Virus record (IMG/VR): IMGVR_UViG_3300009603_002872
Coordinates: 1-56,866 of that record
Source of the DNA: a virus
DNA: 56,866 nucleotides
Reading direction: 5' to 3' (one strand)
Within the stretch, counting starts at the first letter, position 1; every line of letters starts with the position of its first letter. Made by a program: the position numbers and the translations under genes. Below, one piece after another: positions 1-56,866 of this stretch. Below the pieces are notes generated by a model. It worked only from the letters and a program-made list of their open reading frames with translations, was not told the DNA's origin and did not search any database.

Positions 1-116
1 CTGCCTTCTTCATATGTGGCAGACACAACCGTCCCTGTAACCGGGATTAGTTCGTATAAGTTTGTTTTAGTTGTTATTTTATCTTGCGCCCCAAGAGGCT
101 TAACAAATGAACCCAT
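1..116 (-). CDS. Virion structural protein, N-terminal fragment (runs off left edge)
   Basis: The frame opens with ATG at 116 and stays open to the window edge, giving 38 residues that begin MGSFVKPLGAQDK and continue through TTKTNLYELIPVTG. A purine-rich site (AGG then TAAAGA) lies just upstream, inside the 12-bp gap to the preceding gene. It is last in the run of tail and appendage genes and on the same strand, so a virion component is likely. Not enough is present to name a family; the C-terminal part lies outside the window. Confidence 0.75.
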   Translation of the reverse strand, partial: MGSFVKPLGAQDKITTKTNLYELIPVTGTVVSATYEEG

Positions 117-128
117 TCTTTACCTATC

Positions 129-1016
129 CTATTGCTTTCTTATAAATCTTATCGGTATCGTAAGTTGATAACCTGTCTTTCTACCAACAATCTTAATATT
201 AGTATCTAATGTAAGATACGTAGTCGTACTGATTACTTGTGTGCTTCCTAGCTGTGTAAAATAAAAATTAGAATTTCCACTAATGTTAAGAGTGGGAAAT
301 ACAGAGAACCTAAGTCTAGTTCCCGGTGGCCCCTTAATGACGGGAGACTTCTCCGACGGGGACAGATTGCTGATCAGATCCGAACCGACAGATATTTTTC
401 CAATTCCATCGGAATTAATAGTCGCAGGCGACGCTCCGCCGGTTTGGCCAACTAATGAACGAACAAATTTAGTATCTACAAATACATTGTAAGAAGTCTC
501 GCTCAGTGAAGCTTGCAGATTATTGGGATCTCCCATATCCGTTTCGATGCCTTGGTGGATTTCAATTAGAGAGTTGGTCGCAGCCTGCGTTGTATGCCCT
601 AAAATAACCCCGGGGTTCTTATCCGCCCCGTCGGATACAAGCTGATTAGAGGTCTCCTCATTGACAGCAACAACAAAATATCCATTATTATTAAAATCAC
701 CACCTTGAGTAGAAAGAGACTTCGCAAGCCTAACAACAGGCAAATATACAAACTCAGTGTTTAATAGAGTCATTAACCTATATTTAAGTGCCGTCTTTGA
801 ATCAGTGATTGCTTCCAAAATAGGGGTTTTTCTAATGTCAATGTCTTCCGTACCAGGATTGTTATCCGTATTATATAAGGAATAATCGATCTCGTCATCC
901 CCTAAAGAAAAATGTGTAATATTAAAACTTCCATCACCCTTTGCCAATGCTCTTCGTCCCACATCGGTCAAAACGGCGTCGAGGATGATATCCCCGCTGT
1001 TATCCAAGAAACCCAT
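129..1016 (-). CDS. Tail appendage protein with N-terminal LT..G/DDEIDY module
   Basis: A 295-aa protein with ATG preceded by a strong AGGAG site at 8 nt. Residues about 9-49 form a recognisable module: ILDAVLTDVGRRALAKG, then FSLGDDEIDYSLYN. I have seen this type of N-terminus in fibre-like proteins of marine T4-like phages, and the 393-aa protein at 8405-9586 has a related version. The rest is beta-rich, polar and Gly/Ser/Thr-rich, with no enzyme motif, as expected for a fibre or attachment protein. No signal peptide or membrane segment. The virion role is inferred from the module and neighbours; the exact position in the particle is unknown. Confidence 0.75.
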   Translation of the reverse strand: MGFLDNSGDIILDAVLTDVGRRALAKGDGSFNITHFSLGDDEIDYSLYNTDNNPGTEDIDIRKTPILEAITDSKTALKYRLMTLLNTEFVYLPVVRLAKSLSTQGGDFNNNGYFVVAVNEETSNQLVSDGADKNPGVILGHTTQAATNSLIEIHQGIETDMGDPNNLQASLSETSYNVFVDTKFVRSLVGQTGGASPATINSDGIGKISVGSDLISNLSPSEKSPVIKGPPGTRLRFSVFPTLNISGNSNFYFTQLGSTQVISTTTYLTLDTNIKIVGRKTGYQLTIPIRFIRKQ

Positions 1017-1037
1017 TAATTATCTCCTGTAGGCTGT

Positions 1038-1063
1038 TATAAATAGTTGTTTAAGTATAAATA
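1038..1063 (+). promoter_or_regulatory. Two TATAAATA octamers on the strand opposite the genes
   Basis: The 58-bp gap between two virion genes holds TATAAATA at 1038-1045 and again at 1056-1063, exactly 18 bp apart. Each is followed by GT(T/C)G, giving a 12-bp imperfect direct repeat. TATAAATA is the T4-type late promoter motif, but here it reads rightward, antisense to the 962-aa gene. It could be an antisense late promoter, an operator for the minus-strand genes, or chance in AT-rich DNA. The repeated context argues mildly against chance. Confidence 0.35.
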
Positions 1064-1074
1064 GTCGCTTCATT

Positions 1075-3963
1075 TTAATCTCGCCCGGTCCCAACAATCA
1101 CTAGCTGTTTCCCCTTAGATGTCAGTTCCTTCGGTACAGATGGTTTCAGTTGAATATCCGTATTGATTGAGTCCTTTGTTCTTATCTCTATCCTTGGGAA
1201 AGAAATATTTAAGTCAAACTTTTTACCTGAGTTTTTTGAACTTACTCTTATCTTAAATTTCTTACCAAATAGTTCGGGGTTAAACTTTGGAATGTGTTCT
1301 CCCGCATTGGCAGCCAACTCTTTAATTTTCTCAACTACTCCTAGAAGATCCTTTTTCTGTTGTTGCTGCTCTTCAAACGTATCAAGTGCCTCAAGAACCT
1401 GTAGCGATGGTCCTTCACCCCCTATCAGCCCTCCTCCGGTGATAGTGAGCGCTCCCTGGTCGTACCATGCAGGGACTTCTTCTTCAGCAGAAATAGCATC
1501 TATTAGTAGTGAATCATTAATTGTTTGCGCTATAGCAGGGCCTGCTCCCCCCGGCTCGCTCTGAAGCCACTCGACAAATTTAAGAAGAAGAAGATATATT
1601 TCACTTGGAGAACCTGAGCCGGGGCCGTTCAATATCGGTGCCGGCCACTGCTCCCCTGCGGCAAATGCTGCAAGCGCCTGCTCCAGTTTCATATGAATTT
1701 GTGTTTCTTGCTGCGTTTTCATCCACTGAGCAAAAAAGTCCGATATCTCTGCTAACAACGCCGGATCGGGCGTGTATCCAAGCAATTCCTTTATATTATC
1801 AGTTCCACCGCCCACCGGAGCCCCTTGAGAGCCTCCAAGAGAAGCAAACACAGAGAGGTCCCCAAAAAAAGTAGTGGGGTCAGCCACATTAAAGTGCCCT
1901 ATCGCCGGAACTATTTGTGCAAGTTGTCGGGCCGTCTTATACTTGTTCATGGGAGGAATATAGTATTTGTCGATCGGTAAATGCACAGGGAGCCCCGTAT
2001 GGGAGCGGCGAGCAATCATTTGCATTGAGCGATGCCATGCTTCACTAATCTTTAGTATTGTTAGTGGCTTAACCAATAAATACACCAAGCCATAATCATC
2101 AACTAGCTCGACTTCATATACGATAGTCGGATTTGAAACATTTCCATGGAAATCAACAGAACGAAATGTGTAATAATATTTTGTATTGGGCAAGAGTGTG
2201 TCGTCTTCAAATATTAGACTTTCTTGATATTTGGCTACCCCAATTTTTTTACCACTAAAATCAGAATACTTTTCGGGCACGGGAGTTATGCCAGTAGGAT
2301 CGGGACCTATTCTAAATATTTCGAATCCATAGGTCTCATGGAGTCTATTGGTCACCACCATCCTGGCAGCGCGTTCCGGATCGTTCTCCGTGATTTCGGG
2401 ATCTATCGTCTCATGGTTTGTTTTAAACAGTAGAAGGCCATTATTGTAGTTTCCTTCCACTCTTGCTCTTTCTCCCAGCCTTCCAAATATTTCAGAGTCT
2501 TCGGGTTCAATCGATATCGGAGGTGCAAAATATTCCCCTATTATTTCTTCAAATAATATTAGTATCTTCCCGTTGTTTCCCTTTACCGGAGAGATTTCTA
2601 CTTTCGGAGTTATCGGAGGATCGTCAAGAACATAAATTTCTGACGTATAAATGGGAACTCGTAAGATTTTGTTTGACGGTTCAGTAACCACCTCAAACTC
2701 AAATTTGACAATTCCATCATCCTCTTCCGGTTCAATCTCATGGCACTCAAGCGCATTTAGGAACTGGTAGTACAAGTCTTTAAGAACCAAGACTACCTCT
2801 TGCTGGAAAGCCTGATTCGGGTTCATGGCACTGTCGAGAAGAGTGCGGATCTTAACAGCGATCTGATCGTGCATATACGAATAATCCGCGCCTATGGGAT
2901 TTCCAAATGGCTCATAATCAAAATTTTCGATACCTTTCATGTGCCTCTGCACTGAGGAGTTGATCCTGCCTATCAGGTTTTGCTGGGCGTTTTCCGGGTT
3001 TATATTCTCAATATAGTGCTCACCCCATGTCGCTGAGCTAAACGGAGCGGCCATCATCTCATGTATAGATCGAAAAGATCCCACTTGAGCATCAAGCATC
3101 TGCACAATCTTTCCCAAATTCTGTTTTCCAGAAATAAGTTGATTATAGGAGTAATTACCCTCCGAGATAAACTCTTTTATCCATGCGGCTCTAGATTGAG
3201 ATTTTTCTTCCGGGAAGGGTGGTGGATCTAGCGGCAACAGACAAAAGGCCGCCGCAGCGGATAGGAAGCCATCATTAATATTTGTTGCCAGCCCTTCGAT
3301 TGGACCTTCCGATGCCCAACCTTCTACGAAATCAGGCCATAAACCAATATTACCCGGATTGTCAATCGTTCTCCACCACACAGACTGTGAAGTGGTCGAA
3401 GGGTTCTCTACTAAACCCACCAAATAGCGCATAAACCCATTCATCTCGGTCGCAAAGTTTTTAAATTTTCCAGAGCTTAGTTTTATATTCTGTTCGAAAA
3501 AGAAAAATCCATTATTGGCCACGTCTTGAAGCTTAGAAAAAGATGTTTTTAATTCTCCAAATAGGGAATTAAGCGCCGGAATTGAGGCTCCAACGCCCTT
3601 AATGGTTCCGGCCTCAATATTTCTATATTTATACCTAGTCCCATGGATTAGTTGCCAGGCGAAAATCTTATACCTATAAAACTTTCCATACTTTACCTGA
3701 GAATCATAGAACTCTGTATACTGTCTAAATGGCCCCACGGGCAAAAAGATTTTCTGAAGCAGTTTATTGTTCTGATCGTATTTTTGAAGCTCATAAAATA
3801 GAGTCTCGTTAAGGGCCAAATCCCCCTTTAAAATCCTCTTAAAGGTTCTAGTGGGAACGCCTTCAAAATCAGAACCGCCCCCTGGGGCTTTTCCATAATA
3901 TTGCTCTATTTCTTCAGCTATTATCGCTGCGATGTTTTCATTTGCGTCTTTAATATCGGGCAT
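1075..3963 (-). CDS. Large virion protein with fibronectin-III-like region
   Basis: A 962-aa protein with an ATG start. About residues 445-640 look like one or two fibronectin-III/Ig-like beta sandwiches: the stretch LPNTKYYYTFRSVDFHGN followed by a valine-rich strand is a typical FN3 ending. A shorter similar piece near residue 90 (KYGKFYRYKIFAW) may be another. The C-terminal third is Gln/Glu- and Ala-rich with possible helical segments and a beta-rich end. It lies between other structural genes, so it is probably a tail or baseplate appendage protein. I do not recognise the overall family, and no enzymatic motif is visible. Confidence 0.7.
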   Translation of the reverse strand: MPDIKDANENIAAIIAEEIEQYYGKAPGGGSDFEGVPTRTFKRILKGDLALNETLFYELQKYDQNNKLLQKIFLPVGPFRQYTEFYDSQVKYGKFYRYKIFAWQLIHGTRYKYRNIEAGTIKGVGASIPALNSLFGELKTSFSKLQDVANNGFFFFEQNIKLSSGKFKNFATEMNGFMRYLVGLVENPSTTSQSVWWRTIDNPGNIGLWPDFVEGWASEGPIEGLATNINDGFLSAAAAFCLLPLDPPPFPEEKSQSRAAWIKEFISEGNYSYNQLISGKQNLGKIVQMLDAQVGSFRSIHEMMAAPFSSATWGEHYIENINPENAQQNLIGRINSSVQRHMKGIENFDYEPFGNPIGADYSYMHDQIAVKIRTLLDSAMNPNQAFQQEVVLVLKDLYYQFLNALECHEIEPEEDDGIVKFEFEVVTEPSNKILRVPIYTSEIYVLDDPPITPKVEISPVKGNNGKILILFEEIIGEYFAPPISIEPEDSEIFGRLGERARVEGNYNNGLLLFKTNHETIDPEITENDPERAARMVVTNRLHETYGFEIFRIGPDPTGITPVPEKYSDFSGKKIGVAKYQESLIFEDDTLLPNTKYYYTFRSVDFHGNVSNPTIVYEVELVDDYGLVYLLVKPLTILKISEAWHRSMQMIARRSHTGLPVHLPIDKYYIPPMNKYKTARQLAQIVPAIGHFNVADPTTFFGDLSVFASLGGSQGAPVGGGTDNIKELLGYTPDPALLAEISDFFAQWMKTQQETQIHMKLEQALAAFAAGEQWPAPILNGPGSGSPSEIYLLLLKFVEWLQSEPGGAGPAIAQTINDSLLIDAISAEEEVPAWYDQGALTITGGGLIGGEGPSLQVLEALDTFEEQQQQKKDLLGVVEKIKELAANAGEHIPKFNPELFGKKFKIRVSSKNSGKKFDLNISFPRIEIRTKDSINTDIQLKPSVPKELTSKGKQLVIVGTGRD

Positions 3964-3988
3964 CGTATCTTCTCAACTAAATATAAAA

Positions 3989-5794
3989 TTAGAATATATT
4001 CGGAACCCCCCCAAGTAATGGGTTGTCCGTTGCGCTTTCCAAGAGACTAAAAATTGTGTCTTCGTTGAACCAATCCGTAAATACCGGAGAAACGAAGCTT
4101 CCTTCGCGTATTACGTCGTACAAAACATTGGAACTCTCCAGGATTCGCGGCCCATGATGAATATAATAATGAGGTACCCCCGATTCAGATCCCTGGATCT
4201 TATTGAAAATATGGACAGCCTGCTCTATATTTTCCCAAAAATCAACCACCTCTCCATTAAACTCCAAGTCTTCAAGTATAGCGGAGTACTCCGCCCTATC
4301 CGACAATTTCTGTACAAGAGCGGTTATCAGGCTTGTCTGAATATCTCCCCATAGGTATTCCCAACCATTCTGATCCAAAATATCCCATTGGAATGCAAGA
4401 CCTCCTTCACCAACTATTTTATTAAATAAAGATGGCCACAAATGTTCTTTTGCATCTACTCTTCTGGGGATTCTGAACATCGTATAATACGGTATCGTAC
4501 TTAATTTGGTATTAAAAAGTGCACTCTCATCAAACATCTTCATATTTGCCGAGGTCCAGTATTGTGCCATCGCCGTCTTATCCGCAAAATCCAGCGTAAC
4601 TTTAGTATAGTTTTCAGCGTATTGCTTATAATACTCCTTCATCGTTGCCTTCGATATACTATCCGCCGCTTGTATAAACCCATCTAGTGTAATAAATCTA
4701 TCAAAGTTCGTCTCAGAATCCTTATACGTAGTCTGGTTTAAAAATGGATTGCCATCGTCATCAAAAATAATCTCTTCTAGGTCCTCCGAGACAACATTGT
4801 CCGTTGCAACAAGAGACATTAAATATATATTCGGCAACACCTGTTCCGGGATTTCCGGCTTGGTTGCAATCAAGAACTCATAATCATCTAAGAAATAATT
4901 GTACCTATCGATTTCATCTATAGGAAACAAATTCGTTATTTCTGGAGCGAATTCAACGTCGTTGTCATCGGGAACTGACGTTGACGGATCAACCTCTCCT
5001 ATTTCAAACAATATGTCATATGAGCTTCTATCTAAAGGCCTATCAATAAGAAAATTATAATCATCAAATTCTTCATTTGGTCTAAAATTAACCAAGTCCT
5101 TGATTAGTTGCTCTACCGTCGGCTGTATGACGATCGGAAAGCCCTTCTCATCAAAAACTGTTACCTCTTCTCCTACAACCGGGGTTTTAAAAAAATCGTA
5201 CATGTCCGTATAAAAGTTATTTTCTTTTTCATTTATGGGCGTAAATGGCCGATAGTCAAACTTATTCATATCCGGATGGGCAGCTAAATAGGTGACTCTT
5301 TCAACTCTCTTAGGCACATCTGGATCGAAATCAGGATCTAGCTCTGTTAGAGGGGCCGCAGGACCCACTTCAATATGCGGAAACCGATTCCGTATATCCT
5401 CACTTTCAAATTCCTCAATAAACTCTTGCGGTAGGCCAGGCTCTGACATATCTTCCGAAGCCCTTATAACATTTAGAACAGAAGGCAATTCTGCGTTGTT
5501 TTTTCTGTTGGAGTAAGTCTCATGCCCCAGTAGCTCATAATTTGTTCCATGAATGGCAGATAAGTATGCCATTGATTGCGCTTCATCCGCGTTAATAAAA
5601 TCTTCCCCTAGCTTTGCCGCACTATCGGGTATCTCATACGTTCCATGATAATTTACATTATCCGAACTCCATATTCGGCCAGTATACTTCCTAAACATAT
5701 CCGCCCCTATAGCCTCTAGAGCAGTCGCCAATCTTCTGTTCTTATAGTGAGAGGAGAACACAAACTGTAGGTTGTTTTCTTTTAAATGCGGCAT
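3989..5794 (-). CDS. Virion-associated protein of unknown family
   Basis: A 601-aa soluble protein. Its ATG overlaps the upstream stop as TAATG, with GAGGAA at a normal distance. It is rich in Asp/Glu, Tyr and Phe, with several acidic, Pro-containing linkers (for example around residues 130-160), and has no signal peptide or membrane segment. I see no catalytic motif. Translational coupling to the 869-aa protein and its place in the tail gene series suggest a tail or baseplate component. Function is inferred from position only. Confidence 0.65.
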   Translation of the reverse strand: MPHLKENNLQFVFSSHYKNRRLATALEAIGADMFRKYTGRIWSSDNVNYHGTYEIPDSAAKLGEDFINADEAQSMAYLSAIHGTNYELLGHETYSNRKNNAELPSVLNVIRASEDMSEPGLPQEFIEEFESEDIRNRFPHIEVGPAAPLTELDPDFDPDVPKRVERVTYLAAHPDMNKFDYRPFTPINEKENNFYTDMYDFFKTPVVGEEVTVFDEKGFPIVIQPTVEQLIKDLVNFRPNEEFDDYNFLIDRPLDRSSYDILFEIGEVDPSTSVPDDNDVEFAPEITNLFPIDEIDRYNYFLDDYEFLIATKPEIPEQVLPNIYLMSLVATDNVVSEDLEEIIFDDDGNPFLNQTTYKDSETNFDRFITLDGFIQAADSISKATMKEYYKQYAENYTKVTLDFADKTAMAQYWTSANMKMFDESALFNTKLSTIPYYTMFRIPRRVDAKEHLWPSLFNKIVGEGGLAFQWDILDQNGWEYLWGDIQTSLITALVQKLSDRAEYSAILEDLEFNGEVVDFWENIEQAVHIFNKIQGSESGVPHYYIHHGPRILESSNVLYDVIREGSFVSPVFTDWFNEDTIFSLLESATDNPLLGGVPNIF

Positions 5795-8403
5795 TAGTAT
5801 AATTCCTCGGCTATGCCTGAAAGGGCTCCTTCTTCAACAACTGCGTCAGCCGGTAGTTCTGCCACCACTGCTTCCGCCCCTCTCGGGGTGGGAGTTAAAA
5901 CAGTGTCCAAGGTTGTCACAGACTCTTCCGTACCTTTATATACATAGAAATACTCACTATAAATAGGCAAGTCGGTGTTTTTAACAGGAGGCAAAGAGAC
6001 CAAACGACACAGCATCCCCTTTCTGCTTCTTAGTGTTGTTAACGCCTCCCGAGTTAAAACGGTCCAGGTGTTACCTCCATCTGTAATTCTATCCAAATAC
6101 TCAACCCTTACCAGGTTTCTACGTCTAAAAACTACAGACGCAAAATTTGTAAAATTTAATATACCATTTAAATTTGTAAGATGAGGAGGGCTAGCTGTCA
6201 TGCCTCTTGTTATTTCTCCAAAGTCTACTCTTGATAAATTATTTCTTGAGAAAATCATTGCAATATTTAAATCATTAAATAATTCAAAATCACGATCTCT
6301 TTCTATCTTCTTTCTTTTTTGCTTCTCCGACGTAAAGTCTTTAAAAAACTGCCTTGGGTTCATTTTTCCATATAAGTCTTGGGCCGTGGTTTTATTTTGA
6401 TCTTGCCTTGATAGATTTCCAGGGCTTTGATCAAGCAGATGCTGGTTTGTTCGATCAACAAGCATGCATCCCTGATTCGACATCACTACCTGGATCTCTT
6501 CCTGAAGAGAATTTCCCTCTTCAAAGCTTTCATTAACATTATAGTTTATAATCTTTGCCAACGCTAAATTTTCATTCTCGGGGGTGTCATTAAACCCCTG
6601 AATAACCTCTCCATCCAAGGCTGTACTAAGGACTGACAGATACCCCTCATTATCACTCCCAGCCAACCTATTCGTCTCATTCGAAAACCTCTCTAGAAGA
6701 ATATTAGAATCAATCACTGGTTCGGCGTTCCCAGCAACAAAGTTAAAGCCCGAGTTAAACCTATAAGGCACATACTGTTCTTCATAAAGATGCTCAATTA
6801 CTATCTCATTTAAATTGTTGTTATCAACATAATTACGTTCATTTTTCTCATTTATAACAGATCGATCCTTTTTTAATTTAAACGTCCCCAGGTACTTAGA
6901 AATGTTTACTAAGATATTAGCCATTTTCTGCAAGTCGTCAATGCCTAAAATAGTATAAGAATTCATTACATTAATAAAATTCAAGCGCGAATCTCTAATC
7001 GGCAAAATTTTTATTATAACGCCCTTAATAAAATTGATTATCTGGTTTAATGATAATTCACTCTCCAGGTCTTTGATCATCTCGTTTCCTATTATTTGAA
7101 GTTTATCTCTGTACGCCCCCGATTCTTGTATGTGTTCCAAAACCTGATTCAACAAGAGAACATACTTGTCTGCCTCTTCAACTTTTTTATTTAGGTACTC
7201 TTCAAATCTATTTGGTATCGTTAGTTTTATTTTATATCTCCATTTCTCTTCGGGGCCTATTCCATCATAGCTAACTCTTGAATCAATAAAATAAAAAGAT
7301 TTTGTATGGTGTGGATTGTTATCTAAGTCAATATGAACAAGCTTATTTCCATTGCCCGACAGATCAGACAAGCCCTCTTCGTTGCCATTGAAAATACTTT
7401 CAGATACTAAAATCCCTCCTCCCGTTTGAGGGACTCTTTCAACCCCAATTCTAATCCGCATACTGTCCGAAAACAACAAATACTCTCTTAGCAAACTCTC
7501 ATTTTCCACCAGAGAGTCATAATTTGTATGCTTCCTAAGTAAGTTTTTAATATTAATTGAAAATATTCCTCCGATACTATTAAAATCGGGCATTTTTGAT
7601 ATTTTTAGAGGACTAATCGTTTGTATACTACCGTACAGATCTTCAGCCATTATCGCCGTATCAGAGTCTCCCGGTATAGACGACAGCGGTCCAGTCTTAA
7701 ATGGCGTCCCAGACGCTCTTAAAAGGTCCATTAGCAGGTTGTTGTTGACAACCTTCGAGGCCGGCTGATGACCGTCAATCGCAGCATAATAATCTTTGCT
7801 AAATCGCTGCCTGCCTATGCTACTGTATACAAACGTGCACAAGGCTAAGCTTTCTACCTTGTCCGCCGGGACCGGAAGCCTCACATTCGCCTGGGCCGGG
7901 ACTTTAAACGTAAACCTGTCAGAAGCGTCGCTCTTTATTTTATACTTAACGAAGTCATTTTTATTAAGAAAGAAAAGGCTCTCCAGAGAGTGATCTTCTA
8001 TCGAAATATAGTCTTTTACATTGTATCTTGTTAGTTTCCTTTGCCCAGTCCCATGGTGACTTGCGCCCTCCATGAAGCCAACATAGCCATCTTCCGGAGA
8101 GGGGCTATTAAAAGTGTGTTCGTGAAATGGAAGCCCCGGCCTGTAAAATTCACCTGTTTCCGTTACAAATAGCAAATATTCTAAGTCATCCAATGTCCGC
8201 ATGTCAGTTATCTTCGTTACGAAGTTTTGTACTTGTTTATTATTGTACGCCAATACGACCTTCATTCTCAAGTTTTTCACATAGCTTTTATCGAAAATCC
8301 AGGGAAGCTTTCTTTTTTTCGGTTGTGAAAAGAACGAAAAAATACAAGACACCGTATGGTCATCTAATATAATTTTTTCAACAATTGATCTAGGGAAACT
8401 CAT
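5794..8403 (-). CDS. Large virion-associated protein of unknown family
   Basis: An 869-aa protein with ATG and an AAGGAA site upstream. The N-terminal half mixes short beta-like stretches with charged loops. Residues about 400-520 are rich in Leu/Ile/Lys and probably helical, and the end is Ala/Glu-rich. No membrane segment, signal peptide or catalytic motif is evident. It is coupled to both neighbours by 1-2 bp spacing, so all three are probably translated together as tail or baseplate parts. I do not recognise a named homolog. Confidence 0.65.
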   Translation of the reverse strand: MSFPRSIVEKIILDDHTVSCIFSFFSQPKKRKLPWIFDKSYVKNLRMKVVLAYNNKQVQNFVTKITDMRTLDDLEYLLFVTETGEFYRPGLPFHEHTFNSPSPEDGYVGFMEGASHHGTGQRKLTRYNVKDYISIEDHSLESLFFLNKNDFVKYKIKSDASDRFTFKVPAQANVRLPVPADKVESLALCTFVYSSIGRQRFSKDYYAAIDGHQPASKVVNNNLLMDLLRASGTPFKTGPLSSIPGDSDTAIMAEDLYGSIQTISPLKISKMPDFNSIGGIFSINIKNLLRKHTNYDSLVENESLLREYLLFSDSMRIRIGVERVPQTGGGILVSESIFNGNEEGLSDLSGNGNKLVHIDLDNNPHHTKSFYFIDSRVSYDGIGPEEKWRYKIKLTIPNRFEEYLNKKVEEADKYVLLLNQVLEHIQESGAYRDKLQIIGNEMIKDLESELSLNQIINFIKGVIIKILPIRDSRLNFINVMNSYTILGIDDLQKMANILVNISKYLGTFKLKKDRSVINEKNERNYVDNNNLNEIVIEHLYEEQYVPYRFNSGFNFVAGNAEPVIDSNILLERFSNETNRLAGSDNEGYLSVLSTALDGEVIQGFNDTPENENLALAKIINYNVNESFEEGNSLQEEIQVVMSNQGCMLVDRTNQHLLDQSPGNLSRQDQNKTTAQDLYGKMNPRQFFKDFTSEKQKRKKIERDRDFELFNDLNIAMIFSRNNLSRVDFGEITRGMTASPPHLTNLNGILNFTNFASVVFRRRNLVRVEYLDRITDGGNTWTVLTREALTTLRSRKGMLCRLVSLPPVKNTDLPIYSEYFYVYKGTEESVTTLDTVLTPTPRGAEAVVAELPADAVVEEGALSGIAEELY

Positions 8404-8404
8404 C

Positions 8405-9586
8405 TCAACATTCCTTCTCTGGTTCTATGTTATCCGGGCTATATACCTGCGTCGGTTTTAGCTTCACAAAACTAGTGTCTATTTGATCATCTACAAAAAT
8501 ATTAAACCAATATTCAACGTAATTAGCACCCAGGTTAAAGGAAGTTTCCCCAAGTACACTCGGATCCGCAAAGAATAATTGCTTATATTCGGGGCATGAA
8601 TGGCCTTCGTAAGCAAGCGAATCAATAAACGCATCTTGCTCTGACGCTGACGCAGCCGGATTTTTAAGCACATATCCTGCTTTAAGATCCGTAATCTCAT
8701 CATCCGTCAGATCTTTTTTAATGCAGCCAGATTCATCCACCATGTAGACCTCTATATCCAAGTTCTCTTTTTCAAAGACTCCATTAGTTTCCAATGCAGA
8801 GAAAACAAGATCATCGATCCTTTCGAATTCAAAAGTGTCTATGTTTAAAAATGATTTTACCTCTATATCTATCTGTGGTATTTGCTCGTTAATCCCAATC
8901 TGGAACGACTCCGCCTGGTTTGGGAAATACGTAACCGCCCCGCTAATTTCATTAGTCAGTAATTTTACATCCCACGCAGGCGCAAAATCAGAATGAAGCG
9001 AAGAGTTCCCAAGCCTCGTGGAGCCCTGTAGTCCAAGAAGCCCAAGAGCGGAAAGCGACAACGTTCTGGTTTCGAAATCTCTAACAACAACGCGTTCAAA
9101 TCTTTGCGTTACGGAGGCCGGCATTCTAAACGCATCTTCTTCGTCGCATTGTATCGGGACTCCCTTAATAGGGTCAAAGCATATCTCTTCTTGTTCGCCT
9201 GTTTCTGGTTCTGATCCCGGTGGACCCTCTCCTCCAAGTTCAGGCTCTCCTCCAAAAAAGGGCTTTAATTTCCATACCTCCTCTTGGTAATCCAAGCCTC
9301 CATAGTCCCCAACATCATACGTTGATTGATTTAGCGGTGTTTTATGAAAAACTTTCAGCCTGGGTGTCTCAAAAATTCTTTCCGTCGCTTCGCTCTGTTC
9401 TTCTAGCTGGAGGCCTCTCTGGGAATTGGAGCTAGTGGCGGACGCATACCTAACATCATAAATTATGTCATCATCGTAAAAAGCATAATAAGCCGGGTCT
9501 AGTTTGCCGTCTCGCAATAACCTTTCGCCGTGCTTTGTTAACTTTATGTCCAGTACTTCTTCTTTCCTATTAAAAAATTCCGCCAT
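8405..9586 (-). CDS. Virion protein with N-terminal LT..G/DDD module (related to the 295-aa protein)
   Basis: A 393-aa protein starting at an ATG with GAGAGGT upstream. Residues about 10-46 read VLDIKLTKHGERLLRDG, then FYDDDIIYDVRY, which aligns with the N-terminal module of the protein at 129-1016 (LT, G, L, G, aromatic, DD, I, Y in the same order). Around residues 110-140 is an acidic Pro/Gly/Glu linker containing two cysteines. The C-terminal half is acidic with beta-like strands. The shared N-terminus suggests both proteins dock on the same or a related virion site and carry different distal parts. Confidence 0.75.
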   Translation of the reverse strand: MAEFFNRKEEVLDIKLTKHGERLLRDGKLDPAYYAFYDDDIIYDVRYASATSSNSQRGLQLEEQSEATERIFETPRLKVFHKTPLNQSTYDVGDYGGLDYQEEVWKLKPFFGGEPELGGEGPPGSEPETGEQEEICFDPIKGVPIQCDEEDAFRMPASVTQRFERVVVRDFETRTLSLSALGLLGLQGSTRLGNSSLHSDFAPAWDVKLLTNEISGAVTYFPNQAESFQIGINEQIPQIDIEVKSFLNIDTFEFERIDDLVFSALETNGVFEKENLDIEVYMVDESGCIKKDLTDDEITDLKAGYVLKNPAASASEQDAFIDSLAYEGHSCPEYKQLFFADPSVLGETSFNLGANYVEYWFNIFVDDQIDTSFVKLKPTQVYSPDNIEPEKEC

Positions 9587-12500
9587 TACTTTCTACCTCT
9601 CGTAACCGATTCAGCTTCCCGCGCTGCCGCCTTCTTCTTTCTTGTCTTTTGTTCTTGTTTCATACCGCAAACTTCCGATTTTTGTTCTTGTTTCTCATCT
9701 ATCTTCGCTTGAGATTTGGAATCGATTAATATGTTTTGTAGCGGTTTCATCTTGGTTGTTCGCGTATCTTCTCCAAATTTTAGGCTTATCTCAAGTTCCC
9801 CTAATTCAATCAAGGAGAAATAATCATAAGGCCAATTATAGGAATATTTAGATGTTAAGTCCTGTCCCACCTCTTGGCCAAATTCAGTTATGGACCGCTT
9901 ATTCACTATTGCCCTTTGTTTCACCTTGAATATCATCCATCTAATCTCATCCGTAAATTCCATATCATCAAAAGTAGTTAAATCTACAATTGTTTTTTCT
10001 TTAATCTCAAAGTTGTCATCCCTTCCAAGGTTAACATTTGTATTTTGCCATATGGCACATAGATCAACCTCTGACAACTCCGTAGAAAACTCAAATACGT
10101 GCATAACAACCGGTGAAAACTGGGGATTTCTTGCAAAGTCAAATCTTGGCGGGAATAAGAACTCCCCCAATGCTTCCCGTGTCTGCTCATATAGATGATG
10201 ATCCTCGCATAAATTAAAAAATAAGATGTCCTGCGTTACCGGATCTATTCTCATCGGAACCGCAACAACCGCCTCTTTGATCTCAAAAGACTCTCTTACC
10301 TCGCCAATCCTCTTTCTTCTGTCTTCTCTTGGAATACCAATTGCATCCCATAGAGATTTGGAACCATCATTTGGTTCATCAAGAATCATGAAGACCCCGT
10401 TGCTTGTATTCTTAGATGGGACTTCTCCGGCGGTTGTCCATATGCTTGTCTGATTCTTGTGTAACTCAAGTAAGTCTCCAGATGCTCCCGCCGCTTGCAG
10501 GTCTCTCAGTACATTGACAAAATTAATGGCGGGCGTCTGCCACTTCGGCCTAATTCTCCAAATTTTATCGCTTGTTTGTGCATCGTCTACAGTTGTTATT
10601 CTGTTATCGTCCGTAACCTGTGTGCCTGGATCAACTACAATCTCATCTATATTCAAAGACGCAGTGATGGCCATAAGATCTCTTTGAACATCTGCTAGGG
10701 CCGTGACTGTTCCTATCGCGTCCAAAGTTCTCCAATCCTTAAATGTTCTTGTGGAAGTACCCAATACATCATGCACAGTCGGCTTAGAAGATGACGGTAT
10801 AAATGTTAATTCAACATGATTATTTTCAACGCTATATGCAGATGACTCATCTAATTTGCGAGCCGCTTCAACAAATGAAGGCACAAATGGATTAAATATC
10901 TCTCTTAGACCTCCTATATTTGTATAAAGAAAGTTTGGTCCATATCCCCCAACGTTACCACAACTCAAAAAATCATTAGACATTAAAGAAATTCTGCCTT
11001 TATAGGTTTCGTTCACTTCAAAAGAATTCCATTTTCTTTCCGCAGGGAATAAAATTTCAGCGCCGCCACCTTCAAGATTCATATACTCAACTTCAGTTTC
11101 AAAATTATCTATCGCCTTAGTATACAGAATTGTTCTATGCTCAACTTTTGCTTGTGTAATTGAAGCAGTTGAATTCGTTAAGTATTCCGGGCCCGCCGAA
11201 TTATCATGCCATCCAGTGCTCCCAAGCGGAAACAAATATGGGATCGGATCTCTAAGAGCCTCAAACGGAAGTCTCCTTAGGCCCGTACCGCCGTTTAGCG
11301 TAGCAGAGTACTCTATAAGGTGCGTACCAAAAAGCGAGCCGCTAGTCGGCGCTAGCGCGGCGTTATACGCAACAACCGACGACGTTACTAAAGGATAGTC
11401 TACCGCGATTCCAGACTTAATAGAATTCAATAAGATACCCGGAGAAGTAAACGGCTGTATCATCGTTCTAGCTGTCCTCTGGGGACCCGCTAAGGTCACA
11501 ATATCTTTTATAGAAGAAGATAACATGGAAGACAATTGAAGCACTCTCTCGGCAGGATAAAATCCATCATACGGCTTAAATTTCTTTAGGGCCCTGAACG
11601 TTAGGCTTACTTGACTAGTAGGGCCGTAATCACTTGGTGCAAATTGCACCGGATCCGTTAATAAATAAGAACCAAGGAATTCCGGGCCCTTTGTGGTGCT
11701 TGCCAAATCACTAAACGCAATATTGAAGGAACCAGTTAAGGTAAACACTATTAAATCTTTTAATACAGAATTACCAATTCCTTGTGCTGGATCAATCTCC
11801 GGATTGTCCAAGATCTTGCTAAATGAGAACTCCGGAATCACCGACATGCCCTGGCCGGCTAGTTTGGTATTTCTCTCAAAATCCCTCTCGTTATTATGGT
11901 AAGGATTCCTCGATGGGTTATCCGCTATCTCAAGAGAGGGGAGCCTTAGAGGCATTGTAGTGTATATATCCCAATCCTTAATCGCACCAATATTAGTCAC
12001 ATATTGAAGGCGGGTGGCGGCATATGCCGGAGAACCATCAAAAGTTAACAACTCTCCCCTTGTTCCACTCGCAAAGTTATACGTCAAGTTTCCCGTTTCT
12101 GCCGTCGCTGTCCCGATGGTCCAATCCGAATCGGCATCCAGCGGCCAAATACTCGACGCCGTAGCAATGCCACACGAGTTAACCTTAGTGGTAGTCGTCC
12201 TTGCGTCCCTGCTATCTTTCCAAAATGGTGAAATATATTTTTTTCTAGTCCTTGTTGTATTGCGAAGAGCGTTTACTTCTCTTGGCCAAACTCCTTCTTT
12301 ATAAATTAAAGAATTAAAAGACTTAACGGGATTTATACCTTCCGGAACTTTTGTATCTGAATACAATTCAAACAACACATCGTGCATAGTTCTCTTATCA
12401 TAAATACCATCATCTAGTACTTGGTGTGGAGTTAAGTCTTTCTCGGCTGCATGTGTGTACCGATACGTCGCTGGACCTTTCTTTGTTTCAACACTATGCT

Positions 12501-15500
12501 GGACCGGCCTGTATTTGACGGTTACAACTGAGGACGACAAAAATAGATTTTTTCCATCATTAACCAATCTGTTCTCAGCGCCTATGACAGAATTAACAGA
12601 ATGAACGTTGTTTCTATTTTGCCACCTTGTTACTGGGTTCTGAGACGACCTGATTTGCTTCCAAATAGGCCATCCAAATGGCCCGTTTCTATTCAACAGC
12701 CTTGCGTTGAGTTGATCGCCAAGCACGCCAAATTTTGTGTTTACAAAGGCTTCAGAGCTATCAGTCCCTCCTAGGACGGATGCCGTTACATTAAATGTTT
12801 CGACCACTCTAGTATTCAGGCTAGTAAAGTCTACGGGTGCCTGGCCTGTCTTTAGTAATACATTCAAAAAATCAATTCCAGAATGATTTGAATTAACCAA
12901 GGAACCCGTTTGATATCCAAGAGGTAGTAGAATTGCGGAGCCCGTAATCCATGTATACTGTGAATCGCTTCTTGGTATAGGATGAATAACAAAGAAATTA
13001 TCAAATACGCTAGATGTTGCGACTACTCCAAGGGAACTAGACTTAATAACCTTCAGTGGGTTCTGATAAATGCCGTGTATTGAGCCGGTGTCCAATGTAA
13101 ACTTTTCAGTTTTCGCCGATAAGTTATTACGCAGAACCGTTCTAACAACCAAGTTTCTAAAGTTAAGAGAATTGTATACAGAATATTCGCCCGCATACGT
13201 ATCCAGGTAACCCTCGCTCATCGTATATTTATCCCCGGGGGAGGAGAACCTTTGGACAAAGACGCTGCGATTATAATTCCCGTCATCCAGCGTTCTCTCG
13301 GTCAATCCAGTGGTTCCAAAGCTAGCAGACTGCCCGTTGTTTAAAAATGGCGTCTCGGCGAAAGAAGAGCTTACTACGGCTCTTCCATCCGAAGCAGCCA
13401 GATTATTTTCTCTTCGCCCACTAACGATTTGTGCAATCTCGTATGAGGCGCTATAATTTCCCACAGAGTCCGCCGTGGTCTTGATATTGCGAATGCTCAG
13501 TGGCCGTTTTATCTTTGGAAATCTCCAAAGTGTTACCGGAGTTGTACCAAACGTTCTTTCAAATGTGGTGCCGTTTGTAAATACGTATCCTTCGCGCCTA
13601 TCGGTTGCAGCTACTTTATGGTGCCTATGAAAAAACCCACCGACCTTATCAGAAATATAAGGGCTTCCATTCAGAGATGATTCATATGGATTATTTAATT
13701 GTGACGCATAGCCGTCCTCATGAAGAGCTACAAGCTCCGTACCTACAGTTGATCCATCGTCGGCAACTATCTCGACATCAACGGTATTATTGGTCTCATA
13801 ATACGCCCCAGGCGCTATCTTTTGTGTCGTTAACGTCGTGACACCAGCGTTATCCGTAATCACAGTCTCGTACTCTATTCTCTGCTTTCTTTCCGGAAAG
13901 CTTGCCTCGTTATCAATCCTCTCCTGGGCGCTTGATGTCGCCGAGGGCGTGGCCACAATTGTATCTCCAAACCGCAGGCCCGTCCAGGCAAAGATGTTCT
14001 GATTTCGACGAGCATTTGTACCACCCTTCATATTGGTGACAAAAGCCATGTTCACCGTTGTTCGCCTGCCCAAGTCTACCCTTGCAGAATTTCTAATCGC
14101 TTGGCGCGTTGCATCAACCCCAACGTCACCAGACGTAATTTCAGGATCTGCCGCATCCTTTGTAATCCTTAGCGCCGTAATTCCAGCCTTGGACGTCCCA
14201 TCCGGCGTGACATGAAAATTTCGAACGTCGGCAAAATTAGTTCCGCCTCTATCGTTTTCATTGGAATTTTCTCTATTATCATTATTCGGCCCCTGGGCCG
14301 ACGAGTTCCCCCCGCCTACAGGAGGCGGAAGTTTTGTAGTATTATTGAAATTGAGATTTGGATTGTCTCTAAGACCATGACCCGTCGGGGCAAATTGCCG
14401 TTCGCGAGAAGTTCCCGAGATCATATTCGTATACTTATGCTGATACTTGTTTCTCTCTAGAACATGGCTTTCAATTACCGTTCTAATATCAGAAGAGTGT
14501 TCAGCAGAGACAGGGAACAGATCCTGGACCAAGTACGTTATAGACGAATCTAGCCACTTATAATAATTAACAAATTTATCAAAGTCCGGTTGCCTTTCTA
14601 TCTTTCTAAAGTAAATCTCTCTTAGCTTTTTAAGTTCCTTATATTCGATTCTGTACTTATTGACAGGGTTTCCAATGTAGTTATTAAACTGTTGGATCGT
14701 TGAGAACATATGGAGCATTTCTTCCGAAATGAGCCCATACATGCTTGATTCAATAGAGAAGAACATATTTGTGGGCCGAGTTCTCTTGGTAAACGTATTT
14801 GGATTTGTCTCTTCAATATTGATTAGATCATAATCATGTAAATTTCCGGGAACATTTAAATCGAGCATTTGATAATACTTCGTTCTAAACAGAGAAGAGC
14901 CGGAGTCAAATCCAACGGCGCGGCCCGGATGATACTTATATACGGGCTCAGTCGCAATATTGTCTGGGTTTGTCTGCCCAGGCAACGGAGAGCCGACCCT
15001 TTTTAACGACCCCGACGAAATATCAAGGACCTCATTATACTGGCCGAGCGGAGACGTAATAGTAGCCGTACTTCCAGTCAACGCAGTAGCTTCATCAGTT
15101 TCCTCAGGATATTCAAAATCCCAATTTAAAACAAGGGAATCCGTTCTTGGAAAAAACTCAGAATATGTTTGATTATCATTAAACACAAAATTGCTATAAT
15201 ACGGAGTTTTAAGGCCGTAATTGAATGGATCCAATATGTGCCGCTTCACCTCATCGTTGTCAACATATGTTTTATAACACCTAAAATTTCTAACCATTAC
15301 ATCAGAAGGCGCTAGAACCGTGCCCGTATGTCCTGTCCTTGTAGCCCCTATATACCCTCTTACAAGGCTCACACTTGATGTGACCGGCGGTGCGTGAAAC
15401 ACTGTCCCTGAGATCTCACGAACAATTTCTCCAGCGTCCATTTGAACTCCGTATAATTCAATATTATACGATCTATCTATGGTAAGTGGGGCACCCGTAA

Positions 15501-18165
15501 CGGGATCCGACGTGGATATAGCCGTGGGCTCCGCGACAAGGGGGCCACCCACATCCGGTATTGAACCACCACCGCCAGGATTAATCCCCGGCTTTTCCGC
15601 CGATCCACTTGCAAGATGTGAATTGGATATAGAGGAAGCCGCGTCAACAAGATGTCCCCAGTCATTTCTAGGGCTCCATCTAAGAGCAAAGTTCCAATGT
15701 GTGCCTTCATATAGATCAAATATTGAAGACGTAAATGGAGTCGTTGCCAGATCTCCCGTGCCTGTCCCTTCTTTGACAACAAACTTGGCCTTCTTTGATC
15801 TTATATCCGGGTTACCAAGATCATCCACCTTAACGGCATATAGGGTTATCCTCTGATCATATTGGCCCGTGTGAGTTGTGAGTGGGGACGGGGATGAGCC
15901 CACATTTGTAACGCCAAAAACTGATGCCGATACTTGCGATACCGATATAAAATTTGGATCAAAGAAATCTTTTCTATCTGGAAAAAAGACGCCTGCTTCC
16001 CAAGTATGTGAGTTGCCAAAATCAGCAGTACTAAAATTAATATAGGCCTGCGACATATTTGGGGTTTGCTCTCCTCCTAAAATACTCGTAGATGAAGTCG
16101 CTTGAAAAATCGTTCCCGTTTGTGCCGTCGAAAAGTCAACAAACCTCTTTCTTTCCGTTGTTATCCTTTCATGATCTTTGAGTTCATATACTCCGTTTTT
16201 ATTATAAACATTTAACCTGAATACTTCGTCATCAATACCAAAACACCGAAGAACATTCCTTAGTGCCTTTTCGGTCCCCTTTGATTTATATATCGATATG
16301 AGATTATTGTGTATATTCTTATAAATAACATTTTTAATATCATGCAGGCTCTTCTCAAAGAGTCGATCTTCATCTCTCCGAAAAAGGGCCTGAACAACAT
16401 CGGAATCGATAAAGAAATCCGCAGAGTTCATGCCATATGATTGAAGAATAGAATTTAACATTCCCGCAGGGTACGAATTTTGTTTCTCGTAATCTACATG
16501 TTTGAGTTTAGACAAAAATTCCGACTGGTGGTACAACTTATCAAAATAGCTCGCTATAACTTGCGTGAGTTTAGTCAGTTCCCCAACGGAACCAGAAGAT
16601 GTTAAATCTTGTTCATCAAGTATCCATCCTGGTAAATTATTAAGCAGGTACGAGTTGTTTCTAGAATCATGAAGTGTTCCAGACAACTCCTTTTCTTCAA
16701 TATAATTTATAATATCTCTATGATTTCGATATAAAATCGGATCTTTAAATTCTGGCGTAGAAGACGCACTAGATTCATTAATGGCGGATCCTTCTGAGCG
16801 GTGGCTGCCCGTGTCAAGCCCTACCCATCTGCCGTTGGATACTCTCCCCGAATAATCCAACACAACAGAATCGAATGCAGGATTTCCTACAATGCCTTCA
16901 TTAAATTTATAATATACTCCCAACTTCGTATTGGAAGTATCCGTGTTTGTTCCACCAAAAACATGTGTAAAGTAATTCTTGGCAATATCTTTTGAGTTTC
17001 TATAAGTCTTCCAATACCTAAATTCATCAATAGAGCCGGAAAGTTTTCCCCAGCCGATGGCAGCATTGGAATTATTAGGCGGCGCAGCCCTAAGCGCGCC
17101 AATATGAGCAATATTGCCACCAGCAGGAGCAATATTAGGATTGCTCATCACCCTTTGGATTTTTGTTCCTGTCGCAACCGACTCATGGTGCCTTCCATCG
17201 ACATAAAAATCTATATCAATAGTGTCTATTGATCCTGTATCGTTCCTCAGCGCAATCGCATAATGGTGCCAATTATTATCGGCTACCGATGCCGTTCCTA
17301 TTGCCGCGATTGTATTCTCAGGATTACCAAAGAAAACATCATCATCAGATGAACCAGAGCCAATTATCGCCCTCTGGACGCCGCCTCCCGCTCCGCCGAT
17401 TACACCAGACATAGCAGTTACCAAGAATGTTGGTGCGCCATGAGGATGGCCACCGCTACTAGTTAACTCAATCAAGAGTCTGCCATGTGCATCGGGATCC
17501 GTCTCTCCGTTCCACAAATCAAATATGACTTCTTTCCCGGTTAGGGTGGGAATATATGAATCTTTCTTAAGCCAAAACTCAACAGTCGCGCCACCAAAAT
17601 CCCCAGTTTTCCAACTGCCACTTAAGTCAAATTTTAGATTTTCTTCTTGAAATGTTCCTGTGTTGTATACGTTGTCAACGTTAGGACCACTTCTAACAGC
17701 AATATATTCCTGATCACTAGGACTCCCATATCCTTCGGCCCAGTTTGGATCGGTGGGATCTGTTATTAAGGGTGTCGATAGTGTTCCCCAGCCACCAGCA
17801 GCATGGGGAGAAAAGATCGCATACCCTGTCGCCCTGGGGTACTCCTTTTCAAAAACATACTTGTCCAAATACGACGAACTGTTCGCCCACGCTGTTTTCT
17901 CAGCCGCAGACCCATCATACGGGTATGTGTTAATGATCCTATCGGTCGAATCCAAAAAATATCTTTTGGCAGACCCAAATCTAGCAAAATTAGATGCCGA
18001 AGCATAGTCTATATCCGGAATAAATTCCTTTCTTGATTCTAAAGAATGAAAAACAAAATCTTTGGACTCGACATCGCCTGAAAAAGTCTCCAGCGTAGAT
18101 TTTTTTATAAATCCTGACTTATGTGACTCTTTTACATTTTTTTCGAATTTGTCTTTAAGAGACAC
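9586..18165 (-). CDS. Giant 2859-aa tail/baseplate protein with LamG-like lectin domain
   Basis: One uninterrupted 8.6 kb frame. The start is GTG, supported by an AGGAG site 8 nt upstream in the short gap to the 645-aa gene. Residues about 175-440 form a concanavalin-A/LamG-like jelly roll: TVEFWLKKD, NNWHHYAIALR, FYVDGRHH, LSGSIDEFRYW and YYKFNEG occur in the order expected. These domains usually bind carbohydrate. The remainder is long, beta-rich and Ser/Thr/Asn-rich. The C-terminal about 45 residues are Gln/Lys/Glu/Arg-rich and probably helical. The size and place just downstream of the gp6-like wedge gene suggest a peripheral baseplate or fibre-anchoring role. No endosialidase or lyase catalytic motif is visible by eye. 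Confidence 0.85.
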   Translation of the reverse strand: MSLKDKFEKNVKESHKSGFIKKSTLETFSGDVESKDFVFHSLESRKEFIPDIDYASASNFARFGSAKRYFLDSTDRIINTYPYDGSAAEKTAWANSSSYLDKYVFEKEYPRATGYAIFSPHAAGGWGTLSTPLITDPTDPNWAEGYGSPSDQEYIAVRSGPNVDNVYNTGTFQEENLKFDLSGSWKTGDFGGATVEFWLKKDSYIPTLTGKEVIFDLWNGETDPDAHGRLLIELTSSGGHPHGAPTFLVTAMSGVIGGAGGGVQRAIIGSGSSDDDVFFGNPENTIAAIGTASVADNNWHHYAIALRNDTGSIDTIDIDFYVDGRHHESVATGTKIQRVMSNPNIAPAGGNIAHIGALRAAPPNNSNAAIGWGKLSGSIDEFRYWKTYRNSKDIAKNYFTHVFGGTNTDTSNTKLGVYYKFNEGIVGNPAFDSVVLDYSGRVSNGRWVGLDTGSHRSEGSAINESSASSTPEFKDPILYRNHRDIINYIEEKELSGTLHDSRNNSYLLNNLPGWILDEQDLTSSGSVGELTKLTQVIASYFDKLYHQSEFLSKLKHVDYEKQNSYPAGMLNSILQSYGMNSADFFIDSDVVQALFRRDEDRLFEKSLHDIKNVIYKNIHNNLISIYKSKGTEKALRNVLRCFGIDDEVFRLNVYNKNGVYELKDHERITTERKRFVDFSTAQTGTIFQATSSTSILGGEQTPNMSQAYINFSTADFGNSHTWEAGVFFPDRKDFFDPNFISVSQVSASVFGVTNVGSSPSPLTTHTGQYDQRITLYAVKVDDLGNPDIRSKKAKFVVKEGTGTGDLATTPFTSSIFDLYEGTHWNFALRWSPRNDWGHLVDAASSISNSHLASGSAEKPGINPGGGGSIPDVGGPLVAEPTAISTSDPVTGAPLTIDRSYNIELYGVQMDAGEIVREISGTVFHAPPVTSSVSLVRGYIGATRTGHTGTVLAPSDVMVRNFRCYKTYVDNDEVKRHILDPFNYGLKTPYYSNFVFNDNQTYSEFFPRTDSLVLNWDFEYPEETDEATALTGSTATITSPLGQYNEVLDISSGSLKRVGSPLPGQTNPDNIATEPVYKYHPGRAVGFDSGSSLFRTKYYQMLDLNVPGNLHDYDLINIEETNPNTFTKRTRPTNMFFSIESSMYGLISEEMLHMFSTIQQFNNYIGNPVNKYRIEYKELKKLREIYFRKIERQPDFDKFVNYYKWLDSSITYLVQDLFPVSAEHSSDIRTVIESHVLERNKYQHKYTNMISGTSRERQFAPTGHGLRDNPNLNFNNTTKLPPPVGGGNSSAQGPNNDNRENSNENDRGGTNFADVRNFHVTPDGTSKAGITALRITKDAADPEITSGDVGVDATRQAIRNSARVDLGRRTTVNMAFVTNMKGGTNARRNQNIFAWTGLRFGDTIVATPSATSSAQERIDNEASFPERKQRIEYETVITDNAGVTTLTTQKIAPGAYYETNNTVDVEIVADDGSTVGTELVALHEDGYASQLNNPYESSLNGSPYISDKVGGFFHRHHKVAATDRREGYVFTNGTTFERTFGTTPVTLWRFPKIKRPLSIRNIKTTADSVGNYSASYEIAQIVSGRRENNLAASDGRAVVSSSFAETPFLNNGQSASFGTTGLTERTLDDGNYNRSVFVQRFSSPGDKYTMSEGYLDTYAGEYSVYNSLNFRNLVVRTVLRNNLSAKTEKFTLDTGSIHGIYQNPLKVIKSSSLGVVATSSVFDNFFVIHPIPRSDSQYTWITGSAILLPLGYQTGSLVNSNHSGIDFLNVLLKTGQAPVDFTSLNTRVVETFNVTASVLGGTDSSEAFVNTKFGVLGDQLNARLLNRNGPFGWPIWKQIRSSQNPVTRWQNRNNVHSVNSVIGAENRLVNDGKNLFLSSSVVTVKYRPVQHSVETKKGPATYRYTHAAEKDLTPHQVLDDGIYDKRTMHDVLFELYSDTKVPEGINPVKSFNSLIYKEGVWPREVNALRNTTRTRKKYISPFWKDSRDARTTTTKVNSCGIATASSIWPLDADSDWTIGTATAETGNLTYNFASGTRGELLTFDGSPAYAATRLQYVTNIGAIKDWDIYTTMPLRLPSLEIADNPSRNPYHNNERDFERNTKLAGQGMSVIPEFSFSKILDNPEIDPAQGIGNSVLKDLIVFTLTGSFNIAFSDLASTTKGPEFLGSYLLTDPVQFAPSDYGPTSQVSLTFRALKKFKPYDGFYPAERVLQLSSMLSSSIKDIVTLAGPQRTARTMIQPFTSPGILLNSIKSGIAVDYPLVTSSVVAYNAALAPTSGSLFGTHLIEYSATLNGGTGLRRLPFEALRDPIPYLFPLGSTGWHDNSAGPEYLTNSTASITQAKVEHRTILYTKAIDNFETEVEYMNLEGGGAEILFPAERKWNSFEVNETYKGRISLMSNDFLSCGNVGGYGPNFLYTNIGGLREIFNPFVPSFVEAARKLDESSAYSVENNHVELTFIPSSSKPTVHDVLGTSTRTFKDWRTLDAIGTVTALADVQRDLMAITASLNIDEIVVDPGTQVTDDNRITTVDDAQTSDKIWRIRPKWQTPAINFVNVLRDLQAAGASGDLLELHKNQTSIWTTAGEVPSKNTSNGVFMILDEPNDGSKSLWDAIGIPREDRRKRIGEVRESFEIKEAVVAVPMRIDPVTQDILFFNLCEDHHLYEQTREALGEFLFPPRFDFARNPQFSPVVMHVFEFSTELSEVDLCAIWQNTNVNLGRDDNFEIKEKTIVDLTTFDDMEFTDEIRWMIFKVKQRAIVNKRSITEFGQEVGQDLTSKYSYNWPYDYFSLIELGELEISLKFGEDTRTTKMKPLQNILIDSKSQAKIDEKQEQKSEVCGMKQEQKTRKKKAAAREAESVTRGRK

Positions 18166-18175
18166 TTAAAATCTC

Positions 18176-20113
18176 CTACTCTACACGAAATTTAAATCTT
18201 TCCGGTTGCTCGTCCTGCTGTTCTCCTGAGCTGATCAGGAAAGATATACCATACGAGTAATTTTTCTCTAATAAAGACATATCAAAATCAAAGTAACTTC
18301 CAGAAATATCGTAAGATAGTTTGGTATAATCAAGAACCCTGGTTGATTGCGCCACAGTACTTCCTGTTCCGTATACGATTACAGGATAATTGTCAGCAAC
18401 TCTATAAATTTTGTAATACATTCTTTCAATAATTTCAGGGGTTTGCTTTGACGTTGCAACACTATACAGGTTAGGATTCCAGTCCTTCCTTCTGGAAAAA
18501 ACCCTAAACCGAGGTTTTTCATTATCCTTGTACACCGGCTTAAGATTAGAAATTGTTGTGACGTACTCAGAAACAGCGTTAACCACAGTTGTTTTTCTTT
18601 TATTTAAATCAATCGAGCCCGTAAAAAATTCCGTATACCCCGTTTGCGTTCTGTCCGCCCACCCAACGTTGGACCATATATCATATACTTTCGAAAGGTT
18701 GCTCAGCACTCCAGTAATCGCAAAGGACGCCGTATAGATTCCGGTGGCATAATACCCACCCGTGATTACTTGTCCCGCAGCACTCCCGGTAACACCCCCG
18801 CCCTGGGGCAGTAGCAACGCAGAAGACACCGGAGCATTATTTCCTAAGTTGCCGGAAAATAAAGAAACATATATGGGCCCCGTGCCCGCATCAGGAATAT
18901 CTTGCAGACGACCATCAATATAATTATATAAGTAAATTGTATTCAAGTTTCCTGATTGGTTCGCCAAAGAGCTACTGAAAAAACAATTCCCCCTGCTATC
19001 CTGCGTGGAGTCGTCCCACCTAACTTCCAGTGTTGGTCTTCTGTGGAAATATTGGCTGCCTCTAGCGGAGAACATTTTATTAAAGTACGATACGCTACCG
19101 GTTTCCAAACTCGACGTAAACATGACCGCCAGACCATTGTTCTCCAAGCCATTGGTAGTGCGAAGCCAGGAATGGGCCAAGGTGGTTATGTTCACTTCTA
19201 AGTCTTCCGTACCTTTTTCAAAATATGCGGTATACTGATCATCAAAAGAAGTAAAATCGCCGCCTGAAGCGGTCCAAGGAGTATGATTGCTTCCGCTCGT
19301 AAACGTCTCCGCCGCAAAGCTGCCGGCACCAAGCCCTTCTAGGGTGCCAGCATTGATGCCCTTAAAGCTCTGTACTGTGTTCCTTGGTACCGCACCACCA
19401 ACAGAGCTTGTAAACTGGATAAGGGACACATCAGTTGCGTGAACCGTAGATGCCCAATTCGCGTTCGCATTTACCGCTCCGGCCACAGCAGTCGCTATTG
19501 TAGCGGCAGTCGCCCCGGAACTTATATCGACTTCAATTGACACTCCGGTCCCACCTACCGTTGGTTCGGCACTCAAATTATCAACATCAATCCAGATTTT
19601 ATACGAGATATTATTTGCATCGTTGAGAAGAAAATACTTGCCCCCAGTATCTCCGGCTGTGTCCGCCACGCAATCCAACTGATACGTGCCTGCTCTTTTG
19701 GTATCCGTGGCGTTTGCCCAATTGGCAGAATCCTTATCGGAATAATTGAACATATCGAGGCCATTGCCCTCTTCCCAATAAGTGGTAACTGGCTTAACAG
19801 ATAAATGAAATTGTTTCGGGGTCTGTTGATCGTGCACTACATTATAGAGTCTTAAAAAATACTGTGGTCCGTTTGTAATTGTTCCCGACGGTATTGTTCC
19901 TCTAGTAATTAAATCAGATATATCTTGCATCGGAAACTCTAGCAAGATACGACTTAACTCGTTATCTCTAGGAGCGCCGCTTCCAGAGATAACAAACGTT
20001 TGTAGGCTATCGGCAGCACCCATGCTGGAACTAACGCCGTTTTTAAGCTTAAAGGAATCACGAGCATTCGTAATTGTTGTATCCTTTGTTGCTGTGAATC
20101 TTTTTACTGCCAT
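18176..20113 (-). CDS. Baseplate/tail fibre-like structural protein
   Basis: A 645-aa protein whose ATG overlaps the upstream stop (TAATG), indicating coupling to the gp6-like gene. The N-terminus (MAVKRFTATKDTTITNA) and the VTTYWEEGNGLDMFNY region near residue 110 resemble DNRLRE-type beta-sandwich repeats in marine phage structural proteins; this is from memory, not a search. The protein is Gly/Ser/Thr/Asn-rich and beta-dominated, with no membrane segment. It directly precedes the 2859-aa gene. Likely a baseplate wedge-associated or fibre-connecting protein. Confidence 0.7.
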   Translation of the reverse strand: MAVKRFTATKDTTITNARDSFKLKNGVSSSMGAADSLQTFVISGSGAPRDNELSRILLEFPMQDISDLITRGTIPSGTITNGPQYFLRLYNVVHDQQTPKQFHLSVKPVTTYWEEGNGLDMFNYSDKDSANWANATDTKRAGTYQLDCVADTAGDTGGKYFLLNDANNISYKIWIDVDNLSAEPTVGGTGVSIEVDISSGATAATIATAVAGAVNANANWASTVHATDVSLIQFTSSVGGAVPRNTVQSFKGINAGTLEGLGAGSFAAETFTSGSNHTPWTASGGDFTSFDDQYTAYFEKGTEDLEVNITTLAHSWLRTTNGLENNGLAVMFTSSLETGSVSYFNKMFSARGSQYFHRRPTLEVRWDDSTQDSRGNCFFSSSLANQSGNLNTIYLYNYIDGRLQDIPDAGTGPIYVSLFSGNLGNNAPVSSALLLPQGGGVTGSAAGQVITGGYYATGIYTASFAITGVLSNLSKVYDIWSNVGWADRTQTGYTEFFTGSIDLNKRKTTVVNAVSEYVTTISNLKPVYKDNEKPRFRVFSRRKDWNPNLYSVATSKQTPEIIERMYYKIYRVADNYPVIVYGTGSTVAQSTRVLDYTKLSYDISGSYFDFDMSLLEKNYSYGISFLISSGEQQDEQPERFKFRVE

Positions 20114-21891
20114 TATATAACAACGCCCTGTAGGTCTTTTCCGCTTGATAAAAATCTAATTTCCAAAATTATATCTTCCGGCACGTCAATAAATCTACCA
20201 TCCGACGACAATGCCTCCTCTATGTCAAAGCCTGATGACGTATATCCAGTCCCACTCCTTAGTACTATCTTTACATCCCTAGTATCTACAACAGAATCAA
20301 GCGCATTTAGCGTCTTAAATACTTCCGTCACATAAAATGGAGTGCCAATATCTAATTTTTCCCGATATTTTTCTATCAGGGCCTGGTAGCACTGTGTCAG
20401 CACATCAAACTTGCTAAACTGCAATGAGCCTATAACTGAAAATTCAATGCCAATGTTTACAATCCGGGCATTCAAAATATCTATAGTGTCATTCATCATC
20501 CTATGGGAGTTGATCCATCTTTTTAGATTATTCTTAATATTGATATCCGTCTCAACTAGCGTCTCCGAAGAATTCTCGGAGACGACATAGGCGTTTATGT
20601 TTCTTCGTAAAGAATCCGAATCTCGCACAACGTTTACTCTTTTAACAGATCCAAATTTTGGATCCATTCTATAGCACAGCGAGATATAGTCCTGGCGCGT
20701 GACCGCTCTATTCTGAGTCGCAAAAGAATCTATCGCCCTTCTCTTCACATCGTCATCGGATAAGATAGGGTTATTATTTAAGATAGATCTTTCATTCGTT
20801 ATCTCTAGACTCGATCGAACACTGGCTCTTTCGGAGGCAGATGTTCCGCCGTTTAAAAAGTCCATTAAAAAATTTCCCACTGTGCTTAATCTGCCCACCG
20901 GAACGTTGATAATGGGCCTGGGATTATACCTGTACGTAACAGATAGAGTCGTATTACTAGGTGCGACTCCAAACTTATCACTATTGGTGATTCTTGCAGG
21001 ATCGAAGCTATCATCTTTGACATAGTTTTTCCCAAATACATCTAACACTATATTTCTCGGATTTTCTATTTTGTCCGGTGAGCCATATCCAAATATTACT
21101 GACGTTAAAGAGTCCTCTCGGTCTACAATAAATCTTCTTGGGACGTTAACTTCCCTCATTAGATAAGGAACCAACCTGTTGTTTACAGAGTTGGTATTTC
21201 TAACCGATCTATATACAATATTCTGGCTCAAAAAATCTACTTCGAAATATTCGTTTCCTTCAGAGTCTTCGATCTTTATAATTTCAGTCGCATTCGGTCT
21301 GCTAAGTGTCAATCTTAGGAAGTCTTCTTGTGCCTCTACCACAAACGAATCCGTCTGTAGGTTCCCCCCTACAACCTGCCCAAAGGCCTTCAGGGCGTAT
21401 CTTGTAACCACCCCGGTGGTTCCGTCTTGTGAGTCTACAACGGTCAACAAGTCTTTTTGTCGAAAATCAACATCTTCTGCTAGCGTAAATAACGTGCCAT
21501 CCGCCGCATTAAATGTTGCGCCCTGCCTTAGAGAAGGTAGGTAGTTCAGGTCTGGTCCGTTTCCATCTGCATTCGCTTGGACACTTATATAAAACGCCGC
21601 CGTTCCAAACGGTTTAGTGGAGCCTCCTAACCTAAACCCAAATTGCTTTGCCAACTTTAAAATATTTTTTCTTTCAATCGCCGTAGACAAAAACGATTCA
21701 TTTGCTTGATAATCTACATGCCAAGATAAAACATCTCCCACATAAGCGACAAGATCAAGCATCATAGCGCCAAAGGAAGCTTCGTTAAAGTCTTGAAATG
21801 TATCCGGATAATATTTTTTAGCATACTCCGTCAATTCATTTTTAATAGAAGCAAAATCCCTATTGGTATATTTTATAATCGGCTTTGCCAT
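20113..21891 (-). CDS. Baseplate wedge protein, gp6/baseplate-J family
   Basis: A 592-aa protein with ATG overlapping the gp25-like stop, and a GGAGGA site upstream. The N-terminus is characteristic of T4-like gp6 proteins: TNRDFASIKNELTEYAKKYY, then FNEASFGAMMLDLVAYVGD, a Q.NESFL motif, and ERKNILKLAKQFGF. The central part contains an AIDSFATQNRAVTRQDY segment typical of baseplate-J proteins. gp6 dimers form the core ring of the contractile baseplate and change conformation on host contact. The gp25-gp6 adjacency is the classic wedge arrangement. Length is close to that of other marine T4-like gp6 proteins. Confidence 0.92.
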   Translation of the reverse strand: MAKPIIKYTNRDFASIKNELTEYAKKYYPDTFQDFNEASFGAMMLDLVAYVGDVLSWHVDYQANESFLSTAIERKNILKLAKQFGFRLGGSTKPFGTAAFYISVQANADGNGPDLNYLPSLRQGATFNAADGTLFTLAEDVDFRQKDLLTVVDSQDGTTGVVTRYALKAFGQVVGGNLQTDSFVVEAQEDFLRLTLSRPNATEIIKIEDSEGNEYFEVDFLSQNIVYRSVRNTNSVNNRLVPYLMREVNVPRRFIVDREDSLTSVIFGYGSPDKIENPRNIVLDVFGKNYVKDDSFDPARITNSDKFGVAPSNTTLSVTYRYNPRPIINVPVGRLSTVGNFLMDFLNGGTSASERASVRSSLEITNERSILNNNPILSDDDVKRRAIDSFATQNRAVTRQDYISLCYRMDPKFGSVKRVNVVRDSDSLRRNINAYVVSENSSETLVETDINIKNNLKRWINSHRMMNDTIDILNARIVNIGIEFSVIGSLQFSKFDVLTQCYQALIEKYREKLDIGTPFYVTEVFKTLNALDSVVDTRDVKIVLRSGTGYTSSGFDIEEALSSDGRFIDVPEDIILEIRFLSSGKDLQGVVI

Positions 21892-22298
21892 TAAACGACT
21901 CCTCCAATAAGTTTTGTATCAACAACGATAGTATCGCTAACTCCAAAGTTAGAAATCGAATAGACTATTTCCATCCTAAGCATGTTCAGAGGCAAGGTCG
22001 GCAATTCATCACGAGTAGTGAATGTAATTTCTTTCAGGTTTATAAACGGCATATATTTTTTAACTTGTGAATAAGATTCTCTTTCAATTTTATTTGCCAC
22101 TTCGGAGTTAAAATTTTCAAATAAAAAATTCCTAAGCCCTACGCCAAAAGAAGGAAGCATTACTCGCTCTCCCTTGGATGTTAAAAATAAATTTTTAATA
22201 TTTTGTTTTATTGCGTCACGAAGCGTCTTGTTAAGCCTATACGGACCGTCAATCGGATCATAACGAAGCGGTAATGCTGGTGATATTCCTGAAGCCAT
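21891..22298 (-). CDS. Baseplate wedge protein, gp25/GPW family
   Basis: A 135-aa protein, the usual size for gp25. It has AGAGGA 6 nt before the ATG. Visible family features are LNKTLRDAIKQNIKNLFLTS, then KGERVMLPSFGVGLRNFLFEN with the conserved GER.M.P.FG.GL..FLFE pattern, and a C-terminal beta strand. gp25 sits at the junction of baseplate wedge and sheath and primes sheath assembly. Despite the old lysozyme label for this family, no lysozyme activity is expected. Its stop overlaps the gp6-like start. Confidence 0.93.
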   Translation of the reverse strand: MASGISPALPLRYDPIDGPYRLNKTLRDAIKQNIKNLFLTSKGERVMLPSFGVGLRNFLFENFNSEVANKIERESYSQVKKYMPFINLKEITFTTRDELPTLPLNMLRMEIVYSISNFGVSDTIVVDTKLIGGVV

Positions 22299-22330
22299 TA
22301 AAGTTCCTCTAAATAATTATTACGACAAAT

Positions 22331-22338
22331 GATTTATG
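22331..22338 (-). promoter_or_regulatory. Weak candidate late promoter before gp25-gp6 block
   Basis: The 51-bp gap upstream of the gp25-like gene contains CATAAATC on the coding strand, about 33 nt before the ATG. It matches the T4-like late motif (N)ATAAATA at six of the seven fixed positions. It is one of very few intergenic gaps in the tail module and precedes the wedge genes, so a late promoter is reasonable. A single mismatched octamer in AT-rich DNA is weak evidence. Confidence 0.25.
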
Positions 22339-22349
22339 ACCTAAGTTCT

Positions 22350-25300
22350 TTAGGTCTCAAACGACTCATTGGACCAGTCGGGCGGCCTAGTTATCGGCTT
22401 CGTTAGATTATGGAGAATAACGGTCATCTTTGATATCATCGTGGACAAATCCGCATAATTACCAGATATCTTAGATACGCTCTCAAGAGTTTTTGACCTT
22501 TCTAAGAAAAACGCCCCGTAAGACATTGAAACCAATTGCAGGGGAATAACATACCTAAAGAAGTACTTGAACTCATCCGTCTCTATAAGCCTTTTCTTTA
22601 GCAATGGGTTATAGTTGTCCAGCCCGATTAATATACTCTTGTTTTCTACATCTCCAGCGCAAGACTTATTGAACAAAGAATAAAATTTAAAGAACTTCTC
22701 CTTAATAGAATAAAAATCCCTAACCGCCTCCCCGGCGTAGAATAGGTGGTAGCCATATGATCTATTTATATTTTTATCGCCAAACGTATGGAGAGCCAGT
22801 ATTGCCCACTGCATCCTCTCCAGCCAGTACGTTTTGTACTCTCGCAATGAAGGCGTGTCCGCAAACCAAGGTAAGCTTTCAGGATAAATCGAAAGGTGAG
22901 GATCATCGGAGTGTAGGCTGGTGGGCGTTTCCCCCAATAAACAATTAAAAAACGCAGGCGGCAAAACGTCGGTCCTAAGATCTTTTGTCATGTCCTGCTT
23001 AGGGAAAAGATCCCAATAAGCCTGTATGTAGGAATTTATTTGTATGATGCTATAGTGGTAGCTCTCATCGTCATCGCTAAGAAAAGCACCTGTGGTCTGT
23101 TTTAATGCCGGCCAATCATTCCATTTCCCACTTTCAAATTCTAAGCTTGCGCGTCTTTTTAAAAATCCGAGAGGGCCTATATATGCACTCTGTTTGTTAT
23201 TGCCAAATTTTCCACTCATAGGCGGCCCCTCTACAAAATTAAAAAGTTGCGGCGTCCATGGGCTTGCGCCGGGTGCCGTCGCTCCTTCTCCAACATCGCC
23301 GTCCCCTTCCAAAACCCTACAAAAGTGTACCTCATAATCAATAAACATAGTAGCGATTTTATCAAGAGCGTTCTTCAAGTTTGCTCTATCATATGCCAAA
23401 ATATTGATGGACTTAAGCTTGTCTTGTTCATTTTCCAGTAGCTTTTTTACTTCCCGTATATCCTCGGAGAGCCTTAGTGTGTTTAACCACCCATATCCAT
23501 CATGAGACGGGCCAACATCCATTATATCTCCTGTTTTTCTATTTTCCATTGTCCAGTTATGTATGACATTGGCCTTATCTCGTGCAAAACCACCACTAAA
23601 CTCACCGCCACCAAACGGACCGTCGGGAACATCTTCCGGAGGCGTAGTGCCATCGCCATAAAAAGTTAGTTCTTCGGTGGTTAACCGCGCCCCTTTCATG
23701 TGATCAACTGTTATGTCGGCCCCTAAATTTTGCGTAATTGTTGGAACCTTTCCAGGTATCCAAGTCCCAAGTGTTTTCCAGCCCTCCAGCGCAACGTAAT
23801 AATCTACTTGTGGAAAAAAGGTCTTCTTGGTGAAGCCATCGACCACCGCCGGAACTCCCGTTACATTTTTCTTTTCTTGTGCATAATTTTTTTCTGTCAA
23901 CTCGTTCCATAATATTTTCTTATTACCATCAGTCTTAAAAATTATTTTATATAATTCATCGTCGACAATCATCTCCGCTTCGCCATCGGGCGTATCTAAA
24001 AGAAACGTGTGATCCTCATTGAGACCACTAACACTATCAAGAGAGTCGGGCCCACTATCCCCGGCCGTTAGCCTAGGGTTCTCATTTCTTAAATGATTAA
24101 AAATAGATTTGCCATTCGGCGTTACAAATTCATCAATGTTTTTGTTTTCATTCCAATAAGTAAACAAGTTCTCTCCGGCTTCTATAAGCTCTTCAAACGT
24201 TCCCCCCTGTAGATCGCTCTCTAGAATCGTTGTCCTGGCGATTTCAATCGGATGATAAATGATCAAGGCGTCCTCGTGTTTCTGAAAGAGGTCGCTCGTC
24301 TCCTCTATATTGTCATCTAAAAACCCGGACAACTCGGCAGTCTCATCCAAGGGTTCCTCTGGCATCCACCTTGGCTTCACTAATTCCATTCTAAAATATT
24401 CTTTATTTCTCATCGCGTGTTGCCAGGTCTTTTCTGTAAAATGGCCCCACGGAGATGAGCCAAAGCTTACTTTTATAGGGTTTTTAAGTTTTTTATCAAT
24501 TATGGTTATAATGTTCTCGTTGATTTCACTTATAAGAACCTGCTTTTTTTCTAGAGTATCCGCTCCATCGAGTTCAAGTACAAGATCGCTTAACTCAGAA
24601 AAATCATCGCCGTCAAGAGCAACTTCTGATCCAACGAACGATTCATATTCTTTTTTACAATCTACCGTCTCTGCTCCATCCAGCACAGAGTTTAAGGTTG
24701 GTGAAACAGCCATTAGGCGCAATCCGACAGCGGCCGTTGAGACCAATTTTTGATCAGTGTCACTAATTGCAGGATCGGGCGCAAGGTATACCGTAAACTT
24801 CCCATCTTCCTCCGTGGTATAGGCATTGTTTACAAAATAATCAAAATTTATTACCCATTTTTGACCATCTTCAAACTCAACATCAATAAACCTCTCCAGA
24901 TAGAAGGTTCTTCTGAAGAACGGGATTAAATCCTTGGTAACCCACCCCTTGTCCTTGATAACGGAGTCGTCAAGATCCTCGTCGTCACTCCAGTATCCTC
25001 CCCCGTCATCATCTTTCCATCCGTATTCCAAGGGCCCATACGCGCCCTTTCTATCTACTATATAATGCGTATTCGGGGCGACTTGATGGAGTATACCACT
25101 CTTGGCAAAACTTTCTTGAATCATCGAGTTGTACGATATTTTATCATTGGCTCTTCCAAATGTGGAATTAATTATATCATTCGGAACACTTACATCACCA
25201 TCAAGAATCTTATACGATGGATAAAATGTATACGGAGAATCTATAATTGCAAGGTGTTCTATGAGCAGTTCATCAATGTCAAAATTGAACGGTGCGTCCC

Positions 25301-25676
25301 ACTCAAACAATTCTCCTATTGCGCTATTGATCAAAGACTCAGTTTCTTTCGCAAATCTTTTTCCAACTCCAGAAATGTTGTCTAAGACAATTTTTGTCTC
25401 CTCCATGATTATATCTTGGATGCTTTCTTCTATGCTAAGATATTCATAAAATATTTTTAAGAGTCCGGGCTCCGTTGCCATCAACATTTCTTCAATTGTT
25501 TTTGCTATTATTGATGCAAAAAAAGACCCGCCCTCATTATTAGGAGTTAGATCCGAATGGAGCAGGAATTGAAATGAGGCCGATATTTTCTCCAGTGCAA
25601 GGATCCTTGCCTTAACTCGTAACAAACCTATAATATTATGTTTTTTATGATTATTTGCAGTTTCAAGTGGGTTCAT
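22350..25676 (-). CDS. Large tail/baseplate-module protein of unknown family
   Basis: An 1108-aa protein with an ATG start; the upstream stop is separated by one base. The N-terminal about 110 residues look helical and Leu/Ile/Glu-rich (IEEMLMATEPGLLKIFYEYL). The middle is acidic with many Asp/Glu and Trp/Tyr. The last 200 residues again look helical. No signal peptide, membrane segment or catalytic motif is evident. Its place between the 1420-aa protein and the gp25-gp6 pair suggests a baseplate or tail hub role, but I do not recognise a T4 counterpart. Confidence 0.65.
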   Translation of the reverse strand: MNPLETANNHKKHNIIGLLRVKARILALEKISASFQFLLHSDLTPNNEGGSFFASIIAKTIEEMLMATEPGLLKIFYEYLSIEESIQDIIMEETKIVLDNISGVGKRFAKETESLINSAIGELFEWDAPFNFDIDELLIEHLAIIDSPYTFYPSYKILDGDVSVPNDIINSTFGRANDKISYNSMIQESFAKSGILHQVAPNTHYIVDRKGAYGPLEYGWKDDDGGGYWSDDEDLDDSVIKDKGWVTKDLIPFFRRTFYLERFIDVEFEDGQKWVINFDYFVNNAYTTEEDGKFTVYLAPDPAISDTDQKLVSTAAVGLRLMAVSPTLNSVLDGAETVDCKKEYESFVGSEVALDGDDFSELSDLVLELDGADTLEKKQVLISEINENIITIIDKKLKNPIKVSFGSSPWGHFTEKTWQHAMRNKEYFRMELVKPRWMPEEPLDETAELSGFLDDNIEETSDLFQKHEDALIIYHPIEIARTTILESDLQGGTFEELIEAGENLFTYWNENKNIDEFVTPNGKSIFNHLRNENPRLTAGDSGPDSLDSVSGLNEDHTFLLDTPDGEAEMIVDDELYKIIFKTDGNKKILWNELTEKNYAQEKKNVTGVPAVVDGFTKKTFFPQVDYYVALEGWKTLGTWIPGKVPTITQNLGADITVDHMKGARLTTEELTFYGDGTTPPEDVPDGPFGGGEFSGGFARDKANVIHNWTMENRKTGDIMDVGPSHDGYGWLNTLRLSEDIREVKKLLENEQDKLKSINILAYDRANLKNALDKIATMFIDYEVHFCRVLEGDGDVGEGATAPGASPWTPQLFNFVEGPPMSGKFGNNKQSAYIGPLGFLKRRASLEFESGKWNDWPALKQTTGAFLSDDDESYHYSIIQINSYIQAYWDLFPKQDMTKDLRTDVLPPAFFNCLLGETPTSLHSDDPHLSIYPESLPWFADTPSLREYKTYWLERMQWAILALHTFGDKNINRSYGYHLFYAGEAVRDFYSIKEKFFKFYSLFNKSCAGDVENKSILIGLDNYNPLLKKRLIETDEFKYFFRYVIPLQLVSMSYGAFFLERSKTLESVSKISGNYADLSTMISKMTVILHNLTKPITRPPDWSNESFET

Positions 25677-25677
25677 T

Positions 25678-28600
25678 TTATTCCTTCTTTAGTTTTAGCA
25701 ACTCATTTCTTAATTTATCAAAAACACTCGACTTAATAGAAGATATATCAAGTAGGTCTTTCCAGACATCCTCTTCAAAGATCTTCTTTCTTAAGCTGTT
25801 TATTTTTGTATAATGTGGATTCATATAATAAGACTCTTGCATATAAAACGGTTCAAACTTATATGACTCTTCTAACAAGCACATTTCCGTTTGCACATAT
25901 TTATCCGGTTTTATTCCTATCGAATAATTGTACCTTTGGGCCCTCATGATAGGGTTTCTCATCCACATAAATACCCTTATATTATTCGGTACTTCCTCGC
26001 CATTATTGTCCTCCTTAAAGAGGCTCCCGTCGTCACTCCCTTTAAGCGCTAACGCCGCGCTATGAATACCGGCCTTCTCCGTCCCTCCGGGCAAGGTCGC
26101 CGCAAATGGGTCAAATTGAACTTGTACATAGTTGTTAAACTCATTTGTTAGGTCAATGGCGCTCTGGGCTTCTACATCAATATAATTTTCCTTATATGGG
26201 GTAATAAACATCAACAAGGAGCCACAAACCCATTCTTCAAACGGGACCTCTTCATCATCATAATAAATATTTCTGCCGTATAGCTTATCAAAAAACCCTT
26301 CCTTAGATCCACCAGGATCTTCCGCGTCGGTCCTAACTAGTGGGGTGTTGCCCTCGCCATTTGTATCGTTTAATTCAGCAGTCCCAAACTGGGCTATCAT
26401 CTTATCAGTGTACCACTGCCTAAATGTTTTAAACGGGGACCTGCATTGCAACTCTTCCGGCAATACTCCGGCAAATTTCTCCGTTGTTTCAATTTTCCCT
26501 TCCGCCGGCTCGCCAAAGACCGGATCGACGTTATCTCTAATGATCTCCAGTTCGTATTCTACTTTTCCAGGGAGAAAAATATTCGTTTCGCTCGTTGTTT
26601 TAATAGTATCAGGATACTCCCTAAGCGGCTTCCAGTCGCCAAAATATTTGTCTTGCTCTATCTCCGACCCTAGTTTCGAAGCAAGGTCAACAAATCTACT
26701 ATATTTGTACTCTTCATCCGTAAGCCTTCCATCTTTCCAGATAGGGGGCCTATTAAGAATGCCCAAGATATCTTTCGTAAGCACTACTTTTAATTTTGGC
26801 TCATCCCGAAGCAATTCAAAAGAATAAGTGGGATCAAAAATTTCCGCGTCTCCTACATCTTGATACTTTTTCGCATGTTGATACTTGTAGCTCGTAATTT
26901 CCCCTTGGTTATTTTTTTCAAAAATGAACCCTGCGCCACTTTTTCTTCTTGGGTTTTGACCTTTTGAATCCCAGGAGTATGCGGGCTGGTAGGCTCTTGG
27001 AAGTTTCCCATCAAGCTCCCACTCGTTAGCCTCTTTTCCAAAGTCTAGATAGTCAATCCCCTCGGGGGCATTGTATTCTAAATAAAAATTGCCTCCACGT
27101 TGAAATCTAGATAGCCATCCATACGCAAGATAGCCTCCAATTACCGGAAAAAGTAAATTTGCACCAAGTGATCCCCAAGACACCCATGGATTATAATAAG
27201 TCCTTCTTAACTCTGCGGAACTCCTAATGAAGTCCTTCTTCATCTGGTCCGCATCTCCCCTCTCTATTGTCTTTGATAGGCCAGATAGCGCCGAGGCACC
27301 ACTGCCTCCCGTTAGAGTTACCGCACTCGTAAGTCTTCCTTGTCCAATCATCCCCAGAAGCCCATAGCCCGCATAGGACATTGCAGACGAAGGATTGTCG
27401 CTAGAAGCGGCTTCCAGGGGCAGGCCATAAGATAGGCATTTTTCGTAGATAGAAGTGTCGCACAGTTTGTATATTGGAGATAATATCCTCATTTCTGTTA
27501 TTTCTGCCCTATTGAAACCAAGAGAGAGAAATACTTCATAATCTTCTTCGGCTTTCACATCAAAGTCGGGTTGGTACGCTCTCCAGAGGGCCGCTTGACT
27601 CATATCTCCTAGTAATTCAGAAAAATTAGACTCCTCTTTAGATCTTAGCGTGGTTATAAACTGCGTGTCAATCGAATCAAACAAGAAATTCAATGCCGCC
27701 GAGGCGGTTTCTTGGACAAGAGGGATTTCATTCGCGTTAAAAAGAAGCCTAATTATATCAAAAACAGTTATAGGTGTATCAAATTTATCGCAAATATCCG
27801 TAATAGTATCAACAACTTTCTGTGTTTCTAATTCAATCTGCTCCTGTGCCTCAGCGGGCAGATCACTATAAAAGGCGGTGGCTTGATCAAACTTATCAAC
27901 CGGATCACAGTCTTCAGGATGTTCGTCTTCTCGGAGTTCAAAGTCTTCATCTGCCAATACGGTCCCAGCGGCCTTGAATAACAATTCGGCCTCTCTTGAA
28001 GATAGCGGTATTTTGAACTCTTCAATAATAAAATCTAGAGTCTGCCTAATTGATCTTGATGTGTCTCCCTTGAATAGCCTGTGGAGATTTTCTCTGCTGA
28101 ATGTTATATCAACCGCTTGCACAAGCTTTCTATACTCGTCTACAGAAATATCAAATCCAAAATTTTCAATATTAGATGTTACAAAATCATCAAAATTTTG
28201 AATAGCATCCTTTGATAAGGTAGATAAGGCAAAAATCCCTCCTTCAACTTCCGCTACATTCTTTCTAAATCTCGCGTCATCGCTCAAGAGTGCCAGTGTG
28301 CTCATTGCACCAATATTTCCAATCTTTTGTCCAGCAGACCCACAATCCAATGCAAAAAACTCATCAATCTTGTCCAAGCTTAAATCGCACGTATCAAGAC
28401 CAAGCTGTTTGAGCAGAAAGTTTATTAACAAATAAACAGCCGATATTATCGCAAACATGATCAGCTTCTTTAAAAGCCTTTCGATCTTTAGCGGATCTAA
28501 AATATTTTCGAATCTCAGATTCTTGAGATAAACAACAAACTGCTTAATCAGGTTAACTGTTGCCTCTATTTGGTTTACACTGTCTGCTATTTGACACACA

Positions 28601-29940
28601 AGGTACTTTTTAAAATCTTCCGTACCAAAAATACATTTTATAACATCGTTTCTTTCAAGAAGACTATCCGGGATGGCCTCCAATGTTAGTTTCGCCACAA
28701 CCATGACGATTACCTTCCAGTCGAGCTTGTTAACCATCCTATCATATAAAGTATCAAGAATGCCGGCTGGATCTGTTATAAAGTTGGTCGCTTCGAGCAA
28801 GTCGTCAAGGCAGCGTCCTCCTTGCCCACCAAGACCAAGCTTGCTTAAGAGATCTTTGTTCCTTGAGGCGTAATTAAAGGCCTTGTACGCATCTTTTAAA
28901 GGTATCCCCTTGTCTGTAGCATATGTGGTTATCTGTTCTTTCTTTGCTAGTGCATCTTTTGAAGTCTCAAAAGCGGGCTCCTGCTGCCCGAAAACCGTCC
29001 AGTCCTGCGCAAATCCCAGGGCTTCTAGTTCCGGTGTCGCCCAGACTGCGCTCAAAAGCTCGGTGGTTTCTTTGGGCAACCCAAGTTGCTCTAAGGCAGT
29101 ATTCTTACCAGATAGGATACTGTTGAACTTGTCCATATTTTCACTAACGCCCGCAACAAAGCCGGCAACATGATCTCTTTCCTCTTGTTGCGCCTCTGCC
29201 TTAGATGCAAATTCAGCAGTGTGCAGAGTTATCACCTTTGTGACAGGAAGAAGAACTTGCTGGTTCGATACGCCCTCCACCTTTTGTGGAGATTTGACTA
29301 AGAGTGAGTCATTTTTAAAAAAAGATTTCGGATGAGCAACATCGCCAGGATCCTTATATATACTAAGGATCACCCCAAGCGTATCAGTAAACTTTTTTGA
29401 TATACCAATAGTCAACTCTTCGTTTATTCCCTCATCGACCGGCGCATACCCTATAATTTCTGACGCGCTTTTTGCGACGATCCATCCTCTACTCGTACTT
29501 GAGCACCTAGCAACCCTAATCGCCGGTCCAAGGGGATTAATTATTTGCGGGGAATCAGCATCAATGGCAGACGCCCCTTCGAGTCCCAAAATCTCATTCG
29601 CGTCAATAGCAAATAGGAACCTATAGATTCTAAATCCAGCGATCTTAATGGGTTCCACATATATCGCTGGATTCCCCGTGGACTCATCATTTGGTATTGT
29701 TAGGAACACTTGCGCATTAGGATCTCTTTGAAACCTATCTAATATGTTATCAAGTGCTTTTTTTCGTGCCTTGTCGGTTGTTTTATCTTTATCAACAGAG
29801 CCGCCCTGCGTTAGAACAGCCGTTACTTTTACAGTCGTGAATACAAAATTTTTATCGGTCGTATACCAAATCTTGTCTTCATTATTCCGCCAGTCTATCG
29901 TATCAATCGCGGTATCTATGTAATATACAATATCGTTCAT
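25678..29940 (-). CDS. Large tail-module protein with two hydrophobic segments
   Basis: I start this at the ATG at 29940, right after the upstream stop (TAA then A then ATG). The frame extends 26 codons further to a GTG at 30018, but that would overlap the upstream gene by 77 bp. The product is 1420 aa. Two apolar stretches stand out: about residues 493-514 (FAIISAVYLLINFLL) and about 925-942 (LFPVIGGYLAYGWL). Between and around them are long helical, Leu/Asp/Glu-rich stretches. Hydrophobic segments are unusual in a baseplate protein and could mean a buried hub part or a protein that contacts the host membrane during ejection. Tape-measure identity was considered but is not supported. No enzymatic motif seen. 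Confidence 0.7.
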   Translation of the reverse strand: MNDIVYYIDTAIDTIDWRNNEDKIWYTTDKNFVFTTVKVTAVLTQGGSVDKDKTTDKARKKALDNILDRFQRDPNAQVFLTIPNDESTGNPAIYVEPIKIAGFRIYRFLFAIDANEILGLEGASAIDADSPQIINPLGPAIRVARCSSTSRGWIVAKSASEIIGYAPVDEGINEELTIGISKKFTDTLGVILSIYKDPGDVAHPKSFFKNDSLLVKSPQKVEGVSNQQVLLPVTKVITLHTAEFASKAEAQQEERDHVAGFVAGVSENMDKFNSILSGKNTALEQLGLPKETTELLSAVWATPELEALGFAQDWTVFGQQEPAFETSKDALAKKEQITTYATDKGIPLKDAYKAFNYASRNKDLLSKLGLGGQGGRCLDDLLEATNFITDPAGILDTLYDRMVNKLDWKVIVMVVAKLTLEAIPDSLLERNDVIKCIFGTEDFKKYLVCQIADSVNQIEATVNLIKQFVVYLKNLRFENILDPLKIERLLKKLIMFAIISAVYLLINFLLKQLGLDTCDLSLDKIDEFFALDCGSAGQKIGNIGAMSTLALLSDDARFRKNVAEVEGGIFALSTLSKDAIQNFDDFVTSNIENFGFDISVDEYRKLVQAVDITFSRENLHRLFKGDTSRSIRQTLDFIIEEFKIPLSSREAELLFKAAGTVLADEDFELREDEHPEDCDPVDKFDQATAFYSDLPAEAQEQIELETQKVVDTITDICDKFDTPITVFDIIRLLFNANEIPLVQETASAALNFLFDSIDTQFITTLRSKEESNFSELLGDMSQAALWRAYQPDFDVKAEEDYEVFLSLGFNRAEITEMRILSPIYKLCDTSIYEKCLSYGLPLEAASSDNPSSAMSYAGYGLLGMIGQGRLTSAVTLTGGSGASALSGLSKTIERGDADQMKKDFIRSSAELRRTYYNPWVSWGSLGANLLFPVIGGYLAYGWLSRFQRGGNFYLEYNAPEGIDYLDFGKEANEWELDGKLPRAYQPAYSWDSKGQNPRRKSGAGFIFEKNNQGEITSYKYQHAKKYQDVGDAEIFDPTYSFELLRDEPKLKVVLTKDILGILNRPPIWKDGRLTDEEYKYSRFVDLASKLGSEIEQDKYFGDWKPLREYPDTIKTTSETNIFLPGKVEYELEIIRDNVDPVFGEPAEGKIETTEKFAGVLPEELQCRSPFKTFRQWYTDKMIAQFGTAELNDTNGEGNTPLVRTDAEDPGGSKEGFFDKLYGRNIYYDDEEVPFEEWVCGSLLMFITPYKENYIDVEAQSAIDLTNEFNNYVQVQFDPFAATLPGGTEKAGIHSAALALKGSDDGSLFKEDNNGEEVPNNIRVFMWMRNPIMRAQRYNYSIGIKPDKYVQTEMCLLEESYKFEPFYMQESYYMNPHYTKINSLRKKIFEEDVWKDLLDISSIKSSVFDKLRNELLKLKKE

Positions 29941-29941
29941 T

Positions 29942-30901
29942 TTAATTTGTGTTATTATGCCTGCTGCATATATAGTCCCTACTCCCAGGCGATAAGTATG
30001 CCACTCTCGAAGTTTCACAATTAACTTTTGTGGTTACCTCATCAAATATAACTAAGACGTCCTCAAATAGCGCCTGCAACTCGGCCAGGGCCAGTTCTAC
30101 GCTGGCTGCCGCTATCTTACCGGGGCCGACCGGGTTGGGGATGACCGCATGCGTATGTGCACCCACAACACTGGCCACTGCGACGTTTGTTCTCACTATC
30201 TGCGCCACCGTGGATGTTAGCTTCAATATTAAATCGTATATTTCATCCAAAGCGCTTACGAGATTTTTGCCTTTGGCGAGAGGCTGGAGGCCTCCGCTAT
30301 CATTGCCAGCAATTAAATCTATGCCTAGGGTCTTAATATTCCCTCTGCTGTCCCCCGTGGTATAATTTGTAATCTTTGTGACTAACTTAATTCCTTCACT
30401 AGCCATAATTCTAACATTGTCTGCTTTCATGGCGACAACGGATTTGCCTCTTCTTGAGCCAATGCTTCCCGGGGCTACTGCAAAGTTATCATCCACGTCA
30501 CTTTTTTGACTAATATATAGGCGCGCAGCGTCACTCGAAAAACTAGGATGGTATCCAACCTCATCTAACACTTTTTCGGGGTCTACTTTTCTGGGGGCGA
30601 CCCCGCCACGTCCAACAACTAGATCGATCGTTGCACAGGCCCGGTCCCCCTCTCCTCCATAACCTGTTCCATATCCAGCAGGTCTATCTCGTCCCAAAAC
30701 TATCCAAGAGTTTAAATTATTCGTGATAGTTAAATCTGCCTCGGCCTCAAAGTATAGAGGATGGACGATCTTTGAAGAATACGTACACCCAGTACCTTCA
30801 TTTGGATCGTCGTGACCAGCAAGTTGTCGCCTTCTAAGTTCCTCTCCTTTCTCCGGAGAGTGCGTCAATGGATCATATTCTACGACAAAATGTTTTGCCA
30901 T
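29942..30901 (-). CDS. Tail spike/hub-like structural protein
   Basis: A 319-aa protein; GGAGG lies about 7 nt before the ATG. A central stretch (VVAMKADNVRIMASEGIKLVT) resembles the short repeated strands of beta-helical spike proteins of contractile tails. The C-terminal third is Ala/Val/Leu-rich and probably helical. A Gly/Asp-rich loop (about residues 70-90) contains RPAGYGTGYGG. It is next to the 195-aa OB-like protein, as expected for a central spike or hub pair. The spike assignment is inference; no lysozyme motif is present. Confidence 0.6.
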   Translation of the reverse strand: MAKHFVVEYDPLTHSPEKGEELRRRQLAGHDDPNEGTGCTYSSKIVHPLYFEAEADLTITNNLNSWIVLGRDRPAGYGTGYGGEGDRACATIDLVVGRGGVAPRKVDPEKVLDEVGYHPSFSSDAARLYISQKSDVDDNFAVAPGSIGSRRGKSVVAMKADNVRIMASEGIKLVTKITNYTTGDSRGNIKTLGIDLIAGNDSGGLQPLAKGKNLVSALDEIYDLILKLTSTVAQIVRTNVAVASVVGAHTHAVIPNPVGPGKIAAASVELALAELQALFEDVLVIFDEVTTKVNCETSRVAYLSPGSRDYICSRHNNTN

Positions 30902-30919
30902 GTCACGGCCTCCCGATAG

Positions 30920-31507
30920 TTATTCAAATCCCAAAGTTAAATTAGATGGGTTATGAATAGATGTAGTCGGGTTAGAACCGGCCTTTTTTACCAAAGCCCC
31001 ACCGCTCTTTTCGTCTATCTTCGGATATGGGTTTGCTCTTGCCAATAAACGATTATACCTCCCGCCATTAGGCAGGGCATTTATATCATAAAAGCTTATT
31101 TCTATTAAACTACCTATGGGCGGAATTGGCAAATTGGCACTCTTCGAAGCAATGAACGTGGGAAGCTGGGCAATAGCTCGCTGATCTTTCGGTCCCGTCG
31201 GCATGGGGCTGGGCCAAACACTAATGCCATCCCCTTCCGGATACGCCGCAATCTCTATAAATTGATCATCGGTCTGGCCAGTCTGGGTAAGCGCCTCGAT
31301 ATGAACAGCGTGCTTGCCTGTTCTTGCCGTTAACTTCGACACAGTATTAACATCGAAAACACGGGCCATGAACACACTTCTTCCCTCAAGCGTATCATGT
31401 TGGTGCGTGAACTTCATCACCTTTCCAAGGTTACGAAGCGCCTTGTCCATACTTGGAAAGCCGCCAGGATCTAGATATAGTGGTTTATTGTGATTTCCTA
31501 TCCCCAT
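30920..31507 (-). CDS. Baseplate hub/spike-associated protein, possible OB fold
   Basis: A 195-aa protein starting with ATG immediately after the preceding stop. Residues about 45-150 contain alternating short strands (SVFMARVFDVNTVSKL, HAVHIEALTQTG) and the phrase PPIGSLIEISFYD, which recalls the OB-fold part of hub and spike proteins where a PPxG loop precedes a strand. The tail (GGALVKKAGSNPTTS) is flexible. It sits next to the spike-like protein, so a role in the baseplate centre is plausible. The OB-fold call is by eye and tentative. Confidence 0.55.
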   Translation of the reverse strand: MGIGNHNKPLYLDPGGFPSMDKALRNLGKVMKFTHQHDTLEGRSVFMARVFDVNTVSKLTARTGKHAVHIEALTQTGQTDDQFIEIAAYPEGDGISVWPSPMPTGPKDQRAIAQLPTFIASKSANLPIPPIGSLIEISFYDINALPNGGRYNRLLARANPYPKIDEKSGGALVKKAGSNPTTSIHNPSNLTLGFE

Positions 31508-31798
31508 CTAATCTTGTCCCTCCAGATCCTCATATAGGGCCTCTTTTTCTTCTTTTGATAATGTTCTTGATTCTTTTGTCGTATTTTTATTTAATATGCC
31601 TACAATTTTAACTAGTTGTTCATTGGATCTTTGCAGTGTTTCAACAAACTTTGCAGCCGTCGTACCCAGCGCGCCATAGTCATGCGGTTGCCCCTGGAGG
31701 ACTTCCTCCAGGCCAGTCAAGAGCTTCGACGTCCTCTGACGGTCGTTCTCAATATTTTTTAGCGCTTTTTCAAGCAGTTCTTCTGTGTTTTCACTCAT
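31508..31798 (-). CDS. Small coiled-coil protein
   Basis: A 96-aa acidic protein with AGGAG 9 nt before its ATG. Almost the whole length looks helical: ENTEELLEKALKNIENDRQR at the start, and FVETLQRSNEQLVKIVGIL later, with heptad-like Leu/Ile spacing. A short Gly/Gln break separates the halves. No cysteine, signal or catalytic residues. It could be an assembly chaperone or adaptor for the neighbouring hub genes, which is inference from size and position. Confidence 0.6.
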   Translation of the reverse strand: MSENTEELLEKALKNIENDRQRTSKLLTGLEEVLQGQPHDYGALGTTAAKFVETLQRSNEQLVKIVGILNKNTTKESRTLSKEEKEALYEDLEGQD

Positions 31799-31827
31799 AT
31801 ACGTATTCTCCTAATAATTAGAAAACA

Positions 31828-32520
31828 CTATACTTTTCCCTCGTTCCAGCCTCTTTTAAATTCATAATATCGCTGCTTTATTTTTTTTAAGCTATTTGTT
31901 ATTTGTTTAGTGTTAAGGCCAGTTATTTCTCTTATGTAGAGATAAATGGCTTTTTTATTGAAGATTTCTATATTTTCAATATTGCCAAAAAGGGTTTCTA
32001 TAGCATATAAAACCTTTAAATCATTTCCCTTGTAGTGCCTCTTCCAGGCCCCTATATTTTCTAATAAATTAGACCACAACTCAAACTGTTCCCTGTCCCG
32101 TATATAGCCATTGTATATTATAGTTTTTTCAGTATGACGGGCTTGGCTTTTTGTAATGTCGTCCAGATCCTCTACTCGCACCTCCGTGAACCTTTTCTTG
32201 TTTTGCTTCTTGCACTTGTAAGAAAACCAATTTTTGGTCACAATTGTAAAGTAGGAAAAGGCTTTTGAACCTTTTTCGGGATCAAAATTACTTAAAATAG
32301 AAACCAGATATAGTTTGCATTCATGCTTCAAAGAATCTAGATCGGCTAAATAACCAAAATTATATGTAAAAACAATTCTCTCTATTAATTCATCAAAAGC
32401 AGGATTAATAGATTCTATATATAATTCTTCTTTTTCTTTTCTACAGTCAGTCTCACAATACGAAACAATTGATTCTTGTGTTTGCTTCGTAAAATATTTT
32501 TTGTCATCGGCTTTTTTCAT
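31828..32520 (-). CDS. Late-transcription sigma factor, T4 gp55-like
   Basis: I start at the ATG at 32520 (230 aa), preceded by a GAAGAAGAA stretch; a 36-codon longer frame would overlap the upstream gene by over 120 bp. Residues about 56-105 match sigma region 2: the YLVSILSNFDPEKGSKAFSY helix, then FTIVTKNWFSYKCKKQNKK. Residues about 195-218 (YIREITGLNTKQITNSLKKI) form a helix-turn-helix-like segment. In T4, gp55 directs host RNA polymerase to TATAAATA late promoters together with the clamp and gp33. It sits just upstream of the tail genes it would help switch on. Confidence 0.8.
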   Translation of the reverse strand: MKKADDKKYFTKQTQESIVSYCETDCRKEKEELYIESINPAFDELIERIVFTYNFGYLADLDSLKHECKLYLVSILSNFDPEKGSKAFSYFTIVTKNWFSYKCKKQNKKRFTEVRVEDLDDITKSQARHTEKTIIYNGYIRDREQFELWSNLLENIGAWKRHYKGNDLKVLYAIETLFGNIENIEIFNKKAIYLYIREITGLNTKQITNSLKKIKQRYYEFKRGWNEGKV

Positions 32521-32836
32521 ATGAGTATAGTTCTTCTTCATCGTCGATAGTGTCGTATTCATATTCGTCATCCAGCATATCGTATATCTCTCCATAAGTT
32601 TTAAGGTATTCCGTGAGCTTGTTCCCATGCTTCATTAATTTTATGAACAAAGGATCGCCATAAAACAACCTATTATTATGCAAAACCCTAATATGACTAC
32701 AAAAATCGTCTATAGCCTCTATCAGGTCCTTCTTGTTCTCTACTAGAAAGCTTAATTGAAATAACAAAAACCTAACATAAAAACACATTACTATTAGTGC
32801 CAGAGCCAAGACGCATGTTAAAATAATCCAAATCAT
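32504..32836 (-). CDS. Small single-pass membrane protein
   Basis: A 110-aa protein. Its ATG overlaps the zinc-ribbon gene stop as ATGA. Residues about 2-28 form one strongly hydrophobic helix (WIILTCVLALALIVMCFYV) without a cleavage site. The rest is soluble, and the C-terminus is very acidic and Tyr-rich (EYEYDTIDDEEEL). Topology is probably N-out/C-in, but the sequence does not settle it. Lysis, membrane docking or superinfection roles are possible; none is shown. The 17-bp overlap with the sigma gene suggests co-translation. Confidence 0.65.
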   Translation of the reverse strand: MIWIILTCVLALALIVMCFYVRFLLFQLSFLVENKKDLIEAIDDFCSHIRVLHNNRLFYGDPLFIKLMKHGNKLTEYLKTYGEIYDMLDDEYEYDTIDDEEELYSYEKSR

Positions 32837-33084
32837 GTTTCGTAGTTAATCCTTGACTTTTTTGTCGATTCTATATCATGTCTTGTTTCTTCTATTACTT
32901 TCTTTATTTCATCTCCAGTACCGGAGCTTAAAGGATTCCTATCATTAATCGTAATAATCGTTGGTAGCCTTTCTAGCTCACAACCTTCATCACAATCAGG
33001 TTTTTTGTAGATCTCATCCTTATAAGAATGCCTTAGTTCAAAAACACTTTCACACTTATTGCACTTATACGAATACGCCGGCAC
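32833..33084 (-). CDS. FmdB-type zinc ribbon protein
   Basis: An 83-aa protein starting with GTG directly after the stop of the 58-aa gene (TAA followed by GTG), which is why I accept the non-ATG start. It opens MPAYSYKCNKCESVFEL, the standard start of FmdB-family zinc ribbons, with C8, C11, C31 and C35 as the likely zinc ligands. The second half is polar and probably helical. Such small ribbons are common in marine phages next to transcription genes; function is unknown, with nucleic acid or protein binding likely. Confidence 0.75.
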   Translation of the reverse strand: MPAYSYKCNKCESVFELRHSYKDEIYKKPDCDEGCELERLPTIITINDRNPLSSGTGDEIKKVIEETRHDIESTKKSRINYET

Positions 33085-33261
33085 TTATTCTTTTCCCGGA
33101 TCTTCATCCAGGTGGACTACCGGTGGGTTTTTTACAACAAGTCCATCATTAGTGGGCTCCAAGCTGAACTCTTTAAGGATCCCCGTAACATCTACTTTGT
33201 GTAAAATTCCCCTCTGCAAGGCCATCATTATAGCTCCTACCGCTTGATTCGATAAATTCAT
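33085..33261 (-). CDS. Conserved small phage protein, 58 aa
   Basis: A short gene with a perfect AAGGAGGT Shine-Dalgarno 6 nt before the ATG. Its ATG overlaps the stop of the upstream epimerase gene (ATGA), and its own stop touches the GTG of the zinc-ribbon gene. The product begins MNLSNQAVGAIMMALQRG, continues with a DVTGILKEFSL helix, and ends in an acidic Pro-rich tail. Similar short proteins occur in T4-like cyanophages, from memory. The strong ribosome site and tight fit make it a real gene. Function unknown. Confidence 0.75.
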   Translation of the reverse strand: MNLSNQAVGAIMMALQRGILHKVDVTGILKEFSLEPTNDGLVVKNPPVVHLDEDPGKE

Positions 33262-34139
33262 TTTAGTACCTCCTTAAAACAATTTCGAATTCCTTCTTCA
33301 ATTGATACCTTAGTAAACCACCCCAATCTGGCCAACTTTGATTTATTTGCCAGAGTGACCATGACGTCACCTTTTCTTGGTGGTGCATAATCAAAATTAA
33401 CGTCCGGATTGAACGCCATAACTATTTCTTTCATTTCATTCAATGAAATGTTGGCACCAGTCCCAACGTCAAAAACCTTTCCATTAAACTTATCACTATA
33501 TAGCATAGAGAATATATTTGCGGACACAGCATCAGAAACATGAAGCATGTCCCGTCTCTGCCCGCCGGTTCCCGTTATAAACGGATTCTTGCCTTCTCGA
33601 ATATATTTGATCCAATTTGCTACCGCAGTAGCATACGGTCCATCCGCAGGCTGATCTTTTGAGTACACGTTAAAATACCTAAGGGCAACCGTATCTAGGC
33701 CATATAGTTTCGAATACAGTCCGCATTCCAGTTCAGAGACCAGCTTTTGCAGCGCGTATGGGCTTTCAGGTCCGTAGCCATTGCCGACGATAGAAGAGGA
33801 GCTTGAATAAATAACTCTCTTTGCTCCAACTTTTCTTGCAAAATTTAATACAACACTCGTAGACAAGACATTGTTTTCCATAGTCTGCACAGGCTGCTCA
33901 ATACTAAGCGGCACCCTAGGAAAGCAGGCTAAGTGAAAAATATGTTCTGGTTTAAAATTAAAGTAATGTGGATGAAAATTTCCATCGCTATCTTCTTTTA
34001 GGCCATTTAACTTGGTAATATCTTTTGGAACTTCTTCTTTCAAGTCTATTCCCATAACTTCATGACCCTGATTCTTCAGGGCTTCAAAAAGCCTAGAGCC
34101 AATATAGCCCTTATGTCCTGTCACAAGGCACCTACTCAT
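33258..34139 (-). CDS. NAD-dependent sugar-nucleotide epimerase/dehydratase (extended SDR)
   Basis: A 293-aa protein. Residues 7-14 (TGHKGYIG) form the extended-SDR NAD-binding turn. S112-S116 (SSSSS) supplies the active-site serine, and Y128 and K132 (YALQK) form the YxxxK pair. The late segment LHVSDAVSANIFSM and NGKVFDVGTGANIS are the usual substrate-side motifs. The closest type is UDP-glucose 4-epimerase or UDP-glucuronate decarboxylase-like enzymes; substrate cannot be fixed by eye. It is the last gene of the sugar cassette and overlaps the UDP-sugar dehydrogenase gene by 8 bp, so the two may act in sequence. Confidence 0.85.
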   Translation of the reverse strand: MSRCLVTGHKGYIGSRLFEALKNQGHEVMGIDLKEEVPKDITKLNGLKEDSDGNFHPHYFNFKPEHIFHLACFPRVPLSIEQPVQTMENNVLSTSVVLNFARKVGAKRVIYSSSSSIVGNGYGPESPYALQKLVSELECGLYSKLYGLDTVALRYFNVYSKDQPADGPYATAVANWIKYIREGKNPFITGTGGQRRDMLHVSDAVSANIFSMLYSDKFNGKVFDVGTGANISLNEMKEIVMAFNPDVNFDYAPPRKGDVMVTLANKSKLARLGWFTKVSIEEGIRNCFKEVLK

Positions 34140-34935
34140 TTTTCATACCTCTCATTTCCCCAATTCTAAGATTGGATTTCCAGACCTCTTTTAGGAGTTC
34201 CGCAGAATATCCCTCTTTTTCAGCAGCGCAAGTCAACGCATTGATATCCTTTGGAAGACATTTCCCAGAAAACGGTAGTTTATTCTGGTGAAAAACAGCA
34301 GTGTGCATCGGATTGACTCTTGGGTCTAAAAGAAACAACTCTCTTGCTTCATTATAATCCATGCCAATGGCGTCACAAATATTTTTCATTTCGTAGCAAA
34401 ACGTTATTTTAGTTGCATAGAAGGAGTTCTCCATATACTTAGCGAACTCCGCAGAAGTCGCATTTGTCTTTACATACTTCTTTGTGGGGCCAACAACAGG
34501 CATAAAATAATCAACCATTTTTGATGTATCCACGGGGTCTCCTCCGAAGATAAAAAATGGGGTCTCCTTTACATCCGTATCAAAAGCATACGGAGACCAA
34601 TATGTAGACTCGCCACAATATTCAGGAGAAAATACAATACTTTTGCCTGTTTTCGCTTTGAGTCTTTGAGTTGTTCCCACCTCAACAGTTGACTTCAAAA
34701 GAATAAGGGGAGTGTCAAGCCAATTAATAGTATCTTCAACAATAGATAAATCGCAGCTACCATCGCCTGCCATGGGGGTTGGAACACAGACGACCCCCAA
34801 GTTGCATGTATTTATATATTCTTTACTACAACTCCCTTTTTTTCCAGGATCGTAAAAAACTACATCATAATGATCTTTAAAAAAATCATACATTGCGGTC
34901 CCAACATAACCAAGTCCGATTATTCCTATTTTCAT
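34132..34935 (-). CDS. Short UDP-glucose/GDP-mannose 6-dehydrogenase family protein
   Basis: A 267-aa protein, with GAGGAA before the ATG. The N-terminal GLGYVGTA (residues 7-14) is the NAD turn. STVEVGTT and the FSPEYCGES segment (around residue 102) match the first domain. The helix EFAKYMENSFYATKITFCYEM is the central domain, and GKCLPKD contains the catalytic Cys (C226). Family members normally run about 100-150 residues longer with a UDP-sugar-binding C-terminal domain, which is absent here. The next gene starts within 8 bp, so the stop is not a recent frameshift. Substrate is uncertain. Confidence 0.8.
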   Translation of the reverse strand: MKIGIIGLGYVGTAMYDFFKDHYDVVFYDPGKKGSCSKEYINTCNLGVVCVPTPMAGDGSCDLSIVEDTINWLDTPLILLKSTVEVGTTQRLKAKTGKSIVFSPEYCGESTYWSPYAFDTDVKETPFFIFGGDPVDTSKMVDYFMPVVGPTKKYVKTNATSAEFAKYMENSFYATKITFCYEMKNICDAIGMDYNEARELFLLDPRVNPMHTAVFHQNKLPFSGKCLPKDINALTCAAEKEGYSAELLKEVWKSNLRIGEMRGMKNE

Positions 34936-34942
34936 ATGTTCC

Positions 34943-35584
34943 TCATTTATTCAAAATCTTATCGTACTGGCCAATTTCATCCACGTTTTTTGTCCTGTTG
35001 CTGGCGTGTTGTCTATACCTATAGAGCGGCATCTCTAAATGAAAATAACTATACTTTTTTGAAAATCGCTTTAACAAGTCATGCCCCTCTCTCATTTTAA
35101 ACTTTTCATCATAGAAATTAATGCCGCATAGGGACTCGTAAGTAAACATTATACCACATGCGACTGGTTCGTCGCTAAAATTATATGCCCCCAAGGTATT
35201 GCCAACCTCATCAACTTTTTTATAGTCACATGCAACTGCTTGGTATTTTCTATTCATATCTAAAAATAATGACAGCGACTGTAGGAAGTGTTTCGACACA
35301 TAATCATCCGCGTCTATTCGAACAAAGTACCTTCCCAGGGACTGGTTCAGGGTCTTATTTAACGACGCAGGCAACCCTATGTTCTCTTTATTATTTATAA
35401 GTCTAATATTCAAATGTGGCTCAACTATACTACAAATGTCATCTAGGCTTTCATCCGGATTATCATTGACGATTATAACTTCAAATTCGTCAGTGGGTAA
35501 GGTTTGCCCAATAAGGCTTCTAAGGCACCTGTGTAGCCAGTCTCTCTGTTTATAGCAGCACACAGCTACCGTTACCTTGTACAT
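34943..35584 (-). CDS. Glycosyltransferase family 2 (GT-A)
   Basis: A 213-aa protein with ATG. It starts VTVAVCCYKQRDWLHRCLRS, the usual first strand and helix of GT2 enzymes, followed by FEVIIVNDNPDE. The metal/nucleotide-sugar site is RIDADDY near residue 95. The C-terminus ends RYRQHASNRT. There is no membrane segment, so it is cytoplasmic. Donor and acceptor are not readable. It overlaps the hydroxyacid dehydrogenase gene by 13 bp. Confidence 0.85.
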   Translation of the reverse strand: MYKVTVAVCCYKQRDWLHRCLRSLIGQTLPTDEFEVIIVNDNPDESLDDICSIVEPHLNIRLINNKENIGLPASLNKTLNQSLGRYFVRIDADDYVSKHFLQSLSLFLDMNRKYQAVACDYKKVDEVGNTLGAYNFSDEPVACGIMFTYESLCGINFYDEKFKMREGHDLLKRFSKKYSYFHLEMPLYRYRQHASNRTKNVDEIGQYDKILNK

Positions 35585-36468
35585 GCTTCTAAAATCCCTT
35601 CCAGGGCCTTTCTCTGGCTCTCTACAGTCGCACCAGCAACATGGGGGGTTATTACAAGATTATCATGTCGCAAATTGAATAACTTTGATTCTTTCATGTT
35701 ATAGACATCTTGTTCATTGCATAAAACATCGCAAGAGTAAAAAATCTTATCATCAGTTATAAGGCCATGAATATAGTCTTCGTCGACCACCTCGCCCCTT
35801 GAAGTATTCACGACAATTAAGCCATCTCTAAAGTCATCAAAAACACCCTCTCTTATCATCTTCTTTGTTTCTTTTGTCAAATAGCAATTAATCGAAATTA
35901 TATCACGATCTTTCAAATCATCAATATTTTTAACTTTTTTGTATTTTTCGTTGTCTACATACGGATCAAAATATGAAATATCCATTTCAAATGCAGTTGC
36001 ATATTTCGCTATTTTCCTACCTATTCTTCCAAGGCCCACAATTCCAATCTTTTTGCCAGCCAACTCATTGGATCTCAGTAGCTCTTCGTTTGCCTCTGTT
36101 CTCCAGGGCCTGTGTTTTTTAACAGCCTTGGTAAATTTTCTAAAGGAGTTCATTATATGGATCCACGTAAATTCCGCCGACGCATGAATATTTTCAAGCG
36201 CATCCCTATTATCAAGAAGGCATTTTAGTTCAATGCCTTTTTCTTCTAGGTATTTAGAGTCAATATGTCCAACGCCCGTAGACGGGGTTCCGACGATTTT
36301 TAAACCTCTGAACTTAGAAAAATATCTCTCCCCAAGATAGGAATCTGTTCCGGGGTTTACGATTAAACAAGACGGTTCTCCGCTCGCGCTATAACCATAC
36401 TTAAATAAAATTTCTCCAAGCTCTTTTTTGCTTAGAAAACCCACAGGACAATCAATTTTAACTCTCAT
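35572..36468 (-). CDS. D-2-hydroxyacid dehydrogenase (phosphoglycerate dehydrogenase-like)
   Basis: A 298-aa protein with ATG. The Rossmann turn is GLGRIG (145-150) followed by the strand to DPY. NTSRGEVVD (221-229) supplies the catalytic Arg, and TPHVAG contains the catalytic His (H276). The length is a bit short of the usual 310-330. Such enzymes occur in polysaccharide and nonulosonic acid loci, where they may oxidise or reduce a 2-hydroxyacid precursor; the substrate here is not known. It overlaps the NeuA-like gene by 11 bp. Confidence 0.85.
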   Translation of the reverse strand: MRVKIDCPVGFLSKKELGEILFKYGYSASGEPSCLIVNPGTDSYLGERYFSKFRGLKIVGTPSTGVGHIDSKYLEEKGIELKCLLDNRDALENIHASAEFTWIHIMNSFRKFTKAVKKHRPWRTEANEELLRSNELAGKKIGIVGLGRIGRKIAKYATAFEMDISYFDPYVDNEKYKKVKNIDDLKDRDIISINCYLTKETKKMIREGVFDDFRDGLIVVNTSRGEVVDEDYIHGLITDDKIFYSCDVLCNEQDVYNMKESKLFNLRHDNLVITPHVAGATVESQRKALEGILEACTR

Positions 36469-37219
36469 CTTTTTCTCTCAATAAAAGCTCTGCCCTTCTA
36501 TCTTTTAGGAGAATCTCTGCTAGTTTTAGATCATTCCACGAGTCTATGTTTACAGAGCTTCTTTCATCCATAATATAAGGGCGACATATTCTACCATGCC
36601 TAGAAAACTGTTTAACAATGCAGTCTCTAGTCATCGAATATATGGCCCCATTTCTAATATAGCATGGCTCAAGATCTTGTCTTCTACTCCCCTCCCCCTC
36701 TGGATGCTCCTTGCAAAAGTCTTCGATCCTGTCGTCTACTATTCTTTTCATCCTAACCGGATGTTTATCCTGCATTTTAACAACAGACGTAACGCTGTGC
36801 GTTCCCGAGTTTACAAGCTTCGTGACCGCATCTTCTATGTGCTCTTCGGTCCTAAGGGGGGCTACACACGGCAATTCTACTACATAATCATACTTGATAT
36901 TGTAGATTTTTTCACATTCGATAACAGCATGTTTTAATGCGTCCCTTGACCACACTCCATCTCCAGATAGTCTTTGCGGCCGCATAAACGGAACGAGAGC
37001 ACCACGTGCTTCAGATATCTTGGCAATTTCTTTGGAATCCGTGCTTACCACATAATGACTAAATACTCCGCTCTTTAATGCCGCATCAATCGTATAAGCG
37101 ATTAAGGGCTTGCCATCTATGTTCCGGATATTCTTTTTAGGAACGCCCTTTGAGCCGCCACGAGCCAATGTTACACCTAGTATTTTTAAGGTGCCTCCAA
37201 ATAATTTATTTCTTTTCAT
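36458..37219 (-). CDS. CMP-nonulosonic acid (sialic acid-type) cytidylyltransferase, NeuA-like
   Basis: I start at ATG 37219 (253 aa); a longer frame would begin at TTG inside the NeuB-like gene. R20-GGSKGVPKKN is the CTP-binding signature of the family, followed by GKPLIAYTI. VVSTDSKEIA, ALVPFMRP, SRRQD (about 178-182), NGAIY (190-194) and NIDSWNDLKLAE (224-235) appear in the right order. It would make a CMP-activated nine-carbon or related acid from CTP. It sits directly after the NeuB-like gene with a 14-bp overlap, so the pair probably acts consecutively. NeuA and related CMP-sugar synthetases cannot be separated by eye. Confidence 0.88.
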   Translation of the reverse strand: MKRNKLFGGTLKILGVTLARGGSKGVPKKNIRNIDGKPLIAYTIDAALKSGVFSHYVVSTDSKEIAKISEARGALVPFMRPQRLSGDGVWSRDALKHAVIECEKIYNIKYDYVVELPCVAPLRTEEHIEDAVTKLVNSGTHSVTSVVKMQDKHPVRMKRIVDDRIEDFCKEHPEGEGSRRQDLEPCYIRNGAIYSMTRDCIVKQFSRHGRICRPYIMDERSSVNIDSWNDLKLAEILLKDRRAELLLREKDES

Positions 37220-37901
37220 ATATAGATTTCCTAACGCCCTCAACCTGAGAGCCCTGCTCTCTGAGCATTCTTAGCTCGTCTAGGTTCATAGAGCCGATAT
37301 GATCGTTCCCTTTCATACCTTTATTTAGTGTAAAATGCTTTTCAATAATCGACGCACCATGCGCAATATTATAAAGAGCGTATGATATACCATATGAATG
37401 GTCACTAAGTCCAATAATATTAGCATTATATACAAACATTTTAAAGTCTACACAACTTGTTGGATATTTTGAAATGCAATTGAAATATTTAACATGGGGA
37501 GCCGAAAAAGGTACTCCAAGCCCCTGGTAAAGGCCAAGTGATATGTAAGTCGGCTTTCCAAGGTCAACGATCTTTTTACACAACTCTTGTTCTTTTACTA
37601 TCGTTCGACTTGCAATCTTATATCTTTTGACCCCCAACTCTTCGCACCATTCAATTTTTTCCTCATCAAAAACAGAAGCGAAAAATTCAATATTATAATG
37701 CTCACATATTTGTTTTATTGTTTTGACTTGCTCAAAATTGAATTCATTCTTTTTTCTAGACTCATCTCCAAATACCCGAACAGAATCATATAATTGAAAC
37801 TTAGCAAAATCAGCGCCGCCAATAGCGGATTGCCTTATTAACTCCTCAATTTTTCTAAAGTCTCCGTTGTGATTAATACCTATCTCAGAAATTATCTTCA
37901 C
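37206..37901 (-). CDS. NeuB-like sialic/nonulosonic acid synthase lacking the SAF domain
   Basis: A 231-aa protein starting at GTG, with an AGG-containing site upstream; the start overlaps the upstream gene by 17 bp. Family landmarks are all present: EIGINHNGD (6-14), GADFAKFQ (29-36), YKIAS (94-98), KYP (145-147), GLSDHS (164-169), EKHFTL (187-192) and NDH (199-201). This is the TIM barrel that condenses PEP with an N-acyl-mannosamine-like sugar. NeuB enzymes are normally near 340 residues because of a C-terminal SAF/antifreeze-like domain; here it is missing, and the usual STG reads SLG (121-123). The next gene begins inside this one, so no frameshifted remnant is hiding downstream. Confidence 0.85.
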   Translation of the reverse strand: MKIISEIGINHNGDFRKIEELIRQSAIGGADFAKFQLYDSVRVFGDESRKKNEFNFEQVKTIKQICEHYNIEFFASVFDEEKIEWCEELGVKRYKIASRTIVKEQELCKKIVDLGKPTYISLGLYQGLGVPFSAPHVKYFNCISKYPTSCVDFKMFVYNANIIGLSDHSYGISYALYNIAHGASIIEKHFTLNKGMKGNDHIGSMNLDELRMLREQGSQVEGVRKSIYEKK

Positions 37902-38877
37902 TTTTTTTAACCTGTCCTTTGATCCAGTTGAATGTCGTTTCCATCCCCGTTTTTAACTCCTGGGAATGGCTCCACCCAAGCTTCTCTTGGATTAGAGTAT
38001 TGTCAGAATTTCTGCCCCTTACTCCTAAAGGGCCATCAATATTTTCAATAGAAAGATCTTTACCAGAAATATCAATCGCCATTTTGGCAAGCTCCTGTAT
38101 AGTCACCATTTCTTCGGAACCAATATTAACAGGGCCCGCAAAACTAGACTCCATTAGGCGCACTGACGCTTCGATACATTCGTCAATATACAGAAAAGAC
38201 CGTGTTTGCGATCCATCACCCCACACCTCAATAAACCCCCCGTCTTTTCCCTGCGCCGCTTTTCTACACATCGCGGCGGGGGCTTTTTCTCGCCCACCCG
38301 TCCACGCTCCTTCAGGACCAAAGATATTATGATATCTTGCTATGCATACGTCCAGTCCATAATTTTTTGCAAAAGCGGACCATAATCTTTCACTAAATAA
38401 CTTTTCCCATCCATACTCGCTATCGGGATCAGCAGGATATGCGCTGCCTTCCGCACACATAGGATTATTAGGATCCATTTGGTTTCTTTCCGGGTATATG
38501 CACGCAGATGAGGAATAAAACACCTTTTCAACCCCGCTTCTCGTGCATTGTTTCGCTATATTTAAATTAATCATTGCGGAATTATGCATTATATCTGCAT
38601 CATTGTCCCCAGTAAAAACAAACCCAGCGCCCCCCATGTCCGCCGCAAACTGAAACACCCAGTCAAACGTTTTATCAAGAACTAAATTACAGACCTTTGG
38701 ATCGCGCAAATCGCCAATTAGAAACTCGTCAGCCACGGCCGCAATATCAAAAAACTCATGATGCTTTAAGTCCACTCCTCGAACATAGTGTCCCTCACTT
38801 TTGAGCCTCTTTACCATCGCCCCTCCTATAAACCCTCCAGCGCCACATACCAAAATTCGTTTCTTATTATTTTTCAT
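37885..38877 (-). CDS. GDP-mannose 3,5-epimerase-like SDR
   Basis: A 330-aa protein with ATG. It has the NAD turn CGAGGFIGG (11-19), FAADMGGAGF (77-86), YSSSACIYPE (121-130) with C126, Y155 and K159 (YGWEK), GGREKAPAA (194-202) with K198, the QTRSFLYIDECIE segment and the VRGRNSDN tail. This motif set and order closely follow the plant enzyme that converts GDP-D-mannose to GDP-L-galactose via C3/C5 epimerisation, where the equivalent Cys and Lys are the acid/base pair. It overlaps the NAD synthase gene by 11 bp. Identity is by recalled family sequence, not a search; other SDR epimerases remain possible. Confidence 0.82.
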   Translation of the reverse strand: MKNNKKRILVCGAGGFIGGAMVKRLKSEGHYVRGVDLKHHEFFDIAAVADEFLIGDLRDPKVCNLVLDKTFDWVFQFAADMGGAGFVFTGDNDADIMHNSAMINLNIAKQCTRSGVEKVFYSSSACIYPERNQMDPNNPMCAEGSAYPADPDSEYGWEKLFSERLWSAFAKNYGLDVCIARYHNIFGPEGAWTGGREKAPAAMCRKAAQGKDGGFIEVWGDGSQTRSFLYIDECIEASVRLMESSFAGPVNIGSEEMVTIQELAKMAIDISGKDLSIENIDGPLGVRGRNSDNTLIQEKLGWSHSQELKTGMETTFNWIKGQVKKSEDNF

Positions 38878-39655
38878 TTCTAAATTTTTCTCCTATAAGA
38901 CATACAGGAGGAAGCTCTAACTTGTGCTTATTATTTATATGTCTCAAGGTATAAATACTCAGTGCTTCTTTCTGCTCTCGTGTCAAGAACCTACTTTCCT
39001 GCTGGTTTTTATCATAAAAGTCTAGCGCCCATTCCAAATTTTTATACGAAGCCCCAATTTGTTCTTCATCTGACCGATTATCACCCCACAGGCCGTCCGT
39101 AGGAATCGCTTCTTGAATTGACTTTGGGACGCCTATAGATTTTGCCATTTTATAAACCTCGGTCTTTAGTAGATCCGCGATCGGACTAATATCAACACCA
39201 CCATCACCGTATTTTGTAAAAAAGCCAATTCCGTAATCTTCAACCTTGTTCCCGGTCCCAACAACTAAATAATTTTTTGAATTCGCAAAAGCGTATAAAG
39301 TTATCATCCTTAAGCGGGAGGCTAAATTGGCATAGGCAAGCTCGCTAATCTCGAAAGGCAATACCGACTTAAAACTCTCATGCATGCTTGTTAAATCAAT
39401 AACATGCGACAAAACATTATCGTATCTACTTTTCAGCCAATCAATTTGTTCATTTGAACGACTAAATTGCCCCTCTTCTTGATTTATCGGCATGTTAAGA
39501 GCCAGCGTTGGTTCTCCCGTTATTGCAGCAAGCGCAGAAGTTAAGGCAGAATCAATCCCCCCAGAGACTCCAATAACAAATCCTCGCGCCTTAGATTCAA
39601 CAAGCTTTTGTGTCATCCATGACGAAATATGTTTTACTACTTCTTCATGCCGCAT
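38867..39655 (-). CDS. NAD synthase, NadE-like (ammonia-type)
   Basis: I use ATG 39655 (262 aa), giving an 11-bp overlap with the upstream dehydrogenase gene; a longer frame overlaps it by 77 bp. The PP-loop SGGIDSA (31-37), the RMITLYAFAN helix, VVGTGNKVEDYGIGF and the TKYGDGGVDISPIADL block are NadE hallmarks. It amidates nicotinic acid adenine dinucleotide to NAD. There is no glutaminase domain. It sits in a cassette with five NAD-dependent enzymes and beside them, so NAD supply is one reading. NadE homologs also occur in bacterial surface-sugar loci with NeuA/NeuB, where their real substrate is not always clear. Confidence 0.85.
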   Translation of the reverse strand: MRHEEVVKHISSWMTQKLVESKARGFVIGVSGGIDSALTSALAAITGEPTLALNMPINQEEGQFSRSNEQIDWLKSRYDNVLSHVIDLTSMHESFKSVLPFEISELAYANLASRLRMITLYAFANSKNYLVVGTGNKVEDYGIGFFTKYGDGGVDISPIADLLKTEVYKMAKSIGVPKSIQEAIPTDGLWGDNRSDEEQIGASYKNLEWALDFYDKNQQESRFLTREQKEALSIYTLRHINNKHKLELPPVCLIGEKFRNEK

Positions 39656-40769
39656 GCTGATGCTGCCTGTCTCTGACTTGGTATTCAAACAGGTCTCCAT
39701 ATAGGCTTCTAACATTGTCAATGACTTCTTTTGATTCTCTTATTATAACCTTGTAGCCTTTTTCCGCGATCTCAACAGCAAACTTTAACTCTTGTGACTC
39801 TTCAAGGATTACCGTCCCTGGCTTATACGTAACTTGTTCAATAATTACATCCTCTTCTTTGTCAGTATCCTTCAAAAACTTTTCAACTTGAAATTTCAAA
39901 TGCAAAAAATTACTCTCATCAGAAGCAACACTAATAGGTACCTTTACATCTTTTTCTTCAGCATAGGCCATTAGGGCCCTGTTGTCGCGTGGAAGGCACG
40001 GACCCCCATAACCAAAACCATACCTCAAGCACTTATTTCCAACTCTTGTATCCGTTCCTATTGCCTCCAAGACCTTATCTGCTTGTGCGCCCGCCGTTAC
40101 CGCCAAATCACCAATCATATTAGCAAAGGCAATTTTGGTAGTTAGAAAACAATTAAGAGAGATCTTACATATCTCGGCGCTTAGCGGGCTCATTCTTTTA
40201 ATAGAGGGTGAATTAACACAAATATTATTATAGATATTTTCCAAAGTATCGCCTATGTTTTCATTGCCTTCTCCAATTAAGACCAGATCCGGGCTTTGTT
40301 GGTCTCTTAAAATACTCCCCTGGGCAATGAACTCCGGGTTGTAGCTGGCGACGAAACCCTCGCCCTTCAACCTCTCCGTGATCTTGTCAGTGTACCCGGG
40401 CATCACCGTCGCGCAGATTATTAAATGCTTCGTCCGCGCCTGTCTCCCAGAAGAAGACAGTTTTTCAACGACCGAATCTATCTGACTATGATCATAGCCG
40501 CCATTCGATAGCGACGGTGTGGCTACAACCACGAATAATATATCCGAGTGTTCCACCGCCTCCCTAATGTCTACAGTCGCACGAAAATTTTTAGATGCTC
40601 GCAGGTGCTCTCGTACTCCGGGCTCAGACGTAACCAACCTTTTGTCGTTAATGCTCTTAACATAATCTTCTACTATGTCTACACCAACAACATTATATCC
40701 AGATTTTTCCAATGTCAAAGCGAAACAAAGACCCAACTTGCCGATTCCGATTACCGAGACCTTTTCCAT
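39645..40769 (-). CDS. UDP-glucose/GDP-mannose 6-dehydrogenase, full length
   Basis: A 374-aa protein; GAGGAAGG precedes the ATG. The Rossmann turn is IGIGKLG (7-13). Following are VATPS (82-86), the TVMPG strand, the SYNPEF segment, the central helix EICKISLNCFLTTKIAFANM, and the active site GYGGPCLPRD with C258. It keeps a C-terminal domain (VTYKPGTVILEES onward), which the 267-aa paralog lacks. It oxidises the C6 alcohol of a UDP- or GDP-sugar to a uronic acid. Substrate cannot be settled by eye; UDP-glucose or UDP-HexNAc are the usual ones. Confidence 0.86.
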   Translation of the reverse strand: MEKVSVIGIGKLGLCFALTLEKSGYNVVGVDIVEDYVKSINDKRLVTSEPGVREHLRASKNFRATVDIREAVEHSDILFVVVATPSLSNGGYDHSQIDSVVEKLSSSGRQARTKHLIICATVMPGYTDKITERLKGEGFVASYNPEFIAQGSILRDQQSPDLVLIGEGNENIGDTLENIYNNICVNSPSIKRMSPLSAEICKISLNCFLTTKIAFANMIGDLAVTAGAQADKVLEAIGTDTRVGNKCLRYGFGYGGPCLPRDNRALMAYAEEKDVKVPISVASDESNFLHLKFQVEKFLKDTDKEEDVIIEQVTYKPGTVILEESQELKFAVEIAEKGYKVIIRESKEVIDNVRSLYGDLFEYQVRDRQHQHAA

Positions 40770-40770
40770 C

Positions 40771-41604
40771 TTACCCTTCCTCGTTTTCCAGCTTGGCTCT
40801 TATTAGCATATGCCACCCAACCTCGTCAGACATTTCTTCAAACTTTTCCTCTGTCATACTCTTAAAACAGTCCCTGACAACATAGTTCCCCTTTATATAC
40901 TCCGGTACGTCGTATGGGAAAACATGGGTTTTTTTAATTTCTTCAACATTAAAGCCCTCTAATAATTTTTTGGCTTCGAGAAAAGTATAGGTATATGCCC
41001 TGGGACAGTTCGTTTGCGCTTCCGCATATTTCCGAATTATATCATCCGAATTTGAAAAATCCCAGCTTTCGGTTTCCCTCATAAAATCAAAAAGCTTAAA
41101 ACTGTACTTTGCGTAAAGCATCAAGCGGAACTCAGCGCCTGGTTTTAAGACTTTTTTAACTTCATTGACAATATCGGCGGGCTGATCCGTATGATGAATA
41201 ACACCGAAAGAATAGACAAGATCAAATTTTTCATTTTGACGGCCTAAAACACGTACAAGGTCCTCCGCGTTTCCATGAAGAAGCCTGGCATCCAGCCCAT
41301 AAGTTTTAAACCTCTTGCGACATAGGTCTAAGCTTTTTTTGGACAACTCAACGACCGTTAAGTCCGCTCCGTGGCGTACAAAATTTATGCTATCAGTCCC
41401 AATCCCACAGCCTATTTCTAAAACCCTCTTACCTTTCCACTTTTCAAATTCGGCAAACTTTGGGATGTGTGGCTCGACAAAGTATTTCTTCTTTTCAACT
41501 TCATCAAAGTACTCTCTTGTACCGATCTCTTTTTTAGAATGTCTAATGTTACAAGGGCGATGATCCCAAAAGGCCTCAATCTTATCTATTAATAAGGTTT
41601 TCAT
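40771..41604 (-). CDS. Class I SAM-dependent methyltransferase
   Basis: A 277-aa protein; the ATG overlaps the upstream stop as ATGA. Motif I is [11 protein letters not shown] (61-71). Next comes VVELSKKSL with the acidic residue, and [12 protein letters not shown] as motif post-II, then [14 protein letters not shown]. The C-terminal part is longer than the minimal fold. It is likely to methylate a sugar or small acceptor in the same pathway. The acceptor is not predictable. Confidence 0.85.
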
Positions 41605-42137
41605 TTAACCGCCTCTACATTCAAACTAATGAGCATTCCATTTTCTTTATCCATGTGAGGTTGATATCCTTGGCTATTATCATCAACATGTGCGTGCTCT
41701 GTTTCACGCCAATCATATCGGTACACTTCTCTAAACCCAACTTCTTCTAGGTCTTGGCTTAACGAATCAAAATCCCAACACCAATGATGGAAATTATTTT
41801 CATAATCTTGCCCGCCATAAAGAGATCCCCTTAACAAAGGAAGGTCCTTGTGCTTCTGGTAATGCAAACAAATTTTTTCAAAGTCCGGGACCGCGACCCT
41901 TAAAATCCCACCCGGCTTTAAGATATCAAACCATCTTCTTAAAACAGAGCCGTATTCCCACCTAGTAAAATGCTCTAGGACATGAGATGCGTAAATCAAG
42001 TCCGCAGAATTTTTAGGGTACTTCCTGGCGTGTAAATACCTTATATCAGCTACGGCATCAACTGTCGGCATGTGCATGCTGTCTATATTGACAAATCCAT
42101 CGAGATGAACATCTCCACATCCCAAGTGTAGTTTCAT
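41601..42137 (-). CDS. Class I SAM-dependent methyltransferase
   Basis: I start at ATG 42137 (178 aa), two bases after the upstream stop and after a GGGGGAAG site. A 34-codon longer frame would lie inside the upstream gene. The protein opens with motif I at once ([19 protein letters not shown]), then [13 protein letters not shown] and [15 protein letters not shown]. The short N-terminus before motif I is typical of this family of sugar-locus methyltransferases. Likely O- or N-methylation in the cassette; acceptor unknown. Confidence 0.85.
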
Positions 42138-42138
42138 T

Positions 42139-42918
42139 TCACTTCCCCCAGCAAAAAGACGGATTAAGTACAAGCCTATTTTTTTGCTCTTCCGAAAGGC
42201 CCCTATGGTGGTCTTTTTCAATATATGAGTCTTTATCATTTAAATTCATAATCTTAAATCGACCATCATTCAGATCACTTCTCAAAAAGACTAAATTATT
42301 TCTTTTGCAAAAAGCCACTAAGTCATAGCCTTTATAATGACCCAGCCTTTCAAGGGCCGACGCCGAAGCTCCAAAAAATTGAGACTCATCCCAGCAATGT
42401 AACTCATCATAGGGTATACTAATTCTCTCTTCCCAATTTGAGTTATACTCTATTATAACAACCTTGGGTCTGTACTTCAATTCTGCCCAAACCCAATAAT
42501 CGTTCCCATCTATATCAATAGATAATAGATCAAAATCACTTTGTACAAGATTTTTCTTTAGAATTGAATCAAGTTCTTGTCCTTCATTCAAACTAATAAA
42601 CGCTTTTTCGCAAGTAACCTTTTTAAAGCTATTCATAGATTCTTTTAAAGTATTAAATCTAGCTTCGTCACCTTCAATTAAAAGAGCCCGCCACCCTTTT
42701 TTAATCCATCTATAAGAATTGCTCCAATATTTTTCTTCCCACCAGCCATTTCCAGCGCCTAATTCCACAACAACTTTATCTTTGGCATCTATTGATTCAA
42801 AGATTTTTTCTACCACCCCATCTTCACCATCAGTACTATAATAACCCTCCTCTTCCGAGGCTCCTTTCTGAGGGTGTCCGTCAACAAAACCCGCTTTGTG
42901 TAAAGAAAGATCAATCAC
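42139..42918 (-). CDS. FkbM-like methyltransferase
   Basis: A 259-aa protein beginning at GTG; no better ATG exists near the N-terminus. Motif I is VVVELGAGNGWWE (49-61) after a GEDGVVEKIFE helix. DLLSIDIDGNDYWVW corresponds to the FkbM region that normally reads KxDVEGxE, here with IDGND. The remainder (KPKVV-like VVIIEYNSNWE) fits the family. FkbM enzymes O-methylate sugars or polyketides. It overlaps the upstream glycosyltransferase-like gene by 8 bp. Confidence 0.75.
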   Translation of the reverse strand: MIDLSLHKAGFVDGHPQKGASEEEGYYSTDGEDGVVEKIFESIDAKDKVVVELGAGNGWWEEKYWSNSYRWIKKGWRALLIEGDEARFNTLKESMNSFKKVTCEKAFISLNEGQELDSILKKNLVQSDFDLLSIDIDGNDYWVWAELKYRPKVVIIEYNSNWEERISIPYDELHCWDESQFFGASASALERLGHYKGYDLVAFCKRNNLVFLRSDLNDGRFKIMNLNDKDSYIEKDHHRGLSEEQKNRLVLNPSFCWGK

Positions 42919-43969
42919 GATTCGACTTTTTATATAGGGTTATTTCATGTTGGGGAATCCAGTCTCTAACAAAGTCGCTATAATGTTTCATGCCTCCATT
43001 AAATTTGGTAAATACTTTCCACACTTCCAGATATTTTTCCCATTCCTGTTTCCACGGATTGCTCACCTCATAAGGCGCAGAGCCGGGAGTGTGTATCAAA
43101 TTTTCAGCGCTAACCCCCTCTTCCCTCCCCTCGATTCCTCTAAGCCACTCCGTATTGTGAGGAATCGCGAAGTGCTCCATAAATTTAGGCTTCACAGCGA
43201 GACCTTTATCAATCAAATGTTGTTTTTGAGAAATATCTCCAAGCCTCTCTTGCGGATGCCCAGGGCCTTCCCAGCGTTCAGATTTTTCCCAGCAATTCCA
43301 AAACCATCCATCAGTCTCTTCTATAAGCCTATTTTTATTAACCGTATGTAACCCTTGGCTTTCGCGCGAATCCGTATAATACGCTCCCCTGTACGCAACC
43401 GCTAGACTATCAAAGTTCTTACCCAACGAAGCCAACAAATATTCAAACTCCAGTCTGTGGGCTGCTTTTCTAATTCCCTCGTGATTGTTTTGGAATCCTT
43501 CAACCCATATTTCGTTTCTGTCACTAGACCGTTGTTCATCAATAAACTTGATAATTCTAGCGCATTGTTCTCTACCCATTATATCGCAATGCTGGTACGT
43601 CACCCAATCAGTCCTCGCAAGGTAAAGCCCAAGATTCCACTGGATGCCAGTGTCATACGCGGGATACTGGCTTCGGTTTTTTTCCAAATTCATGCAATAA
43701 ACATCTAGAAAATCATATTTAAGCACTATGGGATTTGGCTTGTCGGTCCACTCAATCCATATAAAATCAACATCCTCAGAGTTATATTGGTTTTGACAGC
43801 ACTTCAGTGCCAGATCAATATAGCCCTCCCTATAGAGAGCGTCCCACATAACAACCGTTAGCCGCTTCTCTTCATTTTCATACGGAGCCGGGGTAAAGAA
43901 GTTCCAAGTCGGCTTATCGCAGGGACTCCACGACCATTCAGGTACTATTATTTTTTTCTCATCACTCAT
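42911..43969 (-). CDS. Putative GT-A glycosyltransferase
   Basis: A 352-aa protein with GGAG upstream of its ATG. The N-terminal half looks like a GT-A domain: RLTVVMWDALYREGYIDLAL, then DFIWIEWTD, then GIQWNLGLYLARTDWVTY followed by QHCDIMGRE, where the C-D pair sits at the DxD position. The second half contains several Trp/His-rich segments and no known domain. No membrane segment. Family assignment is tentative, and donor and acceptor are unknown. Confidence 0.6.
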   Translation of the reverse strand: MSDEKKIIVPEWSWSPCDKPTWNFFTPAPYENEEKRLTVVMWDALYREGYIDLALKCCQNQYNSEDVDFIWIEWTDKPNPIVLKYDFLDVYCMNLEKNRSQYPAYDTGIQWNLGLYLARTDWVTYQHCDIMGREQCARIIKFIDEQRSSDRNEIWVEGFQNNHEGIRKAAHRLEFEYLLASLGKNFDSLAVAYRGAYYTDSRESQGLHTVNKNRLIEETDGWFWNCWEKSERWEGPGHPQERLGDISQKQHLIDKGLAVKPKFMEHFAIPHNTEWLRGIEGREEGVSAENLIHTPGSAPYEVSNPWKQEWEKYLEVWKVFTKFNGGMKHYSDFVRDWIPQHEITLYKKSNRD

Positions 43970-44657
43970 AAATAATCTCCAAATTAGGGGCTTTTGGCAA
44001 TTCAGCGACAGTAATCATCTTAAAATCAACCTCAGGGTTTCTCTTAACAACATCCATAAAATGACCAACCATATCTGTATTCTTCATCTTACGCTGCTGG
44101 TTTTCTAACGAATTATGCCATGGGCGTCTAAACAGGTAATCTTCTTGATAAAAATCTAATCCAACAACCCAAAGATTTTTAGGCTTCAAAAAATCAGCGG
44201 CATATATAACAGCTAGAACTCCAGTGTTCGGATGCTTCTTCTTGTATTTGCCATCTCCAGGCTTAAGATAAAACTTATCATCAAAATAGTCATTATATTC
44301 AAGTAGCCTCTCAGGAAGCATATGACAGGTTAATTCCAGACTTTCATAATACTGCTTCATATGTGTCAACTCTGGATCAAGCTCAGCCTTTGAGAACTGT
44401 ATATTCTCGATACCAAGCTCCCTGTAGTGCTCCGGTAGCAGCGGCGCTGTATGAAGTCTGTTTACGAAATGTGCAACGCGCTTATCTTTAAGTTCGGGTG
44501 CGATAATTGAGTATTCGGAATCTTCATTATCAACATTTTTATCGATATTATTAACAATAAAACAATCTTGAAAATTACTAGAAAACTCCGGAAGTCTCGC
44601 CACGCTAGCACCCTTGAGGACAACGCCAAAGTTATTCAAGTTTTTTTTAAAGTACAT
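43962..44657 (-). CDS. GT42/GT29-like putative sialyltransferase
   Basis: A 231-aa protein with GGGAAGG before the ATG, starting right after the FkbM stop. The N-terminal FGVVLKGASVARLPEF (10-25) resembles the first CMP-binding loop (G.G.S), followed by DCFIVNN. Residues 143-170 contain P-N-T-G-V, a helix, and VVGLDFY, in the same layout as the PTSG...GIDFY region of GT42 sialyltransferases. KNTD (192-195) follows as in that family. The catalytic His cannot be placed with certainty. In the same operon are NeuB-like and NeuA-like genes, which would supply a CMP-linked donor. This is a reasoned call, not a confirmed one. Confidence 0.62.
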   Translation of the reverse strand: MYFKKNLNNFGVVLKGASVARLPEFSSNFQDCFIVNNIDKNVDNEDSEYSIIAPELKDKRVAHFVNRLHTAPLLPEHYRELGIENIQFSKAELDPELTHMKQYYESLELTCHMLPERLLEYNDYFDDKFYLKPGDGKYKKKHPNTGVLAVIYAADFLKPKNLWVVGLDFYQEDYLFRRPWHNSLENQQRKMKNTDMVGHFMDVVKRNPEVDFKMITVAELPKAPNLEIIYE

Positions 44658-45509
44658 CTACCCTTCCCTAGTGACCATAAAGCTGCGCACGATCTTTTTG
44701 CTGCCCTGCTCCCAGTGCTCCTGGCAAGCAAACTTAAGCAGGTGTTCGTTGCTAATATTATTATATATTCCGCGATGAAACCCGTCTGTATAGACACTCT
44801 GCACAGGCTCATATCCTGCCATTTCAAAAAGCTGCGGTTGCGGAACAGGTGTCGCTACGACATATCTAGAATCAAAACCAATCTTAAAATATTCCTTAAG
44901 GATCTTAACAAAATCGTTATCCTCATTATATAATGCCGGGTGTACCTCAACTAGCATACTGGTGTATCCCTCGTTTTTTGAAAAATAATCAAGGCCGCTT
45001 TCAAATATCTTCACTTCGTGGCCTTCGACATCCATTTTAATAAAATTGGGATATCTCCTCCCCTCTAAAAAGCTCGTCAGCGTATAGCACGGAACAGATA
45101 TCTTATTGGTGCTATACTTATTCTTTGTTACGCTACTGAGGTTCGGCTTGCTGGCTTCCCAGAAATCTATTTCTCCATTGTTATCACTTATTGCGCAATG
45201 AACAGTTTCATGATTTTCATATCCATTCTCCTCAATGTTTTCTTTCAAGAGCTTTAAATTTCTAGGATCGGGCTCAATTGCATACACAAATCCGTCATCT
45301 CCACAGTTTTCTAGCATATAAAGGGTCGTATAACCGATATTACTACCCAAGTCAACACACGTCATTCCCTCTTCAACCTCATTCTGTAGCAGGCCCATAA
45401 AGGCAAGCTCCCGCTGGCCCTGGTGGTACAATACTGCCGAGATTCCCCCATCTTCAACATCAAGGTTCATCATGTGGTTTCCAATGCGCTTCTTAAGAAC
45501 GTTAGACAT
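44658..45509 (-). CDS. FkbM-family methyltransferase
   Basis: A 283-aa protein, with GGAGAG before the ATG. Motif I is CVDLGSNIGYTTLYML (51-66), then VYAIEPDPRNL with the SAM-contacting acidic residue, and FIKMDVEGHEVKIFE, the FkbM signature. The C-terminal 60 residues may hold acceptor specificity. It overlaps the neighbouring FkbM-like gene by 8 bp, so two related enzymes are made in tandem. Likely sugar O-methylation; acceptor unknown. Confidence 0.87.
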   Translation of the reverse strand: MSNVLKKRIGNHMMNLDVEDGGISAVLYHQGQRELAFMGLLQNEVEEGMTCVDLGSNIGYTTLYMLENCGDDGFVYAIEPDPRNLKLLKENIEENGYENHETVHCAISDNNGEIDFWEASKPNLSSVTKNKYSTNKISVPCYTLTSFLEGRRYPNFIKMDVEGHEVKIFESGLDYFSKNEGYTSMLVEVHPALYNEDNDFVKILKEYFKIGFDSRYVVATPVPQPQLFEMAGYEPVQSVYTDGFHRGIYNNISNEHLLKFACQEHWEQGSKKIVRSFMVTREG

Positions 45510-46185
45510 TCAACTCTCCATTAATCCTATTATCAATAGCGCTTAATACTAAATCAAGCATATTTACATTTTTATCGTGCCCTATAATTGTATAGGTAGT
45601 GCCTTCCGGCGTAGAATCAAATCTTCCCGTCGCAGAAAATTTATGCAAAAATATGTCGTTATTTTCTAGTAAGGCGTAGTAGTCGCCTTTAACAGGGAGT
45701 AGTTCAGAAATTTTTTCAATATCATGTCCAGCGCCACAAAAAATATCCACATGTTTTACTAAATCGCTTTTAACTAGGTCCTGGAACACTTCGTACTCCG
45801 CCCCCTCAATATTCATTTTTATAATATTGATATCATCTTTAAATGTTGGGACATTATCTAGAATCCACTCAGAAAATAAAATTGATTCCACATCTTCACT
45901 TTCACTTGTGACATTCTTTTTTGTACTAAAAAGCGAATGGCCTAAGTTATTCGGAGCGTGATATAGTTTTCTATTCCCCGGCTTGCCTGAAACAGCGTAA
46001 TTAAAAATTTTGATATTGTCTTTTTTAAGCCACGGAATATTACTAACCGCTTCATAGTGCTCACGACATGCCTCAAAGCCATATGCAAAAAAATTATCAA
46101 ATCCTATCTCTGGGATTATACGTTCCGCCATGACCGTTAATTCGGTCCCATGATACAGTCCAAGATCAAAGTAATTAATCCTCAT
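45502..46185 (-). CDS. FkbM-family methyltransferase
   Basis: A 227-aa protein. The motif-I equivalent is NYFDLGLYHGTEL (4-16), and NIIKMNIEGAEYEVFQDL matches the FkbM KxxxEGxE block. AYGFEACREH is the SAM-side acidic segment. The N-terminus is shorter than in the 283-aa paralog and starts almost at motif I. It overlaps the upstream glycosyltransferase gene by 11 bp. Substrate unknown; probably another methylation of the same glycan. Confidence 0.8.
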   Translation of the reverse strand: MRINYFDLGLYHGTELTVMAERIIPEIGFDNFFAYGFEACREHYEAVSNIPWLKKDNIKIFNYAVSGKPGNRKLYHAPNNLGHSLFSTKKNVTSESEDVESILFSEWILDNVPTFKDDINIIKMNIEGAEYEVFQDLVKSDLVKHVDIFCGAGHDIEKISELLPVKGDYYALLENNDIFLHKFSATGRFDSTPEGTTYTIIGHDKNVNMLDLVLSAIDNRINGELNV

Positions 46186-47089
46186 CTATTACCCCTGACA
46201 AAAAATCGCCGTACTTCTCTGAAGTATTTACCATATCAATATCAGTATCGCAATCATTTATGTATTGCTTGCTAAAATCCAAAGGCCTGGAAACATTGAC
46301 TTCTTCTGGACTAAGATCCCAGTGATCTTCAATAACAATAGCGCCCTTTCCGGCGATCTCTTTTGTTCCGCCTACGGAAGAACACACAATCTCACAGCCA
46401 CACGCACGAGCGTCCACAACAACGTTGGGACAGTTATCATATCTCCCAAGATGAACAAGTGTATCCGACGCCTTATAGACCCCTAAAAGCTCGGACGTAG
46501 ATAATTCCCCAAGATATTTAAGCTTACTATCCTCAACCACCTGTTCCGTTTCTCCGGCAATCAACATGACATCGTTTTCAGATGAATTCTCTAAAAAATA
46601 TCTTATATTTTCATCCAATCTTTTGAACGGCCTCCAATGTGAGGCTGCGCACCACACCTTGCCATTTTTATTTCTTATCACATGCGGAGGAGTGTTTTTT
46701 ATGGCCTCCATATCCGCTCCGTTATGGATAATAGTAGAGTTTTTATGTTCTCCAAAATATTTAAAAACGAGTTCCTTGCTAAACCTAGACTGAAACACTA
46801 CCGCATCAGAATTCCGATAAGTTCCGAGTATATTTTGGTTTTTTATTGCAAAATTATCGGTGGGATCAAAATAAATACCATCCAGCCTCTGTACCATTGG
46901 TATGTATCCGTCGGTTGCATTTTTTAATCGCCCATATAAGCTTTCTACAAAAGCCAAATGAACATCGGGAATGCTACCAGGGTGGTAAAGTTCATGCCCC
47001 ATTTTCAATAGCTGCTTAACAAGCTTGCTCGCAAAGTGGTTTGGCCCCGTTGTTGACTCGATATTAACATTGTCCAAAAAAATATTCAT
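46175..47089 (-). CDS. GT4-like glycosyltransferase (GT-B)
   Basis: I use ATG 47089 (304 aa), whose ATGA overlaps the upstream stop, with GGAAAAG before it. The N-terminal domain begins MNIFLDNVNIESTTGPNHFA. The C-terminal GT-B domain contains GKVWCAASHWRPFKRLDENI (the linker and first strand), LGELSTSELLGVYKASD, and YDNCPNVVVDARACGCEIV, the donor-binding E/D region of GT4. No membrane segment. It shares the D-x-CP-(N/R)-x-V motif with the second half of the tandem glycosyltransferase at 49596-51686. Confidence 0.82.
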   Translation of the reverse strand: MNIFLDNVNIESTTGPNHFASKLVKQLLKMGHELYHPGSIPDVHLAFVESLYGRLKNATDGYIPMVQRLDGIYFDPTDNFAIKNQNILGTYRNSDAVVFQSRFSKELVFKYFGEHKNSTIIHNGADMEAIKNTPPHVIRNKNGKVWCAASHWRPFKRLDENIRYFLENSSENDVMLIAGETEQVVEDSKLKYLGELSTSELLGVYKASDTLVHLGRYDNCPNVVVDARACGCEIVCSSVGGTKEIAGKGAIVIEDHWDLSPEEVNVSRPLDFSKQYINDCDTDIDMVNTSEKYGDFLSGVIDED

Positions 47090-47700
47090 TTCTTTTCCGC
47101 TACAACAACCTGGCACTCCACTTGGACCGGGCAGATATACTGCTGTTTAATATCAAAGAATTGTGACATATACTCTTGAAGCTCACCAAGCGTCCACTCC
47201 CTAATGTGCATCTTGTTGTAAGGAGGGCCATTTTCCTCCACCTCCCACCCAAAGCTTCTTTGTAGTCCTTGTATAGCGCCTCTCTCCGGCGTAGATAAAA
47301 CCAGAGTCTTAAAGTTCACTTTATTTATAAACCTTAAAAGCTCATCAGGATCTAAAACATGCTCAAGTACATCAGAACATATAATTAAATCTACTTCGTC
47401 TTGAGGAGGATTATTAAAATCAGACTCTCGAAAATCATATAATGGGTACTTCTTTTTAATAAAAGATAGATTGGGTTCAAGTTCCAGCCCTATTATTTTT
47501 TTATCTCTAAAAAACTTCACAAGCTTATATGCGGAGCCGCATCCAATATCTAAAATTGTTTTATAGGATTCCTGATCGCATATAGTCCTGGCCTTCTGAT
47601 AAACCTCTCTTTGGAATTGGTCCGTATGCTCCATCTGTTCACAAGTAACATACTCTTCTCTATGAATGTACCCCTCTTTTATGTTGTATACTTTATCCAT
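47086..47700 (-). CDS. Class I SAM-dependent methyltransferase
   Basis: I prefer the ATG at 47700 (204 aa), with a GAGG site at about 9 nt, over the ATG five codons earlier. Motif I is TILDIGCGSAYKLV (about 48-61), then IGLELEPNL, VDLIICSDVLEHVLDPDEL and FKTLVLSTPERG. This is a small methyltransferase of the type found in sugar loci. Its start overlaps the stop of the upstream glycosyltransferase by 8 bp, and its end overlaps the next by 4 bp. Confidence 0.85.
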   Translation of the reverse strand: MDKVYNIKEGYIHREEYVTCEQMEHTDQFQREVYQKARTICDQESYKTILDIGCGSAYKLVKFFRDKKIIGLELEPNLSFIKKKYPLYDFRESDFNNPPQDEVDLIICSDVLEHVLDPDELLRFINKVNFKTLVLSTPERGAIQGLQRSFGWEVEENGPPYNKMHIREWTLGELQEYMSQFFDIKQQYICPVQVECQVVVAEKK

Positions 47701-48856
47701 TGTACAAAACCTCATCTAAATACTCAACCGTGCTTTCATAACTTAAAACCCTGGACCAGTCTTTTGTCTTCTTGGCTATGCGATCATAGTAATCTTTATC
47801 CGAACTAAGTCTTTCAAGCTCTTTTTCAAGCTGCTCTTCATTTCTGACATCTATCGCCGGCATGTCTGCGTACCTTCCGACCGCCTTCGTGTCCTGTAGG
47901 GAGCAGATCGTGGGGACACCAAAATACATCGCCTCAAGGCCGGATTTTCCAACACCTCCACATGTGTCAGTAATTTTATCTATACAAACGTGTGATTGCG
48001 CCTTTTCAATTATTATATCTTTGTTTGGTAATTGGTTTTCTTTTCCGTATATATTGATCTTTACTTTAGGGATTTTGCTCGCAACTTTTTTAACTATATC
48101 GCTTCCTTTCTTGTGTGATTCTCGAAGGCCCGGAGTGTGTATTACAGAAAACTCTCCTTTCTTTTTTTCACTAATATACTTAAAATCATAAGTTTGCATC
48201 AGAGGAAGAGACTCGCGATGCAACCCTACCAAATCTAGCATCGCAAACGCCTGGATATTAAATATGTCTATATATCTGTTAAGGTTTTCACTATTCTCCC
48301 TATACGTTGTATCCGTCCACCAAGACGCTAGTCTTCCGGTAAGCCGCTTCGTGTATTCTTCAACAATACGAAGCTTTTCATTCGTCGTATGCAGAGAATC
48401 CGGAAATATTATTTCTAAAAGTGTTTCCCAGTCTCTAAAAAGGCCTTTGCTTTTCGCAGCCAAACAAAGGCCGATAAAAGACATCCGGCCTAGAGTATAA
48501 GGAGTCCCATTTTCTTCAGACAGATCCGTTATTTGTATTTTGTCCTCGACTCTATATTCTCTACAATAATCAAGTTTAAACAGGATCTCAAGCATATCAA
48601 GTGAGCGTCCAGAAATACCAAAAAAATATATATCCGGATCATATAGCGCTTCAAGTAAGTATTCTATACTTTCTAATGAAGTTAAATCGCTCCAATATTT
48701 CTTTTGTTCTTTTTTTAAAAACCCATACGGTATACTATCCGCATAGATGCCCTCCGCCGTAAACCGGCGCGAGTGTTCGTTAATCGCTTCTATAAGGTTT
48801 CCAGATGCACCATACGAAGGGGAAGGCGCAATTATTATTAATTTTTTTTTGTTCAT
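47693..48856 (-). CDS. GT-B glycosyltransferase, GT4-like
   Basis: A 387-aa protein. It starts MNKKKLIIIAPSPSYGASGN, the first strand of a GT-B enzyme; the coding strand holds a run of A here. The N-terminal half is divergent. The C-terminal half has FSVIHTPGLRESHKKGSD, a VKINIYG strand, and GGVGKSGLEAMYFGVPTIC, the donor-binding loop with E. The ATG overlaps the upstream stop by 4 bp (ATGA). Donor not predictable. Confidence 0.72.
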   Translation of the reverse strand: MNKKKLIIIAPSPSYGASGNLIEAINEHSRRFTAEGIYADSIPYGFLKKEQKKYWSDLTSLESIEYLLEALYDPDIYFFGISGRSLDMLEILFKLDYCREYRVEDKIQITDLSEENGTPYTLGRMSFIGLCLAAKSKGLFRDWETLLEIIFPDSLHTTNEKLRIVEEYTKRLTGRLASWWTDTTYRENSENLNRYIDIFNIQAFAMLDLVGLHRESLPLMQTYDFKYISEKKKGEFSVIHTPGLRESHKKGSDIVKKVASKIPKVKINIYGKENQLPNKDIIIEKAQSHVCIDKITDTCGGVGKSGLEAMYFGVPTICSLQDTKAVGRYADMPAIDVRNEEQLEKELERLSSDKDYYDRIAKKTKDWSRVLSYESTVEYLDEVLYNG

Positions 48857-49596
48857 TCTAATCCTACGAGCCTATCATAGGGCCTTTTGGCCCTTATGTC
48901 TCTTTCAATGCGAAGCTGCTCCCCTCTGTGTACTCTATCGACCGATATGGGATTTTCTCTATTATAGACATATAGCACATCATAAATTGGACAAAAGTGC
49001 TCAGGACCAGCCATCTCCACCATAGGATACATCATTGCTTGATCAAATGTGCATTTATAGAAGTTACCGTCATGATCAAACATATCCTCTTTATTTACTT
49101 TTAAAAATAGTTCACGGCGAAATGTCCTCAGGTGAGAAATTGTCCAAGCGTGCCTTCTAATATTGCCATCCCAGAACCCCTTATTTATTTGAGGCGACGA
49201 TACAAGCCCATTAGAATTATCAATATATGAACCAGCAGTTATCCATACATCCGGCGTATATATTTCATTCAATCTTGCAAGAACGTCATGATTAGGAAAC
49301 CAATCATCACCGTCCAAAGTAATAATTATACTTTCACGGTGAGATCGCACAATCTCGTTATATATGTTTTCTAAGGCCTTCTTGTTAATCTTGTTTTTTT
49401 CATAATGAAAATTTTCAGGATCTCCCAAGTTATCAATAGTGTTACTGACAACCGCATCGGTCTCATCGGTAGAGCAGTCGTTTATATACGCGACATCGAA
49501 GTTATCATATTTTTGTGCCAGAGCAGACCTAACGTTTTTTTCTGCCCATTGCTCAACATTGTACGCAGGTATCACTATCGTAAAATGTTGTTCCAT
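48853..49596 (-). CDS. Glycosyltransferase family 2 (GT-A)
   Basis: A 247-aa protein; the ATG overlaps the tandem glycosyltransferase stop as TAATG. FTIVIPAYNVEQWAEKNVRS is the GT2 start; YINDCSTDETD follows, and ITLDGDDWFPNHDVL carries the DxD. A His-rich region (HAWTISHLRTFRRELF) fits the acceptor side of GT2. No membrane segments. Donor and acceptor unknown. Confidence 0.86.
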   Translation of the reverse strand: MEQHFTIVIPAYNVEQWAEKNVRSALAQKYDNFDVAYINDCSTDETDAVVSNTIDNLGDPENFHYEKNKINKKALENIYNEIVRSHRESIIITLDGDDWFPNHDVLARLNEIYTPDVWITAGSYIDNSNGLVSSPQINKGFWDGNIRRHAWTISHLRTFRRELFLKVNKEDMFDHDGNFYKCTFDQAMMYPMVEMAGPEHFCPIYDVLYVYNRENPISVDRVHRGEQLRIERDIRAKRPYDRLVGLE

Positions 49597-51686
49597 TACG
49601 CAAAACTATTCTGCCAAAAGAAGTCTTTTCGCGTTCTAAGATAATCCAAAGCGCCATCTACATCGCCTTCAAACCAATCCTCTCCCATGTGTTGAACATT
49701 TTCATTAAGCTCTAGTTCACACCCAAGCAGCTTGGCTTCAATAACAAATCTAGGGCAGGTATCGTACCCGCTCGGCTTAAAACATATGCCCTTGGATTGG
49801 TTTAGTTTCTCAAGAAACTGCCCATACGGTAAATTAAACAGCACTTCATAATCAAGTTCCTTTTGCGCGCACCACCTCTCAGAGGCGGCAGCCCCTTTTA
49901 CCCAGCTATTCGATCCCAAGACGACCCACTTATCCTTCTTGTCGCCATCCTGGGACTTCAATATATCCAACTTCTTGAAAAAGCCATCATCAAATACAGA
50001 GGACAGAATATGACTATTTGCCTTCTTTATCCCGGGTAGACACTCCTGATATATGTCTCTTTGTTTTTCAGACATAAAGAACGTGGAGCTAGAATTAGTA
50101 ATAAAGTCAGATAGAAGCTTTCCTCTAGGCGTTTCTTTATAGTCGCATTCTTCCGGCTCTACAAAAGAATATAACAATGGATTTCTATGCTTGCAAAACT
50201 TATAATCAAATTCTACAAAGCTATACTCTATTCCGGATTCATGAAATAGAGGCAATAAATCAAAATCAATATTGGCTATATTACCAAAAATCCATTTCTT
50301 ATCTTTAAACCTATCAATTATTTCCCTTGTTACAAGGTTCGAGTTGACCCTGTTGAGTCCTGTCGGGCACGAATCAATTATTGCCTGTAGGCTTAGTTCC
50401 GCGCCTCCCTGGTACTGTTCCTTGAACAAATCACTCACAAAAATATACTGTGCGTCGTCGGTGTATAAATCACTTCCGCCCAGCACAGACTCAACGAACT
50501 CTCCATGTTTTGACTCTTCTGAAAAATTCTCTAATAGGTGTGCCTGTAGCTTTTCTGCTTGGCTCTTAAACCTAGGATAGTCTTTATAGACCTCCCTAAG
50601 CCTCATCTTAAATGAGCCCTCCTTGGGAAAGCACCAGCCAGAATCAGCCTCTAGAACCCCCGGCCAAGCTGCCTCCGGCTCAATCTGCTGGATGCTGTAC
50701 TCAACATGCGCAAAATAGGGGCGAATCTTTTCCTTTCCCTTTTTATCTACTTTTGGAGCATATAAGAAATCGCATTGTCCAGACCACCCCGGAACAACGA
50801 TAGGGAGGCCGTTGTATGCACTTTCAAAAAGAGGCAATCCAAACCCTTCTCCGTGTGTAGTAGAAATCATGCATTTAATTTTGGGATTATTATATAATGA
50901 ATTCATCTCTTGAAGGGATAGATCTCCATGCAATAGATATACCTTGCACTTCCTATCCTCATACTTTTTCAAGAACTTTTTAAGCTTTTTAGTAGCCCTG
51001 CTTCTATCGATCAAGGAGTTGTTCTCCATGTTCATCTTGATAACAAGCCCTACTTCCTGATCGATAAACTCCTCAACAAACCATCTCAAGCAAGACTTAA
51101 GGTTTTTTCTTGGTGAGAATTGCGCAATCGTCAGGAAATTAAAATCATATTCCAGATCCAATTGTATATCTTTTTCTTCAGTCTCCCTCACAGGGTATGA
51201 AACAACATCAACCGGCGTTGTCAATCTAAAATCTTTAATCTCTTGCCCTGTATTGGGGTCTCTCTTCGTATAAGAAGTGTTTTCATAAACCTCCTTCGAG
51301 TGATTAGACACAACAATAATCCTATCCATAAAATTACCGGACTCAATCCACTGCCCGGATACTTTCGTTGTCTCAATACCAGCAGTATACCCGATGTTTA
51401 TGGGTGCCATTTTTTCAAATTCATTCGGTATGGTTACCTGAAGGGATATGTCATAGGGCCTCTTTTCACCATGAAGATTCGATTGGTGCTTCATAATAAG
51501 TGAATCAAGCCACTCCCGCTCCTCATCATCCTCAAAAATCCAGCCTGTTTTCCCCCAATTAGTAGGAATCAAAAATATATCAAATAGGTCTTCTCTTGTT
51601 CTTAGTGCCCTTAATGCAAATCGAGTTTGCTCTCCGTACCCGCTTTGGGATAGTGCTGGGCCTCGTACTATAATTCTTTTTTTCAT
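49596..51686 (-). CDS. Tandem glycosyltransferase with two GT-B units
   Basis: I start at ATG 51686 (696 aa), right after the upstream stop, with GGAGG 6 nt before it. The 21-codon longer frame lies inside the upstream gene. Unit 1 (about 1-400) is GT4: GPALSQSGYGEQTRFAL, FLTIAQFSPRKNL and HGEGFGLPLFESAYNGLPIV (E about 280). Unit 2 (about 414-696) begins YIFVSDLFKEQYQGGAELS and contains VVLGSNSWVKGAA and PSGYDTCPRFVIEAKLLGCE (about 638-657). Both halves keep the donor-side Glu region, so both may be active. Fused transferases usually add successive residues to one glycan. The second unit resembles the protein at 46175-47089. Confidence 0.8.
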   Translation of the reverse strand: MKKRIIVRGPALSQSGYGEQTRFALRALRTREDLFDIFLIPTNWGKTGWIFEDDEEREWLDSLIMKHQSNLHGEKRPYDISLQVTIPNEFEKMAPINIGYTAGIETTKVSGQWIESGNFMDRIIVVSNHSKEVYENTSYTKRDPNTGQEIKDFRLTTPVDVVSYPVRETEEKDIQLDLEYDFNFLTIAQFSPRKNLKSCLRWFVEEFIDQEVGLVIKMNMENNSLIDRSRATKKLKKFLKKYEDRKCKVYLLHGDLSLQEMNSLYNNPKIKCMISTTHGEGFGLPLFESAYNGLPIVVPGWSGQCDFLYAPKVDKKGKEKIRPYFAHVEYSIQQIEPEAAWPGVLEADSGWCFPKEGSFKMRLREVYKDYPRFKSQAEKLQAHLLENFSEESKHGEFVESVLGGSDLYTDDAQYIFVSDLFKEQYQGGAELSLQAIIDSCPTGLNRVNSNLVTREIIDRFKDKKWIFGNIANIDFDLLPLFHESGIEYSFVEFDYKFCKHRNPLLYSFVEPEECDYKETPRGKLLSDFITNSSSTFFMSEKQRDIYQECLPGIKKANSHILSSVFDDGFFKKLDILKSQDGDKKDKWVVLGSNSWVKGAAASERWCAQKELDYEVLFNLPYGQFLEKLNQSKGICFKPSGYDTCPRFVIEAKLLGCELELNENVQHMGEDWFEGDVDGALDYLRTRKDFFWQNSFA

Positions 51687-51687
51687 T

Positions 51688-52944
51688 TTATACCTCCAGT
51701 AGCTCCCATCCCTTATATAACTTAGTCGGCCAGCTTCCATTCCTTTCATGAATATCAGTCAATAAATCAACCCATTGTTGATTATGATTATCAAAATTAT
51801 AATTCTTCTTGACGTATTCTCTACCAAGAGTTCCAAGCGCCTTTCTATCTTCCTCCGGTAGCTCCCAAATCTTAACCAATGCGTCTATGACATCTTCCTT
51901 GCCAACCCTATCTTCATAGATATAAGGGATATCTTGTGTGCCGACAATTGCCTTGGAAGCCGGTTCTATTCCAACGCCGAACCAATTCTTCCCATCCGTA
52001 ACCTGTTCCTGTAGGCCTCCGGTCATATTGACAATAATTGGAGTACCACAAGAGAGCGATTCTAAAGTACTCAGGCCAAACCCCTCCGCATCAGATATAT
52101 TTATCGTTACATCCGACAAGTTATACATGTTCGCAAGAAACTCCTGTGGTACGATATTATTATTTATAATGAGTTCCTGGTCTGTCAACTCCAAGTCATT
52201 TTTAATAGCTTGAAGATTCTGTCCATTTGGATCATACGGATTTGTATGCATTAGCAAAACCGCTTTGTCTCGGCCAACCTTGTCTAAAAAGTCTTTCCAC
52301 CAAAATACCAAAGAACCACTAAGCTTTCTACGCGCATTTCTATTATTCCAAAAAACAACAAACCTATCATTTTCTAAGGTTGGAAAGTGCTTTTCAGAAA
52401 ATTTACTTAATTCATCCTTGGGCGTCGGTTGAAATAGCTCACTGTCAACGGAATGCGGGATGTAGGTATTTTCCAAATCAGGGCACACGGTACTAACAAT
52501 ATCATGTGTGACCTTAGAAATAGAGACAAAGTGGTCATTAGAGCCCCATACTGGCTTGTTGTAAACCGGATACGGATAATTGTCCCAAATCCCATACCAC
52601 ACCATAGGCACTAAGGGCCTGACTTCATTTGACATCTCAAGGAGCCATTGAAAAAACCTTGGATCCGATTGAAACAGTAGAACATCTGGACGTTGAGTAC
52701 GCAACAGGCTCCTTATTGTTTCTTGCGATCCAAACCCATCTATGGGTTGGATAATCCAATCATCACCAAACTCTTCTGTCTTAATTGGATTATAGTCCTC
52801 GTGCTTTATTGCTCCACCAAACGAATACACAGTGAACTTACCGGATCTTAACAGCGCCGTGATTATAGTCCTCATTGTGTGGGCCACCCCTGACGCCATC
52901 AGCGGGTGATCAGAGATCGTAAAGACCTTAATTTTTTCAGACAT
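51688..52944 (-). CDS. GT4-family glycosyltransferase (GT-B)
   Basis: A 418-aa protein with GAGG before the ATG. It starts with strand KVFTISDHPLMASGVAHTMR. Later come FVVFWNNRNARRKLSGSL, where the basic residues bind phosphate, then DVTINISDAEGFGLSTLESL, the E-x7-E donor loop. It ends with RKALGTLGREYVKKNYNF. It is the first gene of the sugar cassette to be transcribed, 10 bp after the nuclease gene. Cytoplasmic. Donor not readable. Confidence 0.87.
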   Translation of the reverse strand: MSEKIKVFTISDHPLMASGVAHTMRTIITALLRSGKFTVYSFGGAIKHEDYNPIKTEEFGDDWIIQPIDGFGSQETIRSLLRTQRPDVLLFQSDPRFFQWLLEMSNEVRPLVPMVWYGIWDNYPYPVYNKPVWGSNDHFVSISKVTHDIVSTVCPDLENTYIPHSVDSELFQPTPKDELSKFSEKHFPTLENDRFVVFWNNRNARRKLSGSLVFWWKDFLDKVGRDKAVLLMHTNPYDPNGQNLQAIKNDLELTDQELIINNNIVPQEFLANMYNLSDVTINISDAEGFGLSTLESLSCGTPIIVNMTGGLQEQVTDGKNWFGVGIEPASKAIVGTQDIPYIYEDRVGKEDVIDALVKIWELPEEDRKALGTLGREYVKKNYNFDNHNQQWVDLLTDIHERNGSWPTKLYKGWELLEV

Positions 52945-52954
52945 TTATTCCTCA

Positions 52955-53716
52955 TTAAGTACAATAGACCGTCTTGTAGAATTCACATCTTCCACATGAT
53001 AGCCTATTTTTGTAAAACTTCTTTTTATCAATGAATCCAATTGCTTTAACAAGTAATTTAAGGGCGTTACTCACCCTTCTCTCCCCCGTTGAGACCCTGA
53101 ATATCTCTACTTTCTGCTTTTTGTTCGTTCTTTTTAACAAAGCAAAGTGTGTCTCAATATCTTTAGCGTCAATATTGTGCTTTATAGAAAAGAAATGTTT
53201 ATATAAAGCGAGTTGATACGTTATTATCTTTTCGTTCTTTTTTCTAGAATCCCATCCCCAAGAACAGGATTTCCAGTCAACTATATGGTACTTATCATCT
53301 TTTTTTACAACTAAATCTATATAACCCTTAAAATTACATAAGTCAAGGTTATTATAAACTATTTTTTCGTATATCTCTTCTTCAGTTGAGTAGACTTCAT
53401 GCTCTCCGAAGTATTCTTTCACCGCCGGCATGATATTCGGTATAATCTCTATACCTTGTTTCAAAAAGATATTGCGCTCTTCATCTTGAACGGATTCATT
53501 CAACAATGAAAGTTCTTTTAGGAACTCGTCTCTAAAAGACTCTTCTTCAACCTCATCACCCAGAACAAGTGTTTCACATGCCTTATGTATTGCTGTACCA
53601 AACGCGGTATATATATTCCCCTTAAACAGCTTATTACCATCAACGTATGCAATTTTATGCTGATAAGGGCAGGAGTGCCACTTTGAAAGCTCAGAATAAG
53701 ATATGTGTTTTCTCAC
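52955..53716 (-). CDS. PD-(D/E)XK nuclease, Cas4/RecB-like, with four-cysteine cluster
   Basis: A 253-aa protein starting at GTG in a TAGTG overlap with the upstream stop; CAGGTG lies just ahead. YSELSKWHSCPYQHK carries C16. GTAIH (H44), GYIDLVV (D134), IVDWKS (D147, K149) and YQLALYK (Q168) make the nuclease core. C241, C244 and C252 lie at the end (CGRCEF...YC). This one-plus-three cysteine pattern is typical of Cas4/AddB/Dna2-type iron-sulfur nucleases. No Cas1, Cas2 or repeats are nearby, so it likely acts in phage recombination, replication or end processing. Confidence 0.87.
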   Translation of the reverse strand: MRKHISYSELSKWHSCPYQHKIAYVDGNKLFKGNIYTAFGTAIHKACETLVLGDEVEEESFRDEFLKELSLLNESVQDEERNIFLKQGIEIIPNIMPAVKEYFGEHEVYSTEEEIYEKIVYNNLDLCNFKGYIDLVVKKDDKYHIVDWKSCSWGWDSRKKNEKIITYQLALYKHFFSIKHNIDAKDIETHFALLKRTNKKQKVEIFRVSTGERRVSNALKLLVKAIGFIDKKKFYKNRLSCGRCEFYKTVYCT

Positions 53717-54144
53717 TACGCACCTGACGTTTTTCTTCTATTCTTTTTCCTCTTAGAGGATACGGGCGTTTTACTTTCTTGTAAAGATTTATTTTTTGGC
53801 TGGACACTTAAGGGTGTCGCTATACTCGCCGCTGGCTTGGGAGCCGGGTTCGTATTTTTTTCAGGCGACTTTCTTTTCGTAATTCGGCTATCCTTGAAGG
53901 GGAGACTTGACCGTTTGGCCTGTTCCACCGTCTTATCTCCAGGTTCAAAGACCCACGTACCAGATTTGTTAGAGAAGTTTACGACAGTGTTCTTTAAGCA
54001 CCTACCGACGCTTATCTCTTCTTCTCTCAACTTTTCCATCAACAAGGAGCACGTTATTCTACCACGCTCTTCAAAGCGAGGATCAAATTCTCCCCTGACG
54101 TGAACTTCTAGTCCCCGGCTTGTTAAATTTAATTTAATATCCAT
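53716..54144 (-). CDS. Small protein with basic, disordered C-terminus
   Basis: A 142-aa protein with ATG, overlapping the metallopeptidase gene by 11 bp. The first 70 residues form alternating strands and one helix (RGLEVHVRGEFDPRFEERG, then SLLMEKLREEE). The rest is Lys/Arg/Pro/Ser-rich and probably disordered, with KRKKNRRK near the end. A basic tail suggests nucleic acid contact. I do not recognise a family. Confidence 0.65.
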   Translation of the reverse strand: MDIKLNLTSRGLEVHVRGEFDPRFEERGRITCSLLMEKLREEEISVGRCLKNTVVNFSNKSGTWVFEPGDKTVEQAKRSSLPFKDSRITKRKSPEKNTNPAPKPAASIATPLSVQPKNKSLQESKTPVSSKRKKNRRKTSGA

Positions 54145-54802
54145 TGATGAACTCCTCTAGGGCTTCTATCGCTTTATAAACAGACGGACTAATTTTTCTA
54201 ACCCGCCCTAGCTTACCTAAGTAGTAAGATTCAAAGCCATTTGCGAAATATTCTCTAATCGACGTAGCCCCGTAAGGCGTTACAAAGAGTTCTCCGACGA
54301 TTTTCCTCATGAGATCATAAGTAACCTCTTTGTACAAAAATTGATCAATCTCCTGATCCCACTTTAATTCAAACTCAAAATGTGGGGGGGCCTGAAACCC
54401 CCTCTGCTGTAGGGCCTTAGATAATTTTCTTCTTTTTATCAGGAATTCTTGAACGATTTCGTCGTCCCCATAGATCTCATCGTAAGCGATTCTCTCTAGA
54501 TTATGAGCGACCTCGTGTATTATATCATCTATGAGGTCTTTATCATTATCCTGCTCGTTATCAATATACATAGTACCCTTGAAAAACATAGCATTCGTCT
54601 CGTTATCTTCAAGTTCCTTGAACTTTCCAATATAAATTGAATCGATCCCAGTGAAGTAGACCTCTGGTAATATACCTTGTATTGTGTTTATAACATCAAA
54701 TAAATTAATGTATTTAGGTAACGGATCTTTTATAATTATAGGGGATCCAAATATCTTTGGATCGGTTTTACTTTTAGTAGTTTCTATTATGTACTTCTTC
54801 AT
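54134..54802 (-). CDS. HExxH zinc metallopeptidase-like protein
   Basis: A 222-aa protein starting at ATG 54802, overlapping the upstream gene by 29 bp. H96-E97-V-A-H100 is a zinc metallopeptidase motif inside a helix (DIIHEVAHNLERI). Glu184 in SIREYFANGFESYY is a good candidate for the third ligand, in the E-x2-A-x2-F-x2-Y layout of anthrax lethal factor-like and similar peptidases. There is no signal peptide, so it acts in the cytoplasm or in the virion. Its substrate is unknown. This is not the T4 gp21-type prohead protease fold, which lacks HExxH. Confidence 0.75.
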   Translation of the reverse strand: MKKYIIETTKSKTDPKIFGSPIIIKDPLPKYINLFDVINTIQGILPEVYFTGIDSIYIGKFKELEDNETNAMFFKGTMYIDNEQDNDKDLIDDIIHEVAHNLERIAYDEIYGDDEIVQEFLIKRRKLSKALQQRGFQAPPHFEFELKWDQEIDQFLYKEVTYDLMRKIVGELFVTPYGATSIREYFANGFESYYLGKLGRVRKISPSVYKAIEALEEFINGY

Positions 54803-55139
54803 TATTATTTTTTATTTCTAGATATTCTTTAGTATTATACCGGACTCTCATTTTCTTAAATGTATCAAGTTTAATACCTAACATCAAACATATTTCCTTT
54901 TGTGTCCTTTTATAGGTCTCAGCAAAGTTTAAAACTGATTCCTTAACAATAAAGTCCAACACATGATACAATGGGAAACAAAATTTTCCATTAAGTAACT
55001 TACACATTAACTCTAGTTTAAGAGAAAGGATCTCTTCTATGGATAAAGAATTTAGTAAAACCTCAAATTCCTTATGGATCCCTTTCTCTGTTCTTAATTT
55101 ATGTGAAATACTAAAGTATTTATTTTTTGTGCGTTCCAT
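54774..55139 (-). CDS. Small helix-turn-helix-like protein
   Basis: A 121-aa basic, largely helical protein. Near the C-terminus, YKRTQKEICLMLGIKLDTFK followed by KMRVRY looks like a helix-turn-helix with a basic recognition helix. The ATG at 55139 directly follows the GGTACC repeat block, whose last copy supplies an AGGT ribosome site. Together these suggest a small regulator that is itself regulated by its leader. DNA binding is an inference from the motif. Confidence 0.6.
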   Translation of the reverse strand: MERTKNKYFSISHKLRTEKGIHKEFEVLLNSLSIEEILSLKLELMCKLLNGKFCFPLYHVLDFIVKESVLNFAETYKRTQKEICLMLGIKLDTFKKMRVRYNTKEYLEIKNNNEEVHNRNY

Positions 55140-55142
55140 TTG

Positions 55143-55164
55143 TACCTAGGGTACCTAGGGTACC
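55143..55164. repeat. 9-bp palindromic tandem repeat (TACCTAGGG) in leader of 121-aa gene
   Basis: TACCTAGGG is repeated at 55143-55151 and 55152-55160, with a third partial TACC at 55161-55164. On the coding strand this reads GGTACC-CTA-GGTACC-CTA-GGTAC, then AA and the ATG. Each GGTACC is self-complementary, so the RNA can pair any two units with a 3-nt CTA loop, and the last unit contains the likely ribosome site. Translational control is possible. A dimeric protein operator is equally possible. Confidence 0.7.
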
Positions 55165-55165
55165 A

Positions 55166-55234
55166 TATATTGGATCTCTTGTAAAGCTTTAATATACTAT
55201 TAAATATAACTAATACTTAAATACATAAAGTAAA
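55166..55234 (-). promoter_or_regulatory. AT-rich segment, possible host-type promoter
   Basis: Between the two repeat blocks is a stretch of about 70 bp that is almost entirely A/T. On the coding strand it contains TTAAGT and, 18 bp later, TATATT, a weak match to a bacterial -35/-10 pair pointing at the 121-aa gene. AT-richness alone makes such matches likely, so this is a candidate only. No T4-type late octamer is present in it. Confidence 0.3.
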
Positions 55235-55274
55235 GGATCCAACACATTGGGATCCAATACATTGGGATCCAATC
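55235..55274. repeat. 15-bp tandem repeat with BamHI-type palindromes
   Basis: GGATCCAACACATTG (55235-55249) and GGATCCAATACATTG (55250-55264) are followed by a third partial copy GGATCCAATC from 55265. Copies 1 and 2 differ at one position. Each TTGGATCCAA core is or nearly is a palindrome, so the sites look like operators or iterons on a 15-bp period. They lie directly after the acidic-protein gene and upstream of the 121-aa gene. No terminator hairpin with a T-run is seen here. Confidence 0.75.
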
Positions 55275-55276
55275 TA

Positions 55277-55951
55277 TTAAGTCCTGGGAGCGTTTAAAGA
55301 AATATCCTCTTCGAAAGACTTCATATATAAACGTAAATTTTTAATTAAATATTTAGAGAAGGTTTTACGATCCCCTTCATCTGCTAAGAGTTCTGCTGAA
55401 GTTACTATTTTAGATTCTATTTTTTTAAACGTTTCATAGGCCATATTACGACCTGTCTCATCGAGACCAGAAATCCGGAAATCCTGCCTCTCCCTATCTT
55501 CATCTGATACAATCTCGTCTTCAATATCAAGGAGACCCTCATCATCAAGACCAAGCATCTTTAGGATTTCTTCATCTTCATCTTCGTCTTTGTATAGTTT
55601 GATCTTTAAGCCTTCATCTATGCCTTCGTGTCTAGCATGGTCAAGGCTTAACAGGTTTTGAACCGCTTTAACTAAATGCAGAGAAAAAGATTTCCTCTGT
55701 TCAACACTGGTACCAAGGTCCTTGTATCCGTCTTCAATAGACGGTATAATCTCTTTTAAGAGATCCTCTAAGACATTAATCGCCGTGGAGCGAGTAGGAA
55801 ATCTTCCCATCTCTACTTCTTTTAAAAGACCTCGTACAGTGGTTTTTATGTAGGCCTCTTTAATAGCTTCTTTCTCAAGATTGTCCATGACAACCTTAGA
55901 GATCTCCTCTCGTATGACTCTTTCCTGCAAAACTTTAAGCCTATCTACCAT
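55277..55951 (-). CDS. Acidic helical protein of unknown function
   Basis: I start at ATG 55951 (224 aa), two bases after the upstream stop; a TTG start four codons earlier is less likely. The protein is mostly helical. Residues about 120-160 form a strongly acidic stretch (YKDEDEDEE, then DIEDEIVSDEDRE), and the end is LRLYMKSFEEDISLN. No catalytic motif or membrane segment. It could be an assembly or scaffold-type protein, which is inference from composition. It is the last gene before the repeat-rich leader. Confidence 0.6.
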   Translation of the reverse strand: MVDRLKVLQERVIREEISKVVMDNLEKEAIKEAYIKTTVRGLLKEVEMGRFPTRSTAINVLEDLLKEIIPSIEDGYKDLGTSVEQRKSFSLHLVKAVQNLLSLDHARHEGIDEGLKIKLYKDEDEDEEILKMLGLDDEGLLDIEDEIVSDEDRERQDFRISGLDETGRNMAYETFKKIESKIVTSAELLADEGDRKTFSKYLIKNLRLYMKSFEEDISLNAPRT

Positions 55952-55952
55952 G

Positions 55953-56447
55953 TTAATTACCAAATTGAGATTCTTTACCCTTGTCTAATTCAAGAGCGAC
56001 ATTGCCGGTGGTTGCCTTCACAACTGCCTTCTTAGCTCCCGGGCGAGGCAAACCACCTGCCTGGGTTCCTACAACCTCGGAGGAGTCCCCTAAATCCACA
56101 TTATATGGGCCTCCAGCATCTTCAACGTCTTGGTCAGTCGTATGTGAAAATGGACCCGGAGTTCCTTGAACATCTCCCCCGGCCACAGAGGACGTTTCAA
56201 TCACGACCCCTTCTAACAGAATATCCCGCTCTTCAACGGCTTCATTAAGATTTCTTTCCATCTTACTAAGTTCGGTCTTCAAAGACTTAAGACGCTTTTT
56301 GATTGAATGGACTCTGTTTCTATCGCCATCCGTTCTAACTCTTAAATTTTCTAACAAGTCTTGAATTGTCCTGAAGTCATCCCTCCAAGATTCCTGAACT
56401 AAAAAGTCTCCCTTAATAAACTTCTTTGTTAATTTTTTATAATTCAT
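55953..56447 (-). CDS. Coiled-coil protein with disordered C-terminus
   Basis: A 164-aa protein with GGAG 7 nt before its ATG. Residues about 20-75 form a charged coiled coil (HSIKKRLKSLKTELSKMERN). The rest is Gly/Pro/Asp/Ser-rich and probably disordered. The upstream stop lies 12 bp away. No recognised family. A role as adaptor or assembly factor next to virion genes is possible but not shown. Confidence 0.6.
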   Translation of the reverse strand: MNYKKLTKKFIKGDFLVQESWRDDFRTIQDLLENLRVRTDGDRNRVHSIKKRLKSLKTELSKMERNLNEAVEERDILLEGVVIETSSVAGGDVQGTPGPFSHTTDQDVEDAGGPYNVDLGDSSEVVGTQAGGLPRPGAKKAVVKATTGNVALELDKGKESQFGN

Positions 56448-56459
56448 CTTTATCTCCGA

Positions 56460-56866
56460 TTATGTGGAGGCCACAAAAAATTCTATATCGCACGCGGCGG
56501 TATCTGCTAGTGCGGTTATGTTAACCAGGTCACCCAAGGCAAGAGTTAAACCTGCGCCGTCTATCGCGTCCATGGTGTCTACTACACCTCCAGAATTATC
56601 ACCCGGATAAATAAATGAGTGGCTAGCGTCTACCTTGATTGCAAATTCATCATTGTTTTCGTTCTTAAAAGTCAACGTGATATGGTTTGTATCATCAAGG
56701 TTAGTAATTCTAATGTATTTAACGCTACCTTCTAAAAATGTCCCACTTCCAACTGCGGTTCCGCTAAAAGCCAAAATCTCAACTTCCGTAATTGGAATAG
56801 TGACAATTCTTTTAGAGATTTCATTTATCCCAGAAAGGCTAACAGTAGCTTGGCTACCCCGTTGTC
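56460..56866 (-). CDS. Virion-like protein, C-terminal fragment (start beyond right edge)
   Basis: The frame is open from the right edge to a TAA at 56460, so this is a 3' gene end of at least 134 residues rather than a 104-residue gene with a TTG start. It reads from QRGSQATVSLSGINEIS through VEILAFSGTAVGSGTF and VKYIRITNLDDTNHITLTF to ALADTAACDIEFFVAS. It is beta-rich and Gly/Thr/Asp-rich, with no catalytic residues. A head decoration or tail-surface protein is plausible. N-terminus outside the window. Confidence 0.7.
   Translation of the reverse strand, partial: QRGSQATVSLSGINEISKRIVTIPITEVEILAFSGTAVGSGTFLEGSVKYIRITNLDDTNHITLTFKNENNDEFAIKVDASHSFIYPGDNSGGVVDTMDAIDGAGLTLALGDLVNITALADTAACDIEFFVAST

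Follow-up and report, generated by a model that had tools for sequence, protein, structure and literature searches.

By gene position, the baseplate wedge proteins closest to the one described here are gpI of phage P2 (176 aa) and gp7 of T4 (1032 aa), which sit beside J and gp6, and another wedge protein, gp17 of phage XM1, is given as 242 aa in the report on that phage (PMC10457771). LamG domains have also been described in phage tails, where the report on Stenotrophomonas phage AXL3 proposes a host-specificity role for the tail protein gp21 because its LamG varies (PMC7504290). The window analysed here, a 56.9-kb IMG/VR virus record, encodes a giant protein of 2859 aa that resembles gpI and gp7 in its order after J or gp6 and resembles gpI in a short KGT motif, but departs from both in its size, in two LamG sandwiches, in a large C-terminal half and in an extra 645-aa gene placed after J. 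With gp21, as far as the AXL3 report describes it, the giant shares the presence of LamG in a phage tail, whereas its first LamG is fixed and conserved where that of gp21 varies. We conclude that this is a genuine core tail gene, from a virus family that is abundant but poorly described, and that it appears to put lectin folds to an unusual use.

The gene is a single unbroken ORF on the minus strand (9586..18165) with a GTG start, just 5' of which lies a Shine-Dalgarno-like AGGAG, and about 10 bases separate the GTG from the end of the gene upstream. The earlier note's claim of a single 8.6-kb gene for 2859 aa is borne out, with the strand now added, and its guess of a structural protein is backed, the term "virion protein" being drawn from gene position; we regard the product as a probable baseplate wedge or periphery protein. 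An identical protein is encoded in a 123.5-kb IMG/VR contig. A first scan of IMG/VR gave 34 loci, and a pattern search gave at least 576 relatives among the 598 matching stretches listed (80 kept), yet this abundant family yielded no tblastn match in 50,697 phage records with two queries, the window protein and the N-terminal part of one relative. Likewise, a literature search on LamG-type and lectin folds in phages and baseplates found no description of the giant's family. From 112 loci matching the A1 profile, 107 relatives were retained as ORFs after dropping five, and k-mer dereplication leaves 91; the drop list comprised L002, L003 and L036 (the window's own virus), L017 (a duplicate), L018 (frameshifted), and L025 and L030 (C-terminal pieces). 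The giant of L018 (10001-17421) is broken by apparent frameshifts, probably sequencing errors; stop-codon recoding was considered but is less likely, because the matching blocks change frame.

The virus is uncultured, probably T4-like and apparently marine. All 21 family records searched have a gp25 match at E <= 0.001, above the cut-off in 20, and a gp23-type capsid gene is found in 10 of 12; the two without one are the window, itself a fragment, and the 123.5-kb contig that is its near-copy. Foldseek searches against viral models returned uncharacterised proteins with 29-34% identity across the whole first structure model, some of them labelled uncultured marine virus. A scan of genome contigs found nine loci in MAGs of several phyla, four of which match just part of LamG, and these phyla are not read as hosts. 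One relative lies inside a 2.85-Mb WOR-3 MAG chromosome (CP070664.1, 585627-594941), either as a provirus or as a wrongly joined virus contig.

The genes upstream of the giant, all on the minus strand, encode a gp25-type baseplate wedge protein of 135 aa (21891..22298; PF04965, E 3.1e-13, above the cut-off), a gp6/J-type baseplate wedge protein of 592 aa (20113..21891; the baseplate wedge subunit families PHROG 10646, E 5e-20, and PHROG 219, E 4e-19), which finds cultured homologues annotated as baseplate wedge, and, between gp6/J and the giant, the 645-aa neighbour (18176..20113). This order, gp25, gp6/J, a gene of about 510-745 aa and the giant, is conserved: among the 107 relatives, which include some near-identical pairs, those with enough upstream DNA have gp25 in 92 of 93 cases, J in 98 of 99 and the syntenic middle gene in 102 of 102. 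The one exception to the gene order is L111, which does have J and gp25 but at about 7 kb upstream of the giant, farther than the usual 1.5-2 kb or so. The window's 645-aa neighbour exceeds most relatives' versions (about 510-560 aa) and has a weak tail-sheath PHROG match at residues 185-242; its homologue in L010 has a LamG domain, and its Mel-JY01 counterpart is CBM96-like.

Counterparts of the giant itself stand a few genes after gp25-J in the cultured phages Mel-JY01 (WWT39511.1, 1337 aa) and Flavobacterium phage immuto (YP_010114574.1, 1265 aa), in both of which they are annotated as hypothetical proteins, and in an uncultured 484-kb phage (1404 aa), and are matched by the A1 profile at full E values of 2e-15, 5e-15 and 1e-20, respectively. 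The match falls at the helical segment (domain E 4e-12 to 2e-15) and recurs near residues 1150-1250, clearly in two of the three. The Mel-JY01 and immuto proteins are like the giant in their place after gp25/J and in their KGT-bearing helical segment, but they are under half its length and lack a Pfam LamG match.

The helical segment comprises residues 483-665 (16171..16719, minus strand), is helical over residues 483-641 in the structure models and is our proposed gpI/gp7-like core. It contains the KGT motif (residues 623-648; 16222-16299, minus strand), whose block ranks second in conservation among the 25-residue blocks of residues 1-1300 (0.78 over 92 sequences) and at which the giant's resemblance to gpI is concentrated. 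Tail_P2_I (PF09684) matches the giant at E 0.0057 and 12 bits, below the curated 20.6; weak matches turn up in 4 of the 23 family records and one of the three distant relatives searched, each of the five falling on the KGT motif, with no match in the other 21 of these 26. Against a gpI profile, windows of the giant that hold the motif reach HH scores of 21-23 and those elsewhere at most 14.4, at HH probabilities of only 3-5% and with consecutively overlapping windows, so that the control windows are not independent; for the counterparts the KGT windows score 31-32 and the others at most 17, at probabilities of only 39-41%. A gpI profile built from 13 sequences, used to search directly, did not rank the giant above background ORFs. 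Aligning single segments by hhalign with P2 gpI and with T4 gp6, gp7, gp8 and gp10 gave nothing usable, with no T4 gp7 similarity. The fold-search lists were filled by LamG entries, and the absence of a wedge entry for the core among the matches listed is not evidence of absence. Since the direct search fails to lift the giant above background, we stop short of assigning it to the gpI/gp7 family and say only that it may work like these proteins. A peripheral tail fibre or tailspike-type protein, outside the wedge and resembling gpI at the KGT motif by chance, would agree with these sub-threshold direct matches and with a large, beta-rich, LamG-bearing chain, but we consider it unlikely in view of the near-universal single position after gp25-J, the slow N-terminal module and a helical segment common to the counterparts.

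On either side of the helical segment stands a lectin-fold domain, and for both the structure models recover a Concanavalin A-like sandwich. The first, at residues ~112-471 (16753..17832, minus strand), is recognised by sequence, fold and conservation. Pfam Laminin_G_3 matches the whole giant at residues 276-395 (E 7.2e-5, 23.4 bits) and a fragment of it at 25.4 bits, both below the curated 27.6; of the 28 sequences in the N-terminal alignment, 18 match this family at E <= 1, the best of them at 6.1e-18. In model 1 (residues 51-1250, 28 sequences, pLDDT 61.7 overall) this domain, at model residues 62-421, superposes on PAPP-A LG and pentraxin chains with Z up to 19.4, rmsd 3.4 and 225 aligned residues. 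The LamG domain claimed by the earlier note is therefore confirmed by both the family and the fold match, and the structure models also disclosed a second LamG-like sandwich that the note did not contain. This one, at residues ~671-1104 (14854..16155, minus strand), was obtained in model 2 (residues 455-1250, 92 sequences, pLDDT 74.5) with Z 14.3, rmsd 3.7 and 215 aligned residues (model residues 217-650), and is followed there by helices. Relative to PAPP-A LG and the pentraxins the two sandwiches are alike in fold, with best-row sequence identities of about 14% and 11% for the first and second, respectively. The module closes with a conserved helical end at residues 1142-1250 (14416..14742, minus strand), defined by conservation, by helices and by the second stretch common with the counterparts.

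A lectin fold at a baseplate raises the alternative, in line with the earlier note's idea of host-glycan binding, that the first LamG is a receptor-binding lectin at the baseplate rim, which binds a conserved surface glycan common to many hosts. Its LamG/pentraxin fold would suit this role, carbohydrate-binding domains are among its fold matches, and in a PDB sequence search with the A1 profile, where all matches were weak, the best was the carbohydrate-binding domain of a sialidase (4c1w, E 0.012); the same search with A3 returned nothing but one unrelated chain. A receptor binder would be expected to diverge faster than structural parts, but the first LamG changes about as slowly as the helical core when closer relatives are compared in ten pairs. 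Among the relatives at large, which have an N-terminal identity of about 32-43%, it is still among the most conserved parts, and of all 25-residue blocks in residues 1-1300 the one at 401-425, within it, is the best conserved (0.82 over 92 sequences). Because of this conservation and this pace the first LamG looks like architecture and not like a fast-evolving receptor binder; variation and inserts, moreover, are located elsewhere in the giant. We thus hold the receptor-lectin reading to be improbable, while a conserved first LamG of this modelled fold may still be compatible with glycan binding.

The C-terminal half (residues 1351-2859; 9586..14115, minus strand) shows the opposite pattern, its conserved motifs being broken in relatives by insertion hotspots, and PHROGs and Pfam searches gave no family for this half of the window protein. 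Each of the ten closer pairs has its least identical bin within residues 1251-2859, and one pair (L037 and L040) is nearly identical apart from a 183-position difference in the alignment of the 1500-1850 region. We counted 24 inserts of 112-730 residues each in 10 of 27 relatives, all but one of them after residue 1500. Nine insert pieces, a part of the 24, were scanned, and five contain a LamG above the Pfam cut-off, from four relatives: L009 (twice), L019, L031 and L032, the inserted LamG of L032 being nested inside the first LamG. In some relatives this half is a gene of its own: among 78 complete giant ORFs from the set of 107, 13 are shortened and have a second long ORF directly downstream, and in L115 the ORF breaks at residue 1156. 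The slow LamG and core, the late position of the inserts and the split ORFs therefore point to an N-terminal module that stays fixed and an outer part that can be exchanged.

The reading that we favour as the probable one makes the giant a core component of the baseplate, with its N-terminal module at the gpI/gp7 place, with LamGs that are mainly structural, and with host contact located rather towards the C terminus. The N-terminal module (residues 1-1250: LamG, KGT helical segment, second LamG and helical end) would take the wedge place of P2 gpI and T4 gp7 beside gp6/J, and the main job of the two lectin-fold sandwiches would be to give the baseplate rigid domains for structure or docking. 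The outer part, formed by the C-terminal half, would change faster and take up further domains in related viruses, among them several additional LamGs, and host contact, possibly with glycans, would be likelier there. More tentatively, an uncultured T4-like lineage may have rebuilt gpI/gp7 as a protein of 2.8-5.2 thousand residues, in which two frozen LamGs act as scaffold and the LamGs at the hotspots act as exchangeable adsorption domains; this is a possibility that we would not yet put on a par with the baseplate role itself. If our reading is true, the usual view of a LamG in a phage tail, that it determines host range, would not hold for its conserved copies, and the genuine adsorption modules would be indicated by the insert hotspots.

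The earlier note had placed the giant near a sugar cassette, which is right in that the two share a genome, but the cassette begins about 15 kb off, with baseplate and other genes between. It occupies 33258..40769 on the minus strand and, by NCBIfam assignment, comprises genes of NDP-sugar epimerase/dehydratase and dehydrogenase types together with a PseF-like cytidylyltransferase (36458-37243), a NeuB-like gene (37206-37901) and an NAD synthase (38867-39721), all likewise on the minus strand. The NeuB-like protein has 231 aa and aligns to positions 3-260 of the 329-position NeuB model, and so is without the C-terminal part. NeuB, a marker of the sialic-acid type, occurs in 7 of 21 records that all encode the giant by selection (6 of 20 if the window and its near-copy are counted once) and that may be incomplete, CTP_transf_3 occurs in 10 of 21, and 19 of 20 have a family-2 glycosyltransferase. 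Sugar genes are therefore common in the family without any tie between its NeuB branch and the giant, so that the link between giant and cassette appears weak. The description of the giant as Ser/Thr/Asn-rich is literally true (S+T+N 24.0%) but ordinary, since ten other window proteins span 15.8-26.8%, and the giant is not enriched in N-x-S/T sequons, because 25 are observed against 31.5 (sd 4.7) expected from 500 shuffles. Whether a record has NeuB (n = 6) or lacks it (n = 13) also makes no significant difference to the S/T/N content or the sequon density of its giant (p 0.77 and 0.28, respectively, by Mann-Whitney test), with L018 and the near-copy left out and split genes counted by their first ORF alone. 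Judged by composition, there is no sign of the giant as a favoured glycan acceptor. That the giant is an acceptor decorated by the viral cassette with sialic-acid-like sugars is accordingly very unlikely: the shared genome and a NeuB about 12-22 kb upstream of the giant in the six independent NeuB-positive records speak for it, but NeuB was not found in the remaining 14 of the 21 possibly incomplete records, and neither sequons nor composition set the giant or its NeuB-positive relatives apart. Elsewhere in the tail region of the window, two proteins (129-1016 and 8405-9586) have a similar N-terminal stretch, as seen by eye in their translations.

Follow-up and report, generated by a model that had tools for sequence, protein, structure and literature searches.

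The 137 bp at positions 55140-55276 of the window (the whole 56,866-nucleotide stretch of the viral record IMGVR_UViG_3300009603_002872) are best explained as the promoter-operator region of a gene for a 121-aa Fis-like helix-turn-helix (HTH) protein, which would be autoregulated through the repeats in this region. We put the probability of this reading at roughly 55%. The layout, in which repeats cover the predicted -10 element and start site, the promoter spacer holds a half-site, and further units lie upstream, is by its sequence that of a repressible promoter. A preliminary description of this DNA had called it a control region, perhaps autoregulatory. The first part agrees with the family promoter found inside it and the Fis-like HTH gene that follows; the autoregulation we infer.

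Its baseplate-wedge proteins identify the window as part of the genome of a T4-like virus. The 123.5-kb record IMGVR_UViG_3300025280_000023 represents the same phage (99.98% identical) and carries the leader unchanged; because it is the same phage, it is uninformative on the conservation of the repeats. It was also the only relative above 50% identity recovered through the 121-, 222-, and 228-aa proteins. From 33258 to 52944, the minus strand of the window carries a long run of genes that, going by their sequences alone, are of sugar-nucleotide and glycosyltransferase-like types. Just past the window, near 58 kb on contig G001, GC skew and gene orientation switch sign together. Many proteins encoded beyond the window on that contig (e.g., L008; L005:5503-6372) begin with MKxLLENWRxxLxE, a start that recalls the T4 capsid-targeting peptides cut by the prohead protease.

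The 137 bp make up the entire gap between the 228-aa gene (55277-55963) and the 121-aa gene (54774-55139), which comes first after the predicted promoter. Both genes are on the minus strand, as are all parts of the region described below. Direct repeats with a 15-bp period run through 55235-55279, and the preliminary description was right in placing three GGATCC units on this period (55235, 55250, and 55265); the three-unit array (55235-55273) is proposed to supply upstream operators. Close to the 121-aa gene lies the array GGTACCCTAGGTACCCTAGGTAC (55142-55164), a proposed promoter-overlapping operator. Here the reported 9-bp period was recovered, and of the three GGTACC-type units said to follow it only two are full (55150 and 55159), the third being truncated to TGTACC (55141-55146). 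The AT-rich stretch reported between the arrays was also found, as a 58-bp spacer (55177-55234) of 16% G+C. Read along the minus strand, the gap starts as TAG ATTGGATCCCAAT GT ATTGGATCCCAAT GT GTTGGATCC, passes through the AT-rich stretch, and continues as GATCCAATATAT, then GGTACCCTA GGTACCCTA GGTAC, then AA and the ATG. Inverted repeats with a 3-bp center are contained in both arrays. The odd palindrome ATTGG-ATC-CCAAT is present twice in the GGATCC array (55261-55273 and 55246-55258), where the third unit, GTTGGATCC, is partial, and the other array contains GGTACC-CTA-GGTACC. A fourth GGATCC-type half-site, GATCCAAT, is inverted and sits between the predicted -35 and -10 elements (55169-55176).

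The tandem-repeat score of the 15-bp array, 71, is the maximum of the window, and that of the 9-bp array is 46. For 7-mer repeats, the leader scores 32, the second-highest value for any 137-bp stretch of the 123.5-kb contig; 3 of 5000 dinucleotide shuffles reached this score, which puts the arrays beyond chance, with the caveat that AT-rich DNA readily yields repeats on shuffling. No second occurrence of the GGATCC or GGTACC arrays was found anywhere in this contig of the same phage. The clustering of these palindromes had been called notable on the grounds that phages often avoid them. This argument fails in the window, where GGATCC occurs 18 times (12.2 expected) and GGTACC 6 times (6.3 expected); restriction-site avoidance is not supported.

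The promoter was predicted through the relatives of this phage. The pattern TTGACA-16..18-TAnnnT is found in 28 of 50 distinct family leaders, compared with two of 55 other gaps from these loci (Fisher p 8e-10); the count covers leaders at least 50 bp long, distinctness was judged by shared 8-mers only, related leaders are non-independent, and the gene starts and gaps of relatives were called mechanically. A matrix built from the promoters of 27 relatives, with the window phage excluded, matches GCTTTACAAGAGATCCAATATATGGTACCCT, which lies 17 bases before the ATG in the window leader. Its score of 14.7 was reached by none of 1000 shuffles and is the second best in the contig on both strands, with one site scoring higher. 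The predicted promoter reads CTTTACAAG-17-TACCCT. From this match we place the -35 element at TTTACA within CTTTACAAG (55180-55185; one mismatch to TTGACA), the -10 element at TACCCT (55157-55162; within the GGTACC array, at a spacing of 17 bp from the -35), and the RNA start near 55150. The GGTACCCTAGGTACCCTAGGTAC array extends over this predicted -10 and the start site predicted with it, as well as over the ribosome site. The promoter call rests on similarity to relatives, since the generic sigma-70 score is insufficient by itself (p 0.30, not significant) and the -10 TACCCT is weak. In L090 and L091, two of the closest relatives (43-44% identity), the gene is preceded by TTAACA-17-TATAAT. 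Five bases past the -10, 21 of 28 promoter-bearing relatives have TGTG, a motif not found in the window leader, which has AGGTACCC there. Three loci (L035, L073, and L085) have a strong promoter-like TTGACA-17-TATATT on the opposite strand of the gap before the 121-aa homologue, facing back over the 228-aa homologue. This type was present in 3/50 leaders and 0/55 control gaps, and in L085 it adjoins four 12-bp repeats (AAAACAACATAA).

The 121-aa protein is most likely a Fis-like HTH DNA-binding regulator, as judged from its modeled structure. A single-sequence fold was poor (pLDDT 55) and was discarded in favor of an alignment-based model using 54 relatives (mean pLDDT 78), which has the helical core and C-terminal HTH of the Fis fold. 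The best 25 PDB matches of this model were all E. coli Fis (probability up to 1.00, E 0.13), with Z 7.3 over residues 26-104, while the top match that is not of the Fis/NtrC kind had 5.7; because Z is below 8, the match is taken as resemblance and not as proof of descent. The sequence match to Fis is weak. The window protein did not match PF02954 (HTH_8) at the curated cut-off, HTH_8 matched two of the 54 relatives weakly (best E 0.0011), and the family profile reached PDB entries of Fis/NtrC at E 0.26-0.38. We thus use the term Fis-like rather than Fis.

This protein family is carried by hundreds of uncultured marine T4-like phages. A profile of 54 relatives matched at least 302 stretches of viral contigs and found no relative in bacterial genomes. 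The upstream 228-aa gene has at least 101 relatives in viral contigs; a two-sequence profile of its protein led to 79 loci, and in 72 of 80 loci fetched via a 228-aa homologue, a relative of the 121-aa gene was located downstream of that homologue. Annotated phages gave no match to the 137-bp region, the 121-aa protein, or the 228-aa protein; Pfam and PHROGs gave no name for the 121-aa family, and a search of the literature on phage Fis-like regulators returned nothing relevant. SKKDAARFLG-L/I-TY is common to nearly all relatives that have the TTGACA promoter, and promoter-less relatives differ; a link between operator and recognition helix was considered and rejected as confounded by descent. 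After the 121-aa gene comes a 222-aa gene (54134-54802) encoding the metallopeptidase-type motif IIHEVAHNLE, with weak matches to Pfam metallopeptidase families below their cut-offs.

The exact repeats are private to this phage, while the promoter and gene order are common to the family. A pattern scan of viral contigs for the exact GGATCC/GGTACC repeats returned nothing but the near-identical contig of this phage. The preliminary description had held that lack of conservation in close relatives would count against its view; the exact repeats were not found outside the population, where the nearest relatives reach only 38-48% protein identity and the searches for the 121-aa protein brought up no closer outside relative. 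What a minority of relatives retains is a leader rich in repeats of other sequence. At p<0.01, repeat content was strong in six of 50 family leaders and in none of 55 control gaps; at p<0.05, the counts were 11/50 and 8/55, an excess that is not significant, and the majority of family leaders show no significant repeat content. In many relatives the leader is missing altogether, since the gene for the 121-aa homologue overlaps the upstream gene. After the -10, GTGA/TCAC is threefold enriched in relatives (46 vs. 15.9 in shuffles, sd 3.2), and the palindrome GTGAYWATCAC recurs in the leader of one group of relatives. Across the 130.8- and 187.4-kb records, three of the four distinct sites for this palindrome fall in the leader of the 121-aa homologue. 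This pattern fits, without proving, start-site operators whose sequence changes between lineages. In two groups of relatives, the gene is preceded by a conserved block particular to the group, GTATCATATTTCAGAATTT in L095, L103, L106, and L139, and CCAACCGTCCGACCAAGGGTATCAT in L102, L107, L114, L146, and L163.

For the window, we propose that a host-type sigma-70 promoter, TTTACA-17-TACCCT, reads into the 121-aa gene and would yield a transcript with a very short leader (~11 bases). The GGTACC array would cover the -10, start, and ribosome sites, with one GGATCC-type half-site in the promoter spacer and three GGATCC units ~50-90 bp upstream of the -35, beyond the AT-rich stretch. A DNA-binding protein, most simply the 121-aa Fis-like protein, would bind these repeats and shut off or tune the promoter once enough protein is present, possibly with looping between the upstream and promoter sites. 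The analysis shows the repeats, the protein family, its common gene order, the promoter match, and the predicted fold; repeat binding, the 121-aa protein as the binder, and repression as the effect are all three what we infer. Autoregulation by the 121-aa protein is probable, and it is the simplest reading because an HTH gene's leader is the only place in the contig where the repeats occur.

The same sequences could also act in RNA. In a switch of the T4 gene e/soc/I-TevI type, which may coexist with operators and which we consider possible but doubtful, read-through RNA from the 228-aa gene would hide the ribosome site in a GGUACC hairpin, and RNA from the promoter in the 5' arm would start past that arm and be translated. 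The weak Shine-Dalgarno-like element CCTAGG (55145-55150) is indeed overlapped by the last GGTACC unit, and pairing between the units, which had been proposed along with this overlap, is predicted by RNA folding. The predicted unpaired probability of CCUAGG is 0.03 in read-through RNA and 0.02 in RNA from the AT-rich part, and about 0.2-0.5 in RNA starting in the array. The leader RNA has a folding z of -3.7, the predicted -10 lies within the 5' arm, and the mechanism is known in T4 (PMC3014915). However, the predicted gain in accessibility for short transcripts is modest and hinges on the exact start, and in 27 promoter-bearing relatives the accessibility of the ribosome site differs little between read-through RNA and RNA from their own promoter. 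In addition, the window leader has no late promoter TATAAATA, and a switch leaves the GGATCC units and the relatives' repeats past the start site unexplained. Rfam gave no match for the region. DNA operators are likelier than an RNA switch because the pairing is unconserved and a transcript from the predicted promoter would lack the hairpin; with relatives that do without it, we regard the RNA layer as a rival or an addition.

The operators might instead belong to another DNA-binding protein of host or phage, and the region would still be a promoter control site. The repeats resemble inverted-repeat operators, their tie to the 121-aa protein consists of adjacency and the family pattern, and the presence of two kinds of repeat, each with its own period, could point to two proteins. 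This seems unlikely given that the repeats occur only before the 121-aa gene in the contig, as for an autoregulator and not a many-target regulator, and that the relatives' palindrome GTGAYWATCAC is mostly confined to the leader of the 121-aa homologue. Also improbable is that the repeats are neutral or mutational, functionless products of slippage between the two genes. That one gap holds two independent arrays, together with an inverted half-site in the promoter spacer, speaks against it, as do the second-highest repeat score of the contig and the higher frequency of strong repeats in family leaders than in control gaps (6/50 vs. 0/55), even though the structure is tandem, the exact repeats were not found outside the population, and modest repeats occur in other phage gaps (8/55 at p<0.05). 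A replication origin, with 15-bp iterons beside an AT-rich unwinding element, would account for an iteron-like array adjoining 58 bp of 16% G+C. It is very unlikely, because the GC skew changes sign with gene orientation near 58 kb and not at the leader, relatives carry a promoter at the same place, and no initiator gene is adjacent. The points counted against each make an origin, a restriction-related role, and pure slippage less likely than the operator-bearing promoter.

As a promoter with operators, the control region itself would be of a known kind, and the gene downstream encodes a common but unnamed regulator that is absent from the family libraries searched. The shared promoter suggests that the 121-aa gene is expressed by host RNA polymerase, early in infection. 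The combination of a shared promoter with lineage-specific repeats is a testable case of regulator-operator co-evolution. More speculatively, and with considerable doubt on our part, the family may be a widespread one of Fis-like early regulators that control themselves, with operator repeats swapped wholesale from lineage to lineage as promoter and gene order persist; every phage would then have a private pair of regulator and operator, here with an RNA hairpin at the ribosome site in addition.

Fis sites are degenerate AT-rich 15-mers, unlike the exact GGATCC and GGTACC arrays of the window. The resemblance to bacterial Fis lies in a small HTH protein of similar modeled fold and in a sigma-70 promoter with repeats before its gene; the window protein differs in having only about 20-27% identity over the aligned part and no Pfam Fis-family match, and the bacterial fis gene follows dusB. 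In E. coli, fis is subject to negative autoregulation at its promoter (Ninnemann 1992, cited in PMC4751926). In the T4 gene e, soc, 49, and I-TevI leaders, longer transcripts have their ribosome site sequestered by a hairpin, and the 5' arm of that hairpin contains a promoter (PMC3014915). The predicted window promoter has the same position in a predicted hairpin of this kind, but it is host-type where those leaders use the late promoter TATAAATA, and its hairpin is formed by 9-bp tandem repeats that are not kept in relatives. Repressor operators of the lambda OL/OR kind are sets of several nearly identical inverted repeats that overlap an HTH gene's promoter. The window shares this arrangement in that its inverted repeats overlap the predicted promoter of an HTH gene, and it differs in its setting, a large T4-like virus in which no lysogeny genes were seen and where the promoter is single and not divergent.
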